Positions 1 through 64,000 of a DNA stretch of 64,000 bases are shown piece after piece (the first letter of the stretch is position 1; the number at the start of each line of letters is the position of its first letter). A model generated the notes under the pieces. That model made no database searches. It was not told the origin of the DNA and saw only the letters and a program-made list of their open reading frames with translations. Source of the DNA: Phormidium tenue FACHB-1052 (lineage in GTDB: Bacteria; Cyanobacteriota; Cyanobacteriia; Phormidesmidales; Phormidesmidaceae); NCBI RefSeq assembly GCF_014696675.1, contig NZ_JACJQN010000015.1, positions 1 to 64,000 on the forward strand, in the 5' to 3' direction. A program made the position numbers and the translations under genes.

Positions 1-36
1 GTCTAGCGTTTTTTGGAATTCCAAAAAACGCTAGAC
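1..36. repeat. Perfect 36-bp palindrome, candidate hairpin telomere
   Basis: Bases 1-18 (GTCTAGCGTTTTTTGGAA) are the exact reverse complement of bases 19-36; the centre is GGAATTCC with no unpaired loop. The symmetry starts at base 1 itself, as expected if the sequence record begins inside an assembly that read around a covalently closed hairpin end. A telomere-resolvase-like gene lies at 6010-7962. Known resolvase targets are perfect or near-perfect palindromes of a few tens of bp. Alternatives are an operator or a transcription terminator. The palindrome is seen; the telomere role is inferred. Confidence 0.6.
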
Positions 37-539
37 TACAATCGCTATACCCCTATAAAGCATTCTTATATCTCTATTGCTTATACCTTTATATCCTTTA
101 CCGCGATCCCCATTATGCGATCGCGTGGGGGTTATCTCTATCCTAAAGCCCTGAAACCCTTATACACCAATACTTCCAGCCGCCTGCACCTTCACTGCGA
201 TCCCCAGCGATCCTCAGACTCATATAAAAAATCTCTATATTTTAGACTGCTATTATATTAATTTCTCATATGTATATCTGCTTGAAGTGGGGAGGCATAA
301 GATATTTATATCAGTCAGAGCGAACGAGTTTTCAGTGCTTTCAGCTTCTTGCGGCTGCGATCGCACCCTTCGCCATTGTCCAAGGGGATCCCCAGGCAAA
401 CCACAAAAACACCCAAAATTATTGCTGTACAAGGATTATAGGCAACTGGCTAATTGACCGCATAACCCCTAGACTGCTATTGCATATTTATTGCAGTTAA
501 GTTATCATGTAGCAGTCAGCCAAACGGGAGGAACACCCC
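37..539. other. AT-rich gene-less segment (possibly subtelomeric)
   Basis: No convincing gene is seen. The stretch is rich in short degenerate motifs of the type CTATACCCCTATA, CTTATATCTCTA and TTATACCTTTATAT, plus HIP1-related GCGATCC/GCGATCGC words. The two open frames in it (13-261 and 270-500) give peptides with no family resemblance, no ribosome binding site and low-complexity composition. Such a non-coding, degenerate-repeat zone would fit a subtelomeric region if base 1 is a real replicon end. Confidence 0.5.
446..517 (+). promoter_or_regulatory. Promoter-like region with inverted repeat
   Basis: TTGACC is followed after 18 bp by TATTGC, a weak -10, inside the word GACTGCTAT. GACTGCTA (472-479) is repeated in inverse orientation as TAGCAGTC (510-517), a dyad just upstream of the small gene at 540. 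The word GACTGCTAT also occurs at 245-253 and in the promoter of the resolvase gene (5956-5964), so a shared regulator is possible. The dyad is seen; the regulatory role is inferred. Confidence 0.35.
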
Positions 540-686
540 ATGACCATCGCCACCACCACCCGCAACCCGGAAGTGAAGCGCCACCTCGCTCTAGGGCTAG
601 ACCCCAAAGATTTGCAATTCCTCAGCAGCCCGCAGCAGCCCCCTCAACCCCCTGCTGAAACCTATATGGGCTTCTCCATCGAATAG
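540..686 (+). CDS. Small hypothetical protein (48 aa)
   Basis: ATG at 540 is preceded by a strong ribosome binding site (GGGAGGAACACCCC-ATG) and the frame runs to TAG at 684-686. The peptide begins MTIATTTRNPEVKRHLALGL, has a basic N-terminal half, then a Pro/Gln-rich stretch (SSPQQPPQPPAE) and ends GFSIE. There is no membrane segment and no recognised family. It is the first gene inward from the palindrome and lies 61 bp before the next gene on the same strand, so the two may be cotranscribed. Support is the ribosome binding site and codon pattern; the function is unknown. Confidence 0.5.
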   Translation: MTIATTTRNPEVKRHLALGLDPKDLQFLSSPQQPPQPPAETYMGFSIE

Positions 687-747
687 CTCCCACTGCCTGC
701 CCTCAGCGCCATGAGGGCTCCCCACCCCACACTTTGAGGCATTCCCC

Positions 748-1338
748 ATGAACACCACCCAAGCACTCTTTACTCCCCTGGTAGCCCCCTACGCCACCGC
801 CGCTACCATCCTGGCCACCACTGCCCGCAACACCTGGCAAGCCCTGCGCAGCGATCGCGCCATCGACCTCTACCGCACTCTCTCAATCCTGCTCCAGATC
901 GCTGGTTGGCTGGCCTATATCGCCTGCCTCTTGACCCTTCAAGGAGGCAAGGCCGCTCGGCGCTACTACGAGGCCGAATGGGCTACTGAGGTGGGCGCGC
1001 TGGCCCTACGCATCGATCGCGCCCTAACCCCCCTCGATGGCGGCGCTACCTTGCCCCAGGCGGACGAATTGCCCCAAGACTCCCCCTGCACCCCTGCGCC
1101 CGATCGCGTCGTTGACCCTGCGGTGGCCCTCGATGCCGCTGCCACTATCCACCCCGACCAGGTGCAGTCCGTCCTCAACAGCACCGGAACCTCGACCAAC
1201 AAACTCCGCGCCCTCGCCAACCTCATCAACCTCCCATGGCGGCACTCCAGAGGAAAGGGCAAGCACATGAGCAACAGCGACATCCGCTCAGCCCTAGCTC
1301 CCTTGATCGCCCCTGACCTACTCGCACAGCTCTCCTAA
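748..1338 (+). CDS. Hypothetical membrane-anchored protein (196 aa)
   Basis: Not recognised. One hydrophobic segment at about residues 45-64 (LSILLQIAGWLAYIACLL) could anchor it in a membrane. It is followed by a short amphipathic stretch, a Pro/Asp-rich linker (about 95-130) and a basic C-terminal domain (about 140-196) with the segment TNKLRALANLI. ATG at 748 follows a short pyrimidine-rich leader with weak ribosome binding. HIP1 sites lie inside the gene, so it is native to the cyanobacterial background. It sits with the small genes at 540 and 1436 on the same strand and ends just before a hairpin. Confidence 0.6.
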   Translation: MNTTQALFTPLVAPYATAATILATTARNTWQALRSDRAIDLYRTLSILLQIAGWLAYIACLLTLQGGKAARRYYEAEWATEVGALALRIDRALTPLDGGATLPQADELPQDSPCTPAPDRVVDPAVALDAAATIHPDQVQSVLNSTGTSTNKLRALANLINLPWRHSRGKGKHMSNSDIRSALAPLIAPDLLAQLS

Positions 1339-1344
1339 ACACCT

Positions 1345-1373
1345 GGCCCCTGGGTGTGTTTCGCCCAGGGGCC
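1345..1373 (+). terminator. Hairpin terminator candidate
   Basis: GGCCCCTGGG and CCCAGGGGCC form a perfect 10-bp stem with a 9-nt loop, 7 nt after the stop codon of the gene at 748-1338. No long T-run follows, so termination may be weak or factor-dependent. Confidence 0.5.
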
Positions 1374-1435
1374 TGCGCGATCGCATCCTCTCCGACCGCT
1401 ACAGAGACAACTGACACCCCTATCACCTGAGCATC

Positions 1436-1648
1436 ATGAGCACCACCATCTTTGAAGCAACCAACGCCCAGTACTACGCCCTGGAAAAGGCCAAAGAGGT
1501 CTTTGGGCGGCAGTGGAAATCGAAATTAAAGGTCTGCTGGGAAACGGGGATGTACCCCCGCTCTCTGAGCCAGTACAGGGCTGAGCTTCAGCAAGTCAGG
1601 AGCGGCGGCGGGCCGTCCTGGTTGAGCAAGTTCCAATTCGACGGCTAA
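1436..1648 (+). CDS. Small conserved cyanobacterial-type protein (70 aa)
   Basis: A 70-aa protein with the layout YYALEKAKEVFGRQWKSKLK ... YRAELQQVR ... GPSWLSKFQF. From memory, short proteins with this pattern (aromatic-Ala-Leu, GR-W-KSKL, then a GPSWL-K-F tail) recur in cyanobacterial genomes without assigned function. It has basic and aromatic residues and no membrane segment. ATG 1436 overlaps ATGAGC context with no strong ribosome binding site (CCTGAGCATC). It lies between the hypothetical membrane gene and the PP-loop gene on the same strand. Function unknown. Confidence 0.55.
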   Translation: MSTTIFEATNAQYYALEKAKEVFGRQWKSKLKVCWETGMYPRSLSQYRAELQQVRSGGGPSWLSKFQFDG

Positions 1649-1722
1649 TCACCTGGGGCTGCTATAGCCCCCTCCGGCAGGTTGCGATCGCAGCTCCCCC
1701 GTACTCTCCCCTCTTGGCCACC

Positions 1723-2973
1723 ATGACTTTAGCCGTTGATCAAATCAGCCTTTTCCCTGAGGCAGAAGGACTCTACCTACCCCCAGTGATTCAGCAGGCC
1801 ATGGACATGGGCGCTGCCTTGGTGATCTCCGTGAGCGGCGGCAAGGACTCCGACGCCATGCTGGTGGCCACCGTGAAAGCCTACCGAGAAATGGGCTGGA
1901 GCGGGCCTATCTTCGCCCTCTTCTGTGACCTGGGCCGCATCGAATGGGCTGGGGCATTGGAGCATATTCGCAGCCGCTGCGATCGCCTGGGGGTACGACT
2001 GGTCGTGGTGAAACGGCCTCAGGGTGGACTCGTCGATCGCTGGCGACAGCGCTTTGAGGCAATAGCGGCCAAACCAGGAGGCGACCCCAACAGCGAGAAA
2101 GTCGGGAATGCCCCCCTGTGGAGTTCATCGCAAAATCGCTACTGTACAAGCCACCTCAAGGAGCAGCAGGCCGATAAGGTACTCAGGAAAATTGGGAATG
2201 CCCCCCTGTGGAGTTCATCCCAACATCGCTACTGCACCTCTGAACTGAAGGAGGGCCAAGCCGATAAGGCGTTGCGATCGCATTCGCTGGTCATCTGCGC
2301 CCTCGGCATCAGGAAGGAGGAATCGAGCAATCGGGCTAAGAAGCCGGGGGTTTGGGTGCGCCCTGGGCCGACAACAAAGGCTCTCAAGGAACCGGCTGGG
2401 ATGACGGTGGCAGGTGAACGAGAGCAATGGGCCGCTGATGCACTCTCTAGCTGGCTGGAGTCGGGCCGCAAGGGGCGGTTGGCGCTCAACTGGCTTCCGA
2501 TCTTCCGTTGGCCCCTACAGCGGGTCTGGGAGGAGCTAGGCGTGTCTCTCGACGAGCTGGAGCAGCGGCAACAGCTATTCGCAGAGGGGAACTACTATGA
2601 CGCCCTCGACGGCTTCCCCGGCCATTGGGTCTACGTCTCCGGCAACTCCAGGATGAGTTGCTCGATGTGTGTGCTGGCCAGTGGTTCAGATATTCGCAAT
2701 GGCGCGATCCTCAACCCGCTCACCTGGCTGGAGCTAGCCCTGCTGGAACTTGAATCGGGTTGGAGCTTCAAAGCCGATCTGTGGTTGGCGTCTTTGGCTG
2801 AGCTGGTGACCCGGTTCCCCTTGGAAAGGCGTAGACGGCTCCTTCAAGCGCTCTATGACCTCAACCGGGTGCGGCGCTGGCACCCCTCTTACGCTCTGTC
2901 TCTGCTGGCCTCTCTCGCCCCTGCTATGACGATGTTTTGGTCTGAGGCGTTCTTGTCCTTCCTCAAGGATTGA
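1723..2973 (+). CDS. PP-loop / PAPS-reductase-like nucleotidyl-transfer protein
   Basis: The N-terminal part carries the PP-loop ATP-pyrophosphatase signature SGGKDSD (about residues 38-44), typical of the PAPS reductase/DndC-type fold, which adenylates or reduces a sulfur-linked substrate. The downstream motif RYCTS-LK is the family's substrate/Cys region. Unusually it is present twice in tandem: residues about 126-155 and 156-185 are near-identical 30-aa units containing NAPLWSSSQ. A C-terminal Cys pair (SCSMCVL) may bind a metal. ATG at 1723 is chosen over the in-frame TTG at 1714. Plasmid and phage homologues are often linked to DNA modification or thiolation, but no dnd partner genes lie next to it, so the substrate is unknown. 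Confidence 0.75.
   Translation: MTLAVDQISLFPEAEGLYLPPVIQQAMDMGAALVISVSGGKDSDAMLVATVKAYREMGWSGPIFALFCDLGRIEWAGALEHIRSRCDRLGVRLVVVKRPQGGLVDRWRQRFEAIAAKPGGDPNSEKVGNAPLWSSSQNRYCTSHLKEQQADKVLRKIGNAPLWSSSQHRYCTSELKEGQADKALRSHSLVICALGIRKEESSNRAKKPGVWVRPGPTTKALKEPAGMTVAGEREQWAADALSSWLESGRKGRLALNWLPIFRWPLQRVWEELGVSLDELEQRQQLFAEGNYYDALDGFPGHWVYVSGNSRMSCSMCVLASGSDIRNGAILNPLTWLELALLELESGWSFKADLWLASLAELVTRFPLERRRRLLQALYDLNRVRRWHPSYALSLLASLAPAMTMFWSEAFLSFLKD
2098..2277 (+). repeat. 90-bp tandem duplication inside the PP-loop gene
   Basis: Positions 2098-2187 and 2188-2277 are in-frame 90-nt copies. They share GGGAATGCCCCCCTGTGGAG and differ at scattered sites later on. Both encode K-(V/I)-GNAPLWSSSQ-x-RYCTS-x-LKE-x-QADK. 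The duplication doubles the RYCTS motif of the PAPS-reductase-like fold without breaking the frame. The divergence between copies suggests it is not an assembly slip. Confidence 0.85.
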
Positions 2974-2995
2974 AAGGACTTCCCTCGGTCATGCC

Positions 2996-3905
2996 CCAGG
3001 CGCTGCTAGTGGGCCTCCCCCGGTGCCGCTGCCGCTGGCCCAGGCGATCGCCCTGGCGCTGCATGGACTGGGGGCGCTGCTGGTGGCCATGGACAGGGAA
3101 CTGCGCGGCCTGGGGGTGGCCTGGGGCGCTGCTGGCGGTGGTGGTGACGGTGGCTCTGGAGCTGCTGGTGGGCGGTGCAGCTGGTGTCCCCCCCCCTGTG
3201 GGACTCATCCGCTGCCCCCGGTGCGCTGGCTGAGGGAACTGCGCGGCCTGGGGGCTGGCGCTGGCCCCGGTGGTGGCGGTGGCTCAGGAGGGGCTGGTGG
3301 GCCTCCCCGGTGCGCTGACGATCGCGACGGGGTGCTACACCATCTGACCCTGGCCCAGGCGCTGCTGGTCGGCGGTGCAGCTGGCAATCGCGCCGGGGAA
3401 AGCTGCACGACCTCGGCCTGTCGGTCACGGCAGCGTGGTGGCCCAGTCGCGGGCGAACGGGGCGGCGGTGGTGGACAGCGCCCCAGGAGGTGCTGGTGGT
3501 GCCCCTCCCTTGTGGGCCTCATCCGGCTACCCTTGGGGCCAGCACCCCAAGGGGTGCAGCTGGGGGCGATCGCTCCGGGAGAACTGCGCGGGCCTCGGCG
3601 GCGGTGGCCCAGGCGGGGCGGGTGGGGCGGGTGGGGCTGGCCCAGGCGCTGCTGGTCGGCGGGGCGGGAGGCGATCGCAACCGCTGGGCCTCAGTCTGCC
3701 GTTCATGGTGGTGGACGGCACCCCAGGCGGGGGCCAGTGGCCAAGGGAGGGCTGGGGGGCCTCCCCTGGTGCGCTGGCGACGGTCGAGCCAGGGCGGCGA
3801 TCGCTCCGGGGAGAACTGCACCGCCTGCCGGTCAGCGCAGTAGTGGCGACGGTGGCGGTGGCCTAGGGGGTGCTGCTGGGGGTTCGGTAGGGCGGGGGGC
3901 GATCG
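2996..3905 (+). repeat. GC-rich, G-skewed mosaic repeat tract
   Basis: About 0.9 kb of extreme GC content with strong G bias on the plus strand, made of shuffled short direct repeats. Examples are CCCAGGCGCTGCTGGTCGGC near 3355 and 3642, GGGAACTGCGCGGCCTGGGG near 3096 and 3231, and GGGAGAACTGC-type words near 3578 and 3807. HIP1 octamers are scattered through it. All frames are open because stops are rare at this GC, giving Gly/Pro/Arg-rich pseudo-proteins; none has a credible start, ribosome binding site or family. I treat it as non-coding repeat DNA of unknown role between the PP-loop gene and umuDC. Confidence 0.6.
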
Positions 3906-3987
3906 CATGGGCAGACTGCTGCTGCTGGGACTGGTCACTTCCCTCTTGTGGGCCGCCGCCAATGTCAGCCGCCGCCCAAAGGTTTTG

Positions 3988-4001
3988 AGTTCATCTGTAC
4001 T
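3988..4001. promoter_or_regulatory. LexA (SOS) box upstream of umuDC
   Basis: AGTTCATCTGTACT matches the published cyanobacterial LexA operator RGTACNNNDGTWCB at all but one defined position (T for A in the first half-site). It lies about 60 bp before the umuD start, overlapping a promoter-like TATACTG at 4001. A LexA operator in front of umuDC is the expected arrangement in bacteria. Confidence 0.65.
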
Positions 4002-4061
4002 ATACTGCTCTAACGAGTTCCACTCCATGGTTCAAATCCTTAGCACACGCGGCTTTTACAG

Positions 4062-4478
4062 GTGCTCTACCGCTGTTGCGCTGAAGGACGTTTTGCTGTG
4101 TTTATCGTCACTGTCCCCGCTGGGTTCCCCTCCCCGGCGGAAGATTATGCTGAGGGGCCTCTCGACCTAAACCGCTACCTCATCCACCATCCCGCCGCGA
4201 CCTTCTTCGTACGGGTTAAGGGCGACTCGATGGCCGGGGCTGGCATCTTCTGTGGGGATCTGCTGATTGTGGATCGGGCGCTCAACCCTGTCCCCGGCAA
4301 TGTGGTCATTGCTGTGGTGAATGGCGATCTGACGGTGAAGCGTTTTCACCAGGAGGCCGGGCAGATCTGGCTGATGCCTGAGAACCCTGACTATGCCCCT
4401 ATCGTGATTGACTGCTATACCGACTTCGCCATCTGGGGTGTGGTCACGAAGGCCATTCACTTCCTGGGGGGCTCATGA
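4062..4478 (+). CDS. umuD: UmuD-like SOS mutagenesis protein (S24 peptidase)
   Basis: 138 aa, the normal UmuD length. UmuD is a dimer that cleaves itself when stimulated by RecA filaments; UmuD' then joins UmuC as DNA polymerase V for translesion synthesis. The cleavage site is A20-G21 in the context PAGFPSPA (E. coli UmuD has Cys-Gly here). The catalytic dyad is visible as S56 (KGDSM) and K93 (LTVKRF). The start is GTG 4062, supported by alignment length to the family. The stop overlaps the umuC start (ATGA), so translation is coupled. A LexA-type operator upstream indicates SOS control. Confidence 0.9.
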
Positions 4479-5737
4479 TCGCTTTGGTCGATTGCAATAA
4501 TTTCTACGTGTCCTGTGAGCGGGTGTTTAACCCCAAGCTGGAGGGCAAGCCGGTGGTGGTGCTCTCAAACAACGATGCTTGCGTGGTGGCCCGCTCCAAT
4601 GAGGTCAAGGCGCTAGGTGTGAAGATGGGTACCCCGCTGTTTGAGCTGCGTTGGTCAGAGACCGGCCCAGGAGGGCCATCGCTCATTCAAGAGCACCAGA
4701 TCCAGGTCTTTTCGAGCAACTATGCCCTCTATGGCGACCTGTCGCGGCGGGTGATGGAGGTGCTGGGGCAGTTCTCTTCTGAGGTTGAGGTCTATTCCAT
4801 TGATGAGGCATTCCTGGGTCTTGCGGGACTGTCCTGTGAGATAGTGGCCCACCACATGCGGCTGACGGTGAAGCAGTGGACGGGCATTCCGGTTTCGGTC
4901 GGGGTGGCCACCACCAAAACGCTGGCCAAGATCGCCAATCACCAGGCTAAGCAGCAGGGGGGTGTCTGTGTTCTGCACGAGCCAGCGCCGGTGCTGGCCC
5001 AGTTGCCGGTGTCGGAGGTGTGGGGCATTGGGCGGCGGCTCTCTCAACGTCTGGTGGCTCACGGCATCACTACGGCCCTGCACCTGCAACAGGCTGACCT
5101 GGCCCTGATCCGGCAGCTGCTCGGCATCGTTGGGGTCAGAACGGTTCTAGAGCTGCGCGGGGTGGCCTGCCTGCCCCTGGAGCGATGCCCTCAACCCCGA
5201 AAGAGCTGTTGTGTCTCTCGCGGCTTTGGGCGGCCTGTGGTGTCTCTGGCGGAGCTGAAACAGGCGATCGCTTCCTATGGAAGTGCAGCAGCAGAAAAGC
5301 TCAGGCGCGATCAACGGGTCGCTCAGTCTTTGCAGGTGTTTATTACCACCAACCGCTTTCGACCGCAGGAGCCGCAGTATGTCAATTCAGAGGCGATCCG
5401 GTTGCCTTTCCCCACTCATGACACTCTGACGATCGTACAGGCGGCGTTGGGGGCCGCTGAGCGGTTATATCGGCCTGGGTACGGCTATCACAAGGCCGGG
5501 GTGATGATGATGGATCTGAGCGACGGGGCGATCGCGCAAAGGGATCTCTTTGTCGAGGAGGGTAGAAGAGAAAGGGCGGGGCGGTTGATGGTGGCGATCG
5601 ATGCGCTCAATCAACAGTTTGGGGCTGGGACGGTGCATTGGGCCGCTGAGGGGTTGCAGCAGGAGTGGAGAATGCGGGCGGAGTGGCGATCTCAACGGTT
5701 TACGACTCGGTGGGATGAGTTAGCGGTGGTGAGGTAG
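4475..5737 (+). CDS. umuC: UmuC, DNA polymerase V catalytic subunit (Y family)
   Basis: 420 aa, full length for UmuC. Y-family polymerase signatures are present: the first metal-binding motif in [16 protein letters not shown], the steric-gate/fingers stretch [15 protein letters not shown], and the catalytic YSIDEAFL. A helix-hairpin-helix region ([12 protein letters not shown]) and the little-finger and DUF4113-type C-terminal parts follow ([28 protein letters not shown]). It replicates past lesions with UmuD'. Its start overlaps umuD by 4 nt. HIP1 sites within the gene suit long residence in a cyanobacterium. Plasmid-borne umuDC commonly raises host mutability. Confidence 0.95.
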
Positions 5738-5815
5738 ATGGCGATCGCTTCCCTGATATCGGTAACACCGCTTCCGATTTCAACTCGCTGTCCTGTGGGG
5801 GATTGGGTCGCAAAA

Positions 5816-5839
5816 AGCCCCCGGTCTATACCAGGGGCT
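5816..5839 (-). terminator. Strong hairpin, minus-strand terminator form
   Basis: AGCCCCTGGT-ATAG-ACCGGGGGCT forms a 10-bp stem (one G-T pair) with a 4-nt loop, followed on the minus strand by TTTTTG. In the plus direction the stem follows umuC but is preceded by the A-run. It could insulate umuDC from leftward transcripts and also act as the umuC 3' end. Confidence 0.6.
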
Positions 5840-5935
5840 GAGGTGAAATTCTATGGGGCTATTCTACCCTTCACCGATGGCCCTACCCTACTCCAGTCCG
5901 GGCTACGCCTAACTCAACCAGCAAAACATTCTAGG

Positions 5936-5967
5936 TTGACCGATATAGTTTTATTGACTGCTATAAT
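5936..5967 (+). promoter_or_regulatory. Promoter of the resolvase gene
   Basis: TGCTATAAT at 5959-5967 is a perfect extended -10 (TGN-TATAAT), 43 bp before the start codon at 6010. TTGACC at 5936 is a consensus -35, though the 20-bp spacer is long; the extended -10 may compensate. The shared word GACTGCTAT links it to sequences near the left end (245, 472). Confidence 0.6.
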
Positions 5968-6009
5968 TAAACCTGTAGATGATGCCGTTCCGTTCAACTA
6001 TCCATAGCT

Positions 6010-7962
6010 ATGGCCTCTCTATCCCAAACCTTCGACACCACCCGCAACGAAATCGTCGCCGCAATGGAGCAGCGCATCGATAAGGGCGATCGCACCAAGC
6101 TGACTAAGAAAGACCTGGAGGAGTTGATCGCTATCCTCGTGGCCAAGCTGGTGGAGATGAATGCCCTTGGCACTGACACGAAGGCGGCAATCGATCGTCT
6201 CTGTGCGGCGGAGCAGGAGCTATTGGAGAGGGCTTATCCCCGCAGCAGTATCAATTCGGTCTATTTCCCGCGCTACACAAAAGCGATTAAATCCGCGATT
6301 GAGGCGGGGCGTATTACCCTCAATGGCAAAAATTCGTACCCTCGGCGGTGGGCGAAGCGCAATCCGCTGCCGGGGGAGCCCAGCAGCGGCTCTGAGGCGC
6401 GACACTATGCCTTAGACGGGTTTATCTACCCCATTGAGGTGCAGGCGCAGCTCAGAGCCGCTACCACCCAAAATGCCAATGCTCGTCAGGATGATCGTCA
6501 ACCCGTCGATCTCGATGCCTATATGGGCAAAATCAATCTCCTATTGGCCTCTAATGACCCCATCGATTTAATCATCGCGATCGCTGCCGTGACCGGAAGG
6601 CGGCACACGGAGGTGGTCAGTCTCGGGCAGCTCCAACCCCAGGTCGGGGAGATGGCTCAACTGATTCCCCAGGGGCATCCTTACTTACTTCGCTTTACGG
6701 GGCAGCAGAAAGCGGCGAAGCCTGCCTACGATTTGCTGACGTTGGTGCCCGCCCAGGATGTTTTGCTGGCGATTGAAAAGCTCAGGGCTGCCGCTGACAT
6801 TCATGACCTGGCTGGGGTCGCCTCGGATGACCCCAGGATGGAGGCGCTCAATGCTCGGGTGAATCGTCGAGTGGTCAAGGTGCTCGGTGAGGTGCTGCCG
6901 ACGCCTCAAGGGTTTACCAATATTTCGATTCATCGCTGCCGGGCGGTCTATGTGCCGATCTCCCTCCATTTCTTCTGCCCGGCCAATATGGCGGAGCAGC
7001 GTCTGGCTCAGCATCTCCTCGGCCATGTGCTATTTGATGACACGACTACCGGCAATGCCTCGGTGACGGGCCATTACTACCAGTATTATCTGACGCGCAA
7101 TGGGAAGCCGCTTACCGCTCGCGGGGTGAAGCTGGCCGCGAGTGGCCCCATTCCTCTGCCGCCCGATGAGATTGACGCACCCGTTGAACCATCCCCTACA
7201 GAAAACCAAGGAGCATTGACCGTGGCTGATTCTCTTCCCGCTAAGACAACACCGAGTTCGCAGGTGAATGGGGCTGGGGAGGGTGACCCGGTTTGGGCGA
7301 CGATCTCATCTCAGGCGGCGACAATCTCCACTCAGGCTCAAACCATCTCGGCTCAGGCGGCGACGATTGATCGCCTGGCTCGCTCGGGCGGTGGGCAGGG
7401 TGATGATTCAGAATTCAAGGCGTTGAAGGCCGAACATGCACGGCTATTGGCAATGCTGGATGAGTTGAGGGCGATCGCTGATGACCCTAACCAACTCCAG
7501 GCTGCTCAGCGCTTCTTTGCCTTCGATTTTGACCGCGAGGGCGATGCGCTCGATGACGGGGGGGCTGGGACTGCGGTGGGGTCACCGGCTGCGCCATCAG
7601 CTACGACACTGGCTGTGTCTAGACCCGCTCGGACTAAGGATGAGGATGACAGCGACCACGATAAGGCCCAAGACACGAAGCCCTATCAGCGCGGGGTGCG
7701 ACTCCTTGAACTCGCTCAGCTGTGGGCGCAGGAACATCCCGATGCGACGGTCAAGTTCTCGGGGGCCTTACTCAAGGCCGTCGGCGTTCATGCGGCGGCG
7801 ATTAAGGCCATTACCACCGATCTTGAGGGTGATATTGAGGCCTTCAATAAGTCTCTGGGTGATGACTCCCTCAAAACCCATAACAAGGGCAGAACCGAGC
7901 CCTTCCTCAAGTTCGCAGCCGAAATGCTACAGAATGAAGGCCTCTATAACCCCAGAAGCTAA
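6010..7962 (+). CDS. Telomere resolvase (protelomerase)-like tyrosine recombinase
   Basis: 650 aa, close to TelN/TelK in length. The central domain follows the protelomerase order: TGRRHTEV (R197/R198), RFTGQQKAAK (K234 or K237), then HRCRAVYVPI around R311, which resembles the RA(V/I)YA block of telomere resolvases, then LGH (H339) and HYYQYYL, where the nucleophile is probably one of Y356-Y360. The enzyme would cut the palindromic junction of replicated ends and rejoin strands into hairpins. Residues about 420-450 hold heptad-like TISSQA/TISAQA repeats, then a charged linker and a C-terminal domain. The gap between H339 and the tyrosines (17-21 residues) is longer than in TelN. A palindrome at base 1 is a candidate substrate. 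A generic tyrosine recombinase is the alternative. Confidence 0.75.
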   Translation: MASLSQTFDTTRNEIVAAMEQRIDKGDRTKLTKKDLEELIAILVAKLVEMNALGTDTKAAIDRLCAAEQELLERAYPRSSINSVYFPRYTKAIKSAIEAGRITLNGKNSYPRRWAKRNPLPGEPSSGSEARHYALDGFIYPIEVQAQLRAATTQNANARQDDRQPVDLDAYMGKINLLLASNDPIDLIIAIAAVTGRRHTEVVSLGQLQPQVGEMAQLIPQGHPYLLRFTGQQKAAKPAYDLLTLVPAQDVLLAIEKLRAAADIHDLAGVASDDPRMEALNARVNRRVVKVLGEVLPTPQGFTNISIHRCRAVYVPISLHFFCPANMAEQRLAQHLLGHVLFDDTTTGNASVTGHYYQYYLTRNGKPLTARGVKLAASGPIPLPPDEIDAPVEPSPTENQGALTVADSLPAKTTPSSQVNGAGEGDPVWATISSQAATISTQAQTISAQAATIDRLARSGGGQGDDSEFKALKAEHARLLAMLDELRAIADDPNQLQAAQRFFAFDFDREGDALDDGGAGTAVGSPAAPSATTLAVSRPARTKDEDDSDHDKAQDTKPYQRGVRLLELAQLWAQEHPDATVKFSGALLKAVGVHAAAIKAITTDLEGDIEAFNKSLGDDSLKTHNKGRTEPFLKFAAEMLQNEGLYNPRS

Positions 7963-7982
7963 GCGACGGCTTCGCTATCTAA

Positions 7983-8372
7983 TTAGGCGTCGTCTTCATT
8001 GCCCTCTTCGTCAAGTTTAACCAAGTGAATGTGTTTGTAGCCCAGCTTGATTTTGAACTCATCGCCAGTCTTCAAACCCATCTCTTGGGTATAGGCTGCG
8101 CCAATCACAATCTGTCCATTCTTGTGCACAGTTAGGGTGTAGGACGCTTCTCGGCCCCGCCCATCTGAACTCTTCTGGGGTTCGAGCTGAATGCCTTTGG
8201 CGGACAACAGGGCATCGTAAAACTCAGATAGGTTCACACGGGTCTGACCATCTTTGCTGACGGTGTAATACCCGCATTCCTTAGCGAGTTCCCGTTTGCT
8301 CCGGCCATCATTCTCTTTCACCTTGGCTAGAAGATCTTTGCCAACCAACACGTCTTTCTCTTTTACTGCCAT
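7983..8372 (-). CDS. Cyanobacterial AbrB-family regulator
   Basis: 129 aa with the cyAbrB layout: an N-terminal helical region (GKDLLAKVKENDGRSKRELAKECGYY) and a C-terminal swapped-hairpin DNA-binding domain (YTLTVHKNGQIVIGAAYTQEM-LKTGDEFKIKLG). Cyanobacterial AbrBs put this domain at the C-terminus and act as global regulators, including of nitrogen and bicarbonate genes and of plasmid genes. It converges on the resolvase gene with only 20 bp between stops, and the par-like operon lies upstream on the same strand. ATG at 8372 has weak ribosome binding. The target set is unknown. Confidence 0.85.
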   Translation of the reverse strand: MAVKEKDVLVGKDLLAKVKENDGRSKRELAKECGYYTVSKDGQTRVNLSEFYDALLSAKGIQLEPQKSSDGRGREASYTLTVHKNGQIVIGAAYTQEMGLKTGDEFKIKLGYKHIHLVKLDEEGNEDDA

Positions 8373-8524
8373 AACTTAGAACGCCCAAAAAATATAGGTC
8401 AAAATCCTAAACAATCCACAGGAAATGATTCCAGAGGCTTTTAAAATTTCTTTCCTACTTTATCTAATAACTTGAATAAAAAGACAGAGGCTTTCATCCC
8501 CTATGGCTCAGATGGCGCGTTGCT

Positions 8525-9187
8525 CTAATCATCCTCGACTATCCCCAGCCAAATTTCGATGCGCTCTAGACGGCGATCTACCGTTCCGCCACTAGCGCGG
8601 ACTTCGCTCAGGGCTGTCTGAAACCCGCTGCCTCGGAAGATGAGGTACTGAAGCACTCCCATCACCGCTGTTCCCATCAACAACCACACCACCGCCGCTC
8701 TCCATTGCGCGAGTTCAGTCCAGATCGACGTTCCGCTTCCGCTTCTTTGGCAGGCGCTGCGCTGAATCAACCGACGCAGCGCCTGCAATTCCGCCTTGAC
8801 TTCGGTTGTGATCTGCGGATCGGTCACCGGGTGCACCTGGCTCCCGAGTTTCTCCATCTCCACGATCAAGCTGGGCAGCGATGCGGCTAAGGTCGTCAGT
8901 GGCCCTTCTGCCCGCTTCAACATCACCTCTGATGACACCAAGTATTGACCAAACCGTACCAAGTGTTCTCCGAGTGTCCTGTAGCCGCTGCTCACTTCCG
9001 CGGTCTCCTGGGTGCGCACCTCCAGCAGCCGCGATAGGCTCTGTGTGATCTCCTGCCATTGGTCTAAACTCACACGAATGTGGGCAACGTCCTGATGGTG
9101 AACTCGCTCTAGGGCTTCCATCCGCAGTAGCAGTTCATGCAGAACGGTTTCAATACTGGCAATATCCTCAACGCTTTGCTGCCCCAT
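8525..9187 (-). CDS. Coiled-coil protein with C-terminal membrane segment, in par operon
   Basis: 220 aa, not recognised. The first ~110 residues are helical and coiled-coil-like (IETVLHELLLRMEALERVHH, LSRLLEVRTQETAEV). A single hydrophobic segment lies near residues 167-186 (AAVVWLLMGTAVMGVLQYLIF). It ends RRLERIEIWLGIVEDD. Its ATG abuts the ParA stop codon (TAA-ATG), so translation is coupled to ParA. The architecture resembles plasmid mobC/MbeD-like or DUF-type helper proteins. A role in tethering a partition or transfer complex to the membrane is inferred from context only. Confidence 0.6.
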   Translation of the reverse strand: MGQQSVEDIASIETVLHELLLRMEALERVHHQDVAHIRVSLDQWQEITQSLSRLLEVRTQETAEVSSGYRTLGEHLVRFGQYLVSSEVMLKRAEGPLTTLAASLPSLIVEMEKLGSQVHPVTDPQITTEVKAELQALRRLIQRSACQRSGSGTSIWTELAQWRAAVVWLLMGTAVMGVLQYLIFRGSGFQTALSEVRASGGTVDRRLERIEIWLGIVEDD

Positions 9188-9976
9188 TTACACCGCCTCA
9201 GCAACAGGAACAGGTAGGCCGAGCAACTGTCCATTTGCCTCTATCTGGGCACTACCACGACGAACAAACGACCGTGCCAGCAACTTGTCTCCCAAGGGCA
9301 GGCTGTCGAGAGCCGTGAATGGTGTGTAGTTGGCTTGCATGGCCTTAAAGGTGGTATCGGCCAATCGTGGCAGCTCAATCTCGACTCCCCCATACTTCTT
9401 GACTCGCTTGCGTTCTTTTGACTCGTCCCATAACGAAAATGCGTCTTTCAGTCCGTCACTGGCAAAATACTGGTTCTTAACCACCACCCAGCGAACCGTG
9501 TCGCCGCAGAAGTCCAACATTCGGCTAATCGACTCAATCGGCGCATAGCTAGTGCTAATCACGCTGATGATCGTCACGCCATACCCCATCTCGCCACAGG
9601 CTGGAATCAGGTCAAAGACATCAATTTGCTCCCGCAATCGGGTACTTGAGGCGGCGGGCATATCCAAAATCACCACGTCAGCTGGGCAGCGACGGGCCAA
9701 TGCTGGCAGTCGACTGGCCACTGAGGTCGCGACTTCTCCCGACAGCATTGTCACCAGGTTTTTACCGCCATCTAATGACAGGCAATCCATTGTCGGCACT
9801 GCAAATCGCTCTGGGTCGGCGTGGAACGATGAAAATTCTGGATTCTCTTGATCTGAGTCAATGCCAATCACCTTTGACCCGGCGTTATCTAAGGTCGCGT
9901 AGAGCAACCGCGCAAACAGCGTTTTACCGGTTCCACCCTTCGCACCATTGATGATGTTTACAGTTTTATTCGACAC
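9188..9976 (-). CDS. ParA/MinD-family ATPase
   Basis: 262 aa with the deviant Walker A box GAKGGTGKT (residues 11-19), a switch-like IDSDQ-NPEFS stretch and Walker B-like VVILDMPAA. ParA ATPases position plasmids by forming gradients on the nucleoid; related members assist DNA transfer. The start is GTG 9976 after the ribosome binding site GGAGG. It lacks the N-terminal HTH of type Ia ParA, so it is of the short (type Ib or orphan) class. It lies 42 bp after the 174-aa gene and abuts the membrane-anchored gene downstream. The tandem repeat array upstream could be the centromere. It differs from the second ParA at 54920-55753. Confidence 0.85.
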   Translation of the reverse strand: MSNKTVNIINGAKGGTGKTLFARLLYATLDNAGSKVIGIDSDQENPEFSSFHADPERFAVPTMDCLSLDGGKNLVTMLSGEVATSVASRLPALARRCPADVVILDMPAASSTRLREQIDVFDLIPACGEMGYGVTIISVISTSYAPIESISRMLDFCGDTVRWVVVKNQYFASDGLKDAFSLWDESKERKRVKKYGGVEIELPRLADTTFKAMQANYTPFTALDSLPLGDKLLARSFVRRGSAQIEANGQLLGLPVPVAEAV

Positions 9977-10018
9977 GGGACAATCCCTCCAAACGACACA
10001 TTAACCATCTAATTTTGT

Positions 10019-10540
10019 CTAGCCATCCCAGTGGGTAGGCGGTCTAATGCCGGGCCGCCGTGGCACTTGAAACCCCGAGTCCCCGCCGTTAGCAGCCGTT
10101 TTTTTTCGGCCTCTGCTTGGAGCGACAGCTGGGTCTTTTGGTATATCAGCAGCAAGCTGGGCCTTATCCTCGCCAGCATCACTAACACCGGCAGGCTCAA
10201 CTACAGGCGGTGACTTAGTCGCATCAGACTTGCTCTTGCTCTTGCTCTTCTTCTTTTTCTTTCCACCAGATTCAGCCTTAATTCTGTAGTAGTAACGTTT
10301 TAGAGTAGATGCACTAATAGAAATCTCCTGACCTGTAATAGTCTTAAAAGAAGTCATCACTTGTTTTGCGGTAACACCCCAGTCTTTTTCATTTACTCTA
10401 AATAGGGTGATTGCATCAAAGCAGTCCTTAACAACTCCATAATTAGTAAACTCCTCACCTCTATTTGCCAACTGTTGCATAGGCGCACTATCAGTAATAT
10501 GATTACTAACTTTCTCCCTAATAGACTCAGTTAAAGTCAT
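10019..10540 (-). CDS. Putative DNA-binding protein of partition/relaxosome operon (173 aa)
   Basis: Not assigned to a family with certainty. Residues about 1-95 are compact and helical, with the pattern TAKQVMTSFKTITGQEISISASTLKRYYYRIKAE, which resembles a helix-turn-helix with a recognition helix ending in YYYRIK. A Lys/Ser run (GGKKKKKSKSKSKSD) follows, then a disordered Pro/Ala-rich tail. ATG at 10540 is preferred over TTG 10543; GAGG precedes it. It is the first gene of a minus-strand operon with ParA and the membrane coiled-coil protein, and its start lies 20 bp from the 24-bp repeat array. A centromere- or iteron-binding role is inferred. Confidence 0.6.
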   Translation of the reverse strand: MTLTESIREKVSNHITDSAPMQQLANRGEEFTNYGVVKDCFDAITLFRVNEKDWGVTAKQVMTSFKTITGQEISISASTLKRYYYRIKAESGGKKKKKSKSKSKSDATKSPPVVEPAGVSDAGEDKAQLAADIPKDPAVAPSRGRKKTAANGGDSGFQVPRRPGIRPPTHWDG

Positions 10541-10560
10541 CAATAAAACCTCAATCTAAT

Positions 10561-10905
10561 TCACCTTTGGCGTTCACCCTTTAGTCACCTTTGGTATTCA
10601 CCTTCTAGTCACCTTTGGCGTTCACCTTCTAGTCACCTTTGGCGTTCACCTTCTAGTCACCTTTGGCGTTCACCCTTTAGTCACCTTTGGTATTCACCCT
10701 TTAGACACCTTTGGCGTTCACCCTTTAGACACCTTTGGCGTTCACCCTTTAGACACCTTTGGTATTCACCTTCTAGTCACCTTTGGTATTCACCCTTTAG
10801 ACACCTTTGGTATTCACCTTCTAGTCACTTTTGGTATTCACCCTTTAGACACCTTTGGTGTTCACCTTCTAGTCACTTTTGGTATTCACCTTCTAGTCAC
10901 CTTTA
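10561..10905. repeat. Fourteen 24-bp tandem repeats (centromere or iterons)
   Basis: Fourteen uninterrupted 24-bp units run from 10561 to 10896, plus a partial fifteenth. The consensus is [T/A]CACYTTTGG[CG/TA/TG]TTCACC followed by CTTTAG or TTCTAG. Within each unit CACC occurs twice, giving half-units of about 12 bp, so binding sites would repeat on nearly the same DNA face. There are no spacers, so it is not a CRISPR array. Placement directly upstream of the 173-aa protein/ParA operon and before the mobilisation genes suits a plasmid centromere or a replication iteron set. Confidence 0.85.
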
Positions 10906-11121
10906 AAAAATATTTTTCCTTTGGCAAGTTGTGGCTACCCTAGCACCTTGTCATTCACTTATACTGGCAACTACAACAGAGAAGTTTTCCGATATTCTTC
11001 CTGTTCATAACTTAAGATCACTCCCCCAAACTCACCTTGGATAGTAGCCTTCGAATATCTCCCCCATATCGCAAGTCGACCTTTTGGGGCAAAGAATTGT
11101 TAAGCGTTCACTGTGCCAATC

Positions 11122-11442
11122 ATGACTACCTCACGTAATACCCGCATCGTGGTCAACGTTTCTGAGGCTGAGGCTAGAGCCATTCAGCGGGCGGCCCATC
11201 CAGCACACCCGGCAACCTTCCTCCGCAACCTCGGCCTACGACCACCACCAGCTACGGTCACGCATCGAGAGGTGTATGCCCATCTCAGCCGGTGGAATCA
11301 ACAGGTGGATGACCTCCGGCGACGTTACGCCACGGCAGCACCCCCCTCTCTACTCCAAGACTTGAGAGACTTGCGGCAGTCAATCTTAGAAACACAGCGC
11401 ACCTTAATCACACCTGTCCCTGAGGGCGATCATGCTGATTAA
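11122..11442 (+). CDS. MobC-like relaxosome accessory protein
   Basis: About 106 aa. The N-terminus (TRIVVNVSEAEARAIQRAA) looks like a ribbon-helix-helix strand plus helix, then a Pro-rich link (ATFLRNLGLRPPP) and a helical C-terminus (LLQDLRDLRQSILETQRT), the pattern of MobC/MbeC-type relaxosome proteins. ATG 11122 is chosen; an in-frame GTG at 11113 is possible. The stop overlaps the relaxase start by 11 nt, as in classical mobC-mobA pairs. The about 200 bp between the repeat array and this gene is the likely place for oriT, but I could not identify a nic site. Confidence 0.7.
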   Translation: MTTSRNTRIVVNVSEAEARAIQRAAHPAHPATFLRNLGLRPPPATVTHREVYAHLSRWNQQVDDLRRRYATAAPPSLLQDLRDLRQSILETQRTLITPVPEGDHAD

Positions 11443-12610
11443 GATCGTTAAAGGCAGCAACGCCCACGGGCTTTGTTCCTACCTACTTAACCCGGCCAAA
11501 CAAACGACAGCCAGTAGCGCCCATCCAATCATTGCTACCAATATGGCGTGGAGCAATCCAGAGGGCTTGGCTCGTGAATTTGACTGGGTAACCTCTCGCC
11601 CTCGGCAACGTCCTGTGAAGCACACCATGGCTCACCTGATGGTTAGCCTCTCACCAGGAGAGCACGTTGCTCCAACTCAGATGGCTGACATCTCCCTGAA
11701 GATTTTAGACAGCATGGGCTACGGGGAGTGCCCTTTCTTTGTCACCCAGCATCATGACAAAGCGTCTGCTAATGGGGTGCAGCATTGGCACATTGCTACC
11801 ACCACCATTGATGTAGAAGGTGCTTGGGTCAAGGATAGCTTTAGCAAACTCAAACTTCAACATCTGGCTCGACAGCTAGAGCACGATATGGGCCTTATCC
11901 CCCTCTCTGTTGCCTCACCACGGCAGCGGCAAAATCTCACCACGGGTGAGTATCGGCGTAAGGAACGCACGGGCGAAATCCTGCCCAAGGAGATGATCTG
12001 GGATGAGATTAACCGCGCGACAAACGACAACCCTACCTTGTCTATGCTGGTGACCCGGCTCAAGGCTAGCGGTATTGAGGTTCACCTGCGACAGATTGCC
12101 TCTCCAGGGGAAAAGCCTGCCTTCACGGGTATTTCCTATTCCGTTGATGGCCATTCATTTGCCGGTCGTCGCCTCGGGCCTGCTTACTCCCTGAAGGGTC
12201 TCCAGATGCACCGACAGATTGAGTATCGCCCCGACCAAGATGCGGTGCTGGCTCAAGTAATGGATATGTCTCAGGCTCAGTGTCAGCAGCAGCTCGCCGA
12301 TTACGAGGCGCTGCGGCAGCTTTGGAGGGAACGCTACGCGCGTTACGCTAGAGCCGTCCAAGGCGGCTCTGGTGAGCCCCAAGGGGGACAATTAGATGTC
12401 GAAGTTGCTCAACTTGCTGTCTCAGATGGAGAACCCACAAAAGACATTGTGGGCATCCTCCGGCAGGGGCCAACGGCGCAAGCCCAACGCCTGAACCAGG
12501 GCCACTATGCGGCGCTGGAGTACTGCCAACAAATCGCCAATCAACTGACCCACCGCCACAGTGATCCCATACTTCAGCCAACCAGAAAATCTCTAGAAAT
12601 TGAGCTTTAG
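11432..12610 (+). CDS. Relaxase / mobilisation nuclease (MobA/VirD2 type)
   Basis: 392 aa. The relaxase domain fills residues 1 to about 250. The N-terminal MLIKIVKGSNAHGLCSYLLN carries a likely nucleophile region, and the metal-binding His cluster is visible at HH (107-108) and QHWHIA (118-120). The C-terminal part is helical and ends near TQRLNQGHYAALEYC-like sequence. Relaxases nick oriT and pilot the single strand through the T4SS. Its start overlaps the mobC-like gene. T4SS genes occur at 57-64 kb and probably 34.7-39.5 kb, so the replicon may transfer itself. There is no obvious helicase or primase fusion. Confidence 0.85.
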   Translation: MLIKIVKGSNAHGLCSYLLNPAKQTTASSAHPIIATNMAWSNPEGLAREFDWVTSRPRQRPVKHTMAHLMVSLSPGEHVAPTQMADISLKILDSMGYGECPFFVTQHHDKASANGVQHWHIATTTIDVEGAWVKDSFSKLKLQHLARQLEHDMGLIPLSVASPRQRQNLTTGEYRRKERTGEILPKEMIWDEINRATNDNPTLSMLVTRLKASGIEVHLRQIASPGEKPAFTGISYSVDGHSFAGRRLGPAYSLKGLQMHRQIEYRPDQDAVLAQVMDMSQAQCQQQLADYEALRQLWRERYARYARAVQGGSGEPQGGQLDVEVAQLAVSDGEPTKDIVGILRQGPTAQAQRLNQGHYAALEYCQQIANQLTHRHSDPILQPTRKSLEIEL

Positions 12611-12782
12611 CTAAAGCTTTGTTTTTTGGCAGAACGCTGCACAGCATTCTCAATCCGAGGCATTGGTCATGAGCACTTATACTCTGTGCCAGTAGCGCTA
12701 AAACGTGGACTAGCTTCGGACTAGGCGGCCTTGTGCCAGTTGTCTCAATGCCTGGTTTTCCCGTTCTTCCTAAAAGTTGCTG

Positions 12783-14121
12783 CTAAAGCTCTCGATTGGC
12801 CTGGATGCCTTGCGTAGAGAGAGCTTTAGCATAAGATGCAGCTGCGGAGGGGTTGCGGCGCGGGCAGCTAAACCAGAACTCAGAGTTATTTCCTTGGTGG
12901 TGCAGAAAACTCATGGCAGTCTCAACATGAGAACGTAACGACCCTAGCGAACTCAATACGGCAGTCCAAGGCGTCTCGTTTGCACTGAGAAGCGCAGGCA
13001 GGCGTTGGATTGCACTTAGGCAAGGTTTGGAGGATAGGCAGAGGCAAGCGCTCACAGCCGAGCCGAGCCAGTTCCCGCAGACCCAGTTGCAGAAAACTCA
13101 ATACCCGCTCGCTATGTCAAGCCAGACGAGTCCGATGGCCTGCCTTAACGACCATCATGCCCAATACCAGGGCAATTAGATAGGCGCAATCTAGCAGCAT
13201 AAACAAACGGGTCAAGACACCCGCATCACGTAGACCTGAGTCGAGGACATCTAAGACCGCTGACTTGTAATCCTTAAAGTGGGGTTCAATCCTCCCAAAG
13301 CGTTGGCCGTAGAGCGCAAAGGTTTGCAACGAGGCGGATTGGCTTGATAGTACCGCCCAGGTGTCTTGAGCACCAGGCACATTGGCAGTTGCCAGATGAG
13401 CCTCAATATCGCTTAACACCTGCACAGGCCCCACTAGATAAACCTGTTCTGGCGGTGGAAAGAAGCCCTCTACCGATTGCGTTCGACCGTCTAATAACCG
13501 TCGGAGGTAGTGACCAAAAGTCTGACTTTACCCGAATAGCCCAGTTCCACGTCTGTCTGTTCAACCAGCGTGTCAACTCACCATGTTTCTTCTGCGGAGA
13601 CGCTTCGCGAACAAACCCTCGGTCGGCCAGCAACGTCACCTGCACCTCCTGCGGTAGGACGGACGGTTCGAGCGAGCTCTAGCACAGGCTTATACTGCTC
13701 AAAGCCCACCAGGGCACTGCCGTGCTCAAGCACCACTTGAGTCAAGATCAATGAGGCAAAAGCGATCCCATAGCATGCTGGTGTCCAGAGTCAGGATAAT
13801 GGCCTCTCCGGCAAAAGCCGACAGCACTTGTCGGAGTATCGGTTCGTAATACCGTTCCGCTGTGATCTGCGGGTTATGGAGAAAATAGCTCAGCCGCTCC
13901 ATATGGGCACGGGCACCGCAGCCTCGATGCGATAAGTAAGGGATCCACCGACCTAGACATGCTTCGTCAGTCTGTAACACTGCTGCCACAATTTCCGTAA
14001 ACCCTTGCAGATGCCGTTGGTCAATGGGCTGCACCCATTGACTCAATTGGTCTTGCAGTTGACGATACAGTCCCGTGTTTCTATGAAATTGGCCTTGAGT
14101 TGGGGAATTCAAGCCTCTCAT
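12783..14121 (-). pseudogene. Decayed IS4-superfamily transposase
   Basis: Three minus-strand fragments read in order as one transposase. 14121-13726 is an N-terminal part (MRGLNSPTQGQFHRNTGLYR, then ILTLDTSMLWDRF with the first catalytic Asp). 13645-13403 is a middle part (TLLADRGFVREA, the second Asp region). 13434-13117 and 13055-12783 are C-terminal parts. Frame changes and stops separate them, so it is inactive. It borders the RiPP island on its 3' side. Terminal inverted repeats were not identified. The exact IS subgroup is uncertain. Confidence 0.75.
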
Positions 14122-14178
14122 GAAATGCCCCGACCAACCTACTTCGTCTCATTTGAGACTCCTTACATAACAACCCTT

Positions 14179-15252
14179 TCAGAACTTTTCTGCACCACTA
14201 AGGTTGTATGTGGTGAGAAGCTCCTGGGCTAGCTGTTGTGAACTTTTAAGACTGCATAGCATTGTAGAATTGAGCACCTCATACATAGGAACAAGGGGAA
14301 CAGAAATATCTGTGGTAAATCCGCGAAGTGCGCGATTAAGTCGAAAAAATGATTTCTTCATATCAAATGCTTGGCTTACGAGTGCGTCTGCCCAGAATGA
14401 AGCTAAACCAAACCAAACCCAACAAGCTTGCAGATAAGTATTGATATCCAGACTTCGCCCTGACCATGGCGAAATCAGTTTCACATTGCTTACAGTAGCC
14501 GGTAAAAACATTGGTGATTCGAGCTCTGCGATATCAATAGCTGTATGGATAGCTTCGTGAATCAGGCACTCAGCTAACTCTTCTTCATCTACTTCAGTTC
14601 GATGAGGATTACGTAGAACTGTTCGGCCAATTGCGATAGGACTACATGCGGCGACACATGTCGGTAGGGATACATCCTCACGACATACGATAACTAGGGT
14701 CGTTTGATCAATAAGTGCCTGAGCATACTTCGATACGTTACCGATGGAATGGTAGGCGTGATGCAACCGAATTAGCACGCTCTGTGCAGCTTCAGATGGC
14801 AACCGGGCCGCTTGTCCTGGAATATCTGGCAGAGGGCGCAAAACGTCTGGGCCCTTCAAATCGACAAACGGTCCGGATCCTAGCCGATAATCAACTGCTG
14901 CATTCCTATAAATATGTGGAGAAGAGTGTCTAAGGTGTTGTCTTTTAATCGCACGCATTTCGACTTCAATCGCATTATGCAGGTATTCTGCAGCATTGTT
15001 CGGATTACATAGAACTGACTGAGTATGCGTGTCTGGGGCAAGCTGTAATCGGTGTTTGCTTTCGGGGGGAAGTTTTTCAAAACGTTCCAGAAGATTTGAG
15101 GCATTTAAAGATATATCTTGTTCAATAAGTTTAACGATTGTCTGAAGGTTTCGCTTAGCATTGGAGTAGTGAATCGCACGAAGCTGAGCTAAGGCATCGG
15201 ATGACTTTTGCCATGAACAAAGGTGTATGAATCGCTCCCACAGAATGCTCAT
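14179..15252 (-). CDS. HExxH-motif peptide-modification protein (third copy)
   Basis: 357 aa. HEAIH at residues 232-236 sits in LAECLIHEAIHTAIDIAE, followed by SPWSGRSLDINTYLQACWVW. This matches the RiPP-associated HExxH family often found beside or fused to FxsB-type radical SAM enzymes; some relatives are described as 2-oxoglutarate-dependent peptide beta-hydroxylases. The mode of action here is inferred, not shown. The start codon overlaps the Sir2/HD gene stop (ATGA). It is the last gene of the operon. It resembles the 19665-20819 protein most (shared SPW(S/T)G and YLQAC(W/F)VW(F/Y)GL), so the two likely arose by duplication. Confidence 0.8.
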   Translation of the reverse strand: MSILWERFIHLCSWQKSSDALAQLRAIHYSNAKRNLQTIVKLIEQDISLNASNLLERFEKLPPESKHRLQLAPDTHTQSVLCNPNNAAEYLHNAIEVEMRAIKRQHLRHSSPHIYRNAAVDYRLGSGPFVDLKGPDVLRPLPDIPGQAARLPSEAAQSVLIRLHHAYHSIGNVSKYAQALIDQTTLVIVCREDVSLPTCVAACSPIAIGRTVLRNPHRTEVDEEELAECLIHEAIHTAIDIAELESPMFLPATVSNVKLISPWSGRSLDINTYLQACWVWFGLASFWADALVSQAFDMKKSFFRLNRALRGFTTDISVPLVPMYEVLNSTMLCSLKSSQQLAQELLTTYNLSGAEKF

Positions 15253-16925
15253 TGTAATAATCTTTGGGATAGGCTTTTGTACGAGGAAGCGATTACATCC
15301 CAGCCAGGCGTTGAGTAGCGCAGATACTGAGCATCAAAGATACGGCATAGATGTCGCGATTGTGGTAAGGACATACCTGCAGGCTGAGGAGAGACGCCAA
15401 TTCTCCACAAACCAAATCGGTCAGCATCCCAACATAAAGCAATTGTTGGATCAGAAGTTATGTATCCATCCGCGTGCAGAGCACATGCCGTTGCCAATAA
15501 CTCGATCTGTCTATCACAAATACCCAAATGCTCTGTGCCCATGCGCAAAATCAATTGGGCAGCACGGCGACCGTGATCAGGATCATGCTCATCGTTCCAT
15601 CGTTGGCAATCATGAAAAACCGAAAATAACTGCACAACATAGGGGTCTGCATCCGGCTGATCTTCAAGTAGTTGCAGCGCGATCCATGCGGTCTCCTGCC
15701 AATGCTTCACTCCATGAATCGTTGAACGACTACTTGGAAAATCTGCAACCAGTTCTACTAACCTAGGCAAATCAAGTTGCGTTCCTAACCTACTTTCTGA
15801 ACTCTTATGTATGCTAGGAATATCTATCATAGGAAATCTACTTGATCCGATCACACATGGTTGCGTAGTGCTGTCAATTTCGCGAATCAGTGCTGCCAAG
15901 AAATTCGAAGCAGGAGCGCAAACATATTCGTCAAACTCAGCTAGATACTTAGGTATAAATGGATCGACAATGACAACTCTTTTGTTATTGGCCCTAGCCA
16001 TTGAAATGACGCCTTCTGTGTCATCAGATACTCCCAATACAAGCAATGTATCGAATGCCGACAATCTGAGTGAAGTGTTTGCCACAAAAGTACGAGGAGT
16101 GATGACCTCTCGACTACCTGCTATCTTATGCAGTTGGTCGATATTTCCAGAGACCACACACGTGATATGACCAGAGCACTCTAGTATTGAAATTTGGAAA
16201 TGAGCTTCATTAGGCTGAGCCTGACTAAGCTGTTCCTGAAAATCACAAATCAACTTAGCCAGTTCATTAGGTTTAGCAATCATCCACGCCACAAGTTCAC
16301 CAGGAAACGGCTCATCTAATGGAATCTTTGCTTCAATGCCGTTGTCTCCGCGGAAGGTAGGAATTCCGCTTGCGGAAGAGATTCCCGCTCCTGTATATAC
16401 AACAATACGACAATTAGTGAGGGACGCTGCAACTTCCGTGATACTCTTTGAGCCAATGTCTACCTTTGGTTTGGCACTACTTGGCTTCGCTTTTTCTACA
16501 CCTAGTTGATTCAGGTGACGAGGCAAGTCTTGTGTGAAATACTTTTGCAGTTCGGAGCCTGTTTCGCCTACAGAAAGAATCAGATGTGATAAACCCTCAT
16601 GTTTACTATTGTCAATTATGCTTAAATTCCATTGTTCTCTTTGCCAATTGAGAAATGCACTGTTGAATTCAATTCTGCTCCACTTATAATCAACTGCGCA
16701 ATCGAGAACCTGACACATTAAGTTTGATGAAGCATTGAGATGCGTGCAACATACTAAGAATGAATGTGGACAAGTTGTTGTTCGATTCGGTCCATTGAGG
16801 TTGCCATAGATCCCAACTATTCGATCATGGCCACTAAATAGGTAGGCGATTCTATCCAACGAACAAGTCGATGTCGACCAATCTGGTGCGCTGTTAAGAA
16901 CGAGATTCCTATTATCGTTAAGCAT
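15249..16925 (-). CDS. Sir2-like / HD-domain fusion protein in RiPP operon
   Basis: 558 aa in three parts. Residues 1 to about 160 are unrecognised. Residues about 165-350 are sirtuin-like: the NAD-binding signature GAGISSASGIPTFRG (179-193) and NIDQLHKIAG (261-270). The usual His after the NID block and the zinc-binding Cys pairs are not visible, so this is a compact, possibly non-deacetylating Sir2. Residues about 385-558 form an HD domain: H404 in HGVKHWQ, HD at 438-439 in FHDCQRWNDEHDPDHG, and D500 in WDADRFGL. It overlaps TfuA by 8 nt and is coupled to the last HExxH gene. NAD cleavage or nucleotide/phosphoester hydrolysis is possible; its link to peptide maturation or self-protection is unknown. 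Confidence 0.75.
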   Translation of the reverse strand: MLNDNRNLVLNSAPDWSTSTCSLDRIAYLFSGHDRIVGIYGNLNGPNRTTTCPHSFLVCCTHLNASSNLMCQVLDCAVDYKWSRIEFNSAFLNWQREQWNLSIIDNSKHEGLSHLILSVGETGSELQKYFTQDLPRHLNQLGVEKAKPSSAKPKVDIGSKSITEVAASLTNCRIVVYTGAGISSASGIPTFRGDNGIEAKIPLDEPFPGELVAWMIAKPNELAKLICDFQEQLSQAQPNEAHFQISILECSGHITCVVSGNIDQLHKIAGSREVITPRTFVANTSLRLSAFDTLLVLGVSDDTEGVISMARANNKRVVIVDPFIPKYLAEFDEYVCAPASNFLAALIREIDSTTQPCVIGSSRFPMIDIPSIHKSSESRLGTQLDLPRLVELVADFPSSRSTIHGVKHWQETAWIALQLLEDQPDADPYVVQLFSVFHDCQRWNDEHDPDHGRRAAQLILRMGTEHLGICDRQIELLATACALHADGYITSDPTIALCWDADRFGLWRIGVSPQPAGMSLPQSRHLCRIFDAQYLRYSTPGWDVIASSYKSLSQRLLQ

Positions 16926-18258
16926 GGTTCACAACTCGTTCTTGGTAAAAATAATCGCACAAAACTGCTCTCAAAAATGCGTTGGAATCTTCAAAGCCAA
17001 CTCGCGCTGCCTCCTGTTCAACTGGTTCAGGATTACGCTTCCGTTGCTCAAAGTACCAATTAACAGCCTTTTCATAGATATCGACTGGAGGCGAAATATT
17101 ATCTATTTCTTCCAGGATTTCCTGCTTAGCCCGCACCGCGGTCACCAGCATCGGATAAATGCCGCTTAAACGCATTTGATCGAGAAAATCGATAGAAAGA
17201 TCGCTACGTATACTACTTTTAAGACGGTTGAGAAGGGTCTCCTTTTCCATGAGCCGAAAAAAGTCGAGCATGGTGAGATCATTGCTATGTATCCATTGCT
17301 CAAGGTCTTGTCCTTCCAGTAGGTTCCGCTTGCGCCTAAATTCAATAACAGTTTCATAAATTGCTTCATCGTCTATGGAAAAGCGCTGATGAGATGCTTC
17401 CTCAATAAGTATTTTGCGAGCGCTCGTGATTTCTACAAGCTTCTCCAATAGCTCAGAATTCAAACGAAGCTCATCGACAATTGCGTTGCGGAAAAGTACA
17501 TCAGGGGTCTTGTCCTTCACTAGCTGAATCTCGCCTGCTGTACGACGAAGCTGCTCCCATAATGAAGTATGTTCGAAGTTAAACGATGGTGCTTCTATTT
17601 GATGGGTTTTATGAGACCATTTATACATTACGGAAAGAAGCTCAATTGCATCTAGTTTCTTCTGATCAACGAACCCAGTATTTAGCCATGACGAAAGACG
17701 ATTTAACTCATCGTCAGAAACACCGTGTTGCTGTGCAATCTTTAGTACGGTTCGATAGTTGCGATTCGGATAATAAGTTTCCTTGGCAATACTCACAAGA
17801 GTGTTGGTCGTTGCCTTGCTGATAACCCCATCAATGTTTGCGCGCTCGAATGTTAAGCGTATATTAAACATAGCTTCTGAGGTTTTTACGAAATCTAGTT
17901 CTGCAGGTGCATGCGCTACAGCAACTTCGTCATCATCTTCTACCTCACCATCTCTGTACGCTGAATATATACGTCCCACTCCGATCATTCCGAATGGAGC
18001 AAGCTCCGCTGCACGTATAGCACCCATACTTGAACTACCAAAGACTGTAATGCCTTGTTTAATTGCCCATAAAATTTCTTTGTGCCAGACAGAGGGAACG
18101 TGATCGAACAGCCCATCAATGATTCCTATAGCGCGCGGACGGTGCTTGCATAGTCTTAGAACATCTCCTTGGGAGACAGGTGGCAAATAAACTGCGTCTA
18201 ATATAGAAAGTGCCTCATTCACAGAGATTGTTGGGCCAAGGAATACAAAAATAGTCAT
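16918..18258 (-). CDS. TfuA-like protein, YcaO partner
   Basis: 446 aa. The N-terminal ~230 residues are a TfuA-like domain: IFVFLGPTIS at the start, DVLRLCKHRPRAIGIIDGLF, and VFGSSSMGAIRAAELAPFGM-GVG-IY--YRDGE-EDDDEVAV. TfuA proteins work with YcaO enzymes in ATP-dependent backbone thioamide formation (methyl-CoM reductase glycine; thioviridamide-type RiPPs), probably supplying sulfur. The C-terminal ~200 residues are helical and charged (LLEGQDLEQWIHSNDLTML-F), seen in some long TfuA proteins. It starts 4 nt inside the YcaO stop (ATGA), which strongly supports a joint function. Confidence 0.9.
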   Translation of the reverse strand: MTIFVFLGPTISVNEALSILDAVYLPPVSQGDVLRLCKHRPRAIGIIDGLFDHVPSVWHKEILWAIKQGITVFGSSSMGAIRAAELAPFGMIGVGRIYSAYRDGEVEDDDEVAVAHAPAELDFVKTSEAMFNIRLTFERANIDGVISKATTNTLVSIAKETYYPNRNYRTVLKIAQQHGVSDDELNRLSSWLNTGFVDQKKLDAIELLSVMYKWSHKTHQIEAPSFNFEHTSLWEQLRRTAGEIQLVKDKTPDVLFRNAIVDELRLNSELLEKLVEITSARKILIEEASHQRFSIDDEAIYETVIEFRRKRNLLEGQDLEQWIHSNDLTMLDFFRLMEKETLLNRLKSSIRSDLSIDFLDQMRLSGIYPMLVTAVRAKQEILEEIDNISPPVDIYEKAVNWYFEQRKRNPEPVEQEAARVGFEDSNAFLRAVLCDYFYQERVVNHA

Positions 18259-19613
18259 ACTGAAACCTCCTGAGCAGCCCTGCCTCGCGGACCAGGCACA
18301 TAGTCGGGATCACTATGCGGTCCCTCCAATCCTGGAACAACAACTCGAGCAACAGGCACTTCAAGTTCTGGATCACTGAGGTCCACAGCGACGATTTCAT
18401 CTACACCCACGTCTTGGAGGCGTCGTATGAGCAATTGGAGGTCTGAATCCACTGTTTCCGTGGCCGCAACAGCTATTTCATGGAATTTACGTGAACCTTT
18501 GATTCCTCGTAGCACTTCACATTGGCGCAAGTGAATTCGAGTTTGCACATTATCTTTGTACTCATCACGAAAAAGATCGTCTCGTGAACCTGCTATATAT
18601 GTAAGACGGCTTTGCACTGCTTCAGTGATAGCACGTAGTAGCGCAATGCCGCGATCCAGATGACATCCATAGCCACTTGCAGCAGAGCGCTGGTAAGCAA
18701 GACCGTATTCATCCTCTCCAATCAGACAAGCGAATGTAGGAATACCAACATCACTCGTTAAATCCCATGCAAGGACAAATACACCCGCTTGTCTACAGCG
18801 TTCAAGCCCTTCCTTGCAAGCTACATCATCAACAGTATCCAGATCGAGGAGCCTATTTGACAAATTCGCATCATCACTAAAGTGCCAAAGTGTAGTTGCA
18901 TCCCGCTCAATCACTTCATAAAGACCATGGTTTACTGCTTCAACTATGTCATTACCAGATGCGAGCCCGTTCGATGTAGCTAGAAAACAGCCTGAGCCCG
19001 GTGGATGCGGAAGCGAGGTGTTCATACTCACACACTCATAAGGCACCCATGTCGGCTCGTTTGAGAGTAAGTCGACACCCTCAATCCATAGAATGGGAGT
19101 GTCTTTGTTAAAAGGACTATGGCGTGTCTTACAGATCCGCTCCACATTAGTAGTGCGCTTTCGGCGGCTCATCTCGTTATAACTTGAATAATGCAATGGT
19201 CGGTGAATATTCTCGGCGTGGAACAACTCCAAAGCCTCCATCACTCCAGAAACTCGAGCACAACTTACTGAGAGACCTTTCCCTTGGGAGACGGAAACAG
19301 AACGAGCGTTGGGGCGGCAAACCATAAATACAGGAATTCCAATATGATCGAGTCCAGTAACGTTTGCCACTCGCGTGATTCCCGTACGACTCAAAATAGG
19401 CTGTACACGCTTCCATGTCTCCTCAGGCTCCATAATTCGGTGGGTGCCGCCATGATATTGCTTTCGTACAGGTGTGCGGTGTGTGAGCTGGCTAAGGCGA
19501 GTGATATAGCTATCGCAAGAATGAGAAAGAGTTTCGCTCGGGCCTGTAATTTCAGGCGATTTGGATGCCTGGAAACTACTTTTTGTTTTTGAACTATGTG
19601 AATGAGAAAGCAT
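18255..19613 (-). CDS. YcaO-family cyclodehydratase/thioamidase
   Basis: 452 aa. YcaO ATP-binding motifs are visible: SVSQGKGLSVSCARVSGVME-ALELFHAE and SNGLASGN-IVEAVNHGLYEVIERDA. YcaO enzymes activate a peptide amide with ATP to make azolines or, with TfuA, thioamides. The direct overlap with TfuA favours thioamidation. The first ~60 residues are Ser/His-rich and may be a non-conserved extension, so a later start is possible. It lies 51 bp after the second HExxH gene. No separate E1/ocin-ThiF leader-binding partner was found in the cluster. Confidence 0.9.
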   Translation of the reverse strand: MLSHSHSSKTKSSFQASKSPEITGPSETLSHSCDSYITRLSQLTHRTPVRKQYHGGTHRIMEPEETWKRVQPILSRTGITRVANVTGLDHIGIPVFMVCRPNARSVSVSQGKGLSVSCARVSGVMEALELFHAENIHRPLHYSSYNEMSRRKRTTNVERICKTRHSPFNKDTPILWIEGVDLLSNEPTWVPYECVSMNTSLPHPPGSGCFLATSNGLASGNDIVEAVNHGLYEVIERDATTLWHFSDDANLSNRLLDLDTVDDVACKEGLERCRQAGVFVLAWDLTSDVGIPTFACLIGEDEYGLAYQRSAASGYGCHLDRGIALLRAITEAVQSRLTYIAGSRDDLFRDEYKDNVQTRIHLRQCEVLRGIKGSRKFHEIAVAATETVDSDLQLLIRRLQDVGVDEIVAVDLSDPELEVPVARVVVPGLEGPHSDPDYVPGPRGRAAQEVSV

Positions 19614-19664
19614 CTTAAAGTTCTGATATTAGTACAAATGCTTACAAGTAATGAATAATGAAAT

Positions 19665-20819
19665 TTATAGAATTTCCATCAGTGCAGTTTTTATTTGGTC
19701 TTGCATAGCATCAATAACCTGCCTCACAGATGGATCTACCCGTTTTTCCCACTCACCAATTTCTCCAATAAGTTTCGGCCCAACAAAGCCTGTAGACGAT
19801 CGAGCTAGGAGTGATCGCACACGTCTTTCAGGAAAAACTTCAAAGGCTTGGCTCCAAAAATGAGTGAGTCCATACCAAACAAAGCAAGCCTGCAAAAATG
19901 GACGAATAGGAAGAGGGTTCCCTGTCCAGGGGGATCGTATTCGCGGGGTCGGATCATACATTTCTTCATCCATGACCCAAGGCTCAAGATCCTCTTGCAT
20001 GTAAAGTAATGAATGTATGGCCTCATGAACAATTGCATCTGCAATATCTGCTTCATCTACCGTGGGTATGTGTGGATTACTAATAACGCTTCGACCCACG
20101 AAATATCCGTTTGATCCAGATGAAAACGGCTCTTTTGGATCTGGTTGCAATATCAACACCTTAGTGAACAAAGTGACAAAGGAGAGCATGTATGGGCTAA
20201 CTGCTGAAATGCCTACGCATGCCTTGCGGACACGTTCTAGCACAAGCTCAAGTTCCTCCACAGCAAACGGTTCTCGCGCTTCGTCGATCTCAAAGCGTTG
20301 ACCAGAGATGTCCAAATAGCGGCTCTGTCTGCTCCCGACATCGAGCCACAACCCAGCAACACGAGGCGTCTGCACACACTGGCCGTTGATATACACGACG
20401 AAATCGCCCCGCGCGGAGCATAGTTCCTCTTCTACCGGCATCATGTTACCTGCCCGGATACGCTCTACGAGAATTGCCTTGCGCAGATACTCAGCTGCAT
20501 CATTCTCTGTAGCAGGTCGACGCGGAAGCAGTCGAAAAGTGCACTCTGGAGCCAATAGAATGCTCTCGATAACTGGCTCAGAGAGAGAAGAAAGCTGTTC
20601 TGTTAAGGCTGTAGCTAGTGCTGGGGTTTTCGTTGCGACGCTGGCCAGTCGTAACTCTAGACATGCATACACAAAAGCAAGCCAACGTTCATGAATGGCG
20701 GCAAGCGTATCGTGCTTATTTTGCCATTGAAGTACCATCAGCATATCGAGAATAGAAGCGTGTTTGTTAGCTTCTTTAGTTGGTACCGAATACTCAGTCA
20801 ATGACGGACTCAAGGACAT
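19665..20819 (-). CDS. HExxH-motif peptide-modification protein (second copy)
   Basis: 384 aa. HEAIH at residues 265-269 (DAIVHEAIHSLLYMQED), then SPWTGNPLPIRPFLQACFVWYGL. Same family as the proteins at 14179-15252 and 21980-23050: the RiPP-associated HExxH group, for which iron/2-oxoglutarate peptide hydroxylation has been reported in some members. The start overlaps the end of the radical SAM gene by 26 nt. Residues about 140-180 (DFVVYINGQCVQTPRVAGLW, YLDISGQRFEIDE) look like a beta-rich insertion missing in the third copy. The position between radical SAM and YcaO implies it acts on the same precursor. Confidence 0.8.
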   Translation of the reverse strand: MSLSPSLTEYSVPTKEANKHASILDMLMVLQWQNKHDTLAAIHERWLAFVYACLELRLASVATKTPALATALTEQLSSLSEPVIESILLAPECTFRLLPRRPATENDAAEYLRKAILVERIRAGNMMPVEEELCSARGDFVVYINGQCVQTPRVAGLWLDVGSRQSRYLDISGQRFEIDEAREPFAVEELELVLERVRKACVGISAVSPYMLSFVTLFTKVLILQPDPKEPFSSGSNGYFVGRSVISNPHIPTVDEADIADAIVHEAIHSLLYMQEDLEPWVMDEEMYDPTPRIRSPWTGNPLPIRPFLQACFVWYGLTHFWSQAFEVFPERRVRSLLARSSTGFVGPKLIGEIGEWEKRVDPSVRQVIDAMQDQIKTALMEIL

Positions 20820-22020
20820 TGCTCACCTCTGGTATGCAAAGAGCTTTGCGACGCAAAAGAGTCTCCTCAACAGGTACATTAAGAAGCTGACGCAGCTTAG
20901 CAAAAATCAATTTCATGTCTTCACACCACACAGTTGGATTGTCGAATCCTTGTTCTCTAGAAAATCTATGAGGTAAATAACCACCAGCACACGTTAACTT
21001 CTCAGGACATGATTCACATGCTGAGGGCAAATCGATACCTTTGAACATGATTTGCTCGTGCATTGGACTTTGCTCGGCAATGGACGAAAAATCATGATTT
21101 TGTACGTTGAGACCAGTCATTGAAAGGTTCTCTCCGCATACGCGAAGCACATCTAATCCTTCTATGCAACCATCGGCCTCAACAAAGACGTACTGGTAAA
21201 GAGGATTGCCAAGGAAATCGATCTGTGTTGTTCCTCCTAAGATCACCCGTGCAACATTCCAGAAGATACTGACCAAGACATCGGATGTATCGTTTGCCCA
21301 CCAGTGTTCAAGTATAGGCAGTAAATAGTCTGCACATGGCGTAGCGCCAAAAGCTTCTCGAATTGGTGCAATTGTGTCGTGGGTAAAGTCAGGGAGAAGA
21401 TAATTAATTCTCTTAACACCCTGACCGACAAAATATCTGTGTACATCCAATCCTCTAGTTCCAAATTGAATTACACACAGAACCTGTACAGGAATTTTTC
21501 GTGTGCCGAGAATAGATAGCGCACGCTCGACTTGGTTATGTGAGCCTTTTCCATTGTGGTCTAACCGAAAACGATCGTGTATTGAACTTGGTCCGTCTAG
21601 GCTAAGCCCAACCGAAACACCGTATTGCGAGATTAGATCAGCCCATTCTTCGTCGACTAGCACACCATTTGTCTGTAAGGAAATCTCTACAGGGCATACC
21701 TCTTTTAATTCCTTTTGGATCGTACGGCAAAAAGCTGCAAAACGTTCCTTTCCTATCAGCAATGGTTCACCACCATGCAAAGTGACGCGCACAGTCTGTT
21801 GTCCGGATCTGAGGCAGTGTCGTCGAATCCGCTCAACTGCAGCATCGAATACTTCATTAGACATCACGTGTGGACGTTTTATCCAACTTGTGTCTCCCTT
21901 ATTATAAACGTAGCAATAACTGCAATTTAGGTTGCAGCGAGATGTTACTTTAATAATAAACTGAAGTTCTGATACGTGATTAGCGAAGACTGTATTTGAG
22001 AACATAGCTGGTACTTTCAA
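20794..22020 (-). CDS. FxsB-type radical SAM/SPASM peptide-modifying enzyme
   Basis: 408 aa. The radical SAM cluster motif is C29-x3-C33-x2-C36 in SRCNLNCSYCYVYNKGD, followed by LHGGEPLL and the C-terminal auxiliary-cluster region CESCPEKLTCAGGYLPHRF---GFDNPTVWCEDM. The stretch YCYVYN-GD-SW--RP-VMS and the GG-PHR-FDNP-V-C end are typical of the FxsB family, which forms aromatic-side-chain cyclophanes in RiPP precursors and is often linked to HExxH proteins. ATG 22020 overlaps the first HExxH gene by 41 nt; ATG at 22005 is an alternative. It would act on the 95-aa peptide encoded at 23488-23775. Confidence 0.88.
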   Translation of the reverse strand: MKVPAMFSNTVFANHVSELQFIIKVTSRCNLNCSYCYVYNKGDTSWIKRPHVMSNEVFDAAVERIRRHCLRSGQQTVRVTLHGGEPLLIGKERFAAFCRTIQKELKEVCPVEISLQTNGVLVDEEWADLISQYGVSVGLSLDGPSSIHDRFRLDHNGKGSHNQVERALSILGTRKIPVQVLCVIQFGTRGLDVHRYFVGQGVKRINYLLPDFTHDTIAPIREAFGATPCADYLLPILEHWWANDTSDVLVSIFWNVARVILGGTTQIDFLGNPLYQYVFVEADGCIEGLDVLRVCGENLSMTGLNVQNHDFSSIAEQSPMHEQIMFKGIDLPSACESCPEKLTCAGGYLPHRFSREQGFDNPTVWCEDMKLIFAKLRQLLNVPVEETLLRRKALCIPEVSNVLESVID

Positions 22021-23050
22021 AAATTTTAATTCCTAAGGAAGTGAGTGCAATTGATTGAGAAAGCAATGTACGCTCAGCTTCCAAGGCAAGGAGCACTATC
22101 TGTTCATGTTCATCTGAAATGATTTTATGTTTGCTAAACAACCCTAAATCGAGCACATCACGATAGAGACACGCTATAAATGCAAGTGCATGATAGGCAA
22201 GAAGAATACCCCGCAGCGGTCGAGGCTCGGAGCGCAGCGGTGACTCATAACGCCTATCATGCGCAGGATCAACGAGAGGTGATGCCAACTCATATCTATA
22301 TAAGTAGAGATGCGCCGCTTCGTGTACTAGGGCTTCTAGCACTTGAAGTTCGGACTGGCAATCACACTCCACAAGTCCAGGCAGCCTCGGAGACGAACCG
22401 CTTCGAAATGATTCGGAGTCTTGCGCATGCAATGGAATGATGATGCGCACTGCTTCACTAAGCCATCTCGCACATTTTTGATGCTTAGTATGGAGCAAGT
22501 CTAAAGCACGCACCAAGTGTAGTAAGTCTGCTTGTAATTGCTTTTGCTCGGACATACTAGTTGGTGGTTGAGATGCCCAGCTAGATTCAATCTCTTCGCC
22601 TATAGATTCACACCAAACATCTGGGGATAAAATGTTTTGAGTGCCATACTTGGTCAGCTCCTTTAAGACAGCATTACCACGCTCAATGTTAACGGCTTTA
22701 CTACCAACCCACACTTGCATTGGTTCAACAATCAAAGCTCTATCATCATAGTCAGCACAATTAATAGCTACCCACACTGCTAACTGCAAATCTCTCTGCG
22801 GTGCGGAGACCTCTGTAAAAATTGCACTTATGCACGGATGCCAAAGCCAGTTCGCACCATCGTTTGCTGCTTGCTTAAGTGATTGTTTGAGTAAGGAATT
22901 GTCGAGAGCAAAAGATGGATGGGCAACCCATCTGTCGATATGTGAAATGAGCAAACGTGTGTACTTAGCGCCATAGGGCATCCATTCCCAAGGCGAATCA
23001 TACAAAGATGAAATATAATCAAAAGCATCAACATCAGCAGTGCAAGGCAT
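21980..23050 (-). CDS. HExxH-motif peptide-modification protein (first copy)
   Basis: 356 aa. HEAAH at residues 243-247 in VLEALVHEAAHLYLYRYELASPLVDP, then a downstream YESPLRSEPRPLRGILLAYHALAF segment equivalent to the SPW-G-L block of the other two copies but diverged. It is the most distant of the three paralogues. ATG at 23050 has GGAGG 8 nt upstream, inside the 17-nt gap after the 51-aa ORF. It is the first enzyme gene of the operon and overlaps the radical SAM gene. Peptide hydroxylation is plausible by family; a metallopeptidase role cannot be excluded. Confidence 0.75.
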   Translation of the reverse strand: MPCTADVDAFDYISSLYDSPWEWMPYGAKYTRLLISHIDRWVAHPSFALDNSLLKQSLKQAANDGANWLWHPCISAIFTEVSAPQRDLQLAVWVAINCADYDDRALIVEPMQVWVGSKAVNIERGNAVLKELTKYGTQNILSPDVWCESIGEEIESSWASQPPTSMSEQKQLQADLLHLVRALDLLHTKHQKCARWLSEAVRIIIPLHAQDSESFRSGSSPRLPGLVECDCQSELQVLEALVHEAAHLYLYRYELASPLVDPAHDRRYESPLRSEPRPLRGILLAYHALAFIACLYRDVLDLGLFSKHKIISDEHEQIVLLALEAERTLLSQSIALTSLGIKIFESTSYVLKYSLR

Positions 23051-23067
23051 TCATCCGGCCTCCATTC

Positions 23068-23223
23068 CTAATTGATATTTAGGGCAGCTCTTTTAGAAGC
23101 CACACTTAACCAAACCACTCTCTCAAAATTTGGGAGATGAGAGGTGATTTGGTCAATGCACAACAGATTTATTTCATCTACTATTTCACCGTCCGTAATC
23201 CATTCTGGCAATGCCGAATGCAT
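23068..23223 (-). CDS. Hidden 51-aa ORF between precursor and modification genes
   Basis: ATG at 23223 to TAG at 23068. The peptide starts MHSALPEWITDGEIVDEINL, continues LCIDQITSHLPNFERVVWLS and ends VASKRAALNIN. It is acidic in the first half, has a single Cys and no membrane segment. Its stop is 17 nt before the next gene, with that gene's ribosome binding site in the gap, so it is well placed to be cotranslated. It could be a second precursor, a recognition element, or a small chaperone. No homology is recognised; support is position and uninterrupted frame. Confidence 0.45.
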   Translation of the reverse strand: MHSALPEWITDGEIVDEINLLCIDQITSHLPNFERVVWLSVASKRAALNIN

Positions 23224-23293
23224 GTTAGAAATTAGTGGTCAAAATTGGTAAAAGTTTTGTAAGATTTGGTTTTCAAAACCTGATTTCTTGAAA

Positions 23294-23327
23294 TTCGGTG
23301 AAAACTATTTTTAGAGCTTTCACCGAA
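23294..23327. promoter_or_regulatory. Intercistronic hairpin downstream of precursor gene
   Basis: TTCGGTGAAA and TTTCACCGAA form a perfect 10-bp stem with a 14-nt loop. A second perfect palindrome, GGTTTTCAAAACC, lies at 23268-23280. Both are between the precursor and the enzyme genes on the minus strand, where RiPP operons often carry an attenuating stem-loop that makes precursor mRNA more abundant. No T-run follows directly. Confidence 0.45.
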
Positions 23328-23337
23328 CATCAAACTC

Positions 23338-23478
23338 ATGAACTATAAAGACGTGTTGGAAATAGTTTCAAGACACCTGAAACCTGTACCAGTCTCAGCT
23401 TCTAGTAACTTTAGTACGAAGCCACTGAAAGCTTTTCAAGTAAAGGAATTCGAAGTTTTTGGGCTTATTTCCGAATAG
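23338..23478 (+). CDS. Possible 46-aa ORF, convergent with precursor gene
   Basis: ATG 23338 to TAG 23478 on the plus strand: MNYKDVLEIVSRHLKPVPVS, then a Ser/Phe/Lys-rich stretch ending FEVFGLISE. No clear ribosome binding site is seen (only ACATCAAACTC upstream). It is the only sizeable plus-strand ORF in the precursor-enzyme gap. Composition is ordinary and without low-complexity bias. It could be a second RiPP precursor or chance. Low confidence. Confidence 0.2.
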   Translation: MNYKDVLEIVSRHLKPVPVSASSNFSTKPLKAFQVKEFEVFGLISE

Positions 23479-23487
23479 TTAATAGTT

Positions 23488-23775
23488 CTATTGTTGCCCA
23501 CGTATTGCAGAAAGACGTTCAACAAAGGACTTAAATTTTACATCGTCCAATTCAACCGCGCTATTTATGACCGTTTCTTCAAGCTCCTTGAATGACGAAG
23601 TTGAACGACTGAAGAGTATCCCGCGTGAGAACGCTGCGGCTGACCCACCGGGAGAAATCGGACCTGTTATCAACTCTTTTTCAATGTTGGCCTTCAAAGC
23701 CTCTGAGACACGTGCGCGTGCCTCCGGTGTAAGATTAGACAATTGCTTCAATTGTTTCGAAATGTCGTCTGCCAT
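23488..23775 (-). CDS. Candidate RiPP precursor peptide (95 aa)
   Basis: 95 aa, first gene of the minus-strand cluster, with AGAGG before ATG 23775. Residues 1 to about 37 are a leader-like amphipathic helix (DDISKQLKQLSNLTPEARAR, VSEALKANIEKEL). Residues 38-61 are Gly/Ser/Ala-rich with two Phe-Ser-Arg motifs at 49-51 and 55-57 (AAAFSRGILFSRSTSS), a good core candidate: FxsB-type enzymes crosslink an aromatic residue to a residue two positions on, and TfuA/YcaO would thioamidate backbone positions. Residues 62-95 return to charged helix, a possible follower. There is no Cys. Precursor identity is inferred from size, position and composition. Confidence 0.6.
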   Translation of the reverse strand: MADDISKQLKQLSNLTPEARARVSEALKANIEKELITGPISPGGSAAAFSRGILFSRSTSSFKELEETVINSAVELDDVKFKSFVERLSAIRGQQ

Positions 23776-24548
23776 ATATAACCTCTGATTTCATGAGTAT
23801 TTGCAGGCATGACTTATGAAGAAAGCCTTTGATTTTCAGGAAGAACTGAAGAGCACTAGATCCGACAACAACAGCTAAGCCTTCTGAAAATAATCAGACG
23901 ATACTAAGCTGTTCCTGTGTTCAAAGATTAAATCATTAGGCTCACAATTCATTTGTATAGAACATAAAATTTAATATTTTTAGATCCTCGCTTAATAGCG
24001 TTACCGTATCAAGGTATACCTTCTATAAAAGGATAGATGAATTGTTAAACTTAAGATGGTGTGGTAGTAATTGAATCAAGCGTTTCGGCATATCCACAGG
24101 CTTTGAATGTCACAAAGTCTTGCGCGTCAACTGAGTCAGATAATGCCTCAATTGCGTTTTTTCACTTTCTACTCAAGTCATATGGGTCGGGTGCATCCCA
24201 ATTATATGATGAGTATCAATTCTTACTTTTTAGATGGCAGTACGAGAGCTAGGCTTTGGGCATCATTCACTCGACCGGCGATCCCATAGACACATCTAAA
24301 CAAGCCCGCCAGAAAGACTTCACGGAGGAGTTAGCCGCATTGCTTTATGGCGAGACCGATCCAGAAGAGGTGAAAACCCTAGAGGGAACTGAGAAAGCGG
24401 TTCGTGGCAGGGTTGATTCATTGTAGGAAACGAAAAATCTGGTCAACCTGGTTAGTGAGCTGCCGTAGGGCGGAAGTTACCGAGCTATAGCTGTTGGGAG
24501 GCGTTTCGCGCCTTTGCCGAGCAGCCCCGTCACAAAACCCACGCTGAG
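23776..24548. other. Non-coding/degenerate stretch upstream of the RiPP operon
   Basis: Should contain the promoter of the minus-strand operon near 23780-23950, but I cannot fix -35/-10 boxes. From about 24060 short open frames occur (24061-24252, 24107-24289) with no family resemblance. A stretch around 24290-24430 reads KDFTEELAALLYGETDPEEV in one frame and may be a transposase or regulator remnant. No intact gene is seen. Confidence 0.45.
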
Positions 24549-25363
24549 ATGGCGGAGTGCTGGCCCGGTCCGATGAGTCAACAAACCATCTCACGGGGCT
24601 TGGATGTCATCCACTGGACGCGAAAAAAAAGACCTACGGCTATCGCCAGAGAGGTGAGCAAAAGCGGCAGGCGTTCATAGCTCAAGTCCCAGAGCCTAAA
24701 GCCCGACATCTAGTCTCAGTGGATCACAAAGTTTCGTAGAGTCCTTACCTATAGGGCATTAGGCCGATTATCTTCCATCCCGAGAACTGCGATGTACAAG
24801 CCTTGCAGGCGTTAAATAACGCCACCAATTCTGTCGCATGTCTAACAAAGGCAGCAAGGCAAGGGCTTAAACCTCTATGATTTCGTTGGTTTGTGATCTA
24901 CTGAGTCTACGTGGATGAGTCGGGAATGGATGAGCGTGATGCCTATGGATATGGCTATGCCCCTGCGGGTGAGCGGTGCTATGACCTTAAATCCGGACGA
25001 CGCTAGGGACGTGTCAATATGATCGCCGGGTATCGAGGGCATCAACTCATTGCTCCGTTTACCGTCGAAGGGGCTTGTAATCGTACTGTCTTTGAAACCT
25101 GGTTGGAGACCGGTTTGATTCCGCAGTTGTGCCCTGGAGACTGGGTTGTGCTCGATAATGCCACCTTTCACCACGGCGGACGCATTGCCGAATTGATTGA
25201 AGCGGTAGGCTGTGAGGTGGTTTATCTCCCACCCTATTCCCCTGACCTCAATCGCATTGAAAAGTGCTGGGGGTGGTTGAAAAGCCGGATTCGAAAAGCT
25301 CTCCCCCATGACGATGGTTTGCGGGCTGCAATCGAGGCCGTTCTTAAGCAAGCTGCGTCCTAA
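24549..25363 (+). pseudogene. IS630-family transposase pseudogene, interrupted by a MITE
   Basis: Reads as an IS630 transposase in pieces: an HTH-like part (SQQTISRGLDVI), then KKKTYGYRQR after a frame change at an A8 run, then ARHLV. The 187-bp MITE follows, then YVDESGMDERDAYGYGYAPA, a TAG stop, and MIAGYRGHQLIAPFTVEG---VLDNATFHHG---YLPPYSPDLNRIEKCWGWLK with the second and third catalytic acids. Removing the MITE and one target-site copy restores ARHLV-YVDESG in frame. The A-run frame change could be programmed in the original IS, but the in-frame TAG and the insertion make this copy dead. Confidence 0.85.
24717..24903. mobile_element. 187-bp MITE with 5-bp target duplication AGTCT
   Basis: Ends CAGTGGATCACAAA and TTTGTGATCTACTG are inverted repeats (one mismatch in 14). 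AGTCT flanks it at 24712-24716 and 24904-24908. It has no ORF. Its ends match those of the intact IS at 45597-46855 (right end TTTGTGATCTACTG; also a 5-bp duplication), so that IS or a relative probably mobilised it. Precise excision restores the IS630 frame, which confirms the borders. Confidence 0.9.
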
Positions 25364-25368
25364 CCTAA

Positions 25369-25962
25369 GTGGCTATAGATATAGAACACTGCGAGGCCCA
25401 TATCGCCCATACCGACAATAACTACCTGCCGTTCTTGCACCGCTTTTACAAGAGCCACCGAGCCACCCTATTTCGTTTCCTCGAGGTGGTGCCTCTGCAG
25501 TCCAGTACTCACAATCAACATCTAGAGATGGCCATTCGGTTTATACGGCACCATCGCACATCCCGCAGCACCTGGCTGGATGTTCCAACCGCTGAGACGA
25601 ACGAGCAGGCTACGGCCTCCCCCTCTGAAGCCCTGGATCTGTCCTGGATTCCGGCCAAATGGTTGAAACTGGTCACGGGACAGGCCTCTTCCCAACGGTC
25701 AGTGCCTCCAAAACAACTGCACCGCCAACAGTTTGAGCTGTGCGTCTTCTCCCATATCTTGCTGGAACTGCAATCGGGAGACCTCTATATTGCTGGCAGT
25801 GCCGAGTACGGAGACTATTACAGCCAGTTGGTGACCTGGGAAGAGTATCACGCTCAGATCGATGAGTACGGTCAGCAGGTGAATTTGGGGTATGGCACCG
25901 ATTCGTGTAAAAATGGGCCATATCTTCTGAAAGCCTTGTTAATAGAGAAGTTCAGGGGTTAG
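25369..25962 (+). pseudogene. Internal fragment of a Tn3-family transposase
   Basis: About 197 codons resembling the middle of a Tn3 TnpA: ALDLSWIPAKWLKLV, then QFELCVFSHILLELQSGDLYI followed by AGSAEYGDYYSQLVTWEEY. Tn3 transposases are near 1000 aa, so both the N-terminal part and the DDE C-terminal part are missing. It follows the IS630 remnant without a gap, so the two form a composite scrap at the edge of the RiPP island. The first codon is GTG at 25369 but a true start is not expected. No terminal inverted repeat or resolvase gene is nearby. Confidence 0.75.
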
Positions 25963-26402
25963 AAATAGCCTGTTCCAGAGCAGCTTGAGGACTTTTGGTT
26001 GGAATCGGGACGTCATAGTGGGTGGTGAGACGCAGCCCTATGGATAAGATTGGCTGATGGTCCTGAAGGGAGCCAAAAGTTGCCGGCGCGCGCAACTCGA
26101 CTAGTTGCCTCCCGGCGCAACTACTCTGTGCCCATTCTTAGCCTTAAGCCGATCGCACCCTTCCAAGCAATTGCTCCAATCAGGGGCGTAGCACTGGCGA
26201 CCTAGCCAAAGTGCTGATTCCTTCGGAAAGCGCCTGGAGAATTTGAAATCCCTGGGGGAGATCACTGAGTTGAAGATGCAGTAGTGGCAATTGCCCGATG
26301 GAGTGGCTTCTCAATTCCCGTCTTCTATCTCCCATCTTAGGTATAGATAATGGGAAATTTGTTGTTTCCGGGCATCCTATAGGGAACTGTCTGGGGTGCA
26401 GA
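25963..26402. other. Gene-less stretch between transposon scraps and small genes
   Basis: No gene seen. It contains GCCGGCGCGCGCAACTCGAC-type sequence near 26082 and the short inverted pair AGTTGCCTCCCGGCGCAACT (26102-26121). Likely degenerate flank of the Tn3 fragment plus the promoter region of the gene at 26403. Confidence 0.4.
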
Positions 26403-26621
26403 ATGAAAGATGCTCGACCAATTACACCAACTACCGTTCGGCCTCTACGGGTGCTGGGGGCTATCGCTGCTGGTGCTGCCCTAATCGTAGTGGGCACCTT
26501 CCTGGTGGTCGAGGGTGGCCACCGCTACCAGCTTTGGCGGGCTGGAGATGTCTGGTGTGCCACGATGGAGCCGGATGGTACGATTACCCAGTCCTTTGGG
26601 GCTGAGAACTGCGGGTACTGA
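26403..26621 (+). CDS. Small membrane-anchored protein (72 aa)
   Basis: ATG 26403 (MKDARPITPTTVRPLRVLG) is chosen over an upstream in-frame start because it directly precedes a hydrophobic segment (VLGAIAAGAALIVVGTFLVV), which can be a signal anchor. The outer part (GHRYQLWRAGDVWCATMEPD, then GTITQSFGAENCGY) has two Cys and may be extracytoplasmic. The stop TGA overlaps the next start (TGATG), so translation is coupled. No family recognised. Confidence 0.55.
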   Translation: MKDARPITPTTVRPLRVLGAIAAGAALIVVGTFLVVEGGHRYQLWRAGDVWCATMEPDGTITQSFGAENCGY

Positions 26622-26995
26622 TGGTTAAGCTTGAGTGCTGCCAATACTGCGACTTCTACGCCCATAGCTCTTATATGGTCTGTGGCATTCATCCTACTGG
26701 GGTCGGGGGCAACTATTGTGTAGACTTCAGAGCAGCCTCAATTGAGGCTGTTGTACCTGACGATCTCTCAGACTGGTGCGGCGACAGGTGGCAGCCACAG
26801 GGGGCTAGTTATTACGGTGATGAACTAATTCTAGAGCCATTGCAACGACGATCGCTGGAGCAGCGACTGGTGCTGCTGGACAGCCACCCACTATTTACAG
26901 GTCGATGTCCACAGTGCGAGAAGGGCATTAAAGCGATTGCTGGCCAAATCCATTACGACTGTGAGAATTGCGGATGGATAGATGACTCGGTGTAG
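26621..26995 (+). CDS. Cys-rich zinc-ribbon-like protein (124 aa)
   Basis: N-terminal CCQYCDFYAHSSYMVCGIHP has a Cys/His set resembling a small metal site. The C-terminal part CPQCEKGIKAIAGQIHYDCENCGW is a classic four-Cys zinc ribbon. Between them is a short acidic stretch (DDLSDWCGDRW) and LEPLQRRSLEQRLVLLDSHP. It overlaps the preceding small membrane protein gene. Proteins of this kind are frequent on cyanobacterial plasmids and lack assigned roles. A DNA- or protein-binding role is possible but not shown. Confidence 0.6.
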   Translation: MVKLECCQYCDFYAHSSYMVCGIHPTGVGGNYCVDFRAASIEAVVPDDLSDWCGDRWQPQGASYYGDELILEPLQRRSLEQRLVLLDSHPLFTGRCPQCEKGIKAIAGQIHYDCENCGWIDDSV

Positions 26996-27004
26996 ATCGT
27001 ATTC

Positions 27005-28603
27005 TTAGCCCTGGGCATCGACTCTCTCTAGCCTGAGCCAGTAAAGCAGCACAAATAATTCTTCATCGAACAGCTCGGCCATGCGTGAGCGGCCATCAAA
27101 TTTTTCAGACAAGAATCCCTTGAGCCGCTCCATGGACCATCCAAGTTGCCTCACACTCGACTGTATGGCGGCATAGCATTCATCAAAAGGAATAGGAATA
27201 TGGTTGTTTTTAGGGGCTGTGGGCTGGGGAAAACTAAAATCTCCCCCCCGCACCCCCCCATCTGGAGAAAAAGAATTTTTAAAGCCAGCCTCAGGGCCAC
27301 CACACTTCATACCCCCCCCTGTGGTCTGTAACACTGTCTGATTGCAAGGGTTTTCAGCCTCAGAGATCGCGTTACCCAAGCTCTCTCGATCAATGTCTGT
27401 GGGCTCTACGCCTTGGTCTGCAACCGTTACAGGTGCTTTTTCGGGATGCCATAGGTCGGTATTCCGATAGAGAGTTTGTAAGCTGCTGCGAGCTGCGTTG
27501 GCGATCGCAGCAGCCAGACTTCTGATACTTGGGAATTCGAGATCTTTTAGGGCGGCTACGGCCTGGGCGATGCGATCGCGGGCATCGAGCTGGCGCAGGG
27601 TATTTTCCCCACCGGGTAGCCGCTGGCCGCGACGGGTACCTATCGGCCAGTAGTAGCCTTCGACCGACCTGGCCCAGTGCCTCGCCTTTGAGCGGATCTC
27701 GTTTTGATGGTGGCAATGCTCTTGAAATCCTGGCGATCGTATCGCCAGTTCAACGATGCGATCGACTAATGCTGTGCCGGAGAGCCTCTCAAATACATGG
27801 CTCCGGGTAGCGATCGACTTCAGTAGTCGATTCGTCTGCCCGGAGCCTGTCCAGCCCTCCCGGATTTCGATATCGAGGTCATCTTTCCACTCTTGGGCCT
27901 GCGGAGAGAGTGATCGCCGGTTGGACTCCTGCTTGCGTGACTCCCTGGCGTGAGGGGCTGAGAGCAACAGCATCTCCAGGTCTTGCCCTTGGGTTGCCCA
28001 TGCCCATTGCGCAAAGAATGTCGAGAGAGAATCGCCCTGGGGTTCGAGGTCGTCGGTTAGGAGCCAGCTGCCCGACTGAGGTTGTAGCGGTAGCCGGTGG
28101 CCGTTGTACTCCACAAATTGATCGACCCCAAAGGTTTTGGGGTTAGGGAACACCTCTAGATGTCCCTTCTCTAGGATGAATCCCTGGGCCTTTAAGCATT
28201 GGGTAATGATGCAGGCCAGATCAAAGGTTTTGATGGCCTCGGGCAGAGGGATGTAGAGATGCAATCCGCCGCGATGGCTGGAGCGCACTAAGACTGTTCG
28301 ATTCAGGCCAACGGTTTCGAGGGCACCTCGAATGTCTGCGATCGCAGAGGGTGTGCAATAGCGTCCACCTGCGTCCAGGTCGAGCATCCCGTAGCGGGTT
28401 GTATGACCAAAGCGAATTCCCACCAACACTGTGGGATCGTTCCATTGTTCCCAGAGCACTCGGGGGCGTAGCTGATGCTTTAGGGTGCGCCACCGGGCTG
28501 GCACAACATTAGGGCTCTCTAGGGATTCCCAAAGATAGTCGCCAAATAAATTGATGAAATGCTGACCCACCTTGGAGTGGGGCAGAAGGACTGAGTCCGC
28601 CAT
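27005..28603 (-). CDS. Primase-like putative plasmid replication protein (532 aa)
   Basis: The N-terminal ~210 residues look like an archaeo-eukaryotic-type primase (AEP) palm: YGMLDLDAGGRYC with a DxD-type acid pair, VRSSHRGGLHLYIPLPEA, and GHLEVFPNPKTFGVDQFVEYNGHRLPL---GSWLLTDDLEP. A helical middle domain (GWTGSGQTNRLLKSIATRS, ARHWARSVEGYYWPIG) follows, then an HTH-like segment (RIAQAVAALKDLEFPSIRSL) and a low-complexity Pro/Gly tail region. Such proteins recur as Rep candidates on cyanobacterial plasmids. No other replication initiator is in the window. The G-rich stretch near 27240 is coding (GGVRGGDFS). Confidence 0.65.
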   Translation of the reverse strand: MADSVLLPHSKVGQHFINLFGDYLWESLESPNVVPARWRTLKHQLRPRVLWEQWNDPTVLVGIRFGHTTRYGMLDLDAGGRYCTPSAIADIRGALETVGLNRTVLVRSSHRGGLHLYIPLPEAIKTFDLACIITQCLKAQGFILEKGHLEVFPNPKTFGVDQFVEYNGHRLPLQPQSGSWLLTDDLEPQGDSLSTFFAQWAWATQGQDLEMLLLSAPHARESRKQESNRRSLSPQAQEWKDDLDIEIREGWTGSGQTNRLLKSIATRSHVFERLSGTALVDRIVELAIRSPGFQEHCHHQNEIRSKARHWARSVEGYYWPIGTRRGQRLPGGENTLRQLDARDRIAQAVAALKDLEFPSIRSLAAAIANAARSSLQTLYRNTDLWHPEKAPVTVADQGVEPTDIDRESLGNAISEAENPCNQTVLQTTGGGMKCGGPEAGFKNSFSPDGGVRGGDFSFPQPTAPKNNHIPIPFDECYAAIQSSVRQLGWSMERLKGFLSEKFDGRSRMAELFDEELFVLLYWLRLERVDAQG

Positions 28604-29052
28604 TGGATTCTAGGATGTTTAGATGAGCTGATTTCCTGTGTGGCGAAGGAAAGCTCAACTAAAAATCCAGAAAGCGTTGCTACAAATCCAAGGTAGCTGC
28701 TATCATGATATCAGTTTAGATTCCTTCGCTTCCCTTTCTGTTTGGAGACGTCTGGGGCAAGGATATTGTTAAGACTCCTGATTTGCGGTCGGGGGTCTTA
28801 ATTCTTTTAAATGGGTTCTACTTTTTTAACCTCAAGAAACTTTATCGAAAGTCTGAAGACTACTGAGATCTTACACGAAAACCCCTGATTTGATCCTTTA
28901 CAAGAACACATATCAGTAGAGAAGGTTTGAATCTTGATCCCAACCCTTGATTCACTACGACGCCAGCAACCTTTGCACTTTCGGTAATTTTTAACAGAAT
29001 AGCTGAATTTCCGTGTATTTTCGGAATATTCCATTTCTGCTGCATTTTACTG
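28604..29052. other. Intergenic region upstream of rep-like gene, with hairpin
   Basis: Divergent intergenic region of 449 bp. TTAAGACTCC (28769-28778) and GGGGTCTTAA (28792-28801) form a 10-bp stem with one G-T pair and a 13-nt loop, followed on the plus strand by ATTCTTTT. It could be a terminator or part of a small antisense RNA controlling rep, but no promoter can be fixed. ATCATGATATC-like dyads occur near 28703. Nothing else is seen. Confidence 0.4.
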
Positions 29053-29463
29053 ATGAACCCCAGGTACGGTCATCGAGTTGGGATTCGAGAGGCTCTACGC
29101 ATGACACTCGAAAAATTCGAGGTTAATGCGCAGGAACTATCGGTGCGGGCACGCGTATCACCAGCCACTTTGTCAGAGTTTCGCAACGACCGCAGGGAGA
29201 TAAACACCTCATCCTTGCAACGTATCCTAAATGAATTGGATCCCGAGGCTTTTGTATACTGGCTGGATATAATGCGAGAATCTGAGACCATGATCAGCAC
29301 GGCTAAATCGGATCCATATCATGCTGAACTTCATTCAGATGCTCTTCTCGCTTTAGTAGACACCTATGCTAGGAGGTGCACCACCGATGAGCAACTGGCT
29401 CTGCTCAGGGTCATTTATTTAGCCTGTGACGCTAACCCCAACCTTAAATTAGACGAAGGTTAG
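29053..29463 (+). CDS. Small HTH regulator (XRE-like, 136 aa)
   Basis: Residues about 10-60 are a helix-turn-helix of the Cro/C1 type: REALRMTLEKFEVNAQELSV, RARVSPATLSEFRNDRREIN, SSLQRILNEL. A helical C-terminal half (ALLALVDTYARRCTTDEQLA) may dimerise. It has the same layout as the minus-strand regulator at 30080-30472 (REALRMTLEKF-VNAQELS versus RDVLRAVMEEYAIRASELS), so the two are paralogues about 1 kb apart. Start ATG 29053 lacks a clear ribosome binding site. A role in copy control or lysogeny-like regulation of neighbouring genes is possible. Confidence 0.7.
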   Translation: MNPRYGHRVGIREALRMTLEKFEVNAQELSVRARVSPATLSEFRNDRREINTSSLQRILNELDPEAFVYWLDIMRESETMISTAKSDPYHAELHSDALLALVDTYARRCTTDEQLALLRVIYLACDANPNLKLDEG

Positions 29464-29837
29464 TAGGGGCGTTGATGATTCGATTCAAAGGAATCGTTGA
29501 GCATACCCGTTTTTAGCGCCCCTTTGACAACCAATCTGCCGAGTTATTGTTGCCCTATGCGGCCATCATAGAGATTTGCTCCGCCGTAGGCACACGCATG
29601 ACACCCAGGGTGGACGGATATCTTATGTCTCCAACGACTGAGACAGCTCCTCATTCAGAAAGACCACAACCAGAAACCATTCGTGCAAAAAGGTCGTCAG
29701 TAGTCAGTAACCGATAAGTTGAAACTCTGAGGTTCGCCTATTAGGCACTGAACAAGATTATGGACAGCATAGTAAATGCTTAATGGCACAACAAAGGTCA
29801 AAGCATTTATATTCTACCTATAGATATTTGCCTGGAA
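29464..29837 (+). other. Gene-less stretch, possible remnant
   Basis: No intact gene. One frame from 29474 reads MIRFKGIVEHTRF, a stop, then RPFDNQSAELLLPYAAIIEI and CSAVGTRMTPRVDGYLM, which looks once-coding, but I do not recognise the family. AT-rich sequence with TATTCTACCTATAGATAT precedes the gene at 29838 and may be its promoter. Confidence 0.35.
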
Positions 29838-30083
29838 ATGCGGAACCCCAATCTAGCAGGCCTGCTACACGAAATCTCACAACTGCCTGTAGCCGACCGA
29901 CAGCGCCTCGTAGTTGAGCTAGTCCGTCAATGCAATCTATCCATTGTCGTTAGTCCAGAGCCAAGGGGCGATGCTCCCTTGAGAGTAGTTAATAGCCTAG
30001 ATGCCACCTCTGTATTGTCGCTTGCTGTAGGAGACAACTATGACTCATGCAGGTGCCACTCGGACGCAGAGCCAAGGCGCTAA
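29838..30083 (+). CDS. Small hypothetical protein (81 aa)
   Basis: MRNPNLAGLLHEISQLPVAD, then RQRLVVELVRQCNLSIVVSP and a polar tail. The helical start resembles the short addiction-module-type segment (ISQLPVADRQRLVVELVRQ), but no toxin neighbour is evident. The stop lies inside the hairpin at 30066-30108 and 3 nt from the stop of the convergent regulator gene, so both genes share the hairpin in their 3' ends. Confidence 0.4.
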   Translation: MRNPNLAGLLHEISQLPVADRQRLVVELVRQCNLSIVVSPEPRGDAPLRVVNSLDATSVLSLAVGDNYDSCRCHSDAEPRR

Positions 30084-30108
30084 GCGTGCTCTAGCGCCTT
30101 GGCTCTGC
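30066..30108. terminator. Bidirectional 17-bp perfect hairpin
   Basis: GCAGAGCCAAGGCGCTA and TAGCGCCTTGGCTCTGC form a perfect 17-bp stem with a 9-nt loop (30083-30091), spanning the stop codons of the convergent genes 29838-30083 and 30080-30472. T-runs are absent on both sides, so it may act as a strong structural block or mRNA-stabilising element. Confidence 0.7.
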
Positions 30109-30472
30109 CTTCTACGATCGCGCCTAAAACCTCCTGGAATTGAGCTGTACTACACATCTGTGCATACTCCCTGATTCCCGACAGCACTAGCAAGAGACGT
30201 GCATTTTCATCTACTGGCACACTTCCGTAGTGCCCTAGCAGTTGCAGTAGATGCGCCCTAGCCTCATCAGGGAGCGCTGTCCTAATCGCATCAATATCCG
30301 TAGTTCGCAAATCTGAAGAACCACTGAGGAACTTTGAAATGCTGCTCTCAGGAACACCAGACTTAGCCGACAGTTCAGAGGCCCGAATCGCATACTCCTC
30401 CATTACTGCCCTGAGCACGTCCCGCAGAGGGATCACTCGTACATCTGTAGATGCCGCCATACTCAGCCTCAT
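30080..30472 (-). CDS. Small HTH regulator (XRE-like, 130 aa)
   Basis: HTH region RDVLRAVMEEYAIRASELSA-KSGVPESSISKFLSG, then a helical C-terminal half (RAHLLQLLGHY, RLLLVLSGIREYAQM). ATG at 30457 (MAASTDV) is a likely alternative start to 30472. It is a paralogue of the plus-strand regulator at 29053-29463 and is convergent with 29838-30083. Upstream lies the first copy of the dispersed TCCGGA-centred repeat (30524-30603), a possible operator region for it. Target unknown. Confidence 0.7.
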   Translation of the reverse strand: MRLSMAASTDVRVIPLRDVLRAVMEEYAIRASELSAKSGVPESSISKFLSGSSDLRTTDIDAIRTALPDEARAHLLQLLGHYGSVPVDENARLLLVLSGIREYAQMCSTAQFQEVLGAIVEGRAKALEHA

Positions 30473-30523
30473 GTGCTAATTCACTACAGACTTCAATCAT
30501 ATCAACAATATATCCATGAGCAC

Positions 30524-30603
30524 TTGTCATGACAACTTGCAAGCAATAAATCCGGATTTATAGGCTGTAACTGCTCTTGGAGTGAGAGGCGATCGCAACG
30601 TTT
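30524..30603. repeat. Dispersed repeat with 16-bp palindrome, copy 1
   Basis: Contains the palindrome ATAAATCCGGATTTAT (30546-30561), then AGGCTGTAAC, TCTTGG and GAGAGGCGATCGCAAC. The same order of blocks occurs at 31184-31253 and 31290-31350. It lies between the divergent HTH gene and the DUF192 gene. Confidence 0.75.
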
Positions 30604-30657
30604 AGCTATCGGCGTGAAAAAGATAGCATAGTCTCAACTGCCTGCATTCTTACCAAA

Positions 30658-31161
30658 ATGGCCCTACAGCATTCCCTAGCAAGGATTGATAAAAACCTAC
30701 TGATCACTTGCTCTATCCTGGCCCTGGGTATTGGATGGCTAGTATTAATGCCATTGGGGCCATGGAGTGCCATCCGAGACCCAGCTCCGACTCATTACTT
30801 TGAGATAAGCGGGAAGCAGATTCTGCTAGAGACTGCTGTGACTGACCAGGAGAAGAGGCAGGGGCTGAAGGGACGCAGTAGCCTCCCCATGAACCGTGGC
30901 ATGCTGTTCACGGTTAACCCTGACCAAGAAGTTCAACTGTGGATGTCTGGTGTTCGGTTTCCGCTGGATATGGTTTTTTTACGCAACGAAAGAGTGTCCA
31001 CTGTACTTAGTAACGTGCCTCCTTGCACTACATCTCCCAGTGATTGCCCGATCTATACCTCAGGGGGCATTGTCGATAGTGTGATTGAGTTGGCCGCTGG
31101 AACTGCTGACTCCCTATCTCTAGCCGAAGGCAGCACGATCAAAATCCTTGAGCTGGATTAG
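30658..31161 (+). CDS. DUF192-family exported protein
   Basis: 167 aa. N-terminal membrane segment (residues about 13-34: LLITCSILALGIGWLVLMPL) directs it out of the cytoplasm. The DUF192 domain is clear: EKRQGLKGRSSLPMNRGMLF, WMSGVRFPLDMVFLRNERVS, and PPC---CPIYTSGGIVDSVIELAAG. The biochemical role of DUF192 is not established. It is flanked on both sides by copies of the TCCGGA-palindrome repeat, so gene and repeats may have moved or expanded together. ATG 30658 directly follows CCAAA without a strong ribosome binding site. Confidence 0.85.
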   Translation: MALQHSLARIDKNLLITCSILALGIGWLVLMPLGPWSAIRDPAPTHYFEISGKQILLETAVTDQEKRQGLKGRSSLPMNRGMLFTVNPDQEVQLWMSGVRFPLDMVFLRNERVSTVLSNVPPCTTSPSDCPIYTSGGIVDSVIELAAGTADSLSLAEGSTIKILELD

Positions 31162-31183
31162 CGTCTAAATTTTGTGCTGGTCA

Positions 31184-31350
31184 TGTGATGACAATCCACA
31201 AGCAATAAATCCGGATTTATAGGCTTTAACAGTTTTGGGGCGAGAGGCGATCGCAACCTTGAGCTAGATTTAGCGTCTGAATTTCAGTCGGGCATGTGAT
31301 GGCAGTTCCCAGGTAATAAATCCGGATTTATAAGCTGTAACCGTTCTTGG
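31184..31350. repeat. Dispersed repeat with 16-bp palindrome, copies 2 and 3 in tandem
   Basis: Copy 2: CATGTGATGACA, palindrome 31205-31220, AGGCTTTAAC, GAGAGGCGATCGCAAC. Copy 3: CATGTGATGGCA, palindrome 31316-31331, AAGCTGTAACCGTTCTTGG. The linker AGCGTCTRAATTT is also repeated (near 31162 and 31273), giving a tandem unit of about 111 bp. A related 18-bp palindrome TACAAATCCGGATTTGTA lies at 32939-32956 inside a pseudogene. Confidence 0.75.
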
Positions 31351-31503
31351 TAGGTGAAGGTGAGCCAGCGAAACCACTGGTGCTGAGTTTAAACGTCCCT
31401 ATGGGGGCTTGGAATGCGATCGGGATATCCATGCGGCGACTGCCCGGATATTGCCCGACTTAGTTATTACTATGGCCGCAAATCACAAAGGAGACCAGAG
31501 CGA

Positions 31504-32247
31504 ATGACCTCTGTACTGATTATTGAAGATGATGCGGATATGGCCGATACTATCCAGGCCTGTGTTCAGGTGGCAGGCTACACCAGCTATCTGGCTGAAA
31601 CGGGTGAGCAGGGGATTGCGCTGTGCCCGCAGCTGGAGCCCGATATCATCGTTCTGGATTTGACGCTGCCCGATATGGATGGCATCGAGGTCTGTACCCA
31701 TGTCCGGCGGCTGGAGCTGAGGCGCGACCCCTATATTCTGACGCTGACAGCGCGACGGGGGCAGACCGATGAAATTTTGGCCTTTGCCACCGGGGCCGAT
31801 GACTACATGACTAAGCCCTTTAGCCCTGACATGTTTATCTTGCGGCTGCGGGCGCTGCTACGACGTGAGCTACGCCATATCGAAAATGCGGTCGGGGCCG
31901 ATACGGTACTGATTCAGTATCAATATCTGCGGCTGCACCAGACCCATCGGCGGTGCAGTGTCCGGTCGTCGCTGACCGGCGATTGGGTTCCCCTGGAGCT
32001 AACGGCTTTGGAGTTTGATCTACTGGCAAAGCTGGTTCAACAGCCTGGACATATCTACTCCAGGTCAGAGCTATTTAAGGAAATTTGGGGGCGAGAACAC
32101 CCTGGAGATGAGCACGGTACGGTCGATTCTTGCGTCTTTAGGCTGCGCAAAGAAATTCGCTCGAAGCTGCGGGTTCCGGAGGGTGTGAACCCGTTGGTCA
32201 AAACTGTGAGACGAGTGGGATACAAGTTCGAAGATTCGCTTGATTAA
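31504..32247 (+). CDS. OmpR/PhoB-type response regulator
   Basis: 247 aa from ATG 31504, which has AAAGGAG upstream; an in-frame upstream start at 31414 is rejected. Receiver domain residues 1 to about 120: acidic pocket EDDAD, phosphoacceptor D52 (IIVLDLTLPDMDG), and K in YMTKPF. A winged-helix DNA-binding domain (Trans_reg_C) follows: VPLELTALEFDLLAKLVQQP, YSRSELFKEIWG, VDSCVFRLRKEIRSKL---VKTVRRVGYKFE. No histidine kinase gene is adjacent. The end of the gene is duplicated as a remnant at 33489-33569. Confidence 0.9.
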   Translation: MTSVLIIEDDADMADTIQACVQVAGYTSYLAETGEQGIALCPQLEPDIIVLDLTLPDMDGIEVCTHVRRLELRRDPYILTLTARRGQTDEILAFATGADDYMTKPFSPDMFILRLRALLRRELRHIENAVGADTVLIQYQYLRLHQTHRRCSVRSSLTGDWVPLELTALEFDLLAKLVQQPGHIYSRSELFKEIWGREHPGDEHGTVDSCVFRLRKEIRSKLRVPEGVNPLVKTVRRVGYKFEDSLD

Positions 32248-32604
32248 AGAAGCCTGCCCGCGATGGATTGATCGACTTCCTCGATTGGTTTGCGGCTGAA
32301 GTGGGTCTACACGCGAAAGGACAGCCAGCGAGTTCAGAATTGGCTCACATCGCGGGAGTCGGGCAAGCCCGCCTGCGCCGAATGGGGCTGGGAGGTATAG
32401 GAGAAAGATCCGCGGGGCTGCTACGGCTATCGGACAAACTATGTCTACTGAGGCCTCTTTGGCATGGAAACAGACGCATTGCCCGCAATGCTTTGGGTGC
32501 GATCGACATGGGCCGGTATTTGACCGTCGCCCAGAACTTCTCACGCTTTATCAAGTACTTACACTAAAAATTACACAACCTAATCCTCGTAGCCAAATAG
32601 GGTG
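32248..32604. other. Gene-less stretch with coding-like debris
   Basis: No intact gene. Frames are short and broken; one plus frame reads VYTRKDSQRVQNWLTSRESG then stops. Probably eroded sequence between the response regulator and the pseudogene at 32605-33515. Confidence 0.4.
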
Positions 32605-33515
32605 TCAATATAGGTTCGATTTATCCTGCGATTGCTGGCTCCGTTCTGCATCAGGAATAAAGCAGTAGCGGCTGAGAACACCCATGGCCCGAATGCTGGG
32701 ATTACTTACCGCAGTCAATCCCGATGTGCAGACCCAATGCTTTTCCTCAAACTCGAACATGCCGCGAATTTTGTCATTCGACAGGGTGTCACCTGAGTAA
32801 GTCTTGCCGAATGACATTATCTGCGCTCGGGTCACCACTCCGTAGACATCCTGATAGCTAAACTCGCTAGTCTCGTCGGGGCCACTATTATCCCCCAACG
32901 GCTTGGGTTCACTGCCGGGCTCCACCTTTGCCACCAAATACAAATCCGGATTTGTAAGGACGTTAACGATTGTCGGGGGGGCGACTTTGGTGGCGCTTTC
33001 GCTCAGCACAACGCCAATGTCGAGGGTGAGGTACTTGAAGCGCTTCCTTTCAACGAAACCCTGACAAGTATCGCCCTTTGGGTCTACACCCTTTACATAG
33101 TCACCAATCTGAAAGCTCTCCGACGCCTCAACGATTTTGTGCAGAGCCAGCACGTCGTCACCCTCTGCCTCCTAGAGCTTCCAAAGCGCCTCGTAGGTGC
33201 GAACGCTTTTTGGATAGTTGAATGAGTTTGAGACGTGATCGTGAGTCAGCTCGATTGCGAAGCTCGCCTGGCCTCTTTTCATCACCCGCCCCACTTGTCC
33301 CCAAATGGCGACAATCGCATCCTTCTTGGGCATCCCGCATCAGCTTTGTTGGCCTCGGTGAGGTAGTACAGTGCACCTCGAAGACTCATTTCCCCCGACT
33401 CCTGCTGAGTCTGTATCCATTTCTCCATCTGCTCCCATCGCTCCGAAATGCTGAGATAATTCCAGACGTGGCGATCGACGAAACGCCGTTGTTGCTCATT
33501 ACTAGGCTGCGCCAA
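32605..33515 (-). pseudogene. Hypothetical gene broken by a frameshift and a stop
   Basis: Minus-strand reading starts MAQPSNEQQRRFVDRHVWNY at 33515 and continues MSLRGALYYLTEANKADAG. It shifts frame near 33320 into KKDAIVAIWGQVGRVMKRGQ, meets TAG near 33173 after YEALWKL, and continues in the same frame EAEGDDVLALHKIVEASESF to the stop at 32605. About 300 codons in all. The 182-aa 3' part (from GTG/ATG near 33153) could still be translated. Family not recognised. An 18-bp TCCGGA palindrome lies inside it. Confidence 0.65.
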
Positions 33516-33569
33516 GAAACTCGAATAAAACTGTGGGTGCCGGAGGGGGTGAACCCGTTGCTAAAATAG
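33489..33569 (+). pseudogene. Remnant of a response-regulator C-terminus
   Basis: Reads LLITRLRQETRIKLWVPEGV-NPLLK-stop, matching RLRKEIRSKLRVPEGVNPLVK of the OmpR-type gene ending at 32247. The last winged-helix strands are missing. It indicates a local duplication of the regulator's 3' end about 1.3 kb away, followed by decay. Confidence 0.7.
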
Positions 33570-33717
33570 GCTTATAGGTCGAATCGTAATTCGTTTCTTT
33601 TTCCAAATCAGCTCGGCGCTGGATGGCGAGTACCCTCTAGCGCTTTTCATGCCAAACTTGGTCATGGCCGAACAGGAAGGGCTGGCGACCAACCCCAGCG
33701 AAGGATGGTAAGACAAA

Positions 33718-34026
33718 ATGACCCAATCCACTGATGAATGGGCACAACTTTAGGCCCGCATAACTGCTAATGAGGTGGAGCTGGCCACTCTGCGATCGGA
33801 TATGACCCAGCGCTTTACTGAGCTAGAGGCCCGCGTTAGCTCCAACGAGAGCAGTATCGATCTGGCAGGGCTGCGCAACATAAGCACAGCGCGATCGCTT
33901 GCTGCTCACCAGGACAACGTCAGGGAGGTGATGGGGGAATTGGCTGATCGCATGGTGGCGTTGGTTTTAGACCTGCTGGGGCGCATTGAGGCGATCGAGC
34001 GTCGGCTCAATCGAGGGGGAGAATAG
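33718..34026 (+). pseudogene. Coiled-coil protein gene with early amber stop
   Basis: ATG 33718 begins MTQSTDEWAQL, then TAG at 33751-33753, then the same frame continues ARITANEVELATLRSDMTQR, followed by an IEAIERRLNRGG end. The protein is a short coiled coil of a type frequent in cyanobacterial accessory DNA. An 83-aa product starting at GTG/ATG near 33775 may still be made, so this could be a functional gene with a later start. Confidence 0.55.
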
Positions 34027-34172
34027 GCAGGTATACCTTTGAGCCACTACTAAAACCATCAGATCTTCACCGGGAGAGCGCTATCGAGGCAATTTGAAGC
34101 AGAAGTCGTTAATAAGCTTGTGGAAGTCCCGTCTCGTTAACGGAATGCGTTGGTAAGCTTTTAGGCTGACTT

Positions 34173-34460
34173 CTAAAACGGTTCGATTCCTAGGTCAAGC
34201 GCCTGCTGACACCATTGTTCGATGCTGTTCCGGTCGCCCTGGGCCACCAACTCGGTAAACTTGGCTTGGAGAAGCTCTAGTTGGCTCCCCCCTGCGAAAG
34301 GTCCATAGGCCCAAATGCGGAGGTATGCCGCTAGCGTTGCCTGTTCGGCACTGTCCAAGTGCTCTTCAGTGAGCAAGAATTTTTCAACGACGGGGGCCAG
34401 GTTGCCCGATACTTCGTCCTTCCAGTACACCAGGTTGCACATCGTTCCTACTTTCCCCAT
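34173..34460 (-). CDS. Small hypothetical protein (95 aa)
   Basis: MGKVGTMCNLVYWKDEVSGN, then VEKFLLTEEHLDSAEQATLA, then AAYLRIWAYGPFAGGSQLEL and a helical end (SIEQWCQQALDLGIEPF). No membrane segment. A second ATG at residue 7 (34442) is an alternative start. It stands alone between pseudogenes and the transfer operon. Family not recognised, though the sequence pattern is protein-like and not low complexity. Confidence 0.5.
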   Translation of the reverse strand: MGKVGTMCNLVYWKDEVSGNLAPVVEKFLLTEEHLDSAEQATLAAYLRIWAYGPFAGGSQLELLQAKFTELVAQGDRNSIEQWCQQALDLGIEPF

Positions 34461-34724
34461 GTGATCTTCTGTGGTGCGTAATCATCTATTTCCACGTAAA
34501 GACTTGGAAAATACGATCGGACTCTCGCATCCGTAGCCCATCCGTCCACTCACTGCGATCGGTGCCCTTCCCGATGATCCCCAGTTGCAGCCTTGACTCC
34601 CCTGACACAGGAAAGCTGCCCATATGCTTCATGTAGGGCGCGACATCATTGGCTCTGCCCAGGCCATGGCGAACGTGATTCAGGTTGCGGAATTACAGGC
34701 AAGGGGCACCCCCTCGGCGAGGGA

Positions 34725-35852
34725 CTACTTTTTCAAGTTCTGCTGCCTTAGCCGGTGAAACTTCTCCGCTGCGCTATCGGCATAGCTCTTAATCGACTCA
34801 TAGCCCGCCTGGGGGCGAGTGTCGTGGGTCAGCTCAGGATTACCCGAGTACCACTCCGCCGCCACCCGCTTCACCGCCGTGTTCATATTGTGGCCCGCCT
34901 GAATCTGCCGCTGAAGCGCACTCTCCAGCTTGACCCCTACAATCTGCTGCTGAATCTCAGGGTTCTGCAAAAACTCCTGGGGCGACACATCGCGGCCCAA
35001 CACATCGTAATCCCAGCCGCAGTTGCTCTTAGGTTTGCCGTCCCAGGAGCAATTGAGATTCTGCGGCATCACTTGCCCCAGACCCAGCGCCCCCGTGTCA
35101 GGGTTGACGGCAGTATGATCCCCACCCGACTCTTTAATGACGATCGCCTGGTAGAGCGCGATCGTATCCCCCAACCGCTCATTGGGCTTGCGACCATTGA
35201 GCGCCCAGACCAAGTAGCCCTTCTGCGGAGCCTGGGCCACACCGCCTTGTATCTGCTCCCAGTGCAGATGAGCGCCCGTGCTGCCACCCGTGTTACCCGT
35301 CTTGGCCACCACCGCCCCAGCCCGGTGCTCTCCCCCCTTGCAGTGGGACAAGTGAGCCGCCCTAAAGGTGATGTCGGGAAACGCCGAACTGGTCATATCC
35401 GCCACGGTGCCATAGCCCTTCGGGTCACTCCAGCAGCGCACCGACACCCGATCGCCCGCGTAGCCAATGGCATGAACCGACACCCCCTCAGGCGTCGGCA
35501 GGTCAATGCCCGAGTGCATCCGTATCTCTTGGTGGATGGGGTGCATCCGCAGGCCAAAGCCCGAGTTGACCGTGTAGCCTGCGATCACATCGCCCTTGCT
35601 GACGAGGGCCTTGAAGTCATCGTCATAGAACCCAGCCACCGCCTCCGCGACCGCGCTGACTTTCCTGAAGCGAGCCCCCCAGGTTTCATTCGTCTCCTGA
35701 TCGACCATCACCCAGAGTGAGGTGGCGATCGCCCCCACGCAGCCCAGCTTGAGCACCAGCTCGCCCGCCTGCATCGCCGTGCCAATCACGTAGCGCCAGG
35801 TCGGGGGTAACTCCGACCAGTGGGGCTTGTAGTTTCTAACGGTTGAGCTCAC
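34725..35852 (-). CDS. M23 peptidase plus lytic-transglycosylase protein (VirB1-like role)
   Basis: 375 aa, last gene of a minus-strand operon. A hydrophobic segment (residues about 30-50: ELVLKLGCVGAIATSLWVMV) anchors it. A LytM/M23 domain at about 85-215 shows GFGLRMHPIHQEIRMHSGID (His and Asp ligands) and GAHLHWE (second metal-binding HxH). A soluble lytic transglycosylase-like domain at about 235-365 shows the catalytic Glu in IVIKESGGDHTAVN, then TGALGLGQVMP and a late AEWYSGN. Such wall-cutting proteins open peptidoglycan for a T4SS. The combination of both activities in one protein resembles conjugation hydrolases. Its start overlaps the preceding gene by 17 nt. Confidence 0.85.
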   Translation of the reverse strand: MSSTVRNYKPHWSELPPTWRYVIGTAMQAGELVLKLGCVGAIATSLWVMVDQETNETWGARFRKVSAVAEAVAGFYDDDFKALVSKGDVIAGYTVNSGFGLRMHPIHQEIRMHSGIDLPTPEGVSVHAIGYAGDRVSVRCWSDPKGYGTVADMTSSAFPDITFRAAHLSHCKGGEHRAGAVVAKTGNTGGSTGAHLHWEQIQGGVAQAPQKGYLVWALNGRKPNERLGDTIALYQAIVIKESGGDHTAVNPDTGALGLGQVMPQNLNCSWDGKPKSNCGWDYDVLGRDVSPQEFLQNPEIQQQIVGVKLESALQRQIQAGHNMNTAVKRVAAEWYSGNPELTHDTRPQAGYESIKSYADSAAEKFHRLRQQNLKK

Positions 35853-36258
35853 TGTGGGTCACCTCCCCCTCCGTCACCGTCACATCAAGGGCCAGGCCAT
35901 TGTCCAAAGCCCAGCGATAGATCCCGTTACCCAGGGCGCAGGCAGGTTGCCCCAACCACTCCAGGGCGATCGCCTCCGACTCCCCCACCAGTGCCTTGCG
36001 CAGCTCTGCCTTGGTGGCATCGAGGGCCACCGGGTCAGGGGCTACCGCCACACAGGCTTGCAGACGGGCATCCTCGCCAGACAGGCGATGCACCAGCTGC
36101 CACGCCGCAGGTTGGTGGGTGTTGACCCACGACCTCACCCCATAGATTGGGTTGTAGAACTGCCCCCGGCCCAGCTGCTTGAGGTCTAAAAACGCGGCCC
36201 CGACGAACAACGCCGCCAGGGCCAGCAGGTACCGGGTTCTGATTCGCCAGAACAGCAT
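35836..36258 (-). CDS. Single-TM hypothetical protein of transfer operon (140 aa)
   Basis: N-terminal membrane segment RYLLALAALFVGAAFLDL (about residues 9-26) after a basic start (FWRIRTR), then an outer domain with two Cys (LQACVAV, LGQPACALG). Not recognised. It lies 2 nt after the upstream gene and overlaps the M23/transglycosylase gene, so it probably works in the same envelope-spanning assembly. Confidence 0.6.
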   Translation of the reverse strand: MLFWRIRTRYLLALAALFVGAAFLDLKQLGRGQFYNPIYGVRSWVNTHQPAAWQLVHRLSGEDARLQACVAVAPDPVALDATKAELRKALVGESEAIALEWLGQPACALGNGIYRWALDNGLALDVTVTEGEVTHSELNR

Positions 36259-36260
36259 CG

Positions 36261-36809
36261 CTACTCCCCGACCTTCACCGCGCGAGTGTAGGGACGGGTT
36301 TCAATCGGCTGCCCCACCCGCTCCTCCCCGGTCAAGACCTTATGAGCGCTGCCCGCGATGCTCTGAGTCGGCACCACCAACATCGCCCCGAAGTTCGTCC
36401 CCGCCACCACCGGGTTCCAAATATCGCCCCCAGCTTTGACCGCCGAACCCTGGAGGACATTTAGCCCCGCCGATAGCACAAACAGCCCACCCCACACCGA
36501 GATAAAAGCTCCACCCATCGTTTGCAGGGGATGGTTCTTCAAACAGCTCAGAGCCGCCCGAATCACCGGGAACACGCTCCAGGGATCGGTGCTGGGAGTG
36601 ATAACAAAGATCGGCTTGCGCTTGCCGCTGGTGGCATCGAACCAGCCACCATCCTGCACGTTAGAGCGCATGGCATTGCGTGGCGCGAGCTGGACACCGC
36701 TGCCCCGACCCGGTGAGGATAGCTGAGGCGTGATGTCAATAATTTGCCCGTCGATAATCTCAGGGCCATTGTTGCCGTTAGCGAGTTGATTGTTCTTGGA
36801 GCTAGCCAT
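36261..36809 (-). CDS. Hypothetical membrane protein of transfer operon (182 aa)
   Basis: The first ~65 residues are hydrophilic with a Pro/Ser/Gly-rich part (QLSSPGRGSGVQLAP). Moderately hydrophobic stretches (PLQTMGGAFISVWGGLFVLS, AGTNFGAMLVVPTQSIAG) follow. Its start overlaps the ATPase stop by 1 nt (36809). No family recognised; context places it in the DNA-transfer operon between the ATPase and the cell-wall hydrolase. Confidence 0.6.
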   Translation of the reverse strand: MASSKNNQLANGNNGPEIIDGQIIDITPQLSSPGRGSGVQLAPRNAMRSNVQDGGWFDATSGKRKPIFVITPSTDPWSVFPVIRAALSCLKNHPLQTMGGAFISVWGGLFVLSAGLNVLQGSAVKAGGDIWNPVVAGTNFGAMLVVPTQSIAGSAHKVLTGEERVGQPIETRPYTRAVKVGE

Positions 36810-38071
36810 TAGGAATTTTCCTCAATGATGGATTTGATACGGTCAAACAAGTCACAGCCCTCCTGGTACTTGTGCCCCTGGTAGCCCAGCACCTCCTTGA
36901 TCACCTTGGAGCGCGACATCCCCTGGGCCAGGGCGTTGGTTACCGCGATGATCAGGGGCAGATCTGGCCCCTGGGAGGCCTTTTGAAACTCGGTTCGGTT
37001 TGTAACCGATTCGGCTGTATGCGCTGCTGTGCCGTGGTTACCGCGAGTTAGGCCACCGGTTATCGAGGCCGAACTTAGTTCGGGCACTTCATAGGCCACC
37101 ATCGGTAGCCATTCCTTGATTTCTGAGTGGTAAAAGACCGCCTGCTTGGGTGAGAACGATCGCTCAAAAATCACCTCATCCTCAATCGGTGGAATGCTGG
37201 TGTCAGACTTCCGCAAGCTCTCTAGATGGCTCTGGCTGCTGGGGCTCTGAATGGTGAGCAAATCAAACGTGGCTCTCATGCCACCGCTGACCCCAATATC
37301 GCCCACCAGCGACGACTGAGTAATGGCCCACAGCGCCCGGTCGTCCGTCTCCCCCGACGACAGCTCCATGGTGAGCTGCGACTTGAGGAACCCCTCGTAC
37401 CAGGTTTTAAAAGCTGTCTTCATCATCGCCAGCTCGTCGATGATCAGCACCTTGGGGCGCTGAGGCAGCTGTCGCCAGGCGAAGATGAACCGCTGCATCT
37501 GCTCGCAGATGTCGTCAATGTCTTCCTTGGATTCCAACGAATCTGCCATGAACCCGAGCACGTTGTCGGCCTGCTCCCAGTAGCCGTGCTCCTTGGGGTG
37601 GTACTTAGGCTGAATCACCCACACCACTGCGCCCTGTTTCACCTGGGCCTGCCGGTAAGCGTGAGCCACCGTCAACCCCTTGCCGACCCGAGGGTTAGCC
37701 GAGATTAAGGTAGGCCGCATACGAGCGGCGAGAATAGCGGCAGGGTTGCCGACCCGGAAAGACTCGGTCGCACCAGCAAAAGGCACCTGCCCGTTCCAGC
37801 TCTGGGGCTCGGGTTGAATCTGAGGGCCTGCGATCGCCACCTTAGGCTGTTCTCCCCCCAAGGCCCAGGCCACCCCGCAACCGACGGCCACAGCTCCAAA
37901 GGCGATTGCTGCAGGCAGATAGGGATAGGTTTTCTCGTAGCGAATCTGAGCCCCATTGGCGAAGGCTTCCAGGTCAGCGGGGGTGAGATTGCTGGCAGGC
38001 CGTTGCAGACCACAGAACAGCCCCAGAGCCGCCGCTCCAACCGAGCCATAGAGCAAGTAATGCTGCTTCAT
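36809..38071 (-). CDS. Membrane-linked ATPase, possible coupling protein
   Basis: 420 aa. Two hydrophobic segments near the N-terminus (about 6-22 and 53-72) are followed by a P-loop-like motif SANPRVGKGL (124-133) and Walker B VLIIDEL (D212, E213). The C-terminal part has an HTH-like helical segment (GMSRSKVIKEVLGYQGHKY). Two N-terminal TM helices plus a cytosolic ATPase is the plan of type IV coupling proteins and FtsK/TraD-like motors, but it is shorter than VirD4. It overlaps its neighbours on both sides. Coupling the relaxase-DNA complex to the secretion channel is inferred. Confidence 0.65.
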   Translation of the reverse strand: MKQHYLLYGSVGAAALGLFCGLQRPASNLTPADLEAFANGAQIRYEKTYPYLPAAIAFGAVAVGCGVAWALGGEQPKVAIAGPQIQPEPQSWNGQVPFAGATESFRVGNPAAILAARMRPTLISANPRVGKGLTVAHAYRQAQVKQGAVVWVIQPKYHPKEHGYWEQADNVLGFMADSLESKEDIDDICEQMQRFIFAWRQLPQRPKVLIIDELAMMKTAFKTWYEGFLKSQLTMELSSGETDDRALWAITQSSLVGDIGVSGGMRATFDLLTIQSPSSQSHLESLRKSDTSIPPIEDEVIFERSFSPKQAVFYHSEIKEWLPMVAYEVPELSSASITGGLTRGNHGTAAHTAESVTNRTEFQKASQGPDLPLIIAVTNALAQGMSRSKVIKEVLGYQGHKYQEGCDLFDRIKSIIEENS

Positions 38072-38301
38072 CGAACTCCCCTCCCGAATCGCACCGCTAC
38101 GGCTCGAACGGCTGACAGCACCAGCAGAAACACCCCCCAGCCCAGCAGCAGCGCGACCAGAAAATCCGCCAGTCGCGTCAAGACCATAATCAGGACGATG
38201 CCGGTTAGGGGGGCGATAATGGCGGTTTGGAGTAGATGCTCAGGCGTTGAACGCCACAGCAGAAACCAGATGAAATGGGTGTAGTTAATCGCGTACTTCA
38301 T
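38068..38301 (-). CDS. Small two-TM protein of transfer operon (77 aa)
   Basis: Hydrophobic segments LQTAIIAPLTGIVLIMVLTR and FLVALLLGWGVFLLVLSAVR separated by a short loop; basic C-terminus (VAVRFGRGVR). It overlaps the upstream gene by 17 nt and the ATPase gene by 4 nt. Likely a small membrane component of the same apparatus; family unknown. Confidence 0.6.
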   Translation of the reverse strand: MKYAINYTHFIWFLLWRSTPEHLLQTAIIAPLTGIVLIMVLTRLADFLVALLLGWGVFLLVLSAVRAVAVRFGRGVR

Positions 38302-38947
38302 GGGCCTGCACCTCTTTAGACAAGGAGTGTTGCCGGTCGTGGTACTGCACCAGGTTCTCGATCGCGACCACCGCCAAGTTGGTCGGCGGGTCTTGGGGCA
38401 GGGCCGTCATCGACCGAGCTGCCTCCACGGCCTCAACTCGGAAGAGTGCCGCATTAGCCTGTCGCCAATCGCGATCGCCCTTGGCGGCATCTAACATCAC
38501 CTGGGCATCGCGCTGGTAGCGGTTGAGGGGGCAGATAATCTGCTGCTGGTAACACGGGTCAGTGGGTTTTAGAACGTCCTGTTCCGCCTGCTGGCGGTAG
38601 CGATAGGCCTCATTGTTGAGCACCGACCGACCGACATCGGCCAGCACCAAACGGCTGTCTTCGTAGTTGCCGGAGAGCCGGTCTTGAGCCGCTGCCAACA
38701 CGTTTTCGTAGTTGGGGGTGGGCAGTTCGCTCTGATAGGTGCCCTCGTCGCCCGTGCGACCAGACTGAGCAAAGGCGAAGGCAATACCGGAGATGGCCGC
38801 CACCGCGATGCCACCGGCAGCCCAGTAACGGCGGTTTTGCCACCAGGGAACGGGGGCCAGGTAGATGTTTTGAATAGGCGATGCACCGCCAACGACCTCG
38901 CGACGGTACGCGAGGGGGACGGCAGGGGGAGTGAATTTGGCTTCCAT
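38285..38947 (-). CDS. Single-TM hypothetical protein of transfer operon (220 aa)
   Basis: Short cytoplasmic start, basic patch (WWQNRRYW), then a TM segment AAGGIAVAAISGIAFAFA (about residues 44-61), then a helical soluble domain with a Cys pair (TDPCYQQQIICPLNRYQRDA) that could form a disulfide. A single-pass inner-membrane protein with a large outer domain fits a T4SS scaffold such as the VirB8 type, but sequence similarity is not evident. The 64-bp gap to the upstream gene holds only a tiny hydrophobic frame. Confidence 0.55.
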   Translation of the reverse strand: MEAKFTPPAVPLAYRREVVGGASPIQNIYLAPVPWWQNRRYWAAGGIAVAAISGIAFAFAQSGRTGDEGTYQSELPTPNYENVLAAAQDRLSGNYEDSRLVLADVGRSVLNNEAYRYRQQAEQDVLKPTDPCYQQQIICPLNRYQRDAQVMLDAAKGDRDWRQANAALFRVEAVEAARSMTALPQDPPTNLAVVAIENLVQYHDRQHSLSKEVQAHEVRD

Positions 38948-39011
38948 GATGGTTACAACCAGAGTTACGGCGTTAACAGGATGAAAACGGCGGTTATTAG
39001 GGCTAAACCCA

Positions 39012-39530
39012 CTAACCAGTAGCGGTGGTATCGGGCGTGTCTACAACGACGCCCAGTTCCTTTCCCACGGTTTGTTGCAGTTGCGCGTGGGTGGACAGGG
39101 CAGTGTTCATCTCGGTAATGGCCATCTCGTGGCCCAGCTGGCGACCCGACTCAGCCGCCATGCCCAGCAGGGCGTTCCTAAAACTGGCCTGATTGCCCTT
39201 AAACGCGCCCAGCGCCTGGGTGAGCTGCTGCTGTTGCAGGTGGCGGCTGAGCTCGCTGTTGACGCCCCGAGTTGCCAACGGCGGAGGCGTGTAAACCGAT
39301 AAACCACTGCCTAGAACCTCGACGTGCTGCGCAGGCTCGGTGGGCGGTTTATCAGGGATAAACAGAGTTTGAGCGATGCTGTCCTGTTCAGCCGGACTCA
39401 GCAGTGTGGGTAAACCCTTGCCCTGGGGAGTTCCCGAGATACCCAGGGCGGTCATCTTGCGCCCGATTTCGGTGTGGGACACCCCACAGACCTCGGCAAA
39501 CTTGCGAATCGATAGTGGTTGACGTTCCAC
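39012..39530 (-). CDS. HTH protein, first gene of transfer operon (172 aa)
   Basis: N-terminal helix-turn-helix: RQPLSIRKFAEVCGVSHTEI, GRKMTALGISGTPQGKGLPT. Then a linker and a helical C-terminal part (LSRHLQQQQLTQALGAFKGN). A DNA-binding role is likely, as autoregulator or relaxosome part. Its promoter region holds the nested GTTCCA inverted repeats at 39588-39624, which it or the divergent RHH protein may bind. Confidence 0.65.
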   Translation of the reverse strand: MERQPLSIRKFAEVCGVSHTEIGRKMTALGISGTPQGKGLPTLLSPAEQDSIAQTLFIPDKPPTEPAQHVEVLGSGLSVYTPPPLATRGVNSELSRHLQQQQLTQALGAFKGNQASFRNALLGMAAESGRQLGHEMAITEMNTALSTHAQLQQTVGKELGVVVDTPDTTATG

Positions 39531-39587
39531 GTCGTTACACCTCTTGGTTACAGCTCGAAACTTCGGTAAACCAATGCTTTAGGCAGT

Positions 39588-39624
39588 TTGGTGGAACCTG
39601 GTTGTTCCAGTTGCGTTCCACCAA
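39588..39624. promoter_or_regulatory. Operator-like inverted repeats between divergent operons
   Basis: TTGGTGGAAC and GTTCCACCAA are perfect 10-bp inverted arms; nested inside is TGGAAC/GTTCCA. About 40 bp further on, AGCTATCT is repeated with TCAGCTATAAATA between (39645-39680). The location between the transfer operon and a divergent RHH gene suits a shared operator. Confidence 0.6.
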
Positions 39625-39730
39625 TGGTTACAGTGATAGCATAAAGCTATCTAATCAGCTATAAATAAGCTATCTTTGTGGGTAATAAGTTACGGAGTAG
39701 CTAGCCAGTAGTAGGATCAAGGCGAAATTT

Positions 39731-39919
39731 ATGGTCGTTTCTGTGTCTAAGCGCTACTTCATCACGCTGCCCGATGGCATAGCCGATGCCCTTGATCGAT
39801 GGGCAGAATCGGAACGCAATAAGCCCAGTACGTTGGCTGCGTTCTTGGTGGAGGCTGCCGTCAGGGAAGCCGATGGACAGGGCAAGATTCCCCCAGCAAC
39901 AGTAGAGGGCGACAAGTGA
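39731..39919 (+). CDS. Ribbon-helix-helix (CopG-like) regulator (62 aa)
   Basis: Start VVSVSKRYFITLPDGIADAL gives one beta strand (KRYFITLP) followed by two helices (IADALDRWAESE, TLAAFLVEAAVREA), the RHH plan of CopG/MetJ-like regulators. Divergent from the transfer operon and next to a palindromic operator-like site. It probably controls the divergent promoters, as small RHH proteins do on conjugative plasmids. The start ATG 39731 follows GGCGAAATTT with no strong ribosome binding site. Confidence 0.7.
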   Translation: MVVSVSKRYFITLPDGIADALDRWAESERNKPSTLAAFLVEAAVREADGQGKIPPATVEGDK

Positions 39920-39959
39920 GCACTACTGTGACACGGCGAAACGTGCTGTTACCGACAGC

Positions 39960-40158
39960 AACGTCCGTGCGATCGAGGCATGCGCCGCTGTTGGGCCAGG
40001 TCAGATTGAGGCTTGGGCAGGGTGCGATCAAACTTGGTAACGGCCTCTCCATGCCAAGCATAGAGACCGCTTTGGATCTGGAGACAAGTACAGTGAGGCT
40101 CCAGCCGTGCTCAATTTTGATGAAGAGCAATTTGGCCAACAGTCTGTTGGTCAATTAG
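39960..40158 (-). pseudogene. YhcG/PDDEXK-nuclease remnant
   Basis: Minus-strand segments read LLAKLLFIKIEHGWSLTVLV and, after a frame change, EAVTKFDRTLPKPQSDLAQQ. These match ENGWSRDILVMQIE and GAVTNFERVLPAPQSDLAQQ of the intact gene at 40168-41244. It is a decayed second copy, so the plus-strand open frame here (39916-40158) is not a gene. Confidence 0.75.
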
Positions 40159-40167
40159 AGAACAGAG

Positions 40168-41244
40168 CTAATCTTCGGGAGACTGCTTTTCCTCGTCCTC
40201 TATCTCTTCAATAGCAGTATTCAGTTCCAGCTCAAACTGTTCTACCGTAGGCAAGCTGCTCTGAATATCTGGGGGAAGTTCCCCCTGGGTTTGAAAGGTT
40301 GAAACGCCAATTGGCTGCTGCGTTCCTTGGAGCGCATACTCCACTATAGTTTTGTCTTTGCTCCGGCAGAGAATAATGCCGATCGTCGGATCGTCGCGAT
40401 CGCCCCGAAGTAGATTATCGACTGCAGCAACGTAGAAGCTCATTTGGCCTGAATGCTGCGGTTCAAACTCGCGCATTTTGAGATCTACCACCACATAGCA
40501 GTGGAGCTTGACGTGGTAGAAGAGGATGTCGAGTCGGTACTCCTTGCCACTGACGACGAGGGGATACTGACTGCCCAGAAATGAGAAGCCCATGCCGAGT
40601 TCGAGGAGAAAGTCGCGGATATGGTCCACGAGGCCCCGCTCCAAATCGCGCTCTTGAGCCTCTTCTGCCAGGGTGAGGAAGTCGAAGTTGTAAGGGTCTT
40701 TGACGAGCTGCTGGGCGAGGTCAGACTGAGGAGCAGGAAGGACTCGTTCGAAGTTAGTGACAGCGCCACCTAATCGGGCGAATAGATCGCTTTCAATCTG
40801 CATCACGAGAATGTCGCGGCTCCACCCGTTTTCTACTGCTTTGTGGGCGTACCACAATCGCGCTTGTTGCTCTTTTAGCTTGGTGAGGAGGGCGATGTTG
40901 TGACGCCAGGGCAATTGGCCAACGCTGCGTTGACCTATTTCTTCTTCGCTATACGCCTCGGCGAACGCCCTCATATATTTGAGGTTTGTCTGGGAAAAGC
41001 CGCTGATGTCTGGAAACTCCCGCTTCAAATCTTTAGCCAAGCGCTCAATGACCTTGCCACCCCAGCCTTGATCCTGTTGGCGGGTCAAGATTTCGTTACC
41101 AATCTGCCAGTAGAGATGAATGAGCTCCTGATTGACGGCGAGGGCTGCCTTGACCTGGGCCGTGCGGATGCGTGACTTGAGCCCATTGAGGAAATCAGCG
41201 TAGTTGTCGTCAGAGAAGAGGGAGGACTGTTTCGGCATGAGCAA
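40168..41244 (-). CDS. YhcG/DUF1016-type PDDEXK nuclease-domain protein
   Basis: 358 aa. The N-terminal DUF1016 part (LIHLYWQIGNEILTRQQDQG-WGGKVIERLAKDLKREFP-GFS-TNLKYMR) and the C-terminal PDDEXK nuclease domain (LGSQYPLVVSGKEYRLDILF, with D; CYVVVDLKMREFEPQHSGQM, with D-x-K; then DDPTIGIILCRSKDKTIVEYAL) are clear. YhcG-type proteins are frequent on mobile DNA and are linked to restriction-like or Holliday-type DNA processing; the target here is not known. A start at MPKQSS (residue 3) is equally likely. Monocistronic, with a broken duplicate downstream. Confidence 0.88.
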   Translation of the reverse strand: MLMPKQSSLFSDDNYADFLNGLKSRIRTAQVKAALAVNQELIHLYWQIGNEILTRQQDQGWGGKVIERLAKDLKREFPDISGFSQTNLKYMRAFAEAYSEEEIGQRSVGQLPWRHNIALLTKLKEQQARLWYAHKAVENGWSRDILVMQIESDLFARLGGAVTNFERVLPAPQSDLAQQLVKDPYNFDFLTLAEEAQERDLERGLVDHIRDFLLELGMGFSFLGSQYPLVVSGKEYRLDILFYHVKLHCYVVVDLKMREFEPQHSGQMSFYVAAVDNLLRGDRDDPTIGIILCRSKDKTIVEYALQGTQQPIGVSTFQTQGELPPDIQSSLPTVEQFELELNTAIEEIEDEEKQSPED

Positions 41245-41359
41245 GACTATAACAGGGCTTTAGTGATGCTTGATAGTTGGCCATCTGGCGTTGCTGAGCA
41301 GCAGTATGATTTCGCAAAAAAATGAACGAGATCCCAATACCTACAGAGATCGATTTATA

Positions 41360-41416
41360 CCTAAAATCAGCAACTGCGCCTGGGCGATCGCCGCTATAGG
41401 CGTTGCTGATTTTAGG
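41360..41416. repeat. 15-bp inverted repeat with HIP1 in the loop
   Basis: CCTAAAATCAGCAAC (41360-41374) and GTTGCTGATTTTAGG (41402-41416) are perfect arms; the 27-bp loop contains GGCGATCGCC. It may be a transposon end pair, a terminator for leftward transcripts, or a small RNA element. No target duplication was found. Confidence 0.6.
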
Positions 41417-41546
41417 GTATCTGTTCCCTGCTGCCCAATGGACCCGAGCCACAGTGAAGCAGTACCGTATTCAGCGCCAAGCCAATGGCGACTATTACTT
41501 TGCGCGGGTTGTAGATCGGCCCCCCCGGCAGCACATCAGCACCTGA

Positions 41547-42038
41547 TTGGTAGATAAGGCGTTGCGTCGGGCCTGTGACCTGCTGGGGCTTGAGGAGGTG
41601 AGTACGATCCTTGTCTAGGTGTTATTTAGCAGGAAAATAAAAAATCCCAATCCCCAAAACCTTTTGCACAAGAGGGTTAGCTGGAATAACAAACTGCATC
41701 TCAATCAGACTTCCTTGTCATCAAGAATGGTTTATTGAGAATTTTCCTGAAGGTTTTAGAAATTCTGGGCATTAGTTCAAGTGAACTATGAAGCTCCTGG
41801 TCATGACATAGCAACAGTTTCGTTTTTTCTCTGGTCTAAGAAAAACACCTAGACAACTATCGAGGTGAGTACACATACCTTTAGGCGATCGCTGGCCACC
41901 CATCTCTATGATGCAGGGGTGCCATTGCGGCAGATTATGGCGATTACGGGCCATGCGAGTTTGGCGTCGCTGACCAGCTGCCTGAACCTGGAGCAGCGGG
42001 CGGCGGGGGATGCGTTGTTGGGGTTCTTTGCGGAGTAG
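41547..42038 (+). pseudogene. Tyrosine recombinase (integrase) C-terminal fragment
   Basis: LVDKALRRACDLLGLEEVST, then the 256-bp MITE, then HTFRRSLATHLYDAGVPLRQ, IMAITGHASLASLTSCLNLE and AGDALLGFFAE-stop. Removing the MITE with one 11-bp target copy joins EEVST-HTFRRS in frame. HTFRR and ITGH are integrase box II residues; where the catalytic Tyr is expected the sequence has Cys (LTSCLNL), so it was dead or divergent. The N-terminal part is missing. Confidence 0.8.
41606..41861. mobile_element. 256-bp MITE with 11-bp target duplication
   Basis: Arms GATCCTTGTCTAGGTGTT and AACACCTAGACAACTATC are inverted repeats (16 of 18). GAGGTGAGTAC flanks it at 41595-41605 and 41862-41872. It has no ORF of its own. 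An 11-bp duplication is in the range of IS4-type elements, unlike the 5-bp duplication of the other MITE. Excision restores the integrase frame, confirming the borders. Confidence 0.88.
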
Positions 42039-42049
42039 GGCGTTTAACC

Positions 42050-42085
42050 CAGCGGTATCTGGAGGTGTCGGGGGAGGAGAGGGTG
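42050..42085 (+). repeat. 36-bp direct repeat, left copy (integrase 3' end)
   Basis: A 36-bp word beginning CAGCGGTATCTGGAGGTGTC is identical at 42050-42085 and 46967-47002. In the second location it encodes QRYLEVSGEERV, an integrase C-terminus with the catalytic Tyr. The copies bracket the 42-45.6 kb genes and the intact IS. Confidence 0.9.
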
Positions 42086-42171
42086 GATGTGACTACGTAA
42101 CTGTAGATCAACTCGCTATAGTAGGAGTCGGCGCTTTAGATAATTATTAATAAATCTAGGAACATTAAAAA

Positions 42172-43149
42172 ATGCCAAGCTTATATTTGGTTCCCTATAC
42201 AATCAGGATTAAGGATATAATTAATGGAAAATATATTAAACCTGGGGATCGAAATGAATGGGGTACAGACTTATTGGAAGTATTAAGTGCATATCTAGGT
42301 AATGACATTCCCACCTTGCCATTTAATCCAAAAGACAAAAATAAGAAAACTATTAGGTTAGAGTCATATACCCGAGAAGATAGAACGCTGTCGGGAATCT
42401 TAAAAGCTGGAGATTACGGTATTGAAGCAGATCTGCTTAATGTAGAAAATGATGAACCTACATACACGCGGCAAATGCTTGATGCTGAGCTTATACCTTA
42501 TTTCTTCATGGTCAAGATTCCTACAAACACGTCTACTGGGATAGCGATTTTCCAAAGACTTGGCAATAGAGGCTTCAAAGATATTTTCGAGAAGGACTTT
42601 AGCAGTCATTTTGAGGGTAAGTTCTCAGGCCAGTACAAAATAGAAATTAATCCTTTAGTGCCTAGAGAGATAGTTAAACGCTACCTTGAAAATAGAATTG
42701 TTAAAATAAGACTTATCAAGTATAGATTCCCTAAAGAGGTTTCAGACGTAGATCTAACTGGAATACCTGAAGAAGAGCAGGGAGAAGCTGAGTTTAGCTT
42801 AAAGGCTCATCGTAATCGAGATCTGCCAAAACCATTGCTTGACAGATTCCGTAACAACGTAGACAAATTCTTGGGTGAAGATGATGTTTCTGTAGGAAGT
42901 CTTCTTGAAATCAAGAATTTTCAGGATTTTCAAGCAGACAATGTAAAAGTAGAAGTTAGAATCGGCACAAAATATAGAACCATCGATTTGTCCAACATAG
43001 ATCACCTAAAGTTTTCTGAAGATGTTACAGACAAGGTAAGTACAAATCCTAAAACTGGTCATCCAGAGTTTTCTGAAATCAAAACTTCGGCAGAAGAATT
43101 CTTGACTGAATGTGCGGAAGCAATATGGGGTGAGGCCTCAAATGAGTGA
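42172..43149 (+). CDS. Hypothetical soluble protein paired with 4-TM protein (325 aa)
   Basis: Not recognised. AT-rich, without HIP1, unlike the plasmid backbone. It begins MPSLYLVPYTIRIKDIINGK and has a TRQMLDAELIPYFFMVKIPT segment and a mainly alpha/beta composition without membrane helices. Its stop overlaps the start of a 4-TM protein by 8 nt, so the two act as a unit. A soluble sensor/nuclease-like component plus a membrane effector is a common plan in phage-defence modules, and the next gene carries a HEPN-like motif. The defence role is inferred from context. Confidence 0.65.
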   Translation: MPSLYLVPYTIRIKDIINGKYIKPGDRNEWGTDLLEVLSAYLGNDIPTLPFNPKDKNKKTIRLESYTREDRTLSGILKAGDYGIEADLLNVENDEPTYTRQMLDAELIPYFFMVKIPTNTSTGIAIFQRLGNRGFKDIFEKDFSSHFEGKFSGQYKIEINPLVPREIVKRYLENRIVKIRLIKYRFPKEVSDVDLTGIPEEEQGEAEFSLKAHRNRDLPKPLLDRFRNNVDKFLGEDDVSVGSLLEIKNFQDFQADNVKVEVRIGTKYRTIDLSNIDHLKFSEDVTDKVSTNPKTGHPEFSEIKTSAEEFLTECAEAIWGEASNE

Positions 43150-43714
43150 CGCTTTTTCTAAAATAAATATTCTAAAAATTGTTACTGATCACGTTTCAAC
43201 GCTGAAGGATTTTGGTAGATCGAAAATTTCGAGATCCGATGTCTTTATTTTTTTTATTTTACCTTTCTTTTTGAGCGCACTACTGGTTTACTTTAAAGTA
43301 AACTTGAACAATGAATTGGCAAACTTATTGATAACTGTCTTTTCAATTTTTGCTGGTCTACTTTTCAATCTTCAAATTCTGATGTTTGATATTGTAGGTA
43401 AAGTTTCTGACGTTAAAGATTTGCCAAGCTCTCTTGTTAGCAGGCAAAGCCTCAGCAGGAGAATCTCGATTTTAGAAAGTGTTTCTCTAAATATTTCATT
43501 CGAGATTCTCCTGTGTATACTTGGTGTACTTGTTCTGGCAATCTCAACTCTCTCCAAAAGCTTAGCTTTCCAGATATTGTTTTCGCTCGTTGTCTTTTAC
43601 ATTGTCATTTTGTTTGCGTTAACCTTGGCAATGGTTCTCAAGCGAGTTCATGCGCTTCTCACTGATGAAATTGAAATTCAGAAGAGAAAAATCAAAAATA
43701 TAAATAACGCTTAA
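43142..43714 (+). CDS. Four-TM membrane protein (190 aa)
   Basis: ATG 43142 (MSDAFSKINILKIVTDHVST) is chosen because it overlaps the upstream stop; the longer frame from 43112 has no support. Hydrophobic segments: DVFIFFILPFFLSALLVYF, LLITVFSIFAGLLFNLQILM, ISFEILLCILGVLVLAIS, and ILFSLVVFYIVILFALTLAM. A basic/charged tail follows (DEIEIQKRKIKNINNA). Two pairs of TM helices separated by a Ser/Arg-rich loop fit a small membrane effector. AT-rich, no HIP1. Family unknown. Confidence 0.65.
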   Translation: MSDAFSKINILKIVTDHVSTLKDFGRSKISRSDVFIFFILPFFLSALLVYFKVNLNNELANLLITVFSIFAGLLFNLQILMFDIVGKVSDVKDLPSSLVSRQSLSRRISILESVSLNISFEILLCILGVLVLAISTLSKSLAFQILFSLVVFYIVILFALTLAMVLKRVHALLTDEIEIQKRKIKNINNA

Positions 43715-43747
43715 ATAACGAAAACTCTTATCCTACAGTCAGATTTT

Positions 43748-45571
43748 ATGCCTTTTATTATTGAAAGCATTCTTCCTCAAAGCCAACAGCTGATCTCAGT
43801 CAAGGTAGACGACGCTGTACAAACGGCGCTTGATTTTATGATTGAGCATGATTTTAGCCAGCTTATTGTTGTTGATTCTCAAGGTAAACTGGAGGGTCTT
43901 ATTACCAGTGATTCTATTCTAAAGGCGTTAAGCTTCTTTCAAGCGACTGTTGATCAACTCAAAGTTTCTCACGCCCTTATAAAAGTTAAAGACTACCGTA
44001 TAGATGATGATCTCTCCGAACTTCTTAAGAGGCTAAGAGATCTGAACGCAGTCCCAATTACTGATAAAGAGGGCTACCCAAAAGGCATTATCACCAGTTA
44101 CGACACTACTGAATACTTTCGCACCCGTGCGGAAGACATCATGCTGGCCGAAGATGTCGAGACTACCCTTCGTGACTTTATCGAATCCTTTTACAAAGGT
44201 TCTAACGATGATGTTGACGAACAAAAGCTCAACGAAGCTATAGAAGCCATTATGACATCAGGAAAAGATGTCGAGAAAAAGTTTCAAAAAGCCTTACAGC
44301 AATATTTAGGGCAATGCAGCCAAGGTCAGACTTCTATTGATAAAGATGTTGCAAAGCAGGTCTTTGAAAGGCATTTGTCTCAGCCCTCTCAGATTAAAAA
44401 ATTCTCAGAATTAACATTGTATGAATATATTCAGCTTTTCAGAAAAATCTGGGATCACTATCAAGAGAGCTTTAAGGGAATCGATTTAGCCGCAATCGAC
44501 AACCTCCTAGCTACTGCCCGAAGCACTCGTAATGCCATTGCACACTTCAGAGAGATAACTCCTCAACAAAGAGAACACCTCAAGTTTTGTGCTGACTTCC
44601 TTGATAGACACCGTCCCACTATCAGCACCCTTCATATTGAGACTGGGTATGCTGCGGGAATTGGTTCTCCTGTAACTATAACTATTGGTAACACTGTCAT
44701 TAGTAATAAAGTTATTGGTGATCAAGTTGCTGGCTTAATTAAGCAAATTCCCGACTTTTGGCAATCTATAACCGCCTCAACTCAGATGGATAGCGACGAG
44801 CCGTCTGAACTTGGCCCCCCTGCCGAAGAACTTGACCCTACTGACAGCCGCTATGCTCCTTTAGCCGTTTGGCTGCAAAATCAGGAATCGAACAAGCTTT
44901 CTCTATCCTTTGAAGAGATAGAAGCAATCATCCAAGATACTCTGCCTACCTCAGCTCGTAAGCATCGCAACTGGTGGGCCAACGATACCGTCAGCCATTC
45001 TCAATCACAGCAGTGGATTGAGGCAGGTTGGCGGGTTTCAAATGTCAACATTTCAGAAGAGAGGGTTATCTTCTCCCGTGTTGGCGAAAGGCAGATCGCC
45101 TATGTCAATTTCTTCAGTGCTCTTCGACCAAAATTGGAGTCAATTCCTAATTTGTCAGTTAAGCCAAGTACCAACGCCCAAGGACGGCACTGGTTTACCT
45201 TTGAGGTTTCAGCAGAGAACTACCCTGCCACTGTTCACGTTCTTTCCTTCGCTAGGAGTTCTAGGCTTCGTTTAGAGCTTTATATTGATGTAAATGATCG
45301 CGATCGTAACAAGCGCATTTTTGACTATCTCCAGGCTCAACACTTGGATATAGAAGCCGATTTTGGCGCTCCTTTGAGTTGGGAAAGACTCATTGGCCAA
45401 CGTAGCGCCAGAGTAGCGGTATATCGCGAAAATTCCTCTATTACCGACACCCCCGAACACCTGGAGGAGATGCAAACCTGGCTCATTGAAACCCTCCCCC
45501 GATTCTACAAAGCTCTAGCTCAACGATTTCAATCCGCACTACAGGCCACACAGGCACCCTCAGTCAACTAG
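43748..45571 (+). CDS. CBS-pair / HEPN-like / DUF4268-type fusion protein
   Basis: 607 aa. Two CBS domains at about 10-65 and 75-130 (LIVVDSQGKLEGLITSDSIL, VPITDKEGYPKGIITSYDTT) would bind adenine nucleotides. A helical domain at about 220-290 ends in STRNAIAHFREI with R-x4-H (R261, H266), the HEPN RNase signature. A middle part LSLSFEEIEAIIQDTLPTSA-RKHRNWWAND is a small domain seen in bacterial defence-type proteins. The end RLRLELYIDVNDRDRNKRIF-DYLQAQHLDIE-FGAPLSWERL resembles DUF4268. A nucleotide-sensing RNase is a reasonable inference. No restriction partner is adjacent. Confidence 0.75.
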   Translation: MPFIIESILPQSQQLISVKVDDAVQTALDFMIEHDFSQLIVVDSQGKLEGLITSDSILKALSFFQATVDQLKVSHALIKVKDYRIDDDLSELLKRLRDLNAVPITDKEGYPKGIITSYDTTEYFRTRAEDIMLAEDVETTLRDFIESFYKGSNDDVDEQKLNEAIEAIMTSGKDVEKKFQKALQQYLGQCSQGQTSIDKDVAKQVFERHLSQPSQIKKFSELTLYEYIQLFRKIWDHYQESFKGIDLAAIDNLLATARSTRNAIAHFREITPQQREHLKFCADFLDRHRPTISTLHIETGYAAGIGSPVTITIGNTVISNKVIGDQVAGLIKQIPDFWQSITASTQMDSDEPSELGPPAEELDPTDSRYAPLAVWLQNQESNKLSLSFEEIEAIIQDTLPTSARKHRNWWANDTVSHSQSQQWIEAGWRVSNVNISEERVIFSRVGERQIAYVNFFSALRPKLESIPNLSVKPSTNAQGRHWFTFEVSAENYPATVHVLSFARSSRLRLELYIDVNDRDRNKRIFDYLQAQHLDIEADFGAPLSWERLIGQRSARVAVYRENSSITDTPEHLEEMQTWLIETLPRFYKALAQRFQSALQATQAPSVN

Positions 45572-45596
45572 TCCTGTGTGATGAGACATGCAACCT

Positions 45597-46855
45597 CAGT
45601 AGATCGAAAACTCAAGCTGCCATAGGTAGATATACAGCCCGGACAAGTGGAAAATGTCGCTCAACCGCCTGGTGGATGAAGGACAGCATGGTTTTGAGCG
45701 GGAAGCGCTCTTGAAAGACCCGTCGCCCACCTCGTCGGGTCGCACTCACGGCCTGCCATAGCAGGTAAACCCAGAGATTCACCAGGATAAAGGCCAGAGC
45801 GATGTAGAGCAGCCGTAGCACGGGATTCTTGGTGGTGGAGCGGATACGGGCCTGGTTTTTGAGGCGATAACTGGTCTCAATACCGAAACGATAGCGGTAA
45901 TGGCGATGCACCTGCGACCACGCTACATTGGCCCGATAAACCACATAGAGCAGGTATTGAATGCCGTGATTCCCTTGAGCGCCGTTGCGGTAGCGACAGA
46001 TAATGACCATGGGGCAAGTCACCGAGCCATGGGTGGGGCTGCTCAGGGTGTAGACGGTTTGATAACTGCGTCGTCCTTTGCCAAGCGCACGGGTGCCACC
46101 CGTTTTGCCCCGGATAATGGCGGGCATGATGAACGGGAGCGTCAAGGCCATCAACCAGCGAATTACCGGCACACTGTAAAAGCCCCGGTCGAGATAGAGC
46201 CGCTCCACCTTTACGGTTAAGGGATTCATCGTGTCGAGTAGGCGGGTGATAATCGCCACCATAGTCTCTCCTCGCCGGACGGCATGGATAGCTAGGGTGA
46301 CCCGCCGATGGGCACGAATCACGTACACCGTCGCGTAGGCAAAAAAGGATGTAGTGCCTGCTTTAGCTTGAGACCGATAGATGTACGGCACTTCCGCCTC
46401 ACTCGGCTGACCGTAGTAGGGCAACAGATGCAGGTCGATGGCTAAGCGGTGACGATGATTCACGATGCCCGAAGGCAGATGGCTCTGGAGGGCCGCATTG
46501 AGTTGCTGCTCGACCATCACCATATCCTCAAATTTATCGAGGTGGTATCGTAGATCGTTGCCGGTGGGCACACCGGTCAGCTGTTGGGTCGCATGCTCAA
46601 TGCTGTCGTGATGGCTTGCAGCCCACAGCAACACTTCGTAGAGGGTCTCTGGCTGGCACTCTCCCTGCATCGTCACCGGCAGATGGGCTTTCAGGCACTC
46701 TAGGGCAGCACTCAAGGTCGCGTCGTCGGTCAACACTGGTGTAGAGGATACTGAAGGGGGGCAGGTTGTCATGGCTTTTCGTCCACTATCTTCTAGCCTG
46801 ACCCTACCCCTTTCCTAAGGATTTAGCCCCTGCCTCAATTCTTTGTGATCTACTG
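45597..46855. mobile_element. Intact 1259-bp IS with 5-bp target duplication AACCT
   Basis: Left end CAGTAGATCGAAAACTC, right end CTTTGTGATCTACTG (inverted). AACCT flanks it at 45592-45596 and 46856-46860. It carries one transposase gene on the minus strand. The right end matches both ends of the 187-bp MITE at 24717-24903. The intact duplication and open transposase suggest recent transposition. Confidence 0.92.
45612..46772 (-). CDS. Transposase of the IS (ISH3-like, IS4 superfamily)
   Basis: 386 aa, fills the IS. The DDE core is visible: RLAIDLHLLPYYGQPSEAEV (first Asp), VERLYLDRGFYSVPVIRWLM (second Asp) and YRYRFGIETSYRLKNQARIR (Glu, YREK-like block). The layout and the 5-bp duplication fit the ISH3 group known from archaea and cyanobacteria; the assignment is from memory of that pattern. 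Full length, so probably active. It inserted between the CBS-HEPN gene and an integrase remnant. Confidence 0.88.
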   Translation of the reverse strand: MTTCPPSVSSTPVLTDDATLSAALECLKAHLPVTMQGECQPETLYEVLLWAASHHDSIEHATQQLTGVPTGNDLRYHLDKFEDMVMVEQQLNAALQSHLPSGIVNHRHRLAIDLHLLPYYGQPSEAEVPYIYRSQAKAGTTSFFAYATVYVIRAHRRVTLAIHAVRRGETMVAIITRLLDTMNPLTVKVERLYLDRGFYSVPVIRWLMALTLPFIMPAIIRGKTGGTRALGKGRRSYQTVYTLSSPTHGSVTCPMVIICRYRNGAQGNHGIQYLLYVVYRANVAWSQVHRHYRYRFGIETSYRLKNQARIRSTTKNPVLRLLYIALAFILVNLWVYLLWQAVSATRRGGRRVFQERFPLKTMLSFIHQAVERHFPLVRAVYLPMAA

Positions 46856-46872
46856 AACCTTGCTGAAGTACC

Positions 46873-47025
46873 TACAGCACTGGCGGACCTGGGGCAACGC
46901 GGCTGGATAAGGCGGGGGTGAGGCTGAAGGCAATTCAAGTCCTGGGTGGCGTTGATGGCGGCGCTACAGCGGTATCTGGAGGTGTCGGGGGAGGAGAGGG
47001 TGAATGCGATCGCGCAGTTGTAGAG
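46873..47025 (+). pseudogene. Integrase C-terminal remnant with right direct repeat
   Basis: Frames read LDKAGVRLKAIQVLGG and, after a frame slip, MAALQRYLEVSGEERVNAIA-QL-stop, an integrase C-terminus with the catalytic Tyr. It includes the right copy of the 36-bp repeat (46967-47002). The upstream part of the gene is absent. Confidence 0.7.
46967..47002 (+). repeat. 36-bp direct repeat, right copy
   Basis: Identical to 42050-42085; here it encodes QRYLEVSGEERV of an integrase remnant. Segment between the copies: 4.9 kb with three cargo genes and one IS. Confidence 0.9.
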
Positions 47026-47183
47026 GCTAATCAGCATACCCTTATCTACAGACGTTCTGGCGATAGTACATCCATGGCTTACTGCCTCTTTCAGGGAAAC
47101 CCAAAGTATTATCGCCACAGGTGATCTCCCTCGACGTCAGCTCCTGCTGGAGGCTAGTTTAGAGCTTTAATGCAGGTTGAGCG

Positions 47184-47570
47184 ATGAAAGCAAGGATGAT
47201 ATCTCATGGCCTTTTGATTGGCGCGATCTCAGCTATCGCAATAGCAAAACCTTTGCTCGCTCAGAGTACCTACTATTGCACCGATGAAGACGATGAAGCT
47301 GATGTCATAGCCTACGCCGAAACGGGCTCAATCCCTGGGTTTGTGTATGGGCAAACGTCTGGCTCTACAGTCAATGTCCGCGATCGCCCGAGGTTTGAAG
47401 GGGTAGTAGTTGGGACTGTTAAAGTGGGCCAGCAGGTTTCGCTCTCTGCCCGTGTCTATTCAGTAGACTCAGTTCCTGGCATTGGGCCGGAGTGCAATCT
47501 TTGGTACCAAGTGGGGCAAGGATGGGTTCATGCTGAATTTATCCGCTTAGCTGAGTTTGTTCCTAGGTGA
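47184..47570 (+). CDS. Secreted SH3b-domain protein (128 aa)
   Basis: Signal peptide MKARMISHGLLIGAISAIAI followed by AKPLLAQS with a likely cleavage at LAQ-S. The mature part has one bacterial SH3-like fold: TSGSTVNVRDRPRFEGVVVG, TVKVGQQVSLSARVYS, then WYQVGQGWVHAEFIRL. Cys pairs (YYCTDE, PECNLW) may form a disulfide. Such domains bind cell-wall peptides. A HIP1 site (GCGATCGC) lies in the gene, so it belongs to the native background. A later ATG (residue 5) is a possible start. The role on the plasmid is unknown. Confidence 0.8.
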   Translation: MKARMISHGLLIGAISAIAIAKPLLAQSTYYCTDEDDEADVIAYAETGSIPGFVYGQTSGSTVNVRDRPRFEGVVVGTVKVGQQVSLSARVYSVDSVPGIGPECNLWYQVGQGWVHAEFIRLAEFVPR

Positions 47571-47760
47571 TGCAGGCGATTGCAGCTTAACACCAGCACC
47601 TCGATCGCCCTGGTCATGGCCACATAGAGCGACCGGGCCTCATCGGTCATATCGTTATAGCGGTTCGGCAGGTAGTCCACCATAGAGATGAATACCACCG
47701 GGAACTCTACTAGCCCCTTGCTCGCGTGCATCGTCATCAGCTTAATGCTTTTGGGGAATC
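47571..47760 (-). pseudogene. Remnant of a NERD-helicase C-terminus
   Basis: Minus-strand reading KSIKLMTMHASKGL, then FPVVFISMVDYLPNRYNDMT and DEARSLYVAMTRAIEVLVLS matches the end of the intact helicase gene at 50158-52038 (LMTMHASKGLEFPVVFIPGV and so on). One extra codon base pair set splits KGLVEF. Only about 60 codons remain. A shorter copy of the same region is at 53560-53630. Confidence 0.75.
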
Positions 47761-47870
47761 TGGTCTTTCCGTCGAAGTGTCACAAGATAAAACACGATCT
47801 GGCACATAAATACAGAAAATTTTATTGGCCAAGGCTAGATTTTGGGCAAGTTAGTTTATATCAAATAATT

Positions 47871-48116
47871 ATGATTATCAGAAATACAATTGTGATGACT
47901 GGTGCTGCTGTAGTTGGAGTTTCAGTACCATCTTTACTACTGTTAGGTGGGATGACTTTGTCACCCTGGGTCGGTGCTGCTGCTTTCACAAGTACTCTCG
48001 CAACTGGTAGCTTAACTATGATTGGGGGCTTACTAGGGCTCATACTCATCGGCGTTGTAGCAGCTCTCTTCGCTTACATTTTTCTTCAAGTTCAGCTTGC
48101 TTGGCTGCCTATTTAG
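47871..48116 (+). CDS. Small two-TM hydrophobic protein (81 aa)
   Basis: ATG 47871 (MIIRNTIVMTGAAVVGVSVP) is preferred over the longer frame from 47688, which overlaps helicase debris. Two Gly/Ala/Leu-rich hydrophobic segments (GAAVVGVSVPSLLLLGGMTL; LTMIGGLLGLILIGVVAALF-AYIFL) fill most of it. It precedes the YaaW-like and LRAT-like genes on the same strand, separated by the 40-bp palindrome. Its function is unknown; a membrane-active small protein is possible. Confidence 0.5.
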   Translation: MIIRNTIVMTGAAVVGVSVPSLLLLGGMTLSPWVGAAAFTSTLATGSLTMIGGLLGLILIGVVAALFAYIFLQVQLAWLPI

Positions 48117-48190
48117 TTCAAGAGATTTCACGAAGGCTACTATATAAAGGCTTGAACAATTTCTCTCAATTCTGTCGCTGATGCAGACAG

Positions 48191-48230
48191 CTCATGCCAG
48201 AACAGGAATATATTCCTGTTCTGGCATGAG
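48191..48230. repeat. Perfect 40-bp palindrome
   Basis: CTCATGCCAGAACAGGAATA (48191-48210) is followed directly by its exact reverse complement (48211-48230), no loop. After 6 nt comes T7 and then the ATG of the YaaW-like gene (48243). It could be a terminator for the small TM gene, an operator, or a recombinase site; the centre AGGAATATATTCCT resembles resolvase target centres in type but not in sequence of the arms. Confidence 0.85.
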
Positions 48231-48242
48231 GCTAATTTTTTT

Positions 48243-48911
48243 ATGGCGCTGCATGAGTTCAGAAAAATTGTTAAAAGGGCTACCCGTGAGCAGCGCCACA
48301 ATTTAGGAGAGTTAACTAGTTCAGGCTTTGGTAGCGATCCTGATACCCTGTGTAACCATATCCGCTATCTTAGGGCAGGCAGCATTGGACAACTGTTTTG
48401 GGATGAATCCTGGAAGCAGGTTGTCACCGATGTTGCGGATCATGTAGGTATAGACTGGCTTGCGCTCCTAAATGGGCGACGTTGGAAGCATCTTAAAACC
48501 GACGAAATTGAAACAGCTATAGTTGCCAAGGTGTTTCAGGATATGTTCGACCGACTAACCCCAGAGCAGCGAGAGCAGGTGGTGTTGGAGATGAAGCGCA
48601 GCAGTGATGATCCTAACTTCACCGGCTTATTACTGACGGGTGGGGCGCTAGCGGCTGCCAGGGCTAGTGGATTTGGGGTGTACCTCATAGCCAGCACCAT
48701 ACTTGGGGGGCTTACCAGCACCCTGGGCATTACCTTGCCCTTCGCGGCTTACATGGGTATGAGTCAGGTGATTGCCCTGACAATTGGCCCAGTGGGCTGG
48801 CTGGCTTTGTTTGGTGGGCTGGCTTTCACCTTGAACCAGCCCAACTGGCAGCGTTTGACTCTGGGTGTTGTCTATGTGTCAGTGATTCGGAATACTCCTG
48901 CTAGAGGGTAA
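48243..48911 (+). CDS. YaaW / UPF0174 (DUF3944-like) family protein
   Basis: 222 aa. The N-terminal soluble part has RKIVKRATREQRHNLGELTS, DTLCNHIRYLRAGSIGQLFW and LDRLTPEQREQVVLEM-like helices typical of YaaW/UPF0174. The C-terminal half has two or three Gly/Ala-rich hydrophobic segments (LLLTGGALAAARASGFGVYL, ILGGLTSTLGITLPFAAYMG, VIALTIGPVGWLALFGGLAF). The biochemical role of the family is not established; membrane action is likely. It is 4 nt upstream of the LRAT-like gene, so the pair is an operon. Confidence 0.75.
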   Translation: MALHEFRKIVKRATREQRHNLGELTSSGFGSDPDTLCNHIRYLRAGSIGQLFWDESWKQVVTDVADHVGIDWLALLNGRRWKHLKTDEIETAIVAKVFQDMFDRLTPEQREQVVLEMKRSSDDPNFTGLLLTGGALAAARASGFGVYLIASTILGGLTSTLGITLPFAAYMGMSQVIALTIGPVGWLALFGGLAFTLNQPNWQRLTLGVVYVSVIRNTPARG

Positions 48912-48915
48912 TGTT

Positions 48916-49401
48916 ATGGGCTTTCAACTGGGCGGGACCAATGTACTCCGGGTCTGTAAGATGCCGATTCAATCCCTGGCTGGTCTGGCCGATCACTACT
49001 TTCTTAGCGAGACGGGCCGCTTTGATAACTCCCTTGGTTGGGGGCCGGAAGGCTTAGAACTAAAGGGCATAGTTAAGGTCACAGAATTGCAACTGGAACG
49101 AGTTGAGCAGTTCATGGCAGCTGCTCAATACAGCATTGCTGTCAACAACTGCGAACACTTTGCGAACTACGTGCTCTATGGAATTAACCTCTCCTCCCAG
49201 CAGCACACATGGTGGAAAGATCTAGGGGCTGAGGTGATCAGCAGATTACAGCTAACCCAGGGGCGAGGGGCGAACTATCAGACCTTCATGCGACAGCAGG
49301 TGGCTGAACTTTTGAATGAGAATCTACGCCAGGAGCATATCAAACGGGCGAATCAGGAGCGTATAGATTTTTGGAAAGCCCGAGGGGTTGATGTTAAATA
49401 G
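48916..49401 (+). CDS. LRAT-like NlpC/P60-superfamily protein
   Basis: 161 aa. The motif NNCEHFANYVLYG (C79, H81) is the catalytic Cys block of LRAT-type circularly permuted NlpC/P60 enzymes, and H27 in LADHYFL can be the partner His. Such enzymes are acyltransferases or thiol hydrolases acting on lipids or peptides at membranes. The C-terminal helix is highly charged (ENLRQEHIKRANQERIDFWK). Pairing with a YaaW-type membrane protein suggests a membrane-targeting module. The function in this plasmid is unknown; the family is known in conflict systems. Confidence 0.75.
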   Translation: MGFQLGGTNVLRVCKMPIQSLAGLADHYFLSETGRFDNSLGWGPEGLELKGIVKVTELQLERVEQFMAAAQYSIAVNNCEHFANYVLYGINLSSQQHTWWKDLGAEVISRLQLTQGRGANYQTFMRQQVAELLNENLRQEHIKRANQERIDFWKARGVDVK

Positions 49402-49522
49402 AATATTGGAATGTAGCGAGCTTTCCAATTGTAGGTGAGTAGAAGATAGGGTTTAATAACTCAAAACGTTAATTTGTTATTTATCTGTTTAGAATAAAAT
49501 CCGGGATACATATTTCATCTTT

Positions 49523-50134
49523 ATGTTTACAGATATCAGTCTAGAATATGATTCATCCAAAATTCAATTCCAAGATTTTGATCTCAAAGGGGTACTTGAT
49601 GAAATAAACACTGTTGCTTTTATTGAAAGAATCCTCCCAGACGGGGAATTGGAAGAAGTTGTTAATGTTAACAAAATCTTGCCTAAAGAAGTTTGGAAAC
49701 AAAACTGCCATGGTGTTACAAGTGAGTTAATCAAATATAGGTCAGACCTGCAAATGGTCTACGGCTACCTCATGATTGGGAAAGTTCCAATCAATTTAAC
49801 TCCCCCTTATCTAGTAGTTGATGAGTTTTCTGATTTAATGATTAAACACAATGAGGAAAAAGGACTCAAGTCAGAAGCTAATAGAATTCGCGAAAATACT
49901 TGGGAAATGAAGATCGACGAAGAAAATAATCAAGTCATGCTCAGGTTGCGTCATCACTCCGTAGTTCAAGATGAAAGGGGAAATCTTATTGAATGCCTGT
50001 ACGATAAGTATCCTTTAAATAGTGAGAAGAAGTATGAATATGGTTATGTGTTTCTTCCTCACGCCTCAGCTGAGTTCCTTGCCAATAAATCAGCTATATC
50101 ACCTTGCAATCTTGTGATCTCCTGTAGCATGTAG
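49523..50134 (+). CDS. Hypothetical protein (203 aa), AT-rich
   Basis: Begins MFTDISLEYDSSKIQFQDFD. Contains KQNCHGVTSELIKYRSDLQM, VYGYLMIGKVPINLTPPYLV and EYGYVFLPHASAEFLANKSA. Mixed alpha/beta composition, no membrane segment. Low GC and no HIP1, as for the defence-like genes upstream. It converges on the NERD-helicase gene with 23 bp between stops. Not recognised; could be an immunity or defence accessory protein but nothing in the sequence proves it. Confidence 0.55.
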   Translation: MFTDISLEYDSSKIQFQDFDLKGVLDEINTVAFIERILPDGELEEVVNVNKILPKEVWKQNCHGVTSELIKYRSDLQMVYGYLMIGKVPINLTPPYLVVDEFSDLMIKHNEEKGLKSEANRIRENTWEMKIDEENNQVMLRLRHHSVVQDERGNLIECLYDKYPLNSEKKYEYGYVFLPHASAEFLANKSAISPCNLVISCSM

Positions 50135-50157
50135 TTTTGAGGTCTTTCAGAGAAAAT

Positions 50158-52038
50158 TCACATTCTATGGAATTTTGTTGCTCCTGATCTCTCCAACGCC
50201 CCCTCCAATCGCTCAGCAAACACCGACCTGCGATCGCAGCTCAACACCAGCACCTCGATCGCCCTGGTCATGGCCACATAGAGCAACCGAGCCTCATCAG
50301 CCATATCGTTGTAGCGGTTCGGCAGGTAGCCCACCCCAGGGATAAACACTACCGGGAACTCTAGCCCCTTGCTCGCGTGCATAGTCATCAGCTTGATGCT
50401 TTGGGTCGATGGGTCAAAGTTACGACTGCTGCTGCTCTGGTTGAGCCAGTCCACGGGCAACGCGGCCTGCTGAAGCTGCTGGAAAGCCTTCTCTCCCATC
50501 CACTTGTCGCGGTAGATAATCGCCATCTCATTCCAGGGAATCCCCCGCTCTTGCAGCTGCTGGGCTCTCTGGATGATGTGATCCACCTCTGCCTTATAGC
50601 TCCGGCACTTCACCAGCTCCGGCACCGGCCCCTCGCGCCCGGCGCTGTTGGGTTGCACCAGCGGCGGCATGTCCTCATCAGGACTGGTGGGCTGCATGAC
50701 CTCTTTAGCAAACTCGTAGGCCAGCATCAGCACCTGGGCGGTGTTGCGGTAGTTGAGCTTGAGGATAGTGGTTCTGCCCTGGGCCTTGATACCCACGCTC
50801 TTGAAGCTGAATTCTTGCTTGGCCCGCTGGCCGTAGAGGTTTTGGGCATCGTCGTAGAGCACCAGCAGAGAATCGGTGGAGGGGTTCACCATCTGGGCGA
50901 CCAGCTTTAACCACTCGGGTGCAAAGTCGTGGCCCTCATCGACCATCACCGCCCCATACTGCCCGGTAGGAATCTTCCCAGCCTCGACGGCAGCCACCAC
51001 CGCAGCCTCTAGCCGTTGGATGTACTCAGCGCCTTTGTATTGCCGGTAATCGGGGCGCGGCAGCTGGTGCTGTTTCAGCACTTCGGTACACCAGCCATGG
51101 AAATGGCGGACGGTGACCAGGTGGGCCAGACCCTTTTCTGCCATCAGCGCTCGCAGTCTTGAAGCCAGCGCCACGTTAAAGCACAGCACCAAAACGGTCT
51201 GCATGGCCTCTGCTAGATGCTGACAGCGGTAGGCCAAAATTAAGGTCTTGCCAGAGCCAGCTACCCCGTGAATAACCCGGTGGCCTTCGCCCAGGCTGCG
51301 GGCTAGCTGCTCTTGCTGTAGGTCCATGACCTTGAGCACCTGCGGGATAGCGGTCTGTAGGATGTCGGCGGGCTCATCGTCGAAGAAAGAGAGCTGCTTG
51401 GCGGAGATGCGCATCTCTGGGTACAGGTGCCAGCGAACGCGGTCGATCTGCTCGTTGGTTAGCGTGGTGCCAAAGTTGTAGTGGCTCATGGCCCAGAGCT
51501 GTTCTTGAAAGGCCCCTGGGTCTACGGCTTCGGTCATTTCGTCTTTGCAGATGACCCGGTGAGGATCGATGACTTGGGCCAGCACTGGCTCAGCGTCGAA
51601 CATGCGGCGGGTGATGTTGGGCAGCACCACACCATAGGCGTAGGGGCAGCGGAGCTTGCCCTGGTAGCGGCCTGTGGGCTGCACTAGCTCTGGGTCTTGC
51701 TCCAGAAGTGAGCACATGGCCAGGACGTAATCTCGCGCCTGATGGAGAGGATTTTTGACCTGTTTGATCAAGCCCTTGGGTGGGGTTGCGATCGCAAACT
51801 CATCAGGGTTCACAGACTTGATGGTGTCGAGCCGCCAGTCTTTGACCTCCAGCACGAAGAGACCGCGCGCGCGGTGCAGGAGGATGAAATCGGGATGCAG
51901 GGCTTTGGGGCCTACGGATACGTCGTACCAGAGCAGGTAATCATCATCGAGCTTGGCTTCTAGTCGCTGGGCCAGGCGGCGCTCTCCCCCGGTCATGCGA
52001 GAGGCGCAGCTGCTGTAGGAGGGGATGAGAGTAGCCAT
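50158..52038 (-). CDS. NERD nuclease domain / UvrD-like helicase
   Basis: 626 aa from MATLIPSYSSCASRMTGGER (ATG 52038), the usual beginning of this family; the longer frame to 52065 is not needed. The N-terminal NERD nuclease-like domain (HPDFILLHRARGLFVLEVKD, with D, E and K of the PDDEXK type) is followed by superfamily 1 helicase motifs: Walker A VAGSGKT, AVMVDEGHDFAPEWL, GRTTILKLNYRNT, and the C-terminal TMHASKGLEFPVVF and VAMTRAIEVLVL. Such proteins are common in defence and repair contexts. Two eroded copies of its 3' end occur nearby. HIP1 sites are present. Confidence 0.9.
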   Translation of the reverse strand: MATLIPSYSSCASRMTGGERRLAQRLEAKLDDDYLLWYDVSVGPKALHPDFILLHRARGLFVLEVKDWRLDTIKSVNPDEFAIATPPKGLIKQVKNPLHQARDYVLAMCSLLEQDPELVQPTGRYQGKLRCPYAYGVVLPNITRRMFDAEPVLAQVIDPHRVICKDEMTEAVDPGAFQEQLWAMSHYNFGTTLTNEQIDRVRWHLYPEMRISAKQLSFFDDEPADILQTAIPQVLKVMDLQQEQLARSLGEGHRVIHGVAGSGKTLILAYRCQHLAEAMQTVLVLCFNVALASRLRALMAEKGLAHLVTVRHFHGWCTEVLKQHQLPRPDYRQYKGAEYIQRLEAAVVAAVEAGKIPTGQYGAVMVDEGHDFAPEWLKLVAQMVNPSTDSLLVLYDDAQNLYGQRAKQEFSFKSVGIKAQGRTTILKLNYRNTAQVLMLAYEFAKEVMQPTSPDEDMPPLVQPNSAGREGPVPELVKCRSYKAEVDHIIQRAQQLQERGIPWNEMAIIYRDKWMGEKAFQQLQQAALPVDWLNQSSSSRNFDPSTQSIKLMTMHASKGLEFPVVFIPGVGYLPNRYNDMADEARLLYVAMTRAIEVLVLSCDRRSVFAERLEGALERSGATKFHRM

Positions 52039-52112
52039 TGTGCCAAGGGTTTCGAGTTTCCCCATTGTGCCCAGTAAGGCTATAACTCGTTGCTAGATTG
52101 GACGTTCTGAGT

Positions 52113-53183
52113 ATGGAAGAACAATCTGTGGTTAGCCCGTTAGGCAACGTGTCGCTTAGAAAAGTAGCTCAAGGATGGGAGTTTGCCAGTGAGAAATCGC
52201 TAGAAGACTTTGTATGGAGCGCATTGGAAGATCTCCTGCACCTGCGCCCGTTCCAGCGGCAGTATGCCGTTAAAGGTGAGGTTTGCGACATCCTAGCTTT
52301 GACGGTAGATCGCCGCCTTGTGATTCTAGAGCTGAAGAACACAGAAGATCGCTATGTCGTTCAGCAGCTTACCCGCTACTATGCCAACCTGCTGGAGGAG
52401 CGCCCGTTCTCAGATGTCATTGACTATGAGAAGCCCGTTCGCCTAATTGCGATCGCCCCCTCCTTTCACCGCCACAACCACATCGATCGGCAACACAGCC
52501 AATTGGCCTTCGAGTTCATCCAGGTGAAAGTTACACAAACAGAGCAGTTCTATCTTGAACTCAAGTTTGAGGATGAGGGTAAGCAGCCGGTTTTAGCCCC
52601 CCTTCCTTACCAAGAAGTGGGACTGGCTAGGCAGCCTGAAGCTTTAGCGAGTGTGCCGGAGCCCCTTCTGAGATGGTTGGGGGCGTGCTCAGGGGCTGAG
52701 CAAGAGGCTTTCCTGGAGACGAGACAGCAGATTCTGACATTCGACTCCAGGATTCAGGAAATCGTCGAGGCTAAAAGCATTCGGTACGGGACTGGTAAGT
52801 CCAAACTCTGTGCAGAGATTTGCTTTAACCGTAGCTTGCAACGCCCCATCCTCTTTCTCTGGTTACCGCTTCCCACATACTCGAAGGCATCCAGTAAACC
52901 AGAGAGGATAGGCCGACTGCGGCTTTGGCTTAGTGATGGTGTATCGACTCATATAGGCCATGTACCTGAAGGGTTTGGCAAGATGCGGCCAGAAGAGGAA
53001 TGGAAGTCGATACCCCGAAGCAAATGGCCTCGACAATCGTTGATCTATAACGCTAGTCACCGCTCGTTGATAGCTAATCCCATTGGCGGGTACGTGCGCT
53101 CATCATTGGGCGTTGAGGATAGCTCAAACCTCCTGGAACTCATCGTGTCTACTGCTTTGCAGAAGTGGATAGATAGGCTCTAA
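52113..53183 (+). CDS. PDDEXK endonuclease-like protein (DUF91/NucS-type)
   Basis: 356 aa from ATG 52113 (MEEQSVVSPLGNVSLRKVAQ); the upstream ATG 52098 is possible. The nuclease core is clear: SEKSLEDFVWSALEDLL (E), QRQYAVKGEVCDILAL (D), RRLVILELKNTEDRYVVQQL (E-x-K) and YYANLL, the order of RecB-like/NucS nucleases. The C-terminal ~180 residues (RIQEIVEAKSIRYGTGKSKL, KLCAEICFNRS) are unrecognised. Divergent from the NERD-helicase gene with about 75 bp between starts, so both may be co-regulated as a nuclease-helicase pair. Confidence 0.8.
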   Translation: MEEQSVVSPLGNVSLRKVAQGWEFASEKSLEDFVWSALEDLLHLRPFQRQYAVKGEVCDILALTVDRRLVILELKNTEDRYVVQQLTRYYANLLEERPFSDVIDYEKPVRLIAIAPSFHRHNHIDRQHSQLAFEFIQVKVTQTEQFYLELKFEDEGKQPVLAPLPYQEVGLARQPEALASVPEPLLRWLGACSGAEQEAFLETRQQILTFDSRIQEIVEAKSIRYGTGKSKLCAEICFNRSLQRPILFLWLPLPTYSKASSKPERIGRLRLWLSDGVSTHIGHVPEGFGKMRPEEEWKSIPRSKWPRQSLIYNASHRSLIANPIGGYVRSSLGVEDSSNLLELIVSTALQKWIDRL

Positions 53184-53442
53184 ACAAACGCTGCTGAGTG
53201 TTGAAGCTATGTTTCTCGGTGGACCTGACCTGCGATCGCACCCTAGCCCACCCCTCGGCAGCTGTGCTAGCTTGGCAAAGTGGGGGGCTTATGTGAGTTC
53301 CAGATAGGCCCCCCATCAAAAGAGCGCCTCCCACATAGCAGTGGGTTAATCTGCTATCTGGGAGGGGGGCTCTCAATATTCACTGGCGATCGCTGTGCTG
53401 GTCAGCCCAAGTCTTCGCTCCGAGCAAACTACACTCCACACC
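53184..53442. other. Intergenic region with two long imperfect hairpins
   Basis: 53281-53315: GGGGGGC...GCCCCCC arms with two internal mismatches. 53328-53374: CCTCCCACATAGCAG and CTGCTATCTGGGAGG arms, one mismatch. With the two terminators downstream this makes four stem-loops in 250 bp. No gene is seen; small RNA or multiple termination are possible. Confidence 0.5.
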
Positions 53443-53469
53443 CCCGCTGGGAAACCGGCGGGCTTTTTA
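53443..53469 (+). terminator. Rho-independent terminator, plus strand
   Basis: CCCGCTGG-GAAA-CCGGCGGG (one T-G pair) followed by CTTTTTATT. It would end transcripts of the nuclease gene at 52113-53183. Confidence 0.8.
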
Positions 53470-53473
53470 TTGC

Positions 53474-53521
53474 CGCAAAAAAAGAGCCCCACCGTGGCTA
53501 CCCTGCTCGGTGGGACTCTTT
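53474..53521 (-). terminator. Rho-independent terminator, minus strand
   Basis: AAAGAGCCCCACCG (53481-53494) and CGGTGGGACTCTTT (53508-53521) pair with one mismatch. On the minus strand the stem is followed by TTTTTTTGCGG, so it would end the ParA-ParB operon transcript coming from 55.7 kb. Confidence 0.75.
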
Positions 53522-53559
53522 CAGAGCGTATCTATGCCTGGGTTTAGTTTGCCCGGTTA

Positions 53560-53630
53560 ATGTGCAGGATTGCGATCGCACGTCAATACCAGCACCTCGA
53601 TCGCCTTGGTAGCTAAACCTCATCGCGTCG
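53560..53630 (-). pseudogene. Short remnant of NERD-helicase 3' end
   Basis: GTCAATACCAGCACCTCGAT and the following CGCCTTGGT match the 3' part of the helicase gene (near 50240) and its remnant at 47577, then diverge. About 60 bp is left. No coding capacity. Confidence 0.6.
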
Positions 53631-53697
53631 CCATCGCCCACAGAAACGATCGGCCCCAGGCTTTTGGCTTTATATTAGTGCTACATTTTTATTGTTT

Positions 53698-54927
53698 TTA
53701 GCGCTTGTTTTTTCCTTCTTTCCCCCTATCTTGGTAGTATTCTGAAAGCGCCTGAATCGAAGTTGAAACTCTTTCCAAGAGTTCCAACCCTTTGTCGTCA
53801 TTTTCAATAGTCTCGTCAATACGAAGAGTTCTTAGCTGTTTCAAAAGCTCTTTCAGAACAGTCGTTGCATTTATGTTTTTTTCAAGTAATTCAGCACCAG
53901 CTACTGTGACTGATCTTTGCAAGTTCGCTTCACTTGCAATATCCCCAGAGCCTGAACTTGGTTCGACTTCAGCATTGTCAGCGTCAATTGTCGTGCCGTC
54001 ATTCGCTGCCAACGTAGGCGATGAATCGGCCATCTCTAGCGCTAGTTTGTTGATGAGCATTTTCATCTTGCGCTTTGGCATTGTGCCATTTTGGCCCTCG
54101 ATCGCTTTAGCCCAGATCGCTTCGGGGGCATTTCTAAGTATCAGCGCGTTGCTTGGCGTTAGCGTTCGATTATTGATTGATTCTTTGAGTTTGTCTGGAA
54201 GCGACATCAAAGGCAATCTAGCATTTACCATCGTCGCTATCGTGATATTTAACGAGGATAGTAATCGCAGAACGATTTCAGAACCATCTACATTTTCATA
54301 GATCCATTCGATCGCTTCTTTTTCATTTCCCTTTGAAACCAGTTGATTCTGAATCCTATAAAGGAGCGATACAACTTCCTGCTCAGTTTTTTTCAGTTTT
54401 GACCTGAGCAAATTGACGATCGATTCCCCTTGCTCTAGGGCATTAAAACGATTCTTTAAGGCATCACCCACCAACGTGTACGCTAGGGCTTCCTCGTCGG
54501 TGCACTCATGGAACCTGGCCTTGATCTTCGCCTGGCCCAGCACATCCTTAATGGTTCTCCACCGCGTCTCGCCATCCAGTAGCTGGTAGCGGCATTCTCC
54601 GACTGTGCGTAGGACTACAGGGTCTTGCTGCCCCTCTATTCTGAGGCTTTGAGCCATGCCCTCCAGGTCGAAAAATTTTCTAGGCTGTCCGAAAATTTCG
54701 ACCACTTTGCCTGAACCGTCAGTGATCGAAATCGCCATCGGTTCAATTAGGTTGACATCAATCCAAACCCAATCTGTTGTCCCTCCAGCAACCCCTGCCT
54801 CAAGTTGCTTAATCCTTTCCTTGAGAGCTTCAATTTCCTCATCCTTCTCCCCTAAAAGCGATACAGCCTGGGCTGTGTTAGCCCCTTGAGCCAAATTCGT
54901 GAAGGAGCGCTTGACACCCTTAGCCAT
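53698..54927 (-). CDS. parB: ParB-family partition protein
   Basis: 409 aa from ATG 54927 (MAKGVKRSFTNLAQGANTAQ); the longer frame is rejected because this start overlaps the ParA stop by 8 nt. A coiled coil at about 35-50 is followed by the ParB/RepB core: QDPVVLRTVGECRYQLLDGE, TRWRTIKDVLGQAKIKARFH, then a helical DNA-binding region (ALEQGESIVNLLRSKLKKTE) and a C-terminal dimerisation part. ParB binds a centromere (parS) that I did not locate. It forms a second, classical parAB pair next to ParA at 54920-55753. Confidence 0.85.
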   Translation of the reverse strand: MAKGVKRSFTNLAQGANTAQAVSLLGEKDEEIEALKERIKQLEAGVAGGTTDWVWIDVNLIEPMAISITDGSGKVVEIFGQPRKFFDLEGMAQSLRIEGQQDPVVLRTVGECRYQLLDGETRWRTIKDVLGQAKIKARFHECTDEEALAYTLVGDALKNRFNALEQGESIVNLLRSKLKKTEQEVVSLLYRIQNQLVSKGNEKEAIEWIYENVDGSEIVLRLLSSLNITIATMVNARLPLMSLPDKLKESINNRTLTPSNALILRNAPEAIWAKAIEGQNGTMPKRKMKMLINKLALEMADSSPTLAANDGTTIDADNAEVEPSSGSGDIASEANLQRSVTVAGAELLEKNINATTVLKELLKQLRTLRIDETIENDDKGLELLERVSTSIQALSEYYQDRGKEGKNKR

Positions 54928-55753
54928 GATCAGCCTCCAATACAGCTTTAGCCAAAGCCTCAAACAGCCCCGCGATCTTCCAAGTGGTGCGATCGCTGCG
55001 ATACAGGCGCAGAGGTAACCCTACCGCTCCAGCGTTGGTTAAGTACCGGGTTTGTTGGATTGCCGGGAAGACATGGATGGGCTCTGGCAGCGATCGCAGC
55101 ACCACTGGCAGGGAATCCTCAATGCCTGGTCCATCGGCCAGGCATTCTCGGTGCATGGCGGCATCTTTATCAAAAGCGTTTGGTTGGACTCCAAGTATCT
55201 TGGGCTTAGGCTTTAGGCGCAAATCCCGGCTAAATTCCGCAATCCACTGGATCAAGCCAAACCCAGCGTTTATATCCTTTGTGTCTGGTTTGAGCACGAT
55301 CAGGATTTGGTTGCAGGCTGGGAGAACCATTTGGTGAAACTGCTCTATGGTTCCTGGGCAATCAAAAATAACCACGTTATGGGGGAGTGGTGCGTCTTCG
55401 ATCGCGTCGGCCAAGAGGTATGCTGCGCGGGGCTCTTTTTGGATCTGCCTGGAACCCTCGTTCAGAAAGTGGCCACCTAGGACAGCATCAACTTTTTCAA
55501 TTCCGTAATCCCGCCATACAGGTTTAAGGGGCCATGGCCCCTTAAACCCTGGCTTAAGTGCTGCAACCAGAGTTTCCCCAATACTACTGGGGTTTTCCAG
55601 GCCCGTAAAAAGGGCGGCTGTGCCGTTGCTGTCGCAGTCAATGAGGCAGACGCTTTGTCCCAGGCAGGCAAGCGAATATGCCAGGTTAGTGGCCACTGTC
55701 GATTTACCTGTCCCTCCGGCGCAGGACATGATAGCTAATCGTACTTGTGTCAT
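54920..55753 (-). CDS. parA: ParA partition ATPase
   Basis: 277 aa from ATG 55753 (MTQVRLAIMSCAGGTGKSTV); the frame extends to 55777 but a start there adds an unrelated stretch. Deviant Walker A CAGGTGKST (11-19), switch region LIDCDSNGTAALFTGL, and VVIFDCPGTIEQFHQMVLPA. Together with the overlapping ParB it makes a ParAB segregation system. It is more divergent from the short ParA at 9188-9976 than typical within-plasmid paralogues. HIP1 present. Confidence 0.88.
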   Translation of the reverse strand: MTQVRLAIMSCAGGTGKSTVATNLAYSLACLGQSVCLIDCDSNGTAALFTGLENPSSIGETLVAALKPGFKGPWPLKPVWRDYGIEKVDAVLGGHFLNEGSRQIQKEPRAAYLLADAIEDAPLPHNVVIFDCPGTIEQFHQMVLPACNQILIVLKPDTKDINAGFGLIQWIAEFSRDLRLKPKPKILGVQPNAFDKDAAMHRECLADGPGIEDSLPVVLRSLPEPIHVFPAIQQTRYLTNAGAVGLPLRLYRSDRTTWKIAGLFEALAKAVLEADHG

Positions 55754-55785
55754 GCTCAAGACCTCAACGTAGTGCAAGAATACAT

Positions 55786-56046
55786 CTAAAAATCCGGTTT
55801 TTTAATCGGCGGCGTTCCCTTGCTGACTCGGGGCGATCGTATAGCTGCGGTGCCAACTTGAAACGGCACCCCTTCATTCTCCTGGGGCAGTGCGGCCATA
55901 AGCTGCTCGGCATGGGCTAGGGAACGGTCTGCTGCCTTGGTTTGGTAGGGAGTGGTGATGCTTCTGAATTCCCACTCCGCTGATTTACAGCCCCCGCAGA
56001 TGCCCTTAGAGTAGTAGCGCACCTCTAGCCAAGAGTAATTTTTCAT
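55786..56046 (-). CDS. Small Cys-containing hypothetical protein (86 aa)
   Basis: From MKNYSWLEVRYYSKGICGGC (ATG 56046), with a CGGCKSAEWEFRSITTPYQT stretch that suggests a small metal site or disulfide, and a basic C-terminus (SKGTPPIKKPDF). The longer frame to 56124 lacks support. It is the first gene before ParA on the same strand with a 32-bp gap to the ParA start, so it belongs to the partition operon. Function unknown. Confidence 0.5.
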   Translation of the reverse strand: MKNYSWLEVRYYSKGICGGCKSAEWEFRSITTPYQTKAADRSLAHAEQLMAALPQENEGVPFQVGTAAIRSPRVSKGTPPIKKPDF

Positions 56047-56357
56047 CAGGGTGCCAATGCGATCGAGCTTTGTCGTTATCCTTGCTATACCTACCATCCC
56101 AGTAGCTCGAAAGACCTTCCTCAATCACTGCTGGCGATTCCGGGATGTCCCTGACCAGCCGCTGGGTGCACTTGGTCGACCGCTTGACGCGTCTGATCTC
56201 TACATCCAGCGATGCTACCTACTTAGGCATACCATCTGAATATATTACATTGCTATAGAATAATCAATACCAATGTAATGACGAATGTATCAGTTTTCTC
56301 TGCCTTGGTATTGATGTTGTGCTGTATAGTGATCTGGCGGAAGCGAATGGTTGGCTC

Positions 56358-56717
56358 ATGAGCGATAGAAGTCTGCTGAATTTGACTTCTCCACCACCCC
56401 GCTATGGGGTGAAAAAAAAGTTGAGGCACATTCTGGCAACCTCAGAGGCGATCGCTCGGATTGACGCCCTAGCTGTGCAGTTTTCAGTAAGTCGCTCTGA
56501 GCTGGTTGAGTTGCTCGGTCGCGCCCACCTCACTCTCACATTGCCTGTAACCCGTGCTGAGTCACCTGCCAGCCATGATCTGATTCGCCATGCGGCATGG
56601 GTCACTGATGATGGGTGGGCCGGAATAAAGAAATTGGCCGCAGGGAATGGTCTTTCGTTGAAAGATTTTTTTGCCCAGTTTGAGTATGAAGTTATTTTGA
56701 ATAAGGTTTTCTCATAA
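56358..56717 (+). CDS. Putative RHH-type regulator (119 aa)
   Basis: ATG 56358 (MSDRSLLNLTSPPPRYGVKK) is preferred over 56319. The middle part TSEAIARIDALAVQFSVSRS-ELVELLGRA resembles the ribbon-helix-helix second-helix region of plasmid regulators (SRSELVELLGR). The C-terminal part is helical (WAGIKKLAAGNGLSLKDFFA). It is divergent from the partition operon and probably regulates it or binds a centromere. Promoter-like TATAGAATAATC repeats with CAATACCAATGTAATG dyads lie upstream (56250-56310). Confidence 0.6.
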   Translation: MSDRSLLNLTSPPPRYGVKKKLRHILATSEAIARIDALAVQFSVSRSELVELLGRAHLTLTLPVTRAESPASHDLIRHAAWVTDDGWAGIKKLAAGNGLSLKDFFAQFEYEVILNKVFS

Positions 56718-56938
56718 GCGGTACGTTAGCTGATTAAGGTGGATGCACCGTATAAGAATTTTGAGATAGTCTTCGATCTATTTGTTTTCGTAACAAAACC
56801 TTTACTGCGATACCAGGGAGATATTGCAGGTTTATTGTGTGAGTGCAAAGGTTTTATAGATTTTCGATGGTGAAGAAATCCGGCTAAATCTATGCTCTTA
56901 TCCCCGCAGTTTTCAGGAGGTTTCTATGGATCTACTTT

Positions 56939-57193
56939 TTAAGGAATAGAAAGGAAGAGTACCCCAACTGCAAGCGCTCCACCCCTTGTTAGCGACCTTG
57001 GGAGAATCCAGGCCCTGGGCCACTGCGCAGAGGGAACCCAGAATCCCGTTGTAAGTAGCCCTGCGGCTAATGGCAGTATTAGGTATCCTTGATGGTCAAA
57101 AACGCTGCCAAACAAGAACAATGCAGTCATCACTGCAAAAAAGCTACCAAGGACAAGCTCTAGCCACCGCACCACTCGCGGAGTTGGGGGCAT
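56939..57193 (-). CDS. Small membrane protein (84 aa)
   Basis: Three hydrophobic segments: LVLGSFFAVMTALFLFGSVF, YLILPLAAGLLTTGFWV and GALAVGVLFLSIP, linked by short basic loops (WPRAWILPRSLTRG). The stop lies just after a plus-strand AGGAGG sequence without gene. Not recognised. It is convergent or divergent with none of the operons, standing alone before the plus-strand T4SS block. Confidence 0.5.
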   Translation of the reverse strand: MPPTPRVVRWLELVLGSFFAVMTALFLFGSVFDHQGYLILPLAAGLLTTGFWVPSAQWPRAWILPRSLTRGGALAVGVLFLSIP

Positions 57194-57278
57194 GACTCCT
57201 TCCTTCCACTTTTCTCAAGGTTTACCCCTTCGTTATAGCGTTTTTGTGTAAGACCCAAAACATGCAGGAGATATAGGC

Positions 57279-57596
57279 ATGGCTAACGACGCTGCACGAC
57301 ACTCGGCCACCCCACCAGGCCGTGGTGATCCTTTGGATTGGGACGAGAGTGCGATCGCTTTATTCGCTCCTCTCCTAGAAGAACTACTGAATGATGATCT
57401 TCAGCCAGAGCCGCAGCCACAGCTCAACCTCCTGCAATCTCTAGTTGAGGTGGCCAAGGATTTGGATGACATCTGCGCTCGGCTCTCCGGTCGCCCGTTG
57501 ACTGTCTCCCAAATGAAGGCCTTGGCTGGCATTGAGATGCTATCAGGCTCATTGTCTGCCAAGACTGACGACTTTGTTGCTCTCTTTCAGGACTAA
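57279..57596 (+). CDS. Hypothetical protein before signal peptidase gene (105 aa)
   Basis: MANDAARHSATPPGRGDPLD, then acidic helices (LFAPLLEELLNDDLQPEPQP) and SLVEVAKDLDDICARLSGRP. Strongly acidic, no membrane segment. The ribosome binding site AGGAGA precedes ATG 57279 by 9 nt. The stop is 3 nt from the signal peptidase start, so the two are coupled. It may be a dedicated helper for secretion-system pilin processing, but no family is recognised. Confidence 0.6.
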   Translation: MANDAARHSATPPGRGDPLDWDESAIALFAPLLEELLNDDLQPEPQPQLNLLQSLVEVAKDLDDICARLSGRPLTVSQMKALAGIEMLSGSLSAKTDDFVALFQD

Positions 57597-57599
57597 AAC

Positions 57600-58139
57600 A
57601 TGCAGAAGCGCGAATTCCTTAGGCCCGGTGAAATCCAAATCATCAAACAGTCCTTAGGCGATGTATTCGCAATCGCGGCTGTTGGCATCCCTCTCCTTGT
57701 ACTTTTAAGGAGTGTCATTCCCCTTAGCCACATTCCTAGCGAATCAATGGAGCCTACTCTGCATGGAGGCGACCACGTCCTGGTGAACAACATGCAGTAT
57801 TTCACCAAAGACCCCGAGCGGGGTGACATCGTGGCCTTTGACTCAGGGTTTAGGGCAGGACTTATGAACAGAGAGCAGGTTCTTTTTGTAAAACGAGTTG
57901 TCGGTATACCCGGCGATGAGCTGCAAATCGTAAATGGAAGTCTCTACATTAACGGGGACATCTTTACCGAATCCTACGCTATCGGGCAACAGAGGGACTT
58001 CGCTTTAACTAAAGTTACTCAAGGGCATTATTTTTTAATGGGGGATAACCGAGATAAATCCTATGACTCTCGGTATCTTGGGCCGGTTCCTGAAGGTCGT
58101 ATCAAAGGGAAAGTTCTTTTGACTTTGCCTTTTAATTAA
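57600..58139 (+). CDS. lepB: Signal peptidase I
   Basis: 179 aa. N-terminal TM (FAIAAVGIPLLVLLRSVIPL), catalytic Ser in IPSESMEPTL (S49) and Lys in VKRVVGIPGD (K98), then GHYFLMGDNRDKSYDSR, all S26-family signatures. It removes signal peptides at the membrane. Its place upstream of VirB2- to VirB4-like genes suggests it processes the pilin-like or repeat-rich secreted proteins, as TraF does in some conjugation systems. Its length is ordinary for cyanobacterial LepB. Confidence 0.92.
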   Translation: MQKREFLRPGEIQIIKQSLGDVFAIAAVGIPLLVLLRSVIPLSHIPSESMEPTLHGGDHVLVNNMQYFTKDPERGDIVAFDSGFRAGLMNREQVLFVKRVVGIPGDELQIVNGSLYINGDIFTESYAIGQQRDFALTKVTQGHYFLMGDNRDKSYDSRYLGPVPEGRIKGKVLLTLPFN

Positions 58140-58143
58140 CGAC

Positions 58144-58965
58144 CTACGCGGTCATTGCTGTTTGTCGGGCGAGATGGAATTCACTGGCGTCAATTTCCCC
58201 TTCCATCTTGATCGCATCAAGGAAAAAGTAGCCCCCAGACCGCTCTGTGTGAAAAAATCCTTCTTTGTACCTTTTATCAATCCACCATCCCTTAGGAACA
58301 CCTTCTAGGGCATCCCTAATAGCTTTCCTGAGCCTATAAATATTTCCGTCAACTACTCTGATATCAAGGCTTTCAGTTATTCTCTGAGATTCACTTTCGA
58401 TACTCAACTGTTCGAGTAATTCAGGCCGTGTCCAGATTCTCTGCGGGTATCGCAAAAAGCACTTCAGCAAAATGAATTGAATCTGACCTACATTTAGACT
58501 TGCCAGGAGTGTGCCCTGATTGGCCTTGAGAAAAACGTGGTGAGTATGCAGATCGACTAGCAGATGGGGCGAGGCCAGTGTTCTACAAGATATGCCTAGC
58601 CGTCGATCTAGTGCCATCACCTGGGCCATCAGTACCGGCTCACGCAAGGGAACTTCGCTGACCAGGTCAAAGCCCATATTGTAGAGGCCATCTAAGTCAA
58701 CCTCTTCGTGATGGGTGATCGCGATAATGACTGGATAGTAGCTAGTCCGATGATTGAGTCCGTATAGCCGCTGCAATTTCAAAAAGAAACTTGGCAGCGA
58801 TGAGATATCCCATGTGGTAATGAATACAAGATCAGGTCGATTTTGGGTTATTGCTGTCAATGCCATCTCGGCGGATGAGGCCGTCACCTCATGCCCCGCT
58901 TCCCTCAAGCACTGGATCATGGACGTAAGGCGTTCGGGTCGGTTGCATATCAAAAGAGCTCTCAC
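58144..58965 (-). CDS. OmpR-type regulator with degenerate receiver
   Basis: 273 aa. The receiver-like N-terminus reads MRALLICNRPERLTSMIQCL---DLVFITTWDISS; the phosphoacceptor Asp after the third strand is replaced by Thr50, and the acidic pocket at the first loop is lost. A winged-helix domain follows with QIQFILLKCFLRYPQRIWTR, PELLEQLSIE and VDGNIYRLRKAIRDALEG. So it likely signals without phosphorylation. The C-terminus has an extra ~35 residues (YFFLDAIKMEGEIDASEFHL). It is convergent with lepB (4 bp between stops) and faces the T4SS genes from the other side. Confidence 0.75.
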   Translation of the reverse strand: MRALLICNRPERLTSMIQCLREAGHEVTASSAEMALTAITQNRPDLVFITTWDISSLPSFFLKLQRLYGLNHRTSYYPVIIAITHHEEVDLDGLYNMGFDLVSEVPLREPVLMAQVMALDRRLGISCRTLASPHLLVDLHTHHVFLKANQGTLLASLNVGQIQFILLKCFLRYPQRIWTRPELLEQLSIESESQRITESLDIRVVDGNIYRLRKAIRDALEGVPKGWWIDKRYKEGFFHTERSGGYFFLDAIKMEGEIDASEFHLARQTAMTA

Positions 58966-59250
58966 TGCAATACCCCTTCATCAAGATTCTTTCTACTTTC
59001 GATAATCTTTCTGTAAATCTCAGGGGATCTGCGGAGGCTTAAGGTTTTATTCATATTCCCGAGTAACTAGAGGTATTTTGAAGTGTTCTGCAACATTTGT
59101 TTATCTCAGGTGTATTTGCGTAAGTTTTCTTAGTCAAAGTTAATCAAAGAGGGCAGGTTTTCCATACAGGGGAGAAATTCGGCTGATACGGTTTTACTCA
59201 AGCCGCAGAAGGCACCGGTTTGTTTTGTTCCTTTCTCTGTGATTCCTGTC

Positions 59251-59916
59251 ATGAGCGTAAGTACTGTCCCTCTCCAATTGACTCCTGCTGAACGGGAAGC
59301 TGCTTCTCGTTTTTCTTCAAGAATTGTTGACCAAATCAATGCCAATGGTACGGCCCAAGCTATTTCTGTTAGCGAGCGAAACCTCTTCAGTTCACTATCA
59401 GACAACAAATTCCTTCGACAGGTACTTAAGTTGCTGCCCTGGTTTAGCGTCGGTGGTCTGGTCGGATTCCGTCTATTAACAGCATCTCCTGTCCTAGCTA
59501 TTGGTTCTGGCTTGGTTATGGCCGTCAGCCTTATCCTTCGTCGGGCTGCCAAGAAAGACAACTTTGCAAATCGCATCTTGAGCAAAATCAAAGGCCCTCG
59601 TGCAGTTCGGCTGGTTATTGGCGTTCTCTTCGGCTTAACACTGTGGATGAGGCATACCAATCCGCTGTTTGCACAGTTCTTCCAGGTGGCTGAGGACTTC
59701 TTTACGACCACTTTTCCTGACGCAGGGGATGTTGTTCCCCTGGTGTTTGGGGTAATTCGAGCGCTGTTTTTGCTCTACATTGCGGTTTCTCTGGTGCGTG
59801 TTATCCAAGCAGCTAGAAATGACGACGATTGGCAGCAGTTGGCTCGTGCTCCCATGATTATCGTCATGGCGGTGGTTATTGGGGATGTGCTGGCAACCTT
59901 GGTAGTTGGAGCCTAG
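59251..59916 (+). CDS. VirB2/TrbC-like multi-TM protein of T4SS locus
   Basis: 221 aa from ATG 59251 (MSVSTVPLQLTPAEREAASR); 59239 is an alternative. Hydrophobic segments: LLPWFSVGGLVGFRLLTASP-VLAIGSGLVMAVSLIL, VRLVIGVLFGLTL, VVPLVFGVIRALFLLYIAVS, PMIIVMAVVIGDVLATLVV. Position just before VirB3- and VirB4-like genes suits a VirB2-type pilin or TrbC/VirB6-type membrane component; length and TM count fit VirB2 less well. Sequence alone does not decide. The 285-bp region before it holds no gene. Confidence 0.55.
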   Translation: MSVSTVPLQLTPAEREAASRFSSRIVDQINANGTAQAISVSERNLFSSLSDNKFLRQVLKLLPWFSVGGLVGFRLLTASPVLAIGSGLVMAVSLILRRAAKKDNFANRILSKIKGPRAVRLVIGVLFGLTLWMRHTNPLFAQFFQVAEDFFTTTFPDAGDVVPLVFGVIRALFLLYIAVSLVRVIQAARNDDDWQQLARAPMIIVMAVVIGDVLATLVVGA

Positions 59917-59930
59917 CCTCGGGCGACCTC

Positions 59931-59965
59931 ATATCTAAATGGCTATGCGACAGCCATTTAGATAT
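59931..59965. promoter_or_regulatory. Hairpin between VirB2- and VirB3-like genes
   Basis: ATATCTAAATGGCT and AGCCATTTAGATAT are perfect 14-bp arms with a 7-nt loop. No T-run follows. The likely role is mRNA processing or attenuation that lets the upstream pilin-like gene be expressed more than the downstream ones. Confidence 0.6.
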
Positions 59966-60014
59966 CGAGGCCAAATGACTGTACAACTTCATTTTCTAGC
60001 AGAGAGTAATCTCC

Positions 60015-60449
60015 ATGTTGGGACACCCCAATGATTTTGTCCCGGTAAACGGGGCGATCAATATGAAGCCAGGGTTTGGGCCGATTCCGGCAGACCAGCT
60101 GGTTCCTTGGTGTGTGATTGCCCTGTTCAATATCGTTATTGTCAATCGAATTTTTGGGGCTGGGTGGATACCGACGATCTTGTGCATCGGCTGGGGGGCC
60201 GCAACTTGGTGGGTGCTGACGGGGTCTGATGCATCGCGTTTTCTTTCCAAGTTTCATTCACCTCCCAGCTGGTGCTACGGCCACCTTGCCTATTTCACGC
60301 CACTCGCGCCGTACCCCGACCTGAATCCGAAATCGAGCAGAGGCAGGACGACCAAAAAGGCGAAAAAGAGTTTCAAAAAAGCAGAGAAAAGGAAGGCACT
60401 CAAAACTTCCAAAACTTCCCAGCATCGACCCAGAGCAGATTATTTCTGA
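60015..60449 (+). CDS. VirB3-like protein (144 aa)
   Basis: Short polar start, then two hydrophobic segments (VPWCVIALFNIVIVNRIFGA, IPTILCIGWGAATWWVLTG), and a very basic tail (SRGRTTKKAKKSFKKAEKRK, ALKTSKTSQHRPRADYF). Two TM helices right before VirB4 match VirB3/TraA-type components. The basic C-tail is unusually long for the family. It ends 35 bp before the VirB4 start. Confidence 0.6.
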   Translation: MLGHPNDFVPVNGAINMKPGFGPIPADQLVPWCVIALFNIVIVNRIFGAGWIPTILCIGWGAATWWVLTGSDASRFLSKFHSPPSWCYGHLAYFTPLAPYPDLNPKSSRGRTTKKAKKSFKKAEKRKALKTSKTSQHRPRADYF

Positions 60450-60483
60450 GCAATGGGTTCAAGACAATTAGAGAGTCAAGCGC

Positions 60484-63351
60484 ATGGCAAGTGGAAAGCT
60501 CGGAAAACGCAATATAAAGTCTCTTAAGTCAACAAAAGGTGGGTCGGCAAAGACGACGCTAAAGGCGTTTGAGGATTTTTGCAGCCTCAGAACCTTTGTC
60601 AGATTTAAGATGAAAGGCCGGAGTGTAGGGGCCGCTCTTCTATCGCATAAAAATAGCTATCGCCTAGTGTTTGGATTTACCTGTCGAGGGCTGCACGACA
60701 CGTTGCGGTCTGAGCAGATTTTTCCCACGGTTGAGCGGCTAGAGTCTGGGCTCAAGGAACTGCCTCGCAATGGCACGATGACGGTTCAGCTCAGCAGCTT
60801 TGCTACCGATCGCGATCGCCAGGCTGAGCTAGATGAGCTAATTGCGTCGGCCCCATCGGCTGAGATCAAGCTCATTTTGCTCAGCGAGAAGAAACGTGCC
60901 CAAGACCTGGCCAGTCAAGGGGTTCGCAAGGTCAAGACTATGACTATCTACTGTACCTATACCATTGCTGGAGATGATCGCGCTGGGGCGGAGGCTGACC
61001 CGATTGAGAGAGCATTGGCCTCGCTGGTTTCATTCTGGGAAGGGTTTAAGGGTAAGGGAAAAAACGTCATCTTGAGGCGGTTTGAGGAGATGTTTAGCTC
61101 TGCCTTTGAAGAAGGCTATATGCGTTGGGAGTCTCTGCTGGCCATCAAGATGGGGCTTGAAATTTCTCCCATGTCTGCTGAGGATCTTTGGGGTAAAACC
61201 TGGGATATTTTCAATACGAATCAGCCCCCCGATGTCCCCAACCCCCTTACGTTCGATGGGCAGACTATTACGGAAGAGGCCACCAGTGAATACGATCCAA
61301 AATCGTTGTTGATTCAGGGCGAGGGCGGTGAGATGACCGTCCCTGATGCGGATCGCGCCTGGGTCAAGGTGAGGGGCAAATACGTTGCCGTCATGCCCTT
61401 TGTGGCAAAGCCTGCGGGGTTCTCCAACATGCGTGCCCAGTTGAGGTATCTCTGGGATGTGCTGTGCCGCCACCAGGTGGTGGATACCGAGATTTTCTGC
61501 CAGGTTTCCCCGGCGAATCAGGCCATTGTCAAAACTCAAATGCAGCGGCTGATTAAACAGTCGAACAATGCCGCCACAGCAGCGGCCAGCTCCAACTCCA
61601 TTGACGTGGGGGCTGCCCTCAAGGTGCAAAAGTCGGTGGAGGCGACCGCACAAATTATCGAAGGCGCGATCCCCGTCAAGATTGCAACAGTGATGGTGAT
61701 CCATCGCTCCAGCCGGGCTAAGCTGACGGAAGCCTGTCGGCACATGGCCGAGGGATTCCTATTGCCCGCGAAGGTGGTCAGAGAACCCGAGGTGGCGTGG
61801 CAGCAGTGGCTACAGTGTCATCCCACGCTGGCGTGGGAGAAGCTGCTAATGTCCCCGTACAACCGGACACAGACCTACCTCAGCAGCGAAGCTCCCGGAC
61901 TGATTCCGTTCACCATGACTCGCCAGGTCAGCAGGCAGGGTTTTGAACTGATTGCAGACGAGGGAGGGAGCCCGGTCAAGATCGACTTCATTGGCGAGCA
62001 TCGCAACATTGCTGTTTTTGGCACCACCCGATCAGGTAAATCGGTATGTGTGTCAGGGATGTTGTCTATGTTTCTGGCGAAGGGTTACCCCATCGTATGC
62101 CTGGACTACCCCAAACCGGATGGCACCTCCACCTTTACTGACTACGCTAAATTCCTAGGCGACCATGCCGCCTATTTCGATATTGGGCGAGAGTCCAACA
62201 ACCTGCTGGAACTGCCAACCCTCACCGGTCTGAGCCCCGAAGATCGCGATGAACGTATGCAGGACTATGTTTCGTTCTTGGAGTCAGCCCTCGTCACAAT
62301 GGTGTTGCCCTCCACCGAAAACCAGCAGCTGCTTGAGCAAACGGTCAGGAGCTTGATCGGCAGAGCTTTGAGTAAATTCTTTGTCGATGCCGACATATTG
62401 AGTCGGTACAGGGCGGCTGAATCCGATGGGTTTGGCAGTGAGGCCTGGAAACGGATGCCCACCCTTGAAGATTTTATTGAGTTCTGCTCCTTCGACAAGC
62501 TAGAGCTAGAAGAAAGCGGGAGTGATGAAATTGCCAATGCGGCCAGCCATATCAAGCTTCAGCTGAACTACTGGTTAAAATCGCGGATCGGTAAGGCGAT
62601 CGGTCGGGCTAGCTCTTTCCGAACGGATGCCCAACTACTGGTCTTTGCTCTGAGAAACTTGAGCAACGAAAATGAGGCCGCGATTCTTTCTCTATCTGCC
62701 TATTCTGCTGCCCTTCGCCGTGCCCTGGGTAGCCCAAAGTCAATTTTCTTTATCGATGAGTCACCGATCCTTTTTGAGTACAAAACGATTTCTCAACTGA
62801 TTGGCCGATTATGTGCGAACGGTGCCAAGGCTGGCATTCGCGTCATGCTGTCGGCTCAAGATCCAGACACCATCATGAAGTCAGTGTCTGGGGCCAAGGT
62901 CATGCAAAACATGAGCACCAAGATGATTGGCCGTATCCAGGCTGTGGCGGTGGACTCCTTTGAGACGTTGCTGGGGTACCCCAGAGAGGTGATCGCTAGG
63001 AATGCGACAGAGGCATTTTTTCCAAAGAGGACAGAGCTTTATTCAAATTGGCTGCTCGACATAGATGGGCAGTATCTCTACTGTCGCTTTTACCCTGGCG
63101 CAGTTCAAATTGCAGCAGTCGCTAACAACCCAGACGAACAAGAGCTGAGAGATTTGATGCTCAGCCGTCTCCGGCATGAAGGCAAATTTAAGGCCATGGC
63201 CAGATTTGCTGAATGCTACGTTAACGCCATTCGTAATGGCGGCGGAATAGCCGATCTGGTCGAGCAAGAAAAAGCTTTGGCGCAACGTGAATTAACCCAT
63301 GTCTACTCATCAGTGGAGCTTCAATCTCGACCCTTAAGTTCAGTTAATTAG
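60484..63351 (+). CDS. virB4: VirB4/TrbE-like T4SS ATPase
   Basis: 955 aa. A long N-terminal domain (1 to about 480) is followed by an FtsK/VirB4-type ATPase: Walker A GTTRSGKS (513-520), CLDYPKPDGTSTF, Walker B IFFIDESP (D758, E759), and MLSAQDPDTIMKS with the sensor region. VirB4 powers pilus assembly and DNA export in conjugation. The start ATG 60484 is preceded by GAGAGTCAAGCGC, a weak ribosome binding site. The protein is at the large end of the VirB4 range. With the relaxase at 11.4 kb it supports a self-transmissible replicon. Confidence 0.88.
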   Translation: MASGKLGKRNIKSLKSTKGGSAKTTLKAFEDFCSLRTFVRFKMKGRSVGAALLSHKNSYRLVFGFTCRGLHDTLRSEQIFPTVERLESGLKELPRNGTMTVQLSSFATDRDRQAELDELIASAPSAEIKLILLSEKKRAQDLASQGVRKVKTMTIYCTYTIAGDDRAGAEADPIERALASLVSFWEGFKGKGKNVILRRFEEMFSSAFEEGYMRWESLLAIKMGLEISPMSAEDLWGKTWDIFNTNQPPDVPNPLTFDGQTITEEATSEYDPKSLLIQGEGGEMTVPDADRAWVKVRGKYVAVMPFVAKPAGFSNMRAQLRYLWDVLCRHQVVDTEIFCQVSPANQAIVKTQMQRLIKQSNNAATAAASSNSIDVGAALKVQKSVEATAQIIEGAIPVKIATVMVIHRSSRAKLTEACRHMAEGFLLPAKVVREPEVAWQQWLQCHPTLAWEKLLMSPYNRTQTYLSSEAPGLIPFTMTRQVSRQGFELIADEGGSPVKIDFIGEHRNIAVFGTTRSGKSVCVSGMLSMFLAKGYPIVCLDYPKPDGTSTFTDYAKFLGDHAAYFDIGRESNNLLELPTLTGLSPEDRDERMQDYVSFLESALVTMVLPSTENQQLLEQTVRSLIGRALSKFFVDADILSRYRAAESDGFGSEAWKRMPTLEDFIEFCSFDKLELEESGSDEIANAASHIKLQLNYWLKSRIGKAIGRASSFRTDAQLLVFALRNLSNENEAAILSLSAYSAALRRALGSPKSIFFIDESPILFEYKTISQLIGRLCANGAKAGIRVMLSAQDPDTIMKSVSGAKVMQNMSTKMIGRIQAVAVDSFETLLGYPREVIARNATEAFFPKRTELYSNWLLDIDGQYLYCRFYPGAVQIAAVANNPDEQELRDLMLSRLRHEGKFKAMARFAECYVNAIRNGGGIADLVEQEKALAQRELTHVYSSVELQSRPLSSVN

Positions 63352-63366
63352 TCATGAGGCGTATCT

Positions 63367-64000
63367 ATGAATCGACGACTATCAAAAACTGGATTGCGCT
63401 CATTAACGCTCGTTGGCGCATTGGCTATCGCCATGGCCCCTGGGGAGCCAGTACGGGCTCAGGCCATAAATCCGACTTCCATTACTGCTGACCCGACTGC
63501 GACATTCGCCCCGACTTCTACCACAGGCTCTATCCCTGGACTTGACGTGGGGGCGCTTGCCAATGGGGGCTGGGGTAGTGGTACGGGCAGCATTCTCAAT
63601 GGCGACCTGAGCAGCATCCTCAACGGCGGTGGTCTAGGCAGCATTCTCAATGGTGACCTGGGCAGCATCCTCAACGGTGGTGGCCTAGGCGGTATTCTCA
63701 ATGGCGACCTGAGCAGCATCCTTAACGGTGGTGGCCTAGGTGGCATCCTCAATGGCGACCTGGGAAGTATCCTCAACGGCGGCGGATTAGGTGGCATTCT
63801 CAACGGTGACTTAGCCAGCATCCTGAACGGTGGTGGCCTAGGCGGCATTCTCAATGGCGACCTGGGCAGCATTCTCAATGGCGGTGGTCTGGGCGGCATC
63901 CTCAACGGCGGTTGGGGCGGCACCCCCACTGGCGGTGGCCTGGGTGGCATCTTGACGGGTGGAGGAGGATCTAACAACCCTCTCGGGGACATTCTCAATG
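63367..64000 (+). CDS. Secreted repeat protein after VirB4 (partial)
   Basis: ATG 63367 with a signal peptide MNRRLSKTGLRSLTLVGALA, then IAMAPGEPVRAQA, cut likely near RAQA. From about residue 75 it is built of alternating 8- and 9-aa units, (S/G)ILNGDL(G/S/A) and SILNGGGLG, period 17 aa (51 bp), at least six double units, then GGWGGTPTGGGLG. It continues beyond the window without a stop. The position after VirB4 suggests a VirB5-like surface adhesin. The Gly/Asn/Leu repeats could form a beta-solenoid. The minus-strand Pro-rich frame here is an artefact of the repeats. Confidence 0.75.
   Translation, partial: MNRRLSKTGLRSLTLVGALAIAMAPGEPVRAQAINPTSITADPTATFAPTSTTGSIPGLDVGALANGGWGSGTGSILNGDLSSILNGGGLGSILNGDLGSILNGGGLGGILNGDLSSILNGGGLGGILNGDLGSILNGGGLGGILNGDLASILNGGGLGGILNGDLGSILNGGGLGGILNGGWGGTPTGGGLGGILTGGGGSNNPLGDILN

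Follow-up and report, generated by a model that had tools for sequence, protein, structure and literature searches.

A palindrome at a true contig end

The left border of this DNA poses the question of whether base 1 is the tip of a linear replicon that is closed by a DNA hairpin. A preliminary description had proposed such a telomere on the strength of a perfect loop-free palindrome starting exactly at position 1, a protelomerase-like gene located 6 kb inward and a lack of genes in the next 500 bp, and from the letters alone it could not see whether base 1 was a real end. The whole stretch analysed here (64,000 nucleotides; referred to as the window) corresponds to bases 1 to 64000 of contig C7; window and contig thus begin with the same base, which is a true contig end. 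This contig derives from a draft assembly of 5.82 Mb in 36 contigs, on which both its length of 172,842 bp and the contig order rest. All three of the features described were recovered: bases 1 to 36 (GTCTAGCGTTTTTTGGAA/TTCCAAAAAACGCTAGAC) consist of two arms of 18 bases with 100% complementarity and no spacer, such that the axis of symmetry falls between positions 18 and 19; the first conserved small open reading frame (ORF) begins only at 541; and the gene 6 kb inward has a clear match to a protelomerase family (Table 1).

The probability that an 18-base arm starts at one specified base is approximately 4^-18 (1.5e-11, with all bases equally frequent). Among 40 order-1 random windows of equal size, the longest palindrome at any position was 12 to 22 bp, and the edge palindromes at 20 further contig starts of this genome were 0, 2 or 6 bp in length. 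Two further long palindromes were detected inside the window, one of 40 bp at 48191-48230 and one of 28 bp at 55521-55548. The former is perfect, loop-free and intergenic, is followed by a run of T residues and has the appearance of a terminator. The presence of these internal palindromes indicated that a palindrome as such is no proof of a telomere; the evidential weight lies in the position at the edge and in the matching partner at the opposite end of the contig. Bases 19 to 36 are most likely the terminal bases of the replicon, with bases 1 to 18 being read-through round a hairpin onto the opposite strand.

Table 1. Features of the left arm, the window and the adjoining part of C7 (window positions unless prefixed by C7)
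Feature	Position	Strand	Evidence or remark
Telomere palindrome	1..36	.	Self-complementarity; same core at C7:172806-172835
Left terminal arm	3..12870	.	Inverted-homologous to C7:161921-172840 (right arm, beyond the window)
Subtelomeric A+T-rich conserved stretch (TATACCCCTATAAAGCATTCTTATATCTCTATTGCTTATACC...)	37..125	+	Identity between the C7 ends and across genomes
Small conserved ORF, 48 aa, first CDS inward of the telomere	541..687	+	Largely the same sequence, with the same start and stop, in the C7 right arm and in C21
ORF, 196 aa, in both arms	748..1338	+	dN/dS 0.37 between arms
UmuD-like subunit of DNA polymerase V	4062..4478	+	NCBIfam NF007621, E 1.7e-47; right-arm copy
UmuC-like subunit of DNA polymerase V	4475..5737	+	NCBIfam NF002955, E 1.4e-125; right-arm copy, dN/dS 0.21
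Telomere resolvase (protelomerase), 650 aa	6010..7962	+	PF16684, E 1.6e-38; profile match to TelA
AbrB-like transcriptional regulator, both arms	7983..8372	-	PF14250, E 7.4e-32; dN/dS 0.10
ParA/MinD-like partition ATPase, both arms	9188..9976	-	PF01656, E 5.1e-6; dN/dS 0.07
MobA/VirD2-type relaxase, both arms	11432..12610	+	PF03432, E 5.6e-21; dN/dS 0.22
VirB4/TraC-like conjugation ATPase (weak match)	60484..63351	+	TIGR02746, E 6.1e-9
Type IV coupling protein	C7:70725-72602		PF10412, E 6.9e-30

Both ends of the contig

The other end of the replicon had been suggested as the place to look for the same palindrome, and the right end of C7 was indeed found to close with the same core. Read inward, this end has the sequence TGTGGCCTAGCGTTTTTTGGAA TTCCAAAAAACGCTAGGCCACA, which forms a perfect palindrome of 44 bp and extends up to the last base (172842). 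The central 30 bp are identical in the left (36-bp) and right (44-bp) palindromes, while the flanks of the core differ, being GTCTAGC..GCTAGAC on the left and GGCCTAGC..GCTAGGCC on the right, with each palindrome still perfect. As the flanks differ between the ends and each is symmetric in itself, each end reads into its own complement and not across a left/right circular joint. A whole-genome search with 3 mismatches allowed detected only the two symmetric sites and, at the level of the 5.8-Mb assembly, no hybrid left/right joint.

These findings bear on a circular replicon in which the palindrome would be an internal terminator or cruciform and the contig would have broken there by chance. 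Assemblies do break at palindromes, and perfect loop-free palindromes do exist inside the window (that of 40 bp at 48191, with its T-run), but a circle would require the same core inverted at both ends of C7, inverted arms of 11 to 13 kb and the same coincidence in other genomes, and the mixed joint is absent from the assembly. We considered a circle to be extremely unlikely and rejected it on the grounds that the palindrome at either end takes in that end's own flanks and that there is no hybrid joint.

The natural reading of the two termini is that each end of C7 runs on into its own complementary strand, which would be produced either by a covalently closed hairpin or by an unresolved inverted dimer of identical sequence. 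According to the second of these possibilities, the replicon would be mainly a circular head-to-head dimer, with a real palindrome at each junction and no hairpin ends; junction and hairpin yield the same self-palindromic reading. The presence on C7 of two apparently selected resolvase genes argues against such a dimer, as do the linear plasmids of Nostoc sp. N6, which follow the same logic and for which hairpins were inferred from library behaviour (PMC5987646) and of which at least pNPM8 carries a protelomerase-family gene. We regard the dimer as very improbable. With hairpin ends, the last 22 bases of C7 would be read-through and the physical tips would lie at 18/19 and at 22 bases from the right edge.

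Conservation between the two ends is highest next to the tips. Over the first 109 bases inward from position 17, or from the axis, the C7 ends share 93% identity, compared to 76% over the outer arm, and this same stretch of 109 bases is 85 to 87% identical in three other genomes. An identity of 93% in the outermost 109 bases is as would be expected for a site recognised by shared machinery, and the A+T-rich stretch may form part of a putative binding region for the resolvase or for a telomere protein.

The same telomere element in other genomes

Relatives of the resolvase were located in nine places. The closest ones belong to Nodosilinea and Leptolyngbya, and the host of C7 is probably a Nodosilinea-type cyanobacterium. 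Two of these nine loci are on contigs that start at the edge with the telomere element, namely contig 29 of Nodosilinea LEGE 06152, with a 36-bp palindrome (GTCTATCGTTTTTTGGAATTCCAAAAAACGATAGAC), and contig 83 of Leptolyngbya FACHB-60, with a 42-bp palindrome (GTGGCCTAAAGTTTTTTGGATATCCAAAAAACTTTAGGCCAC), and in both the resolvase gene lies approximately 5 kb inward of the palindrome. In a member of another genus of the same family (G068), contig C432 terminates in a palindrome of 72 bp that shares the 22-bp core, and this genome too encodes a resolvase. The substitutions among the palindromes of these relatives are symmetric (TAGCG/CGCTA to TATCG/CGATA and GGAATTCC to GGATATCC); changes matched on either side of the axis are expected if one strand is copied around the tip.

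A finished plasmid, pGLO7428.02 of Gloeocapsa PCC 7428 (NC_020051; 201,822 bp), was deposited as linear and carries a ParA gene and a protelomerase gene whose product has 42% identity to the resolvase over the match. A perfect 36-bp palindrome, TACATTGTTATATTGGAATTCCAATATAACAATGTA, is present at both of its ends. The centre TTGGAATTCCAA is common to this palindrome and to the telomere of C7, and is thus shared between enzymes that are about 42% identical. The two plasmids differ in their arms: the terminal repeats of pGLO7428.02 are 1,340 bp in length and 100% identical, with one resolvase outside them, whereas C7 has diverged arms of 11 to 13 kb with a resolvase in each. The linear plasmid of Gloeothece PCC 7822 has no palindrome at its deposited ends, and this record lends no support.

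An assembly or library artefact, in which an adapter, a linker or a chimeric inversion ends the contig, was weighed against this distribution. Artefacts collect at contig edges, and the palindrome centre (GGAATTCC) contains an EcoRI site and resembles an EcoRI linker. However, contigs of at least three separately assembled genomes, and one finished linear plasmid, terminate in this element, the adjacent bases (approximately 110) are conserved across genomes, the symmetric variants, including GGATATCC, are inexplicable by an adapter and other contig starts of this genome lack the element. The adapter or linker explanation was rejected on account of the symmetric variants in other genomes and the absence of the element from other contig ends, and an artefact of any kind is hardly credible.

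In several relatives (PCC 7104 and LEGE 07298), the resolvase gene was found on contigs without a visible telomere, and in a genome of the same genus (G013) it is situated inside a chromosome-size contig, which indicated that a resolvase gene alone is no proof of linearity. Matches to PF16684 above the cut-off were detected in 19 of the 59 genomes searched and also in a Synechococcus elongatus control genome. Resolvase-domain genes are therefore common in cyanobacteria, many of them being on contigs without a visible telomere.

Several further arrangements were observed near such sequences. In G013, two contigs of 498 kb and 5.46 Mb have at each of their four ends a telomere half-site that is fused, 2 nt past the axis, to the terminus of a TniA/TniB (Tn5053/Tn7-like) transposon (L066:1-3164 on G013:C7; L064, L083 and L085 on G013:C1). 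Tn5053 inserts at res sites, and the G013 transposon could be one that targets the target sites of the resolvase. The larger contig (G013:C7, 5,458,963 bp; L066:1-6551 versus L084) has an inverted terminal repeat of at least 6.5 kb that is 100% identical, includes the subtelomeric sequence and recurs with 98% identity at the two ends of the 498-kb contig; this contig is either a linear chromosome or a product of two inverted repeat copies breaking the assembly. A TniA-TniB-TniQ gene set also lies no more than 1 kb from the 72-bp end palindrome of G068:C432 (L086:1945-6012), making this, in a different genus, the second telomere observed beside a transposon of this type. A single-contig cyanobacterial genome of 4.68 Mb contains a perfect inverted repeat of 3,079 bp whose arms are separated by one base and each carry a gene with a protelomerase domain (G052:C1:2110111-2116269; L142); this structure may be a hairpin end that was misassembled or an inverted dimer that has integrated.

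The telomere resolvase

The product of the gene 6 kb inward was examined for features of known telomere resolvases. Its match to PF16684, the ResT/TelK catalytic domain, scored 132.5 bits against a cut-off of 27 and covered profile positions 2 to 175 of 181. The catalytic domain spans residues 163 to 347 approximately; the C-terminal part that follows is long, coiled or disordered, and finishes in a conserved module. In the PDB, a profile of 11 cyanobacterial relatives matched TelA (4dwp, E 1.4e-25), TelK (2v6e, E 4.3e-21) and ResT (8vs5, E 6.3e-11); a profile built from only the three copies of this genome matched nothing there. An AlphaFold prediction based on seven close relatives had a mean pLDDT of 38.8, which was too poor for a fold search.

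Residues R198, K234, H308, R311 and H339 align with R255, K286, Y363, R366 and H394, the catalytic residues named for TelA (PMC3558466). Among the 11 cyanobacterial relatives, R198, K234, R311, H339, Y356 and Y359 are invariant and H308 is almost invariant. The alignment of the profile with TelA does not extend to Y405, the TelA nucleophile, and Y356 and Y359 (YxxY) are on the expected side of H339. Either tyrosine is a candidate nucleophile, with Y356 the likelier by its spacing. A score of 19.8 bits was obtained with the TelA equivalog model (NCBIfam NF052462), for which the cut-off is 800; the protein is a distant relative in another branch of the family, distinct from TelA itself. No relatives were detected in the phage collection or the viral contigs searched.

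A second resolvase gene, 91% identical, is present in the inverted right arm of C7. Comparison of the two copies gave a dN of 0.05 and a dS of 0.48, a ratio of 0.10.

Diverged terminal arms

Self-comparison of C7 demonstrated that the first 12.9 kb are inverted-homologous to the last 10.9 kb, giving arms of about 11 to 13 kb. Identity was 76% in the block from 3 to 1700, 86% from 3985 to 10441 and 90% from 10912 to 12870. The left arm has approximately 2.3 kb of extra DNA (about 1700-3985) with a PAPS-reductase-like gene. The resolvase, the AbrB-like regulator, the ParA-like ATPase, the Pol V subunits and the relaxase are present in each arm, and the dN/dS values between arms were 0.07 to 0.37 for genes other than the resolvase. 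These low ratios indicated that both copies seem to be kept by purifying selection.

Values of dS between strains (0.43 to 0.69) were similar to the dS between the two arms of C7, so that these arms have diverged as much as those of different strains. A tree of the resolvases did not group the two C7 arms and did not settle whether they are sisters. The strain-like dS and the lack of grouping suggested either an old duplication that has escaped gene conversion or a separate origin of the arms; of these, a separate origin through exchange of ends between linear plasmids appears the more likely from the sequence comparisons.

A third resolvase-bearing arm was observed on another contig of the assembly (C21; 46,590 bp) at G000:C21:42113-46590 (L011:6114-10591), where it is interrupted by an IS-like transposase. 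This arm stops approximately 120 bp short of the expected position of a telomere, and C21 probably represents one end of another linear plasmid of this cell.

The kind of replicon

The relaxase, the coupling protein and the VirB4/TraC-like ATPase indicated a plasmid of the conjugative type. The alternative of a linear plasmid-prophage of the N15 kind, with a telomere that would work in the same way, has in its favour that the best-known enterobacterial hairpin plasmids are phages and that a primase-like protein of C7 matches a phage family. Against this, no convincing phage structural or packaging gene was detected among the sample of C7 proteins searched, the resolvase is without a relative in the phage and viral sequences noted above and the conjugation proteins point elsewhere. 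The one weak terminase-family match in the sampled proteins is best explained as the VirB4/TraC-like ATPase. A phage-plasmid thus found no support in the sampled C7 proteins or in the phage and viral collections, and we judged it to be a highly unlikely identity for C7.

No match was obtained when the first 14 kb were compared to plasmids by megablast. The cumulative GC skew of C7 is lowest at about 38 kb and highest at about 109 kb, with no clean V and no clean single origin. Other genes of C7 include one for a large MmeI/Eco57I-type restriction-modification protein beside helicase-like genes in mid-plasmid (C7:108222-112346; L015:8222-12346), which is possibly phage-defence cargo, and one for a YcaO-domain protein (18255-19613; E 2.8e-79) with a Sir2-like protein nearby (15249-16925), possibly a biosynthetic or defence cluster.

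Discussion

The proposal of a linear replicon with a hairpin telomere gained support from the true contig end, the palindromes at both ends, the relatives and pGLO7428.02. Base 1 is very probably the tip of a 173-kb linear plasmid of which both ends are hairpins of covalently closed DNA. The closure of the ends, the intermediate of replication, the exact positions of the cuts and the activity of the enzyme are features that we infer from this analysis by reference to the mechanism of TelA, TelK and ResT (PMC3558466). Replication from an internal origin would proceed through both hairpin tips and would generate an inverted dimer that carries a full palindrome (...CGTTTTTTGGAATTCCAAAAAACG...) in the place of each tip. 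The left-arm resolvase, whose gene lies 6 kb from the tip, its right-arm twin or both would bind this palindrome, cut both strands around the centre via a phosphotyrosine intermediate, and fold back and reseal each strand, so that two linear monomers with hairpin ends would result. Sequencing reads going round the hairpins would have added opposite-strand bases to the contig ends, 18 on the left and 22 on the right. Judging from the symmetry, the central self-complementary hexamer GAATTC (GATATC in FACHB-60) would take the place of TCATGA in Agrobacterium.

The components of this system resemble those of other hairpin-ended replicons to different extents. The linear chromid of Agrobacterium and the Rhizobiaceae plasmids with TelA share with C7 a PF16684 resolvase with the same catalytic residues, palindromic telomeres and terminal inverted repeats (PMC3558466, PMC13293297); hairpin linear plasmids of Rhizobiaceae were found in a 2025 paper through reads running round the tip (PMC13293297). 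The resolvase of C7 differs from TelA in scoring only about 20 bits against the TelA equivalog model and in the centre of its presumptive target, which is GAATTC or GATATC versus TCATGA for TelA. As in N15, phiKO2 and PY54, with TelN, TelK and the PY54 protelomerase, the resolvase is carried on the element that it would resolve and the target is palindromic, and TelK was among the profile matches; unlike these phages, C7 has two resolvase genes in inverted arms and no phage gene set among its sampled proteins. TelA is a smaller protein of 442 amino acids. The linear replicons of Borrelia likewise have hairpin telomeres and a resolvase, ResT, of the same catalytic fold family. Borrelia ResT is encoded away from most of the replicons that it resolves, and the sequences of Borrelia telomeres are unrelated to those described here.

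Linear replicons are rare in cyanobacteria, and the preliminary description was right that few with hairpin ends have been described, yet they are not unprecedented: Nostoc sp. N6 has three linear plasmids, pNPM8 to pNPM10, with inferred hairpin ends, and two earlier cyanobacterial examples of linear replicons are listed in the same report (PMC5987646). These plasmids resemble C7 in their inferred closed ends and, for pNPM8, in carrying protelomerase-family and ParA genes together with CyRepA1; they differ in their terminal sequence (AAATTAACRGAC) and in their size of 22 to 67 kb. The pNPM8 protelomerase was not matched in a tblastn search with the resolvase of C7. Within the literature collection searched, no paper was found on hairpin replicons of Nodosilinea or Leptolyngbya or on this telomere sequence. 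Hairpin-ended plasmids are thus already known in Nostoc, and C7 is a further and unusually complete case, an end-to-end linear plasmid with both telomeres, a telomere consensus across several strains and genera and matching resolvases.

A wider and more tentative proposal, to which we attach rather low confidence, is that C7 represents a separate class of linear plasmids with hairpin ends in cyanobacteria, in which each arm would be a complete telomere module of telomere, resolvase, partition ATPase, relaxase and Pol V, with the resolvase tuned to its own end. Such plasmids may arise by exchange of ends between two different linear plasmids, and TniA/TniB/TniQ transposons may insert preferentially at their telomeres. 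The resolvase/telomere pair is short and self-contained and is suited to a standard in vitro hairpin assay. Two diverged arms on one molecule constitute a natural test of how linear plasmids gain or exchange ends. These results also suggest that hairpin plasmids occur more often in cyanobacteria than the records show, being hidden in draft assemblies as palindrome-ended contigs.
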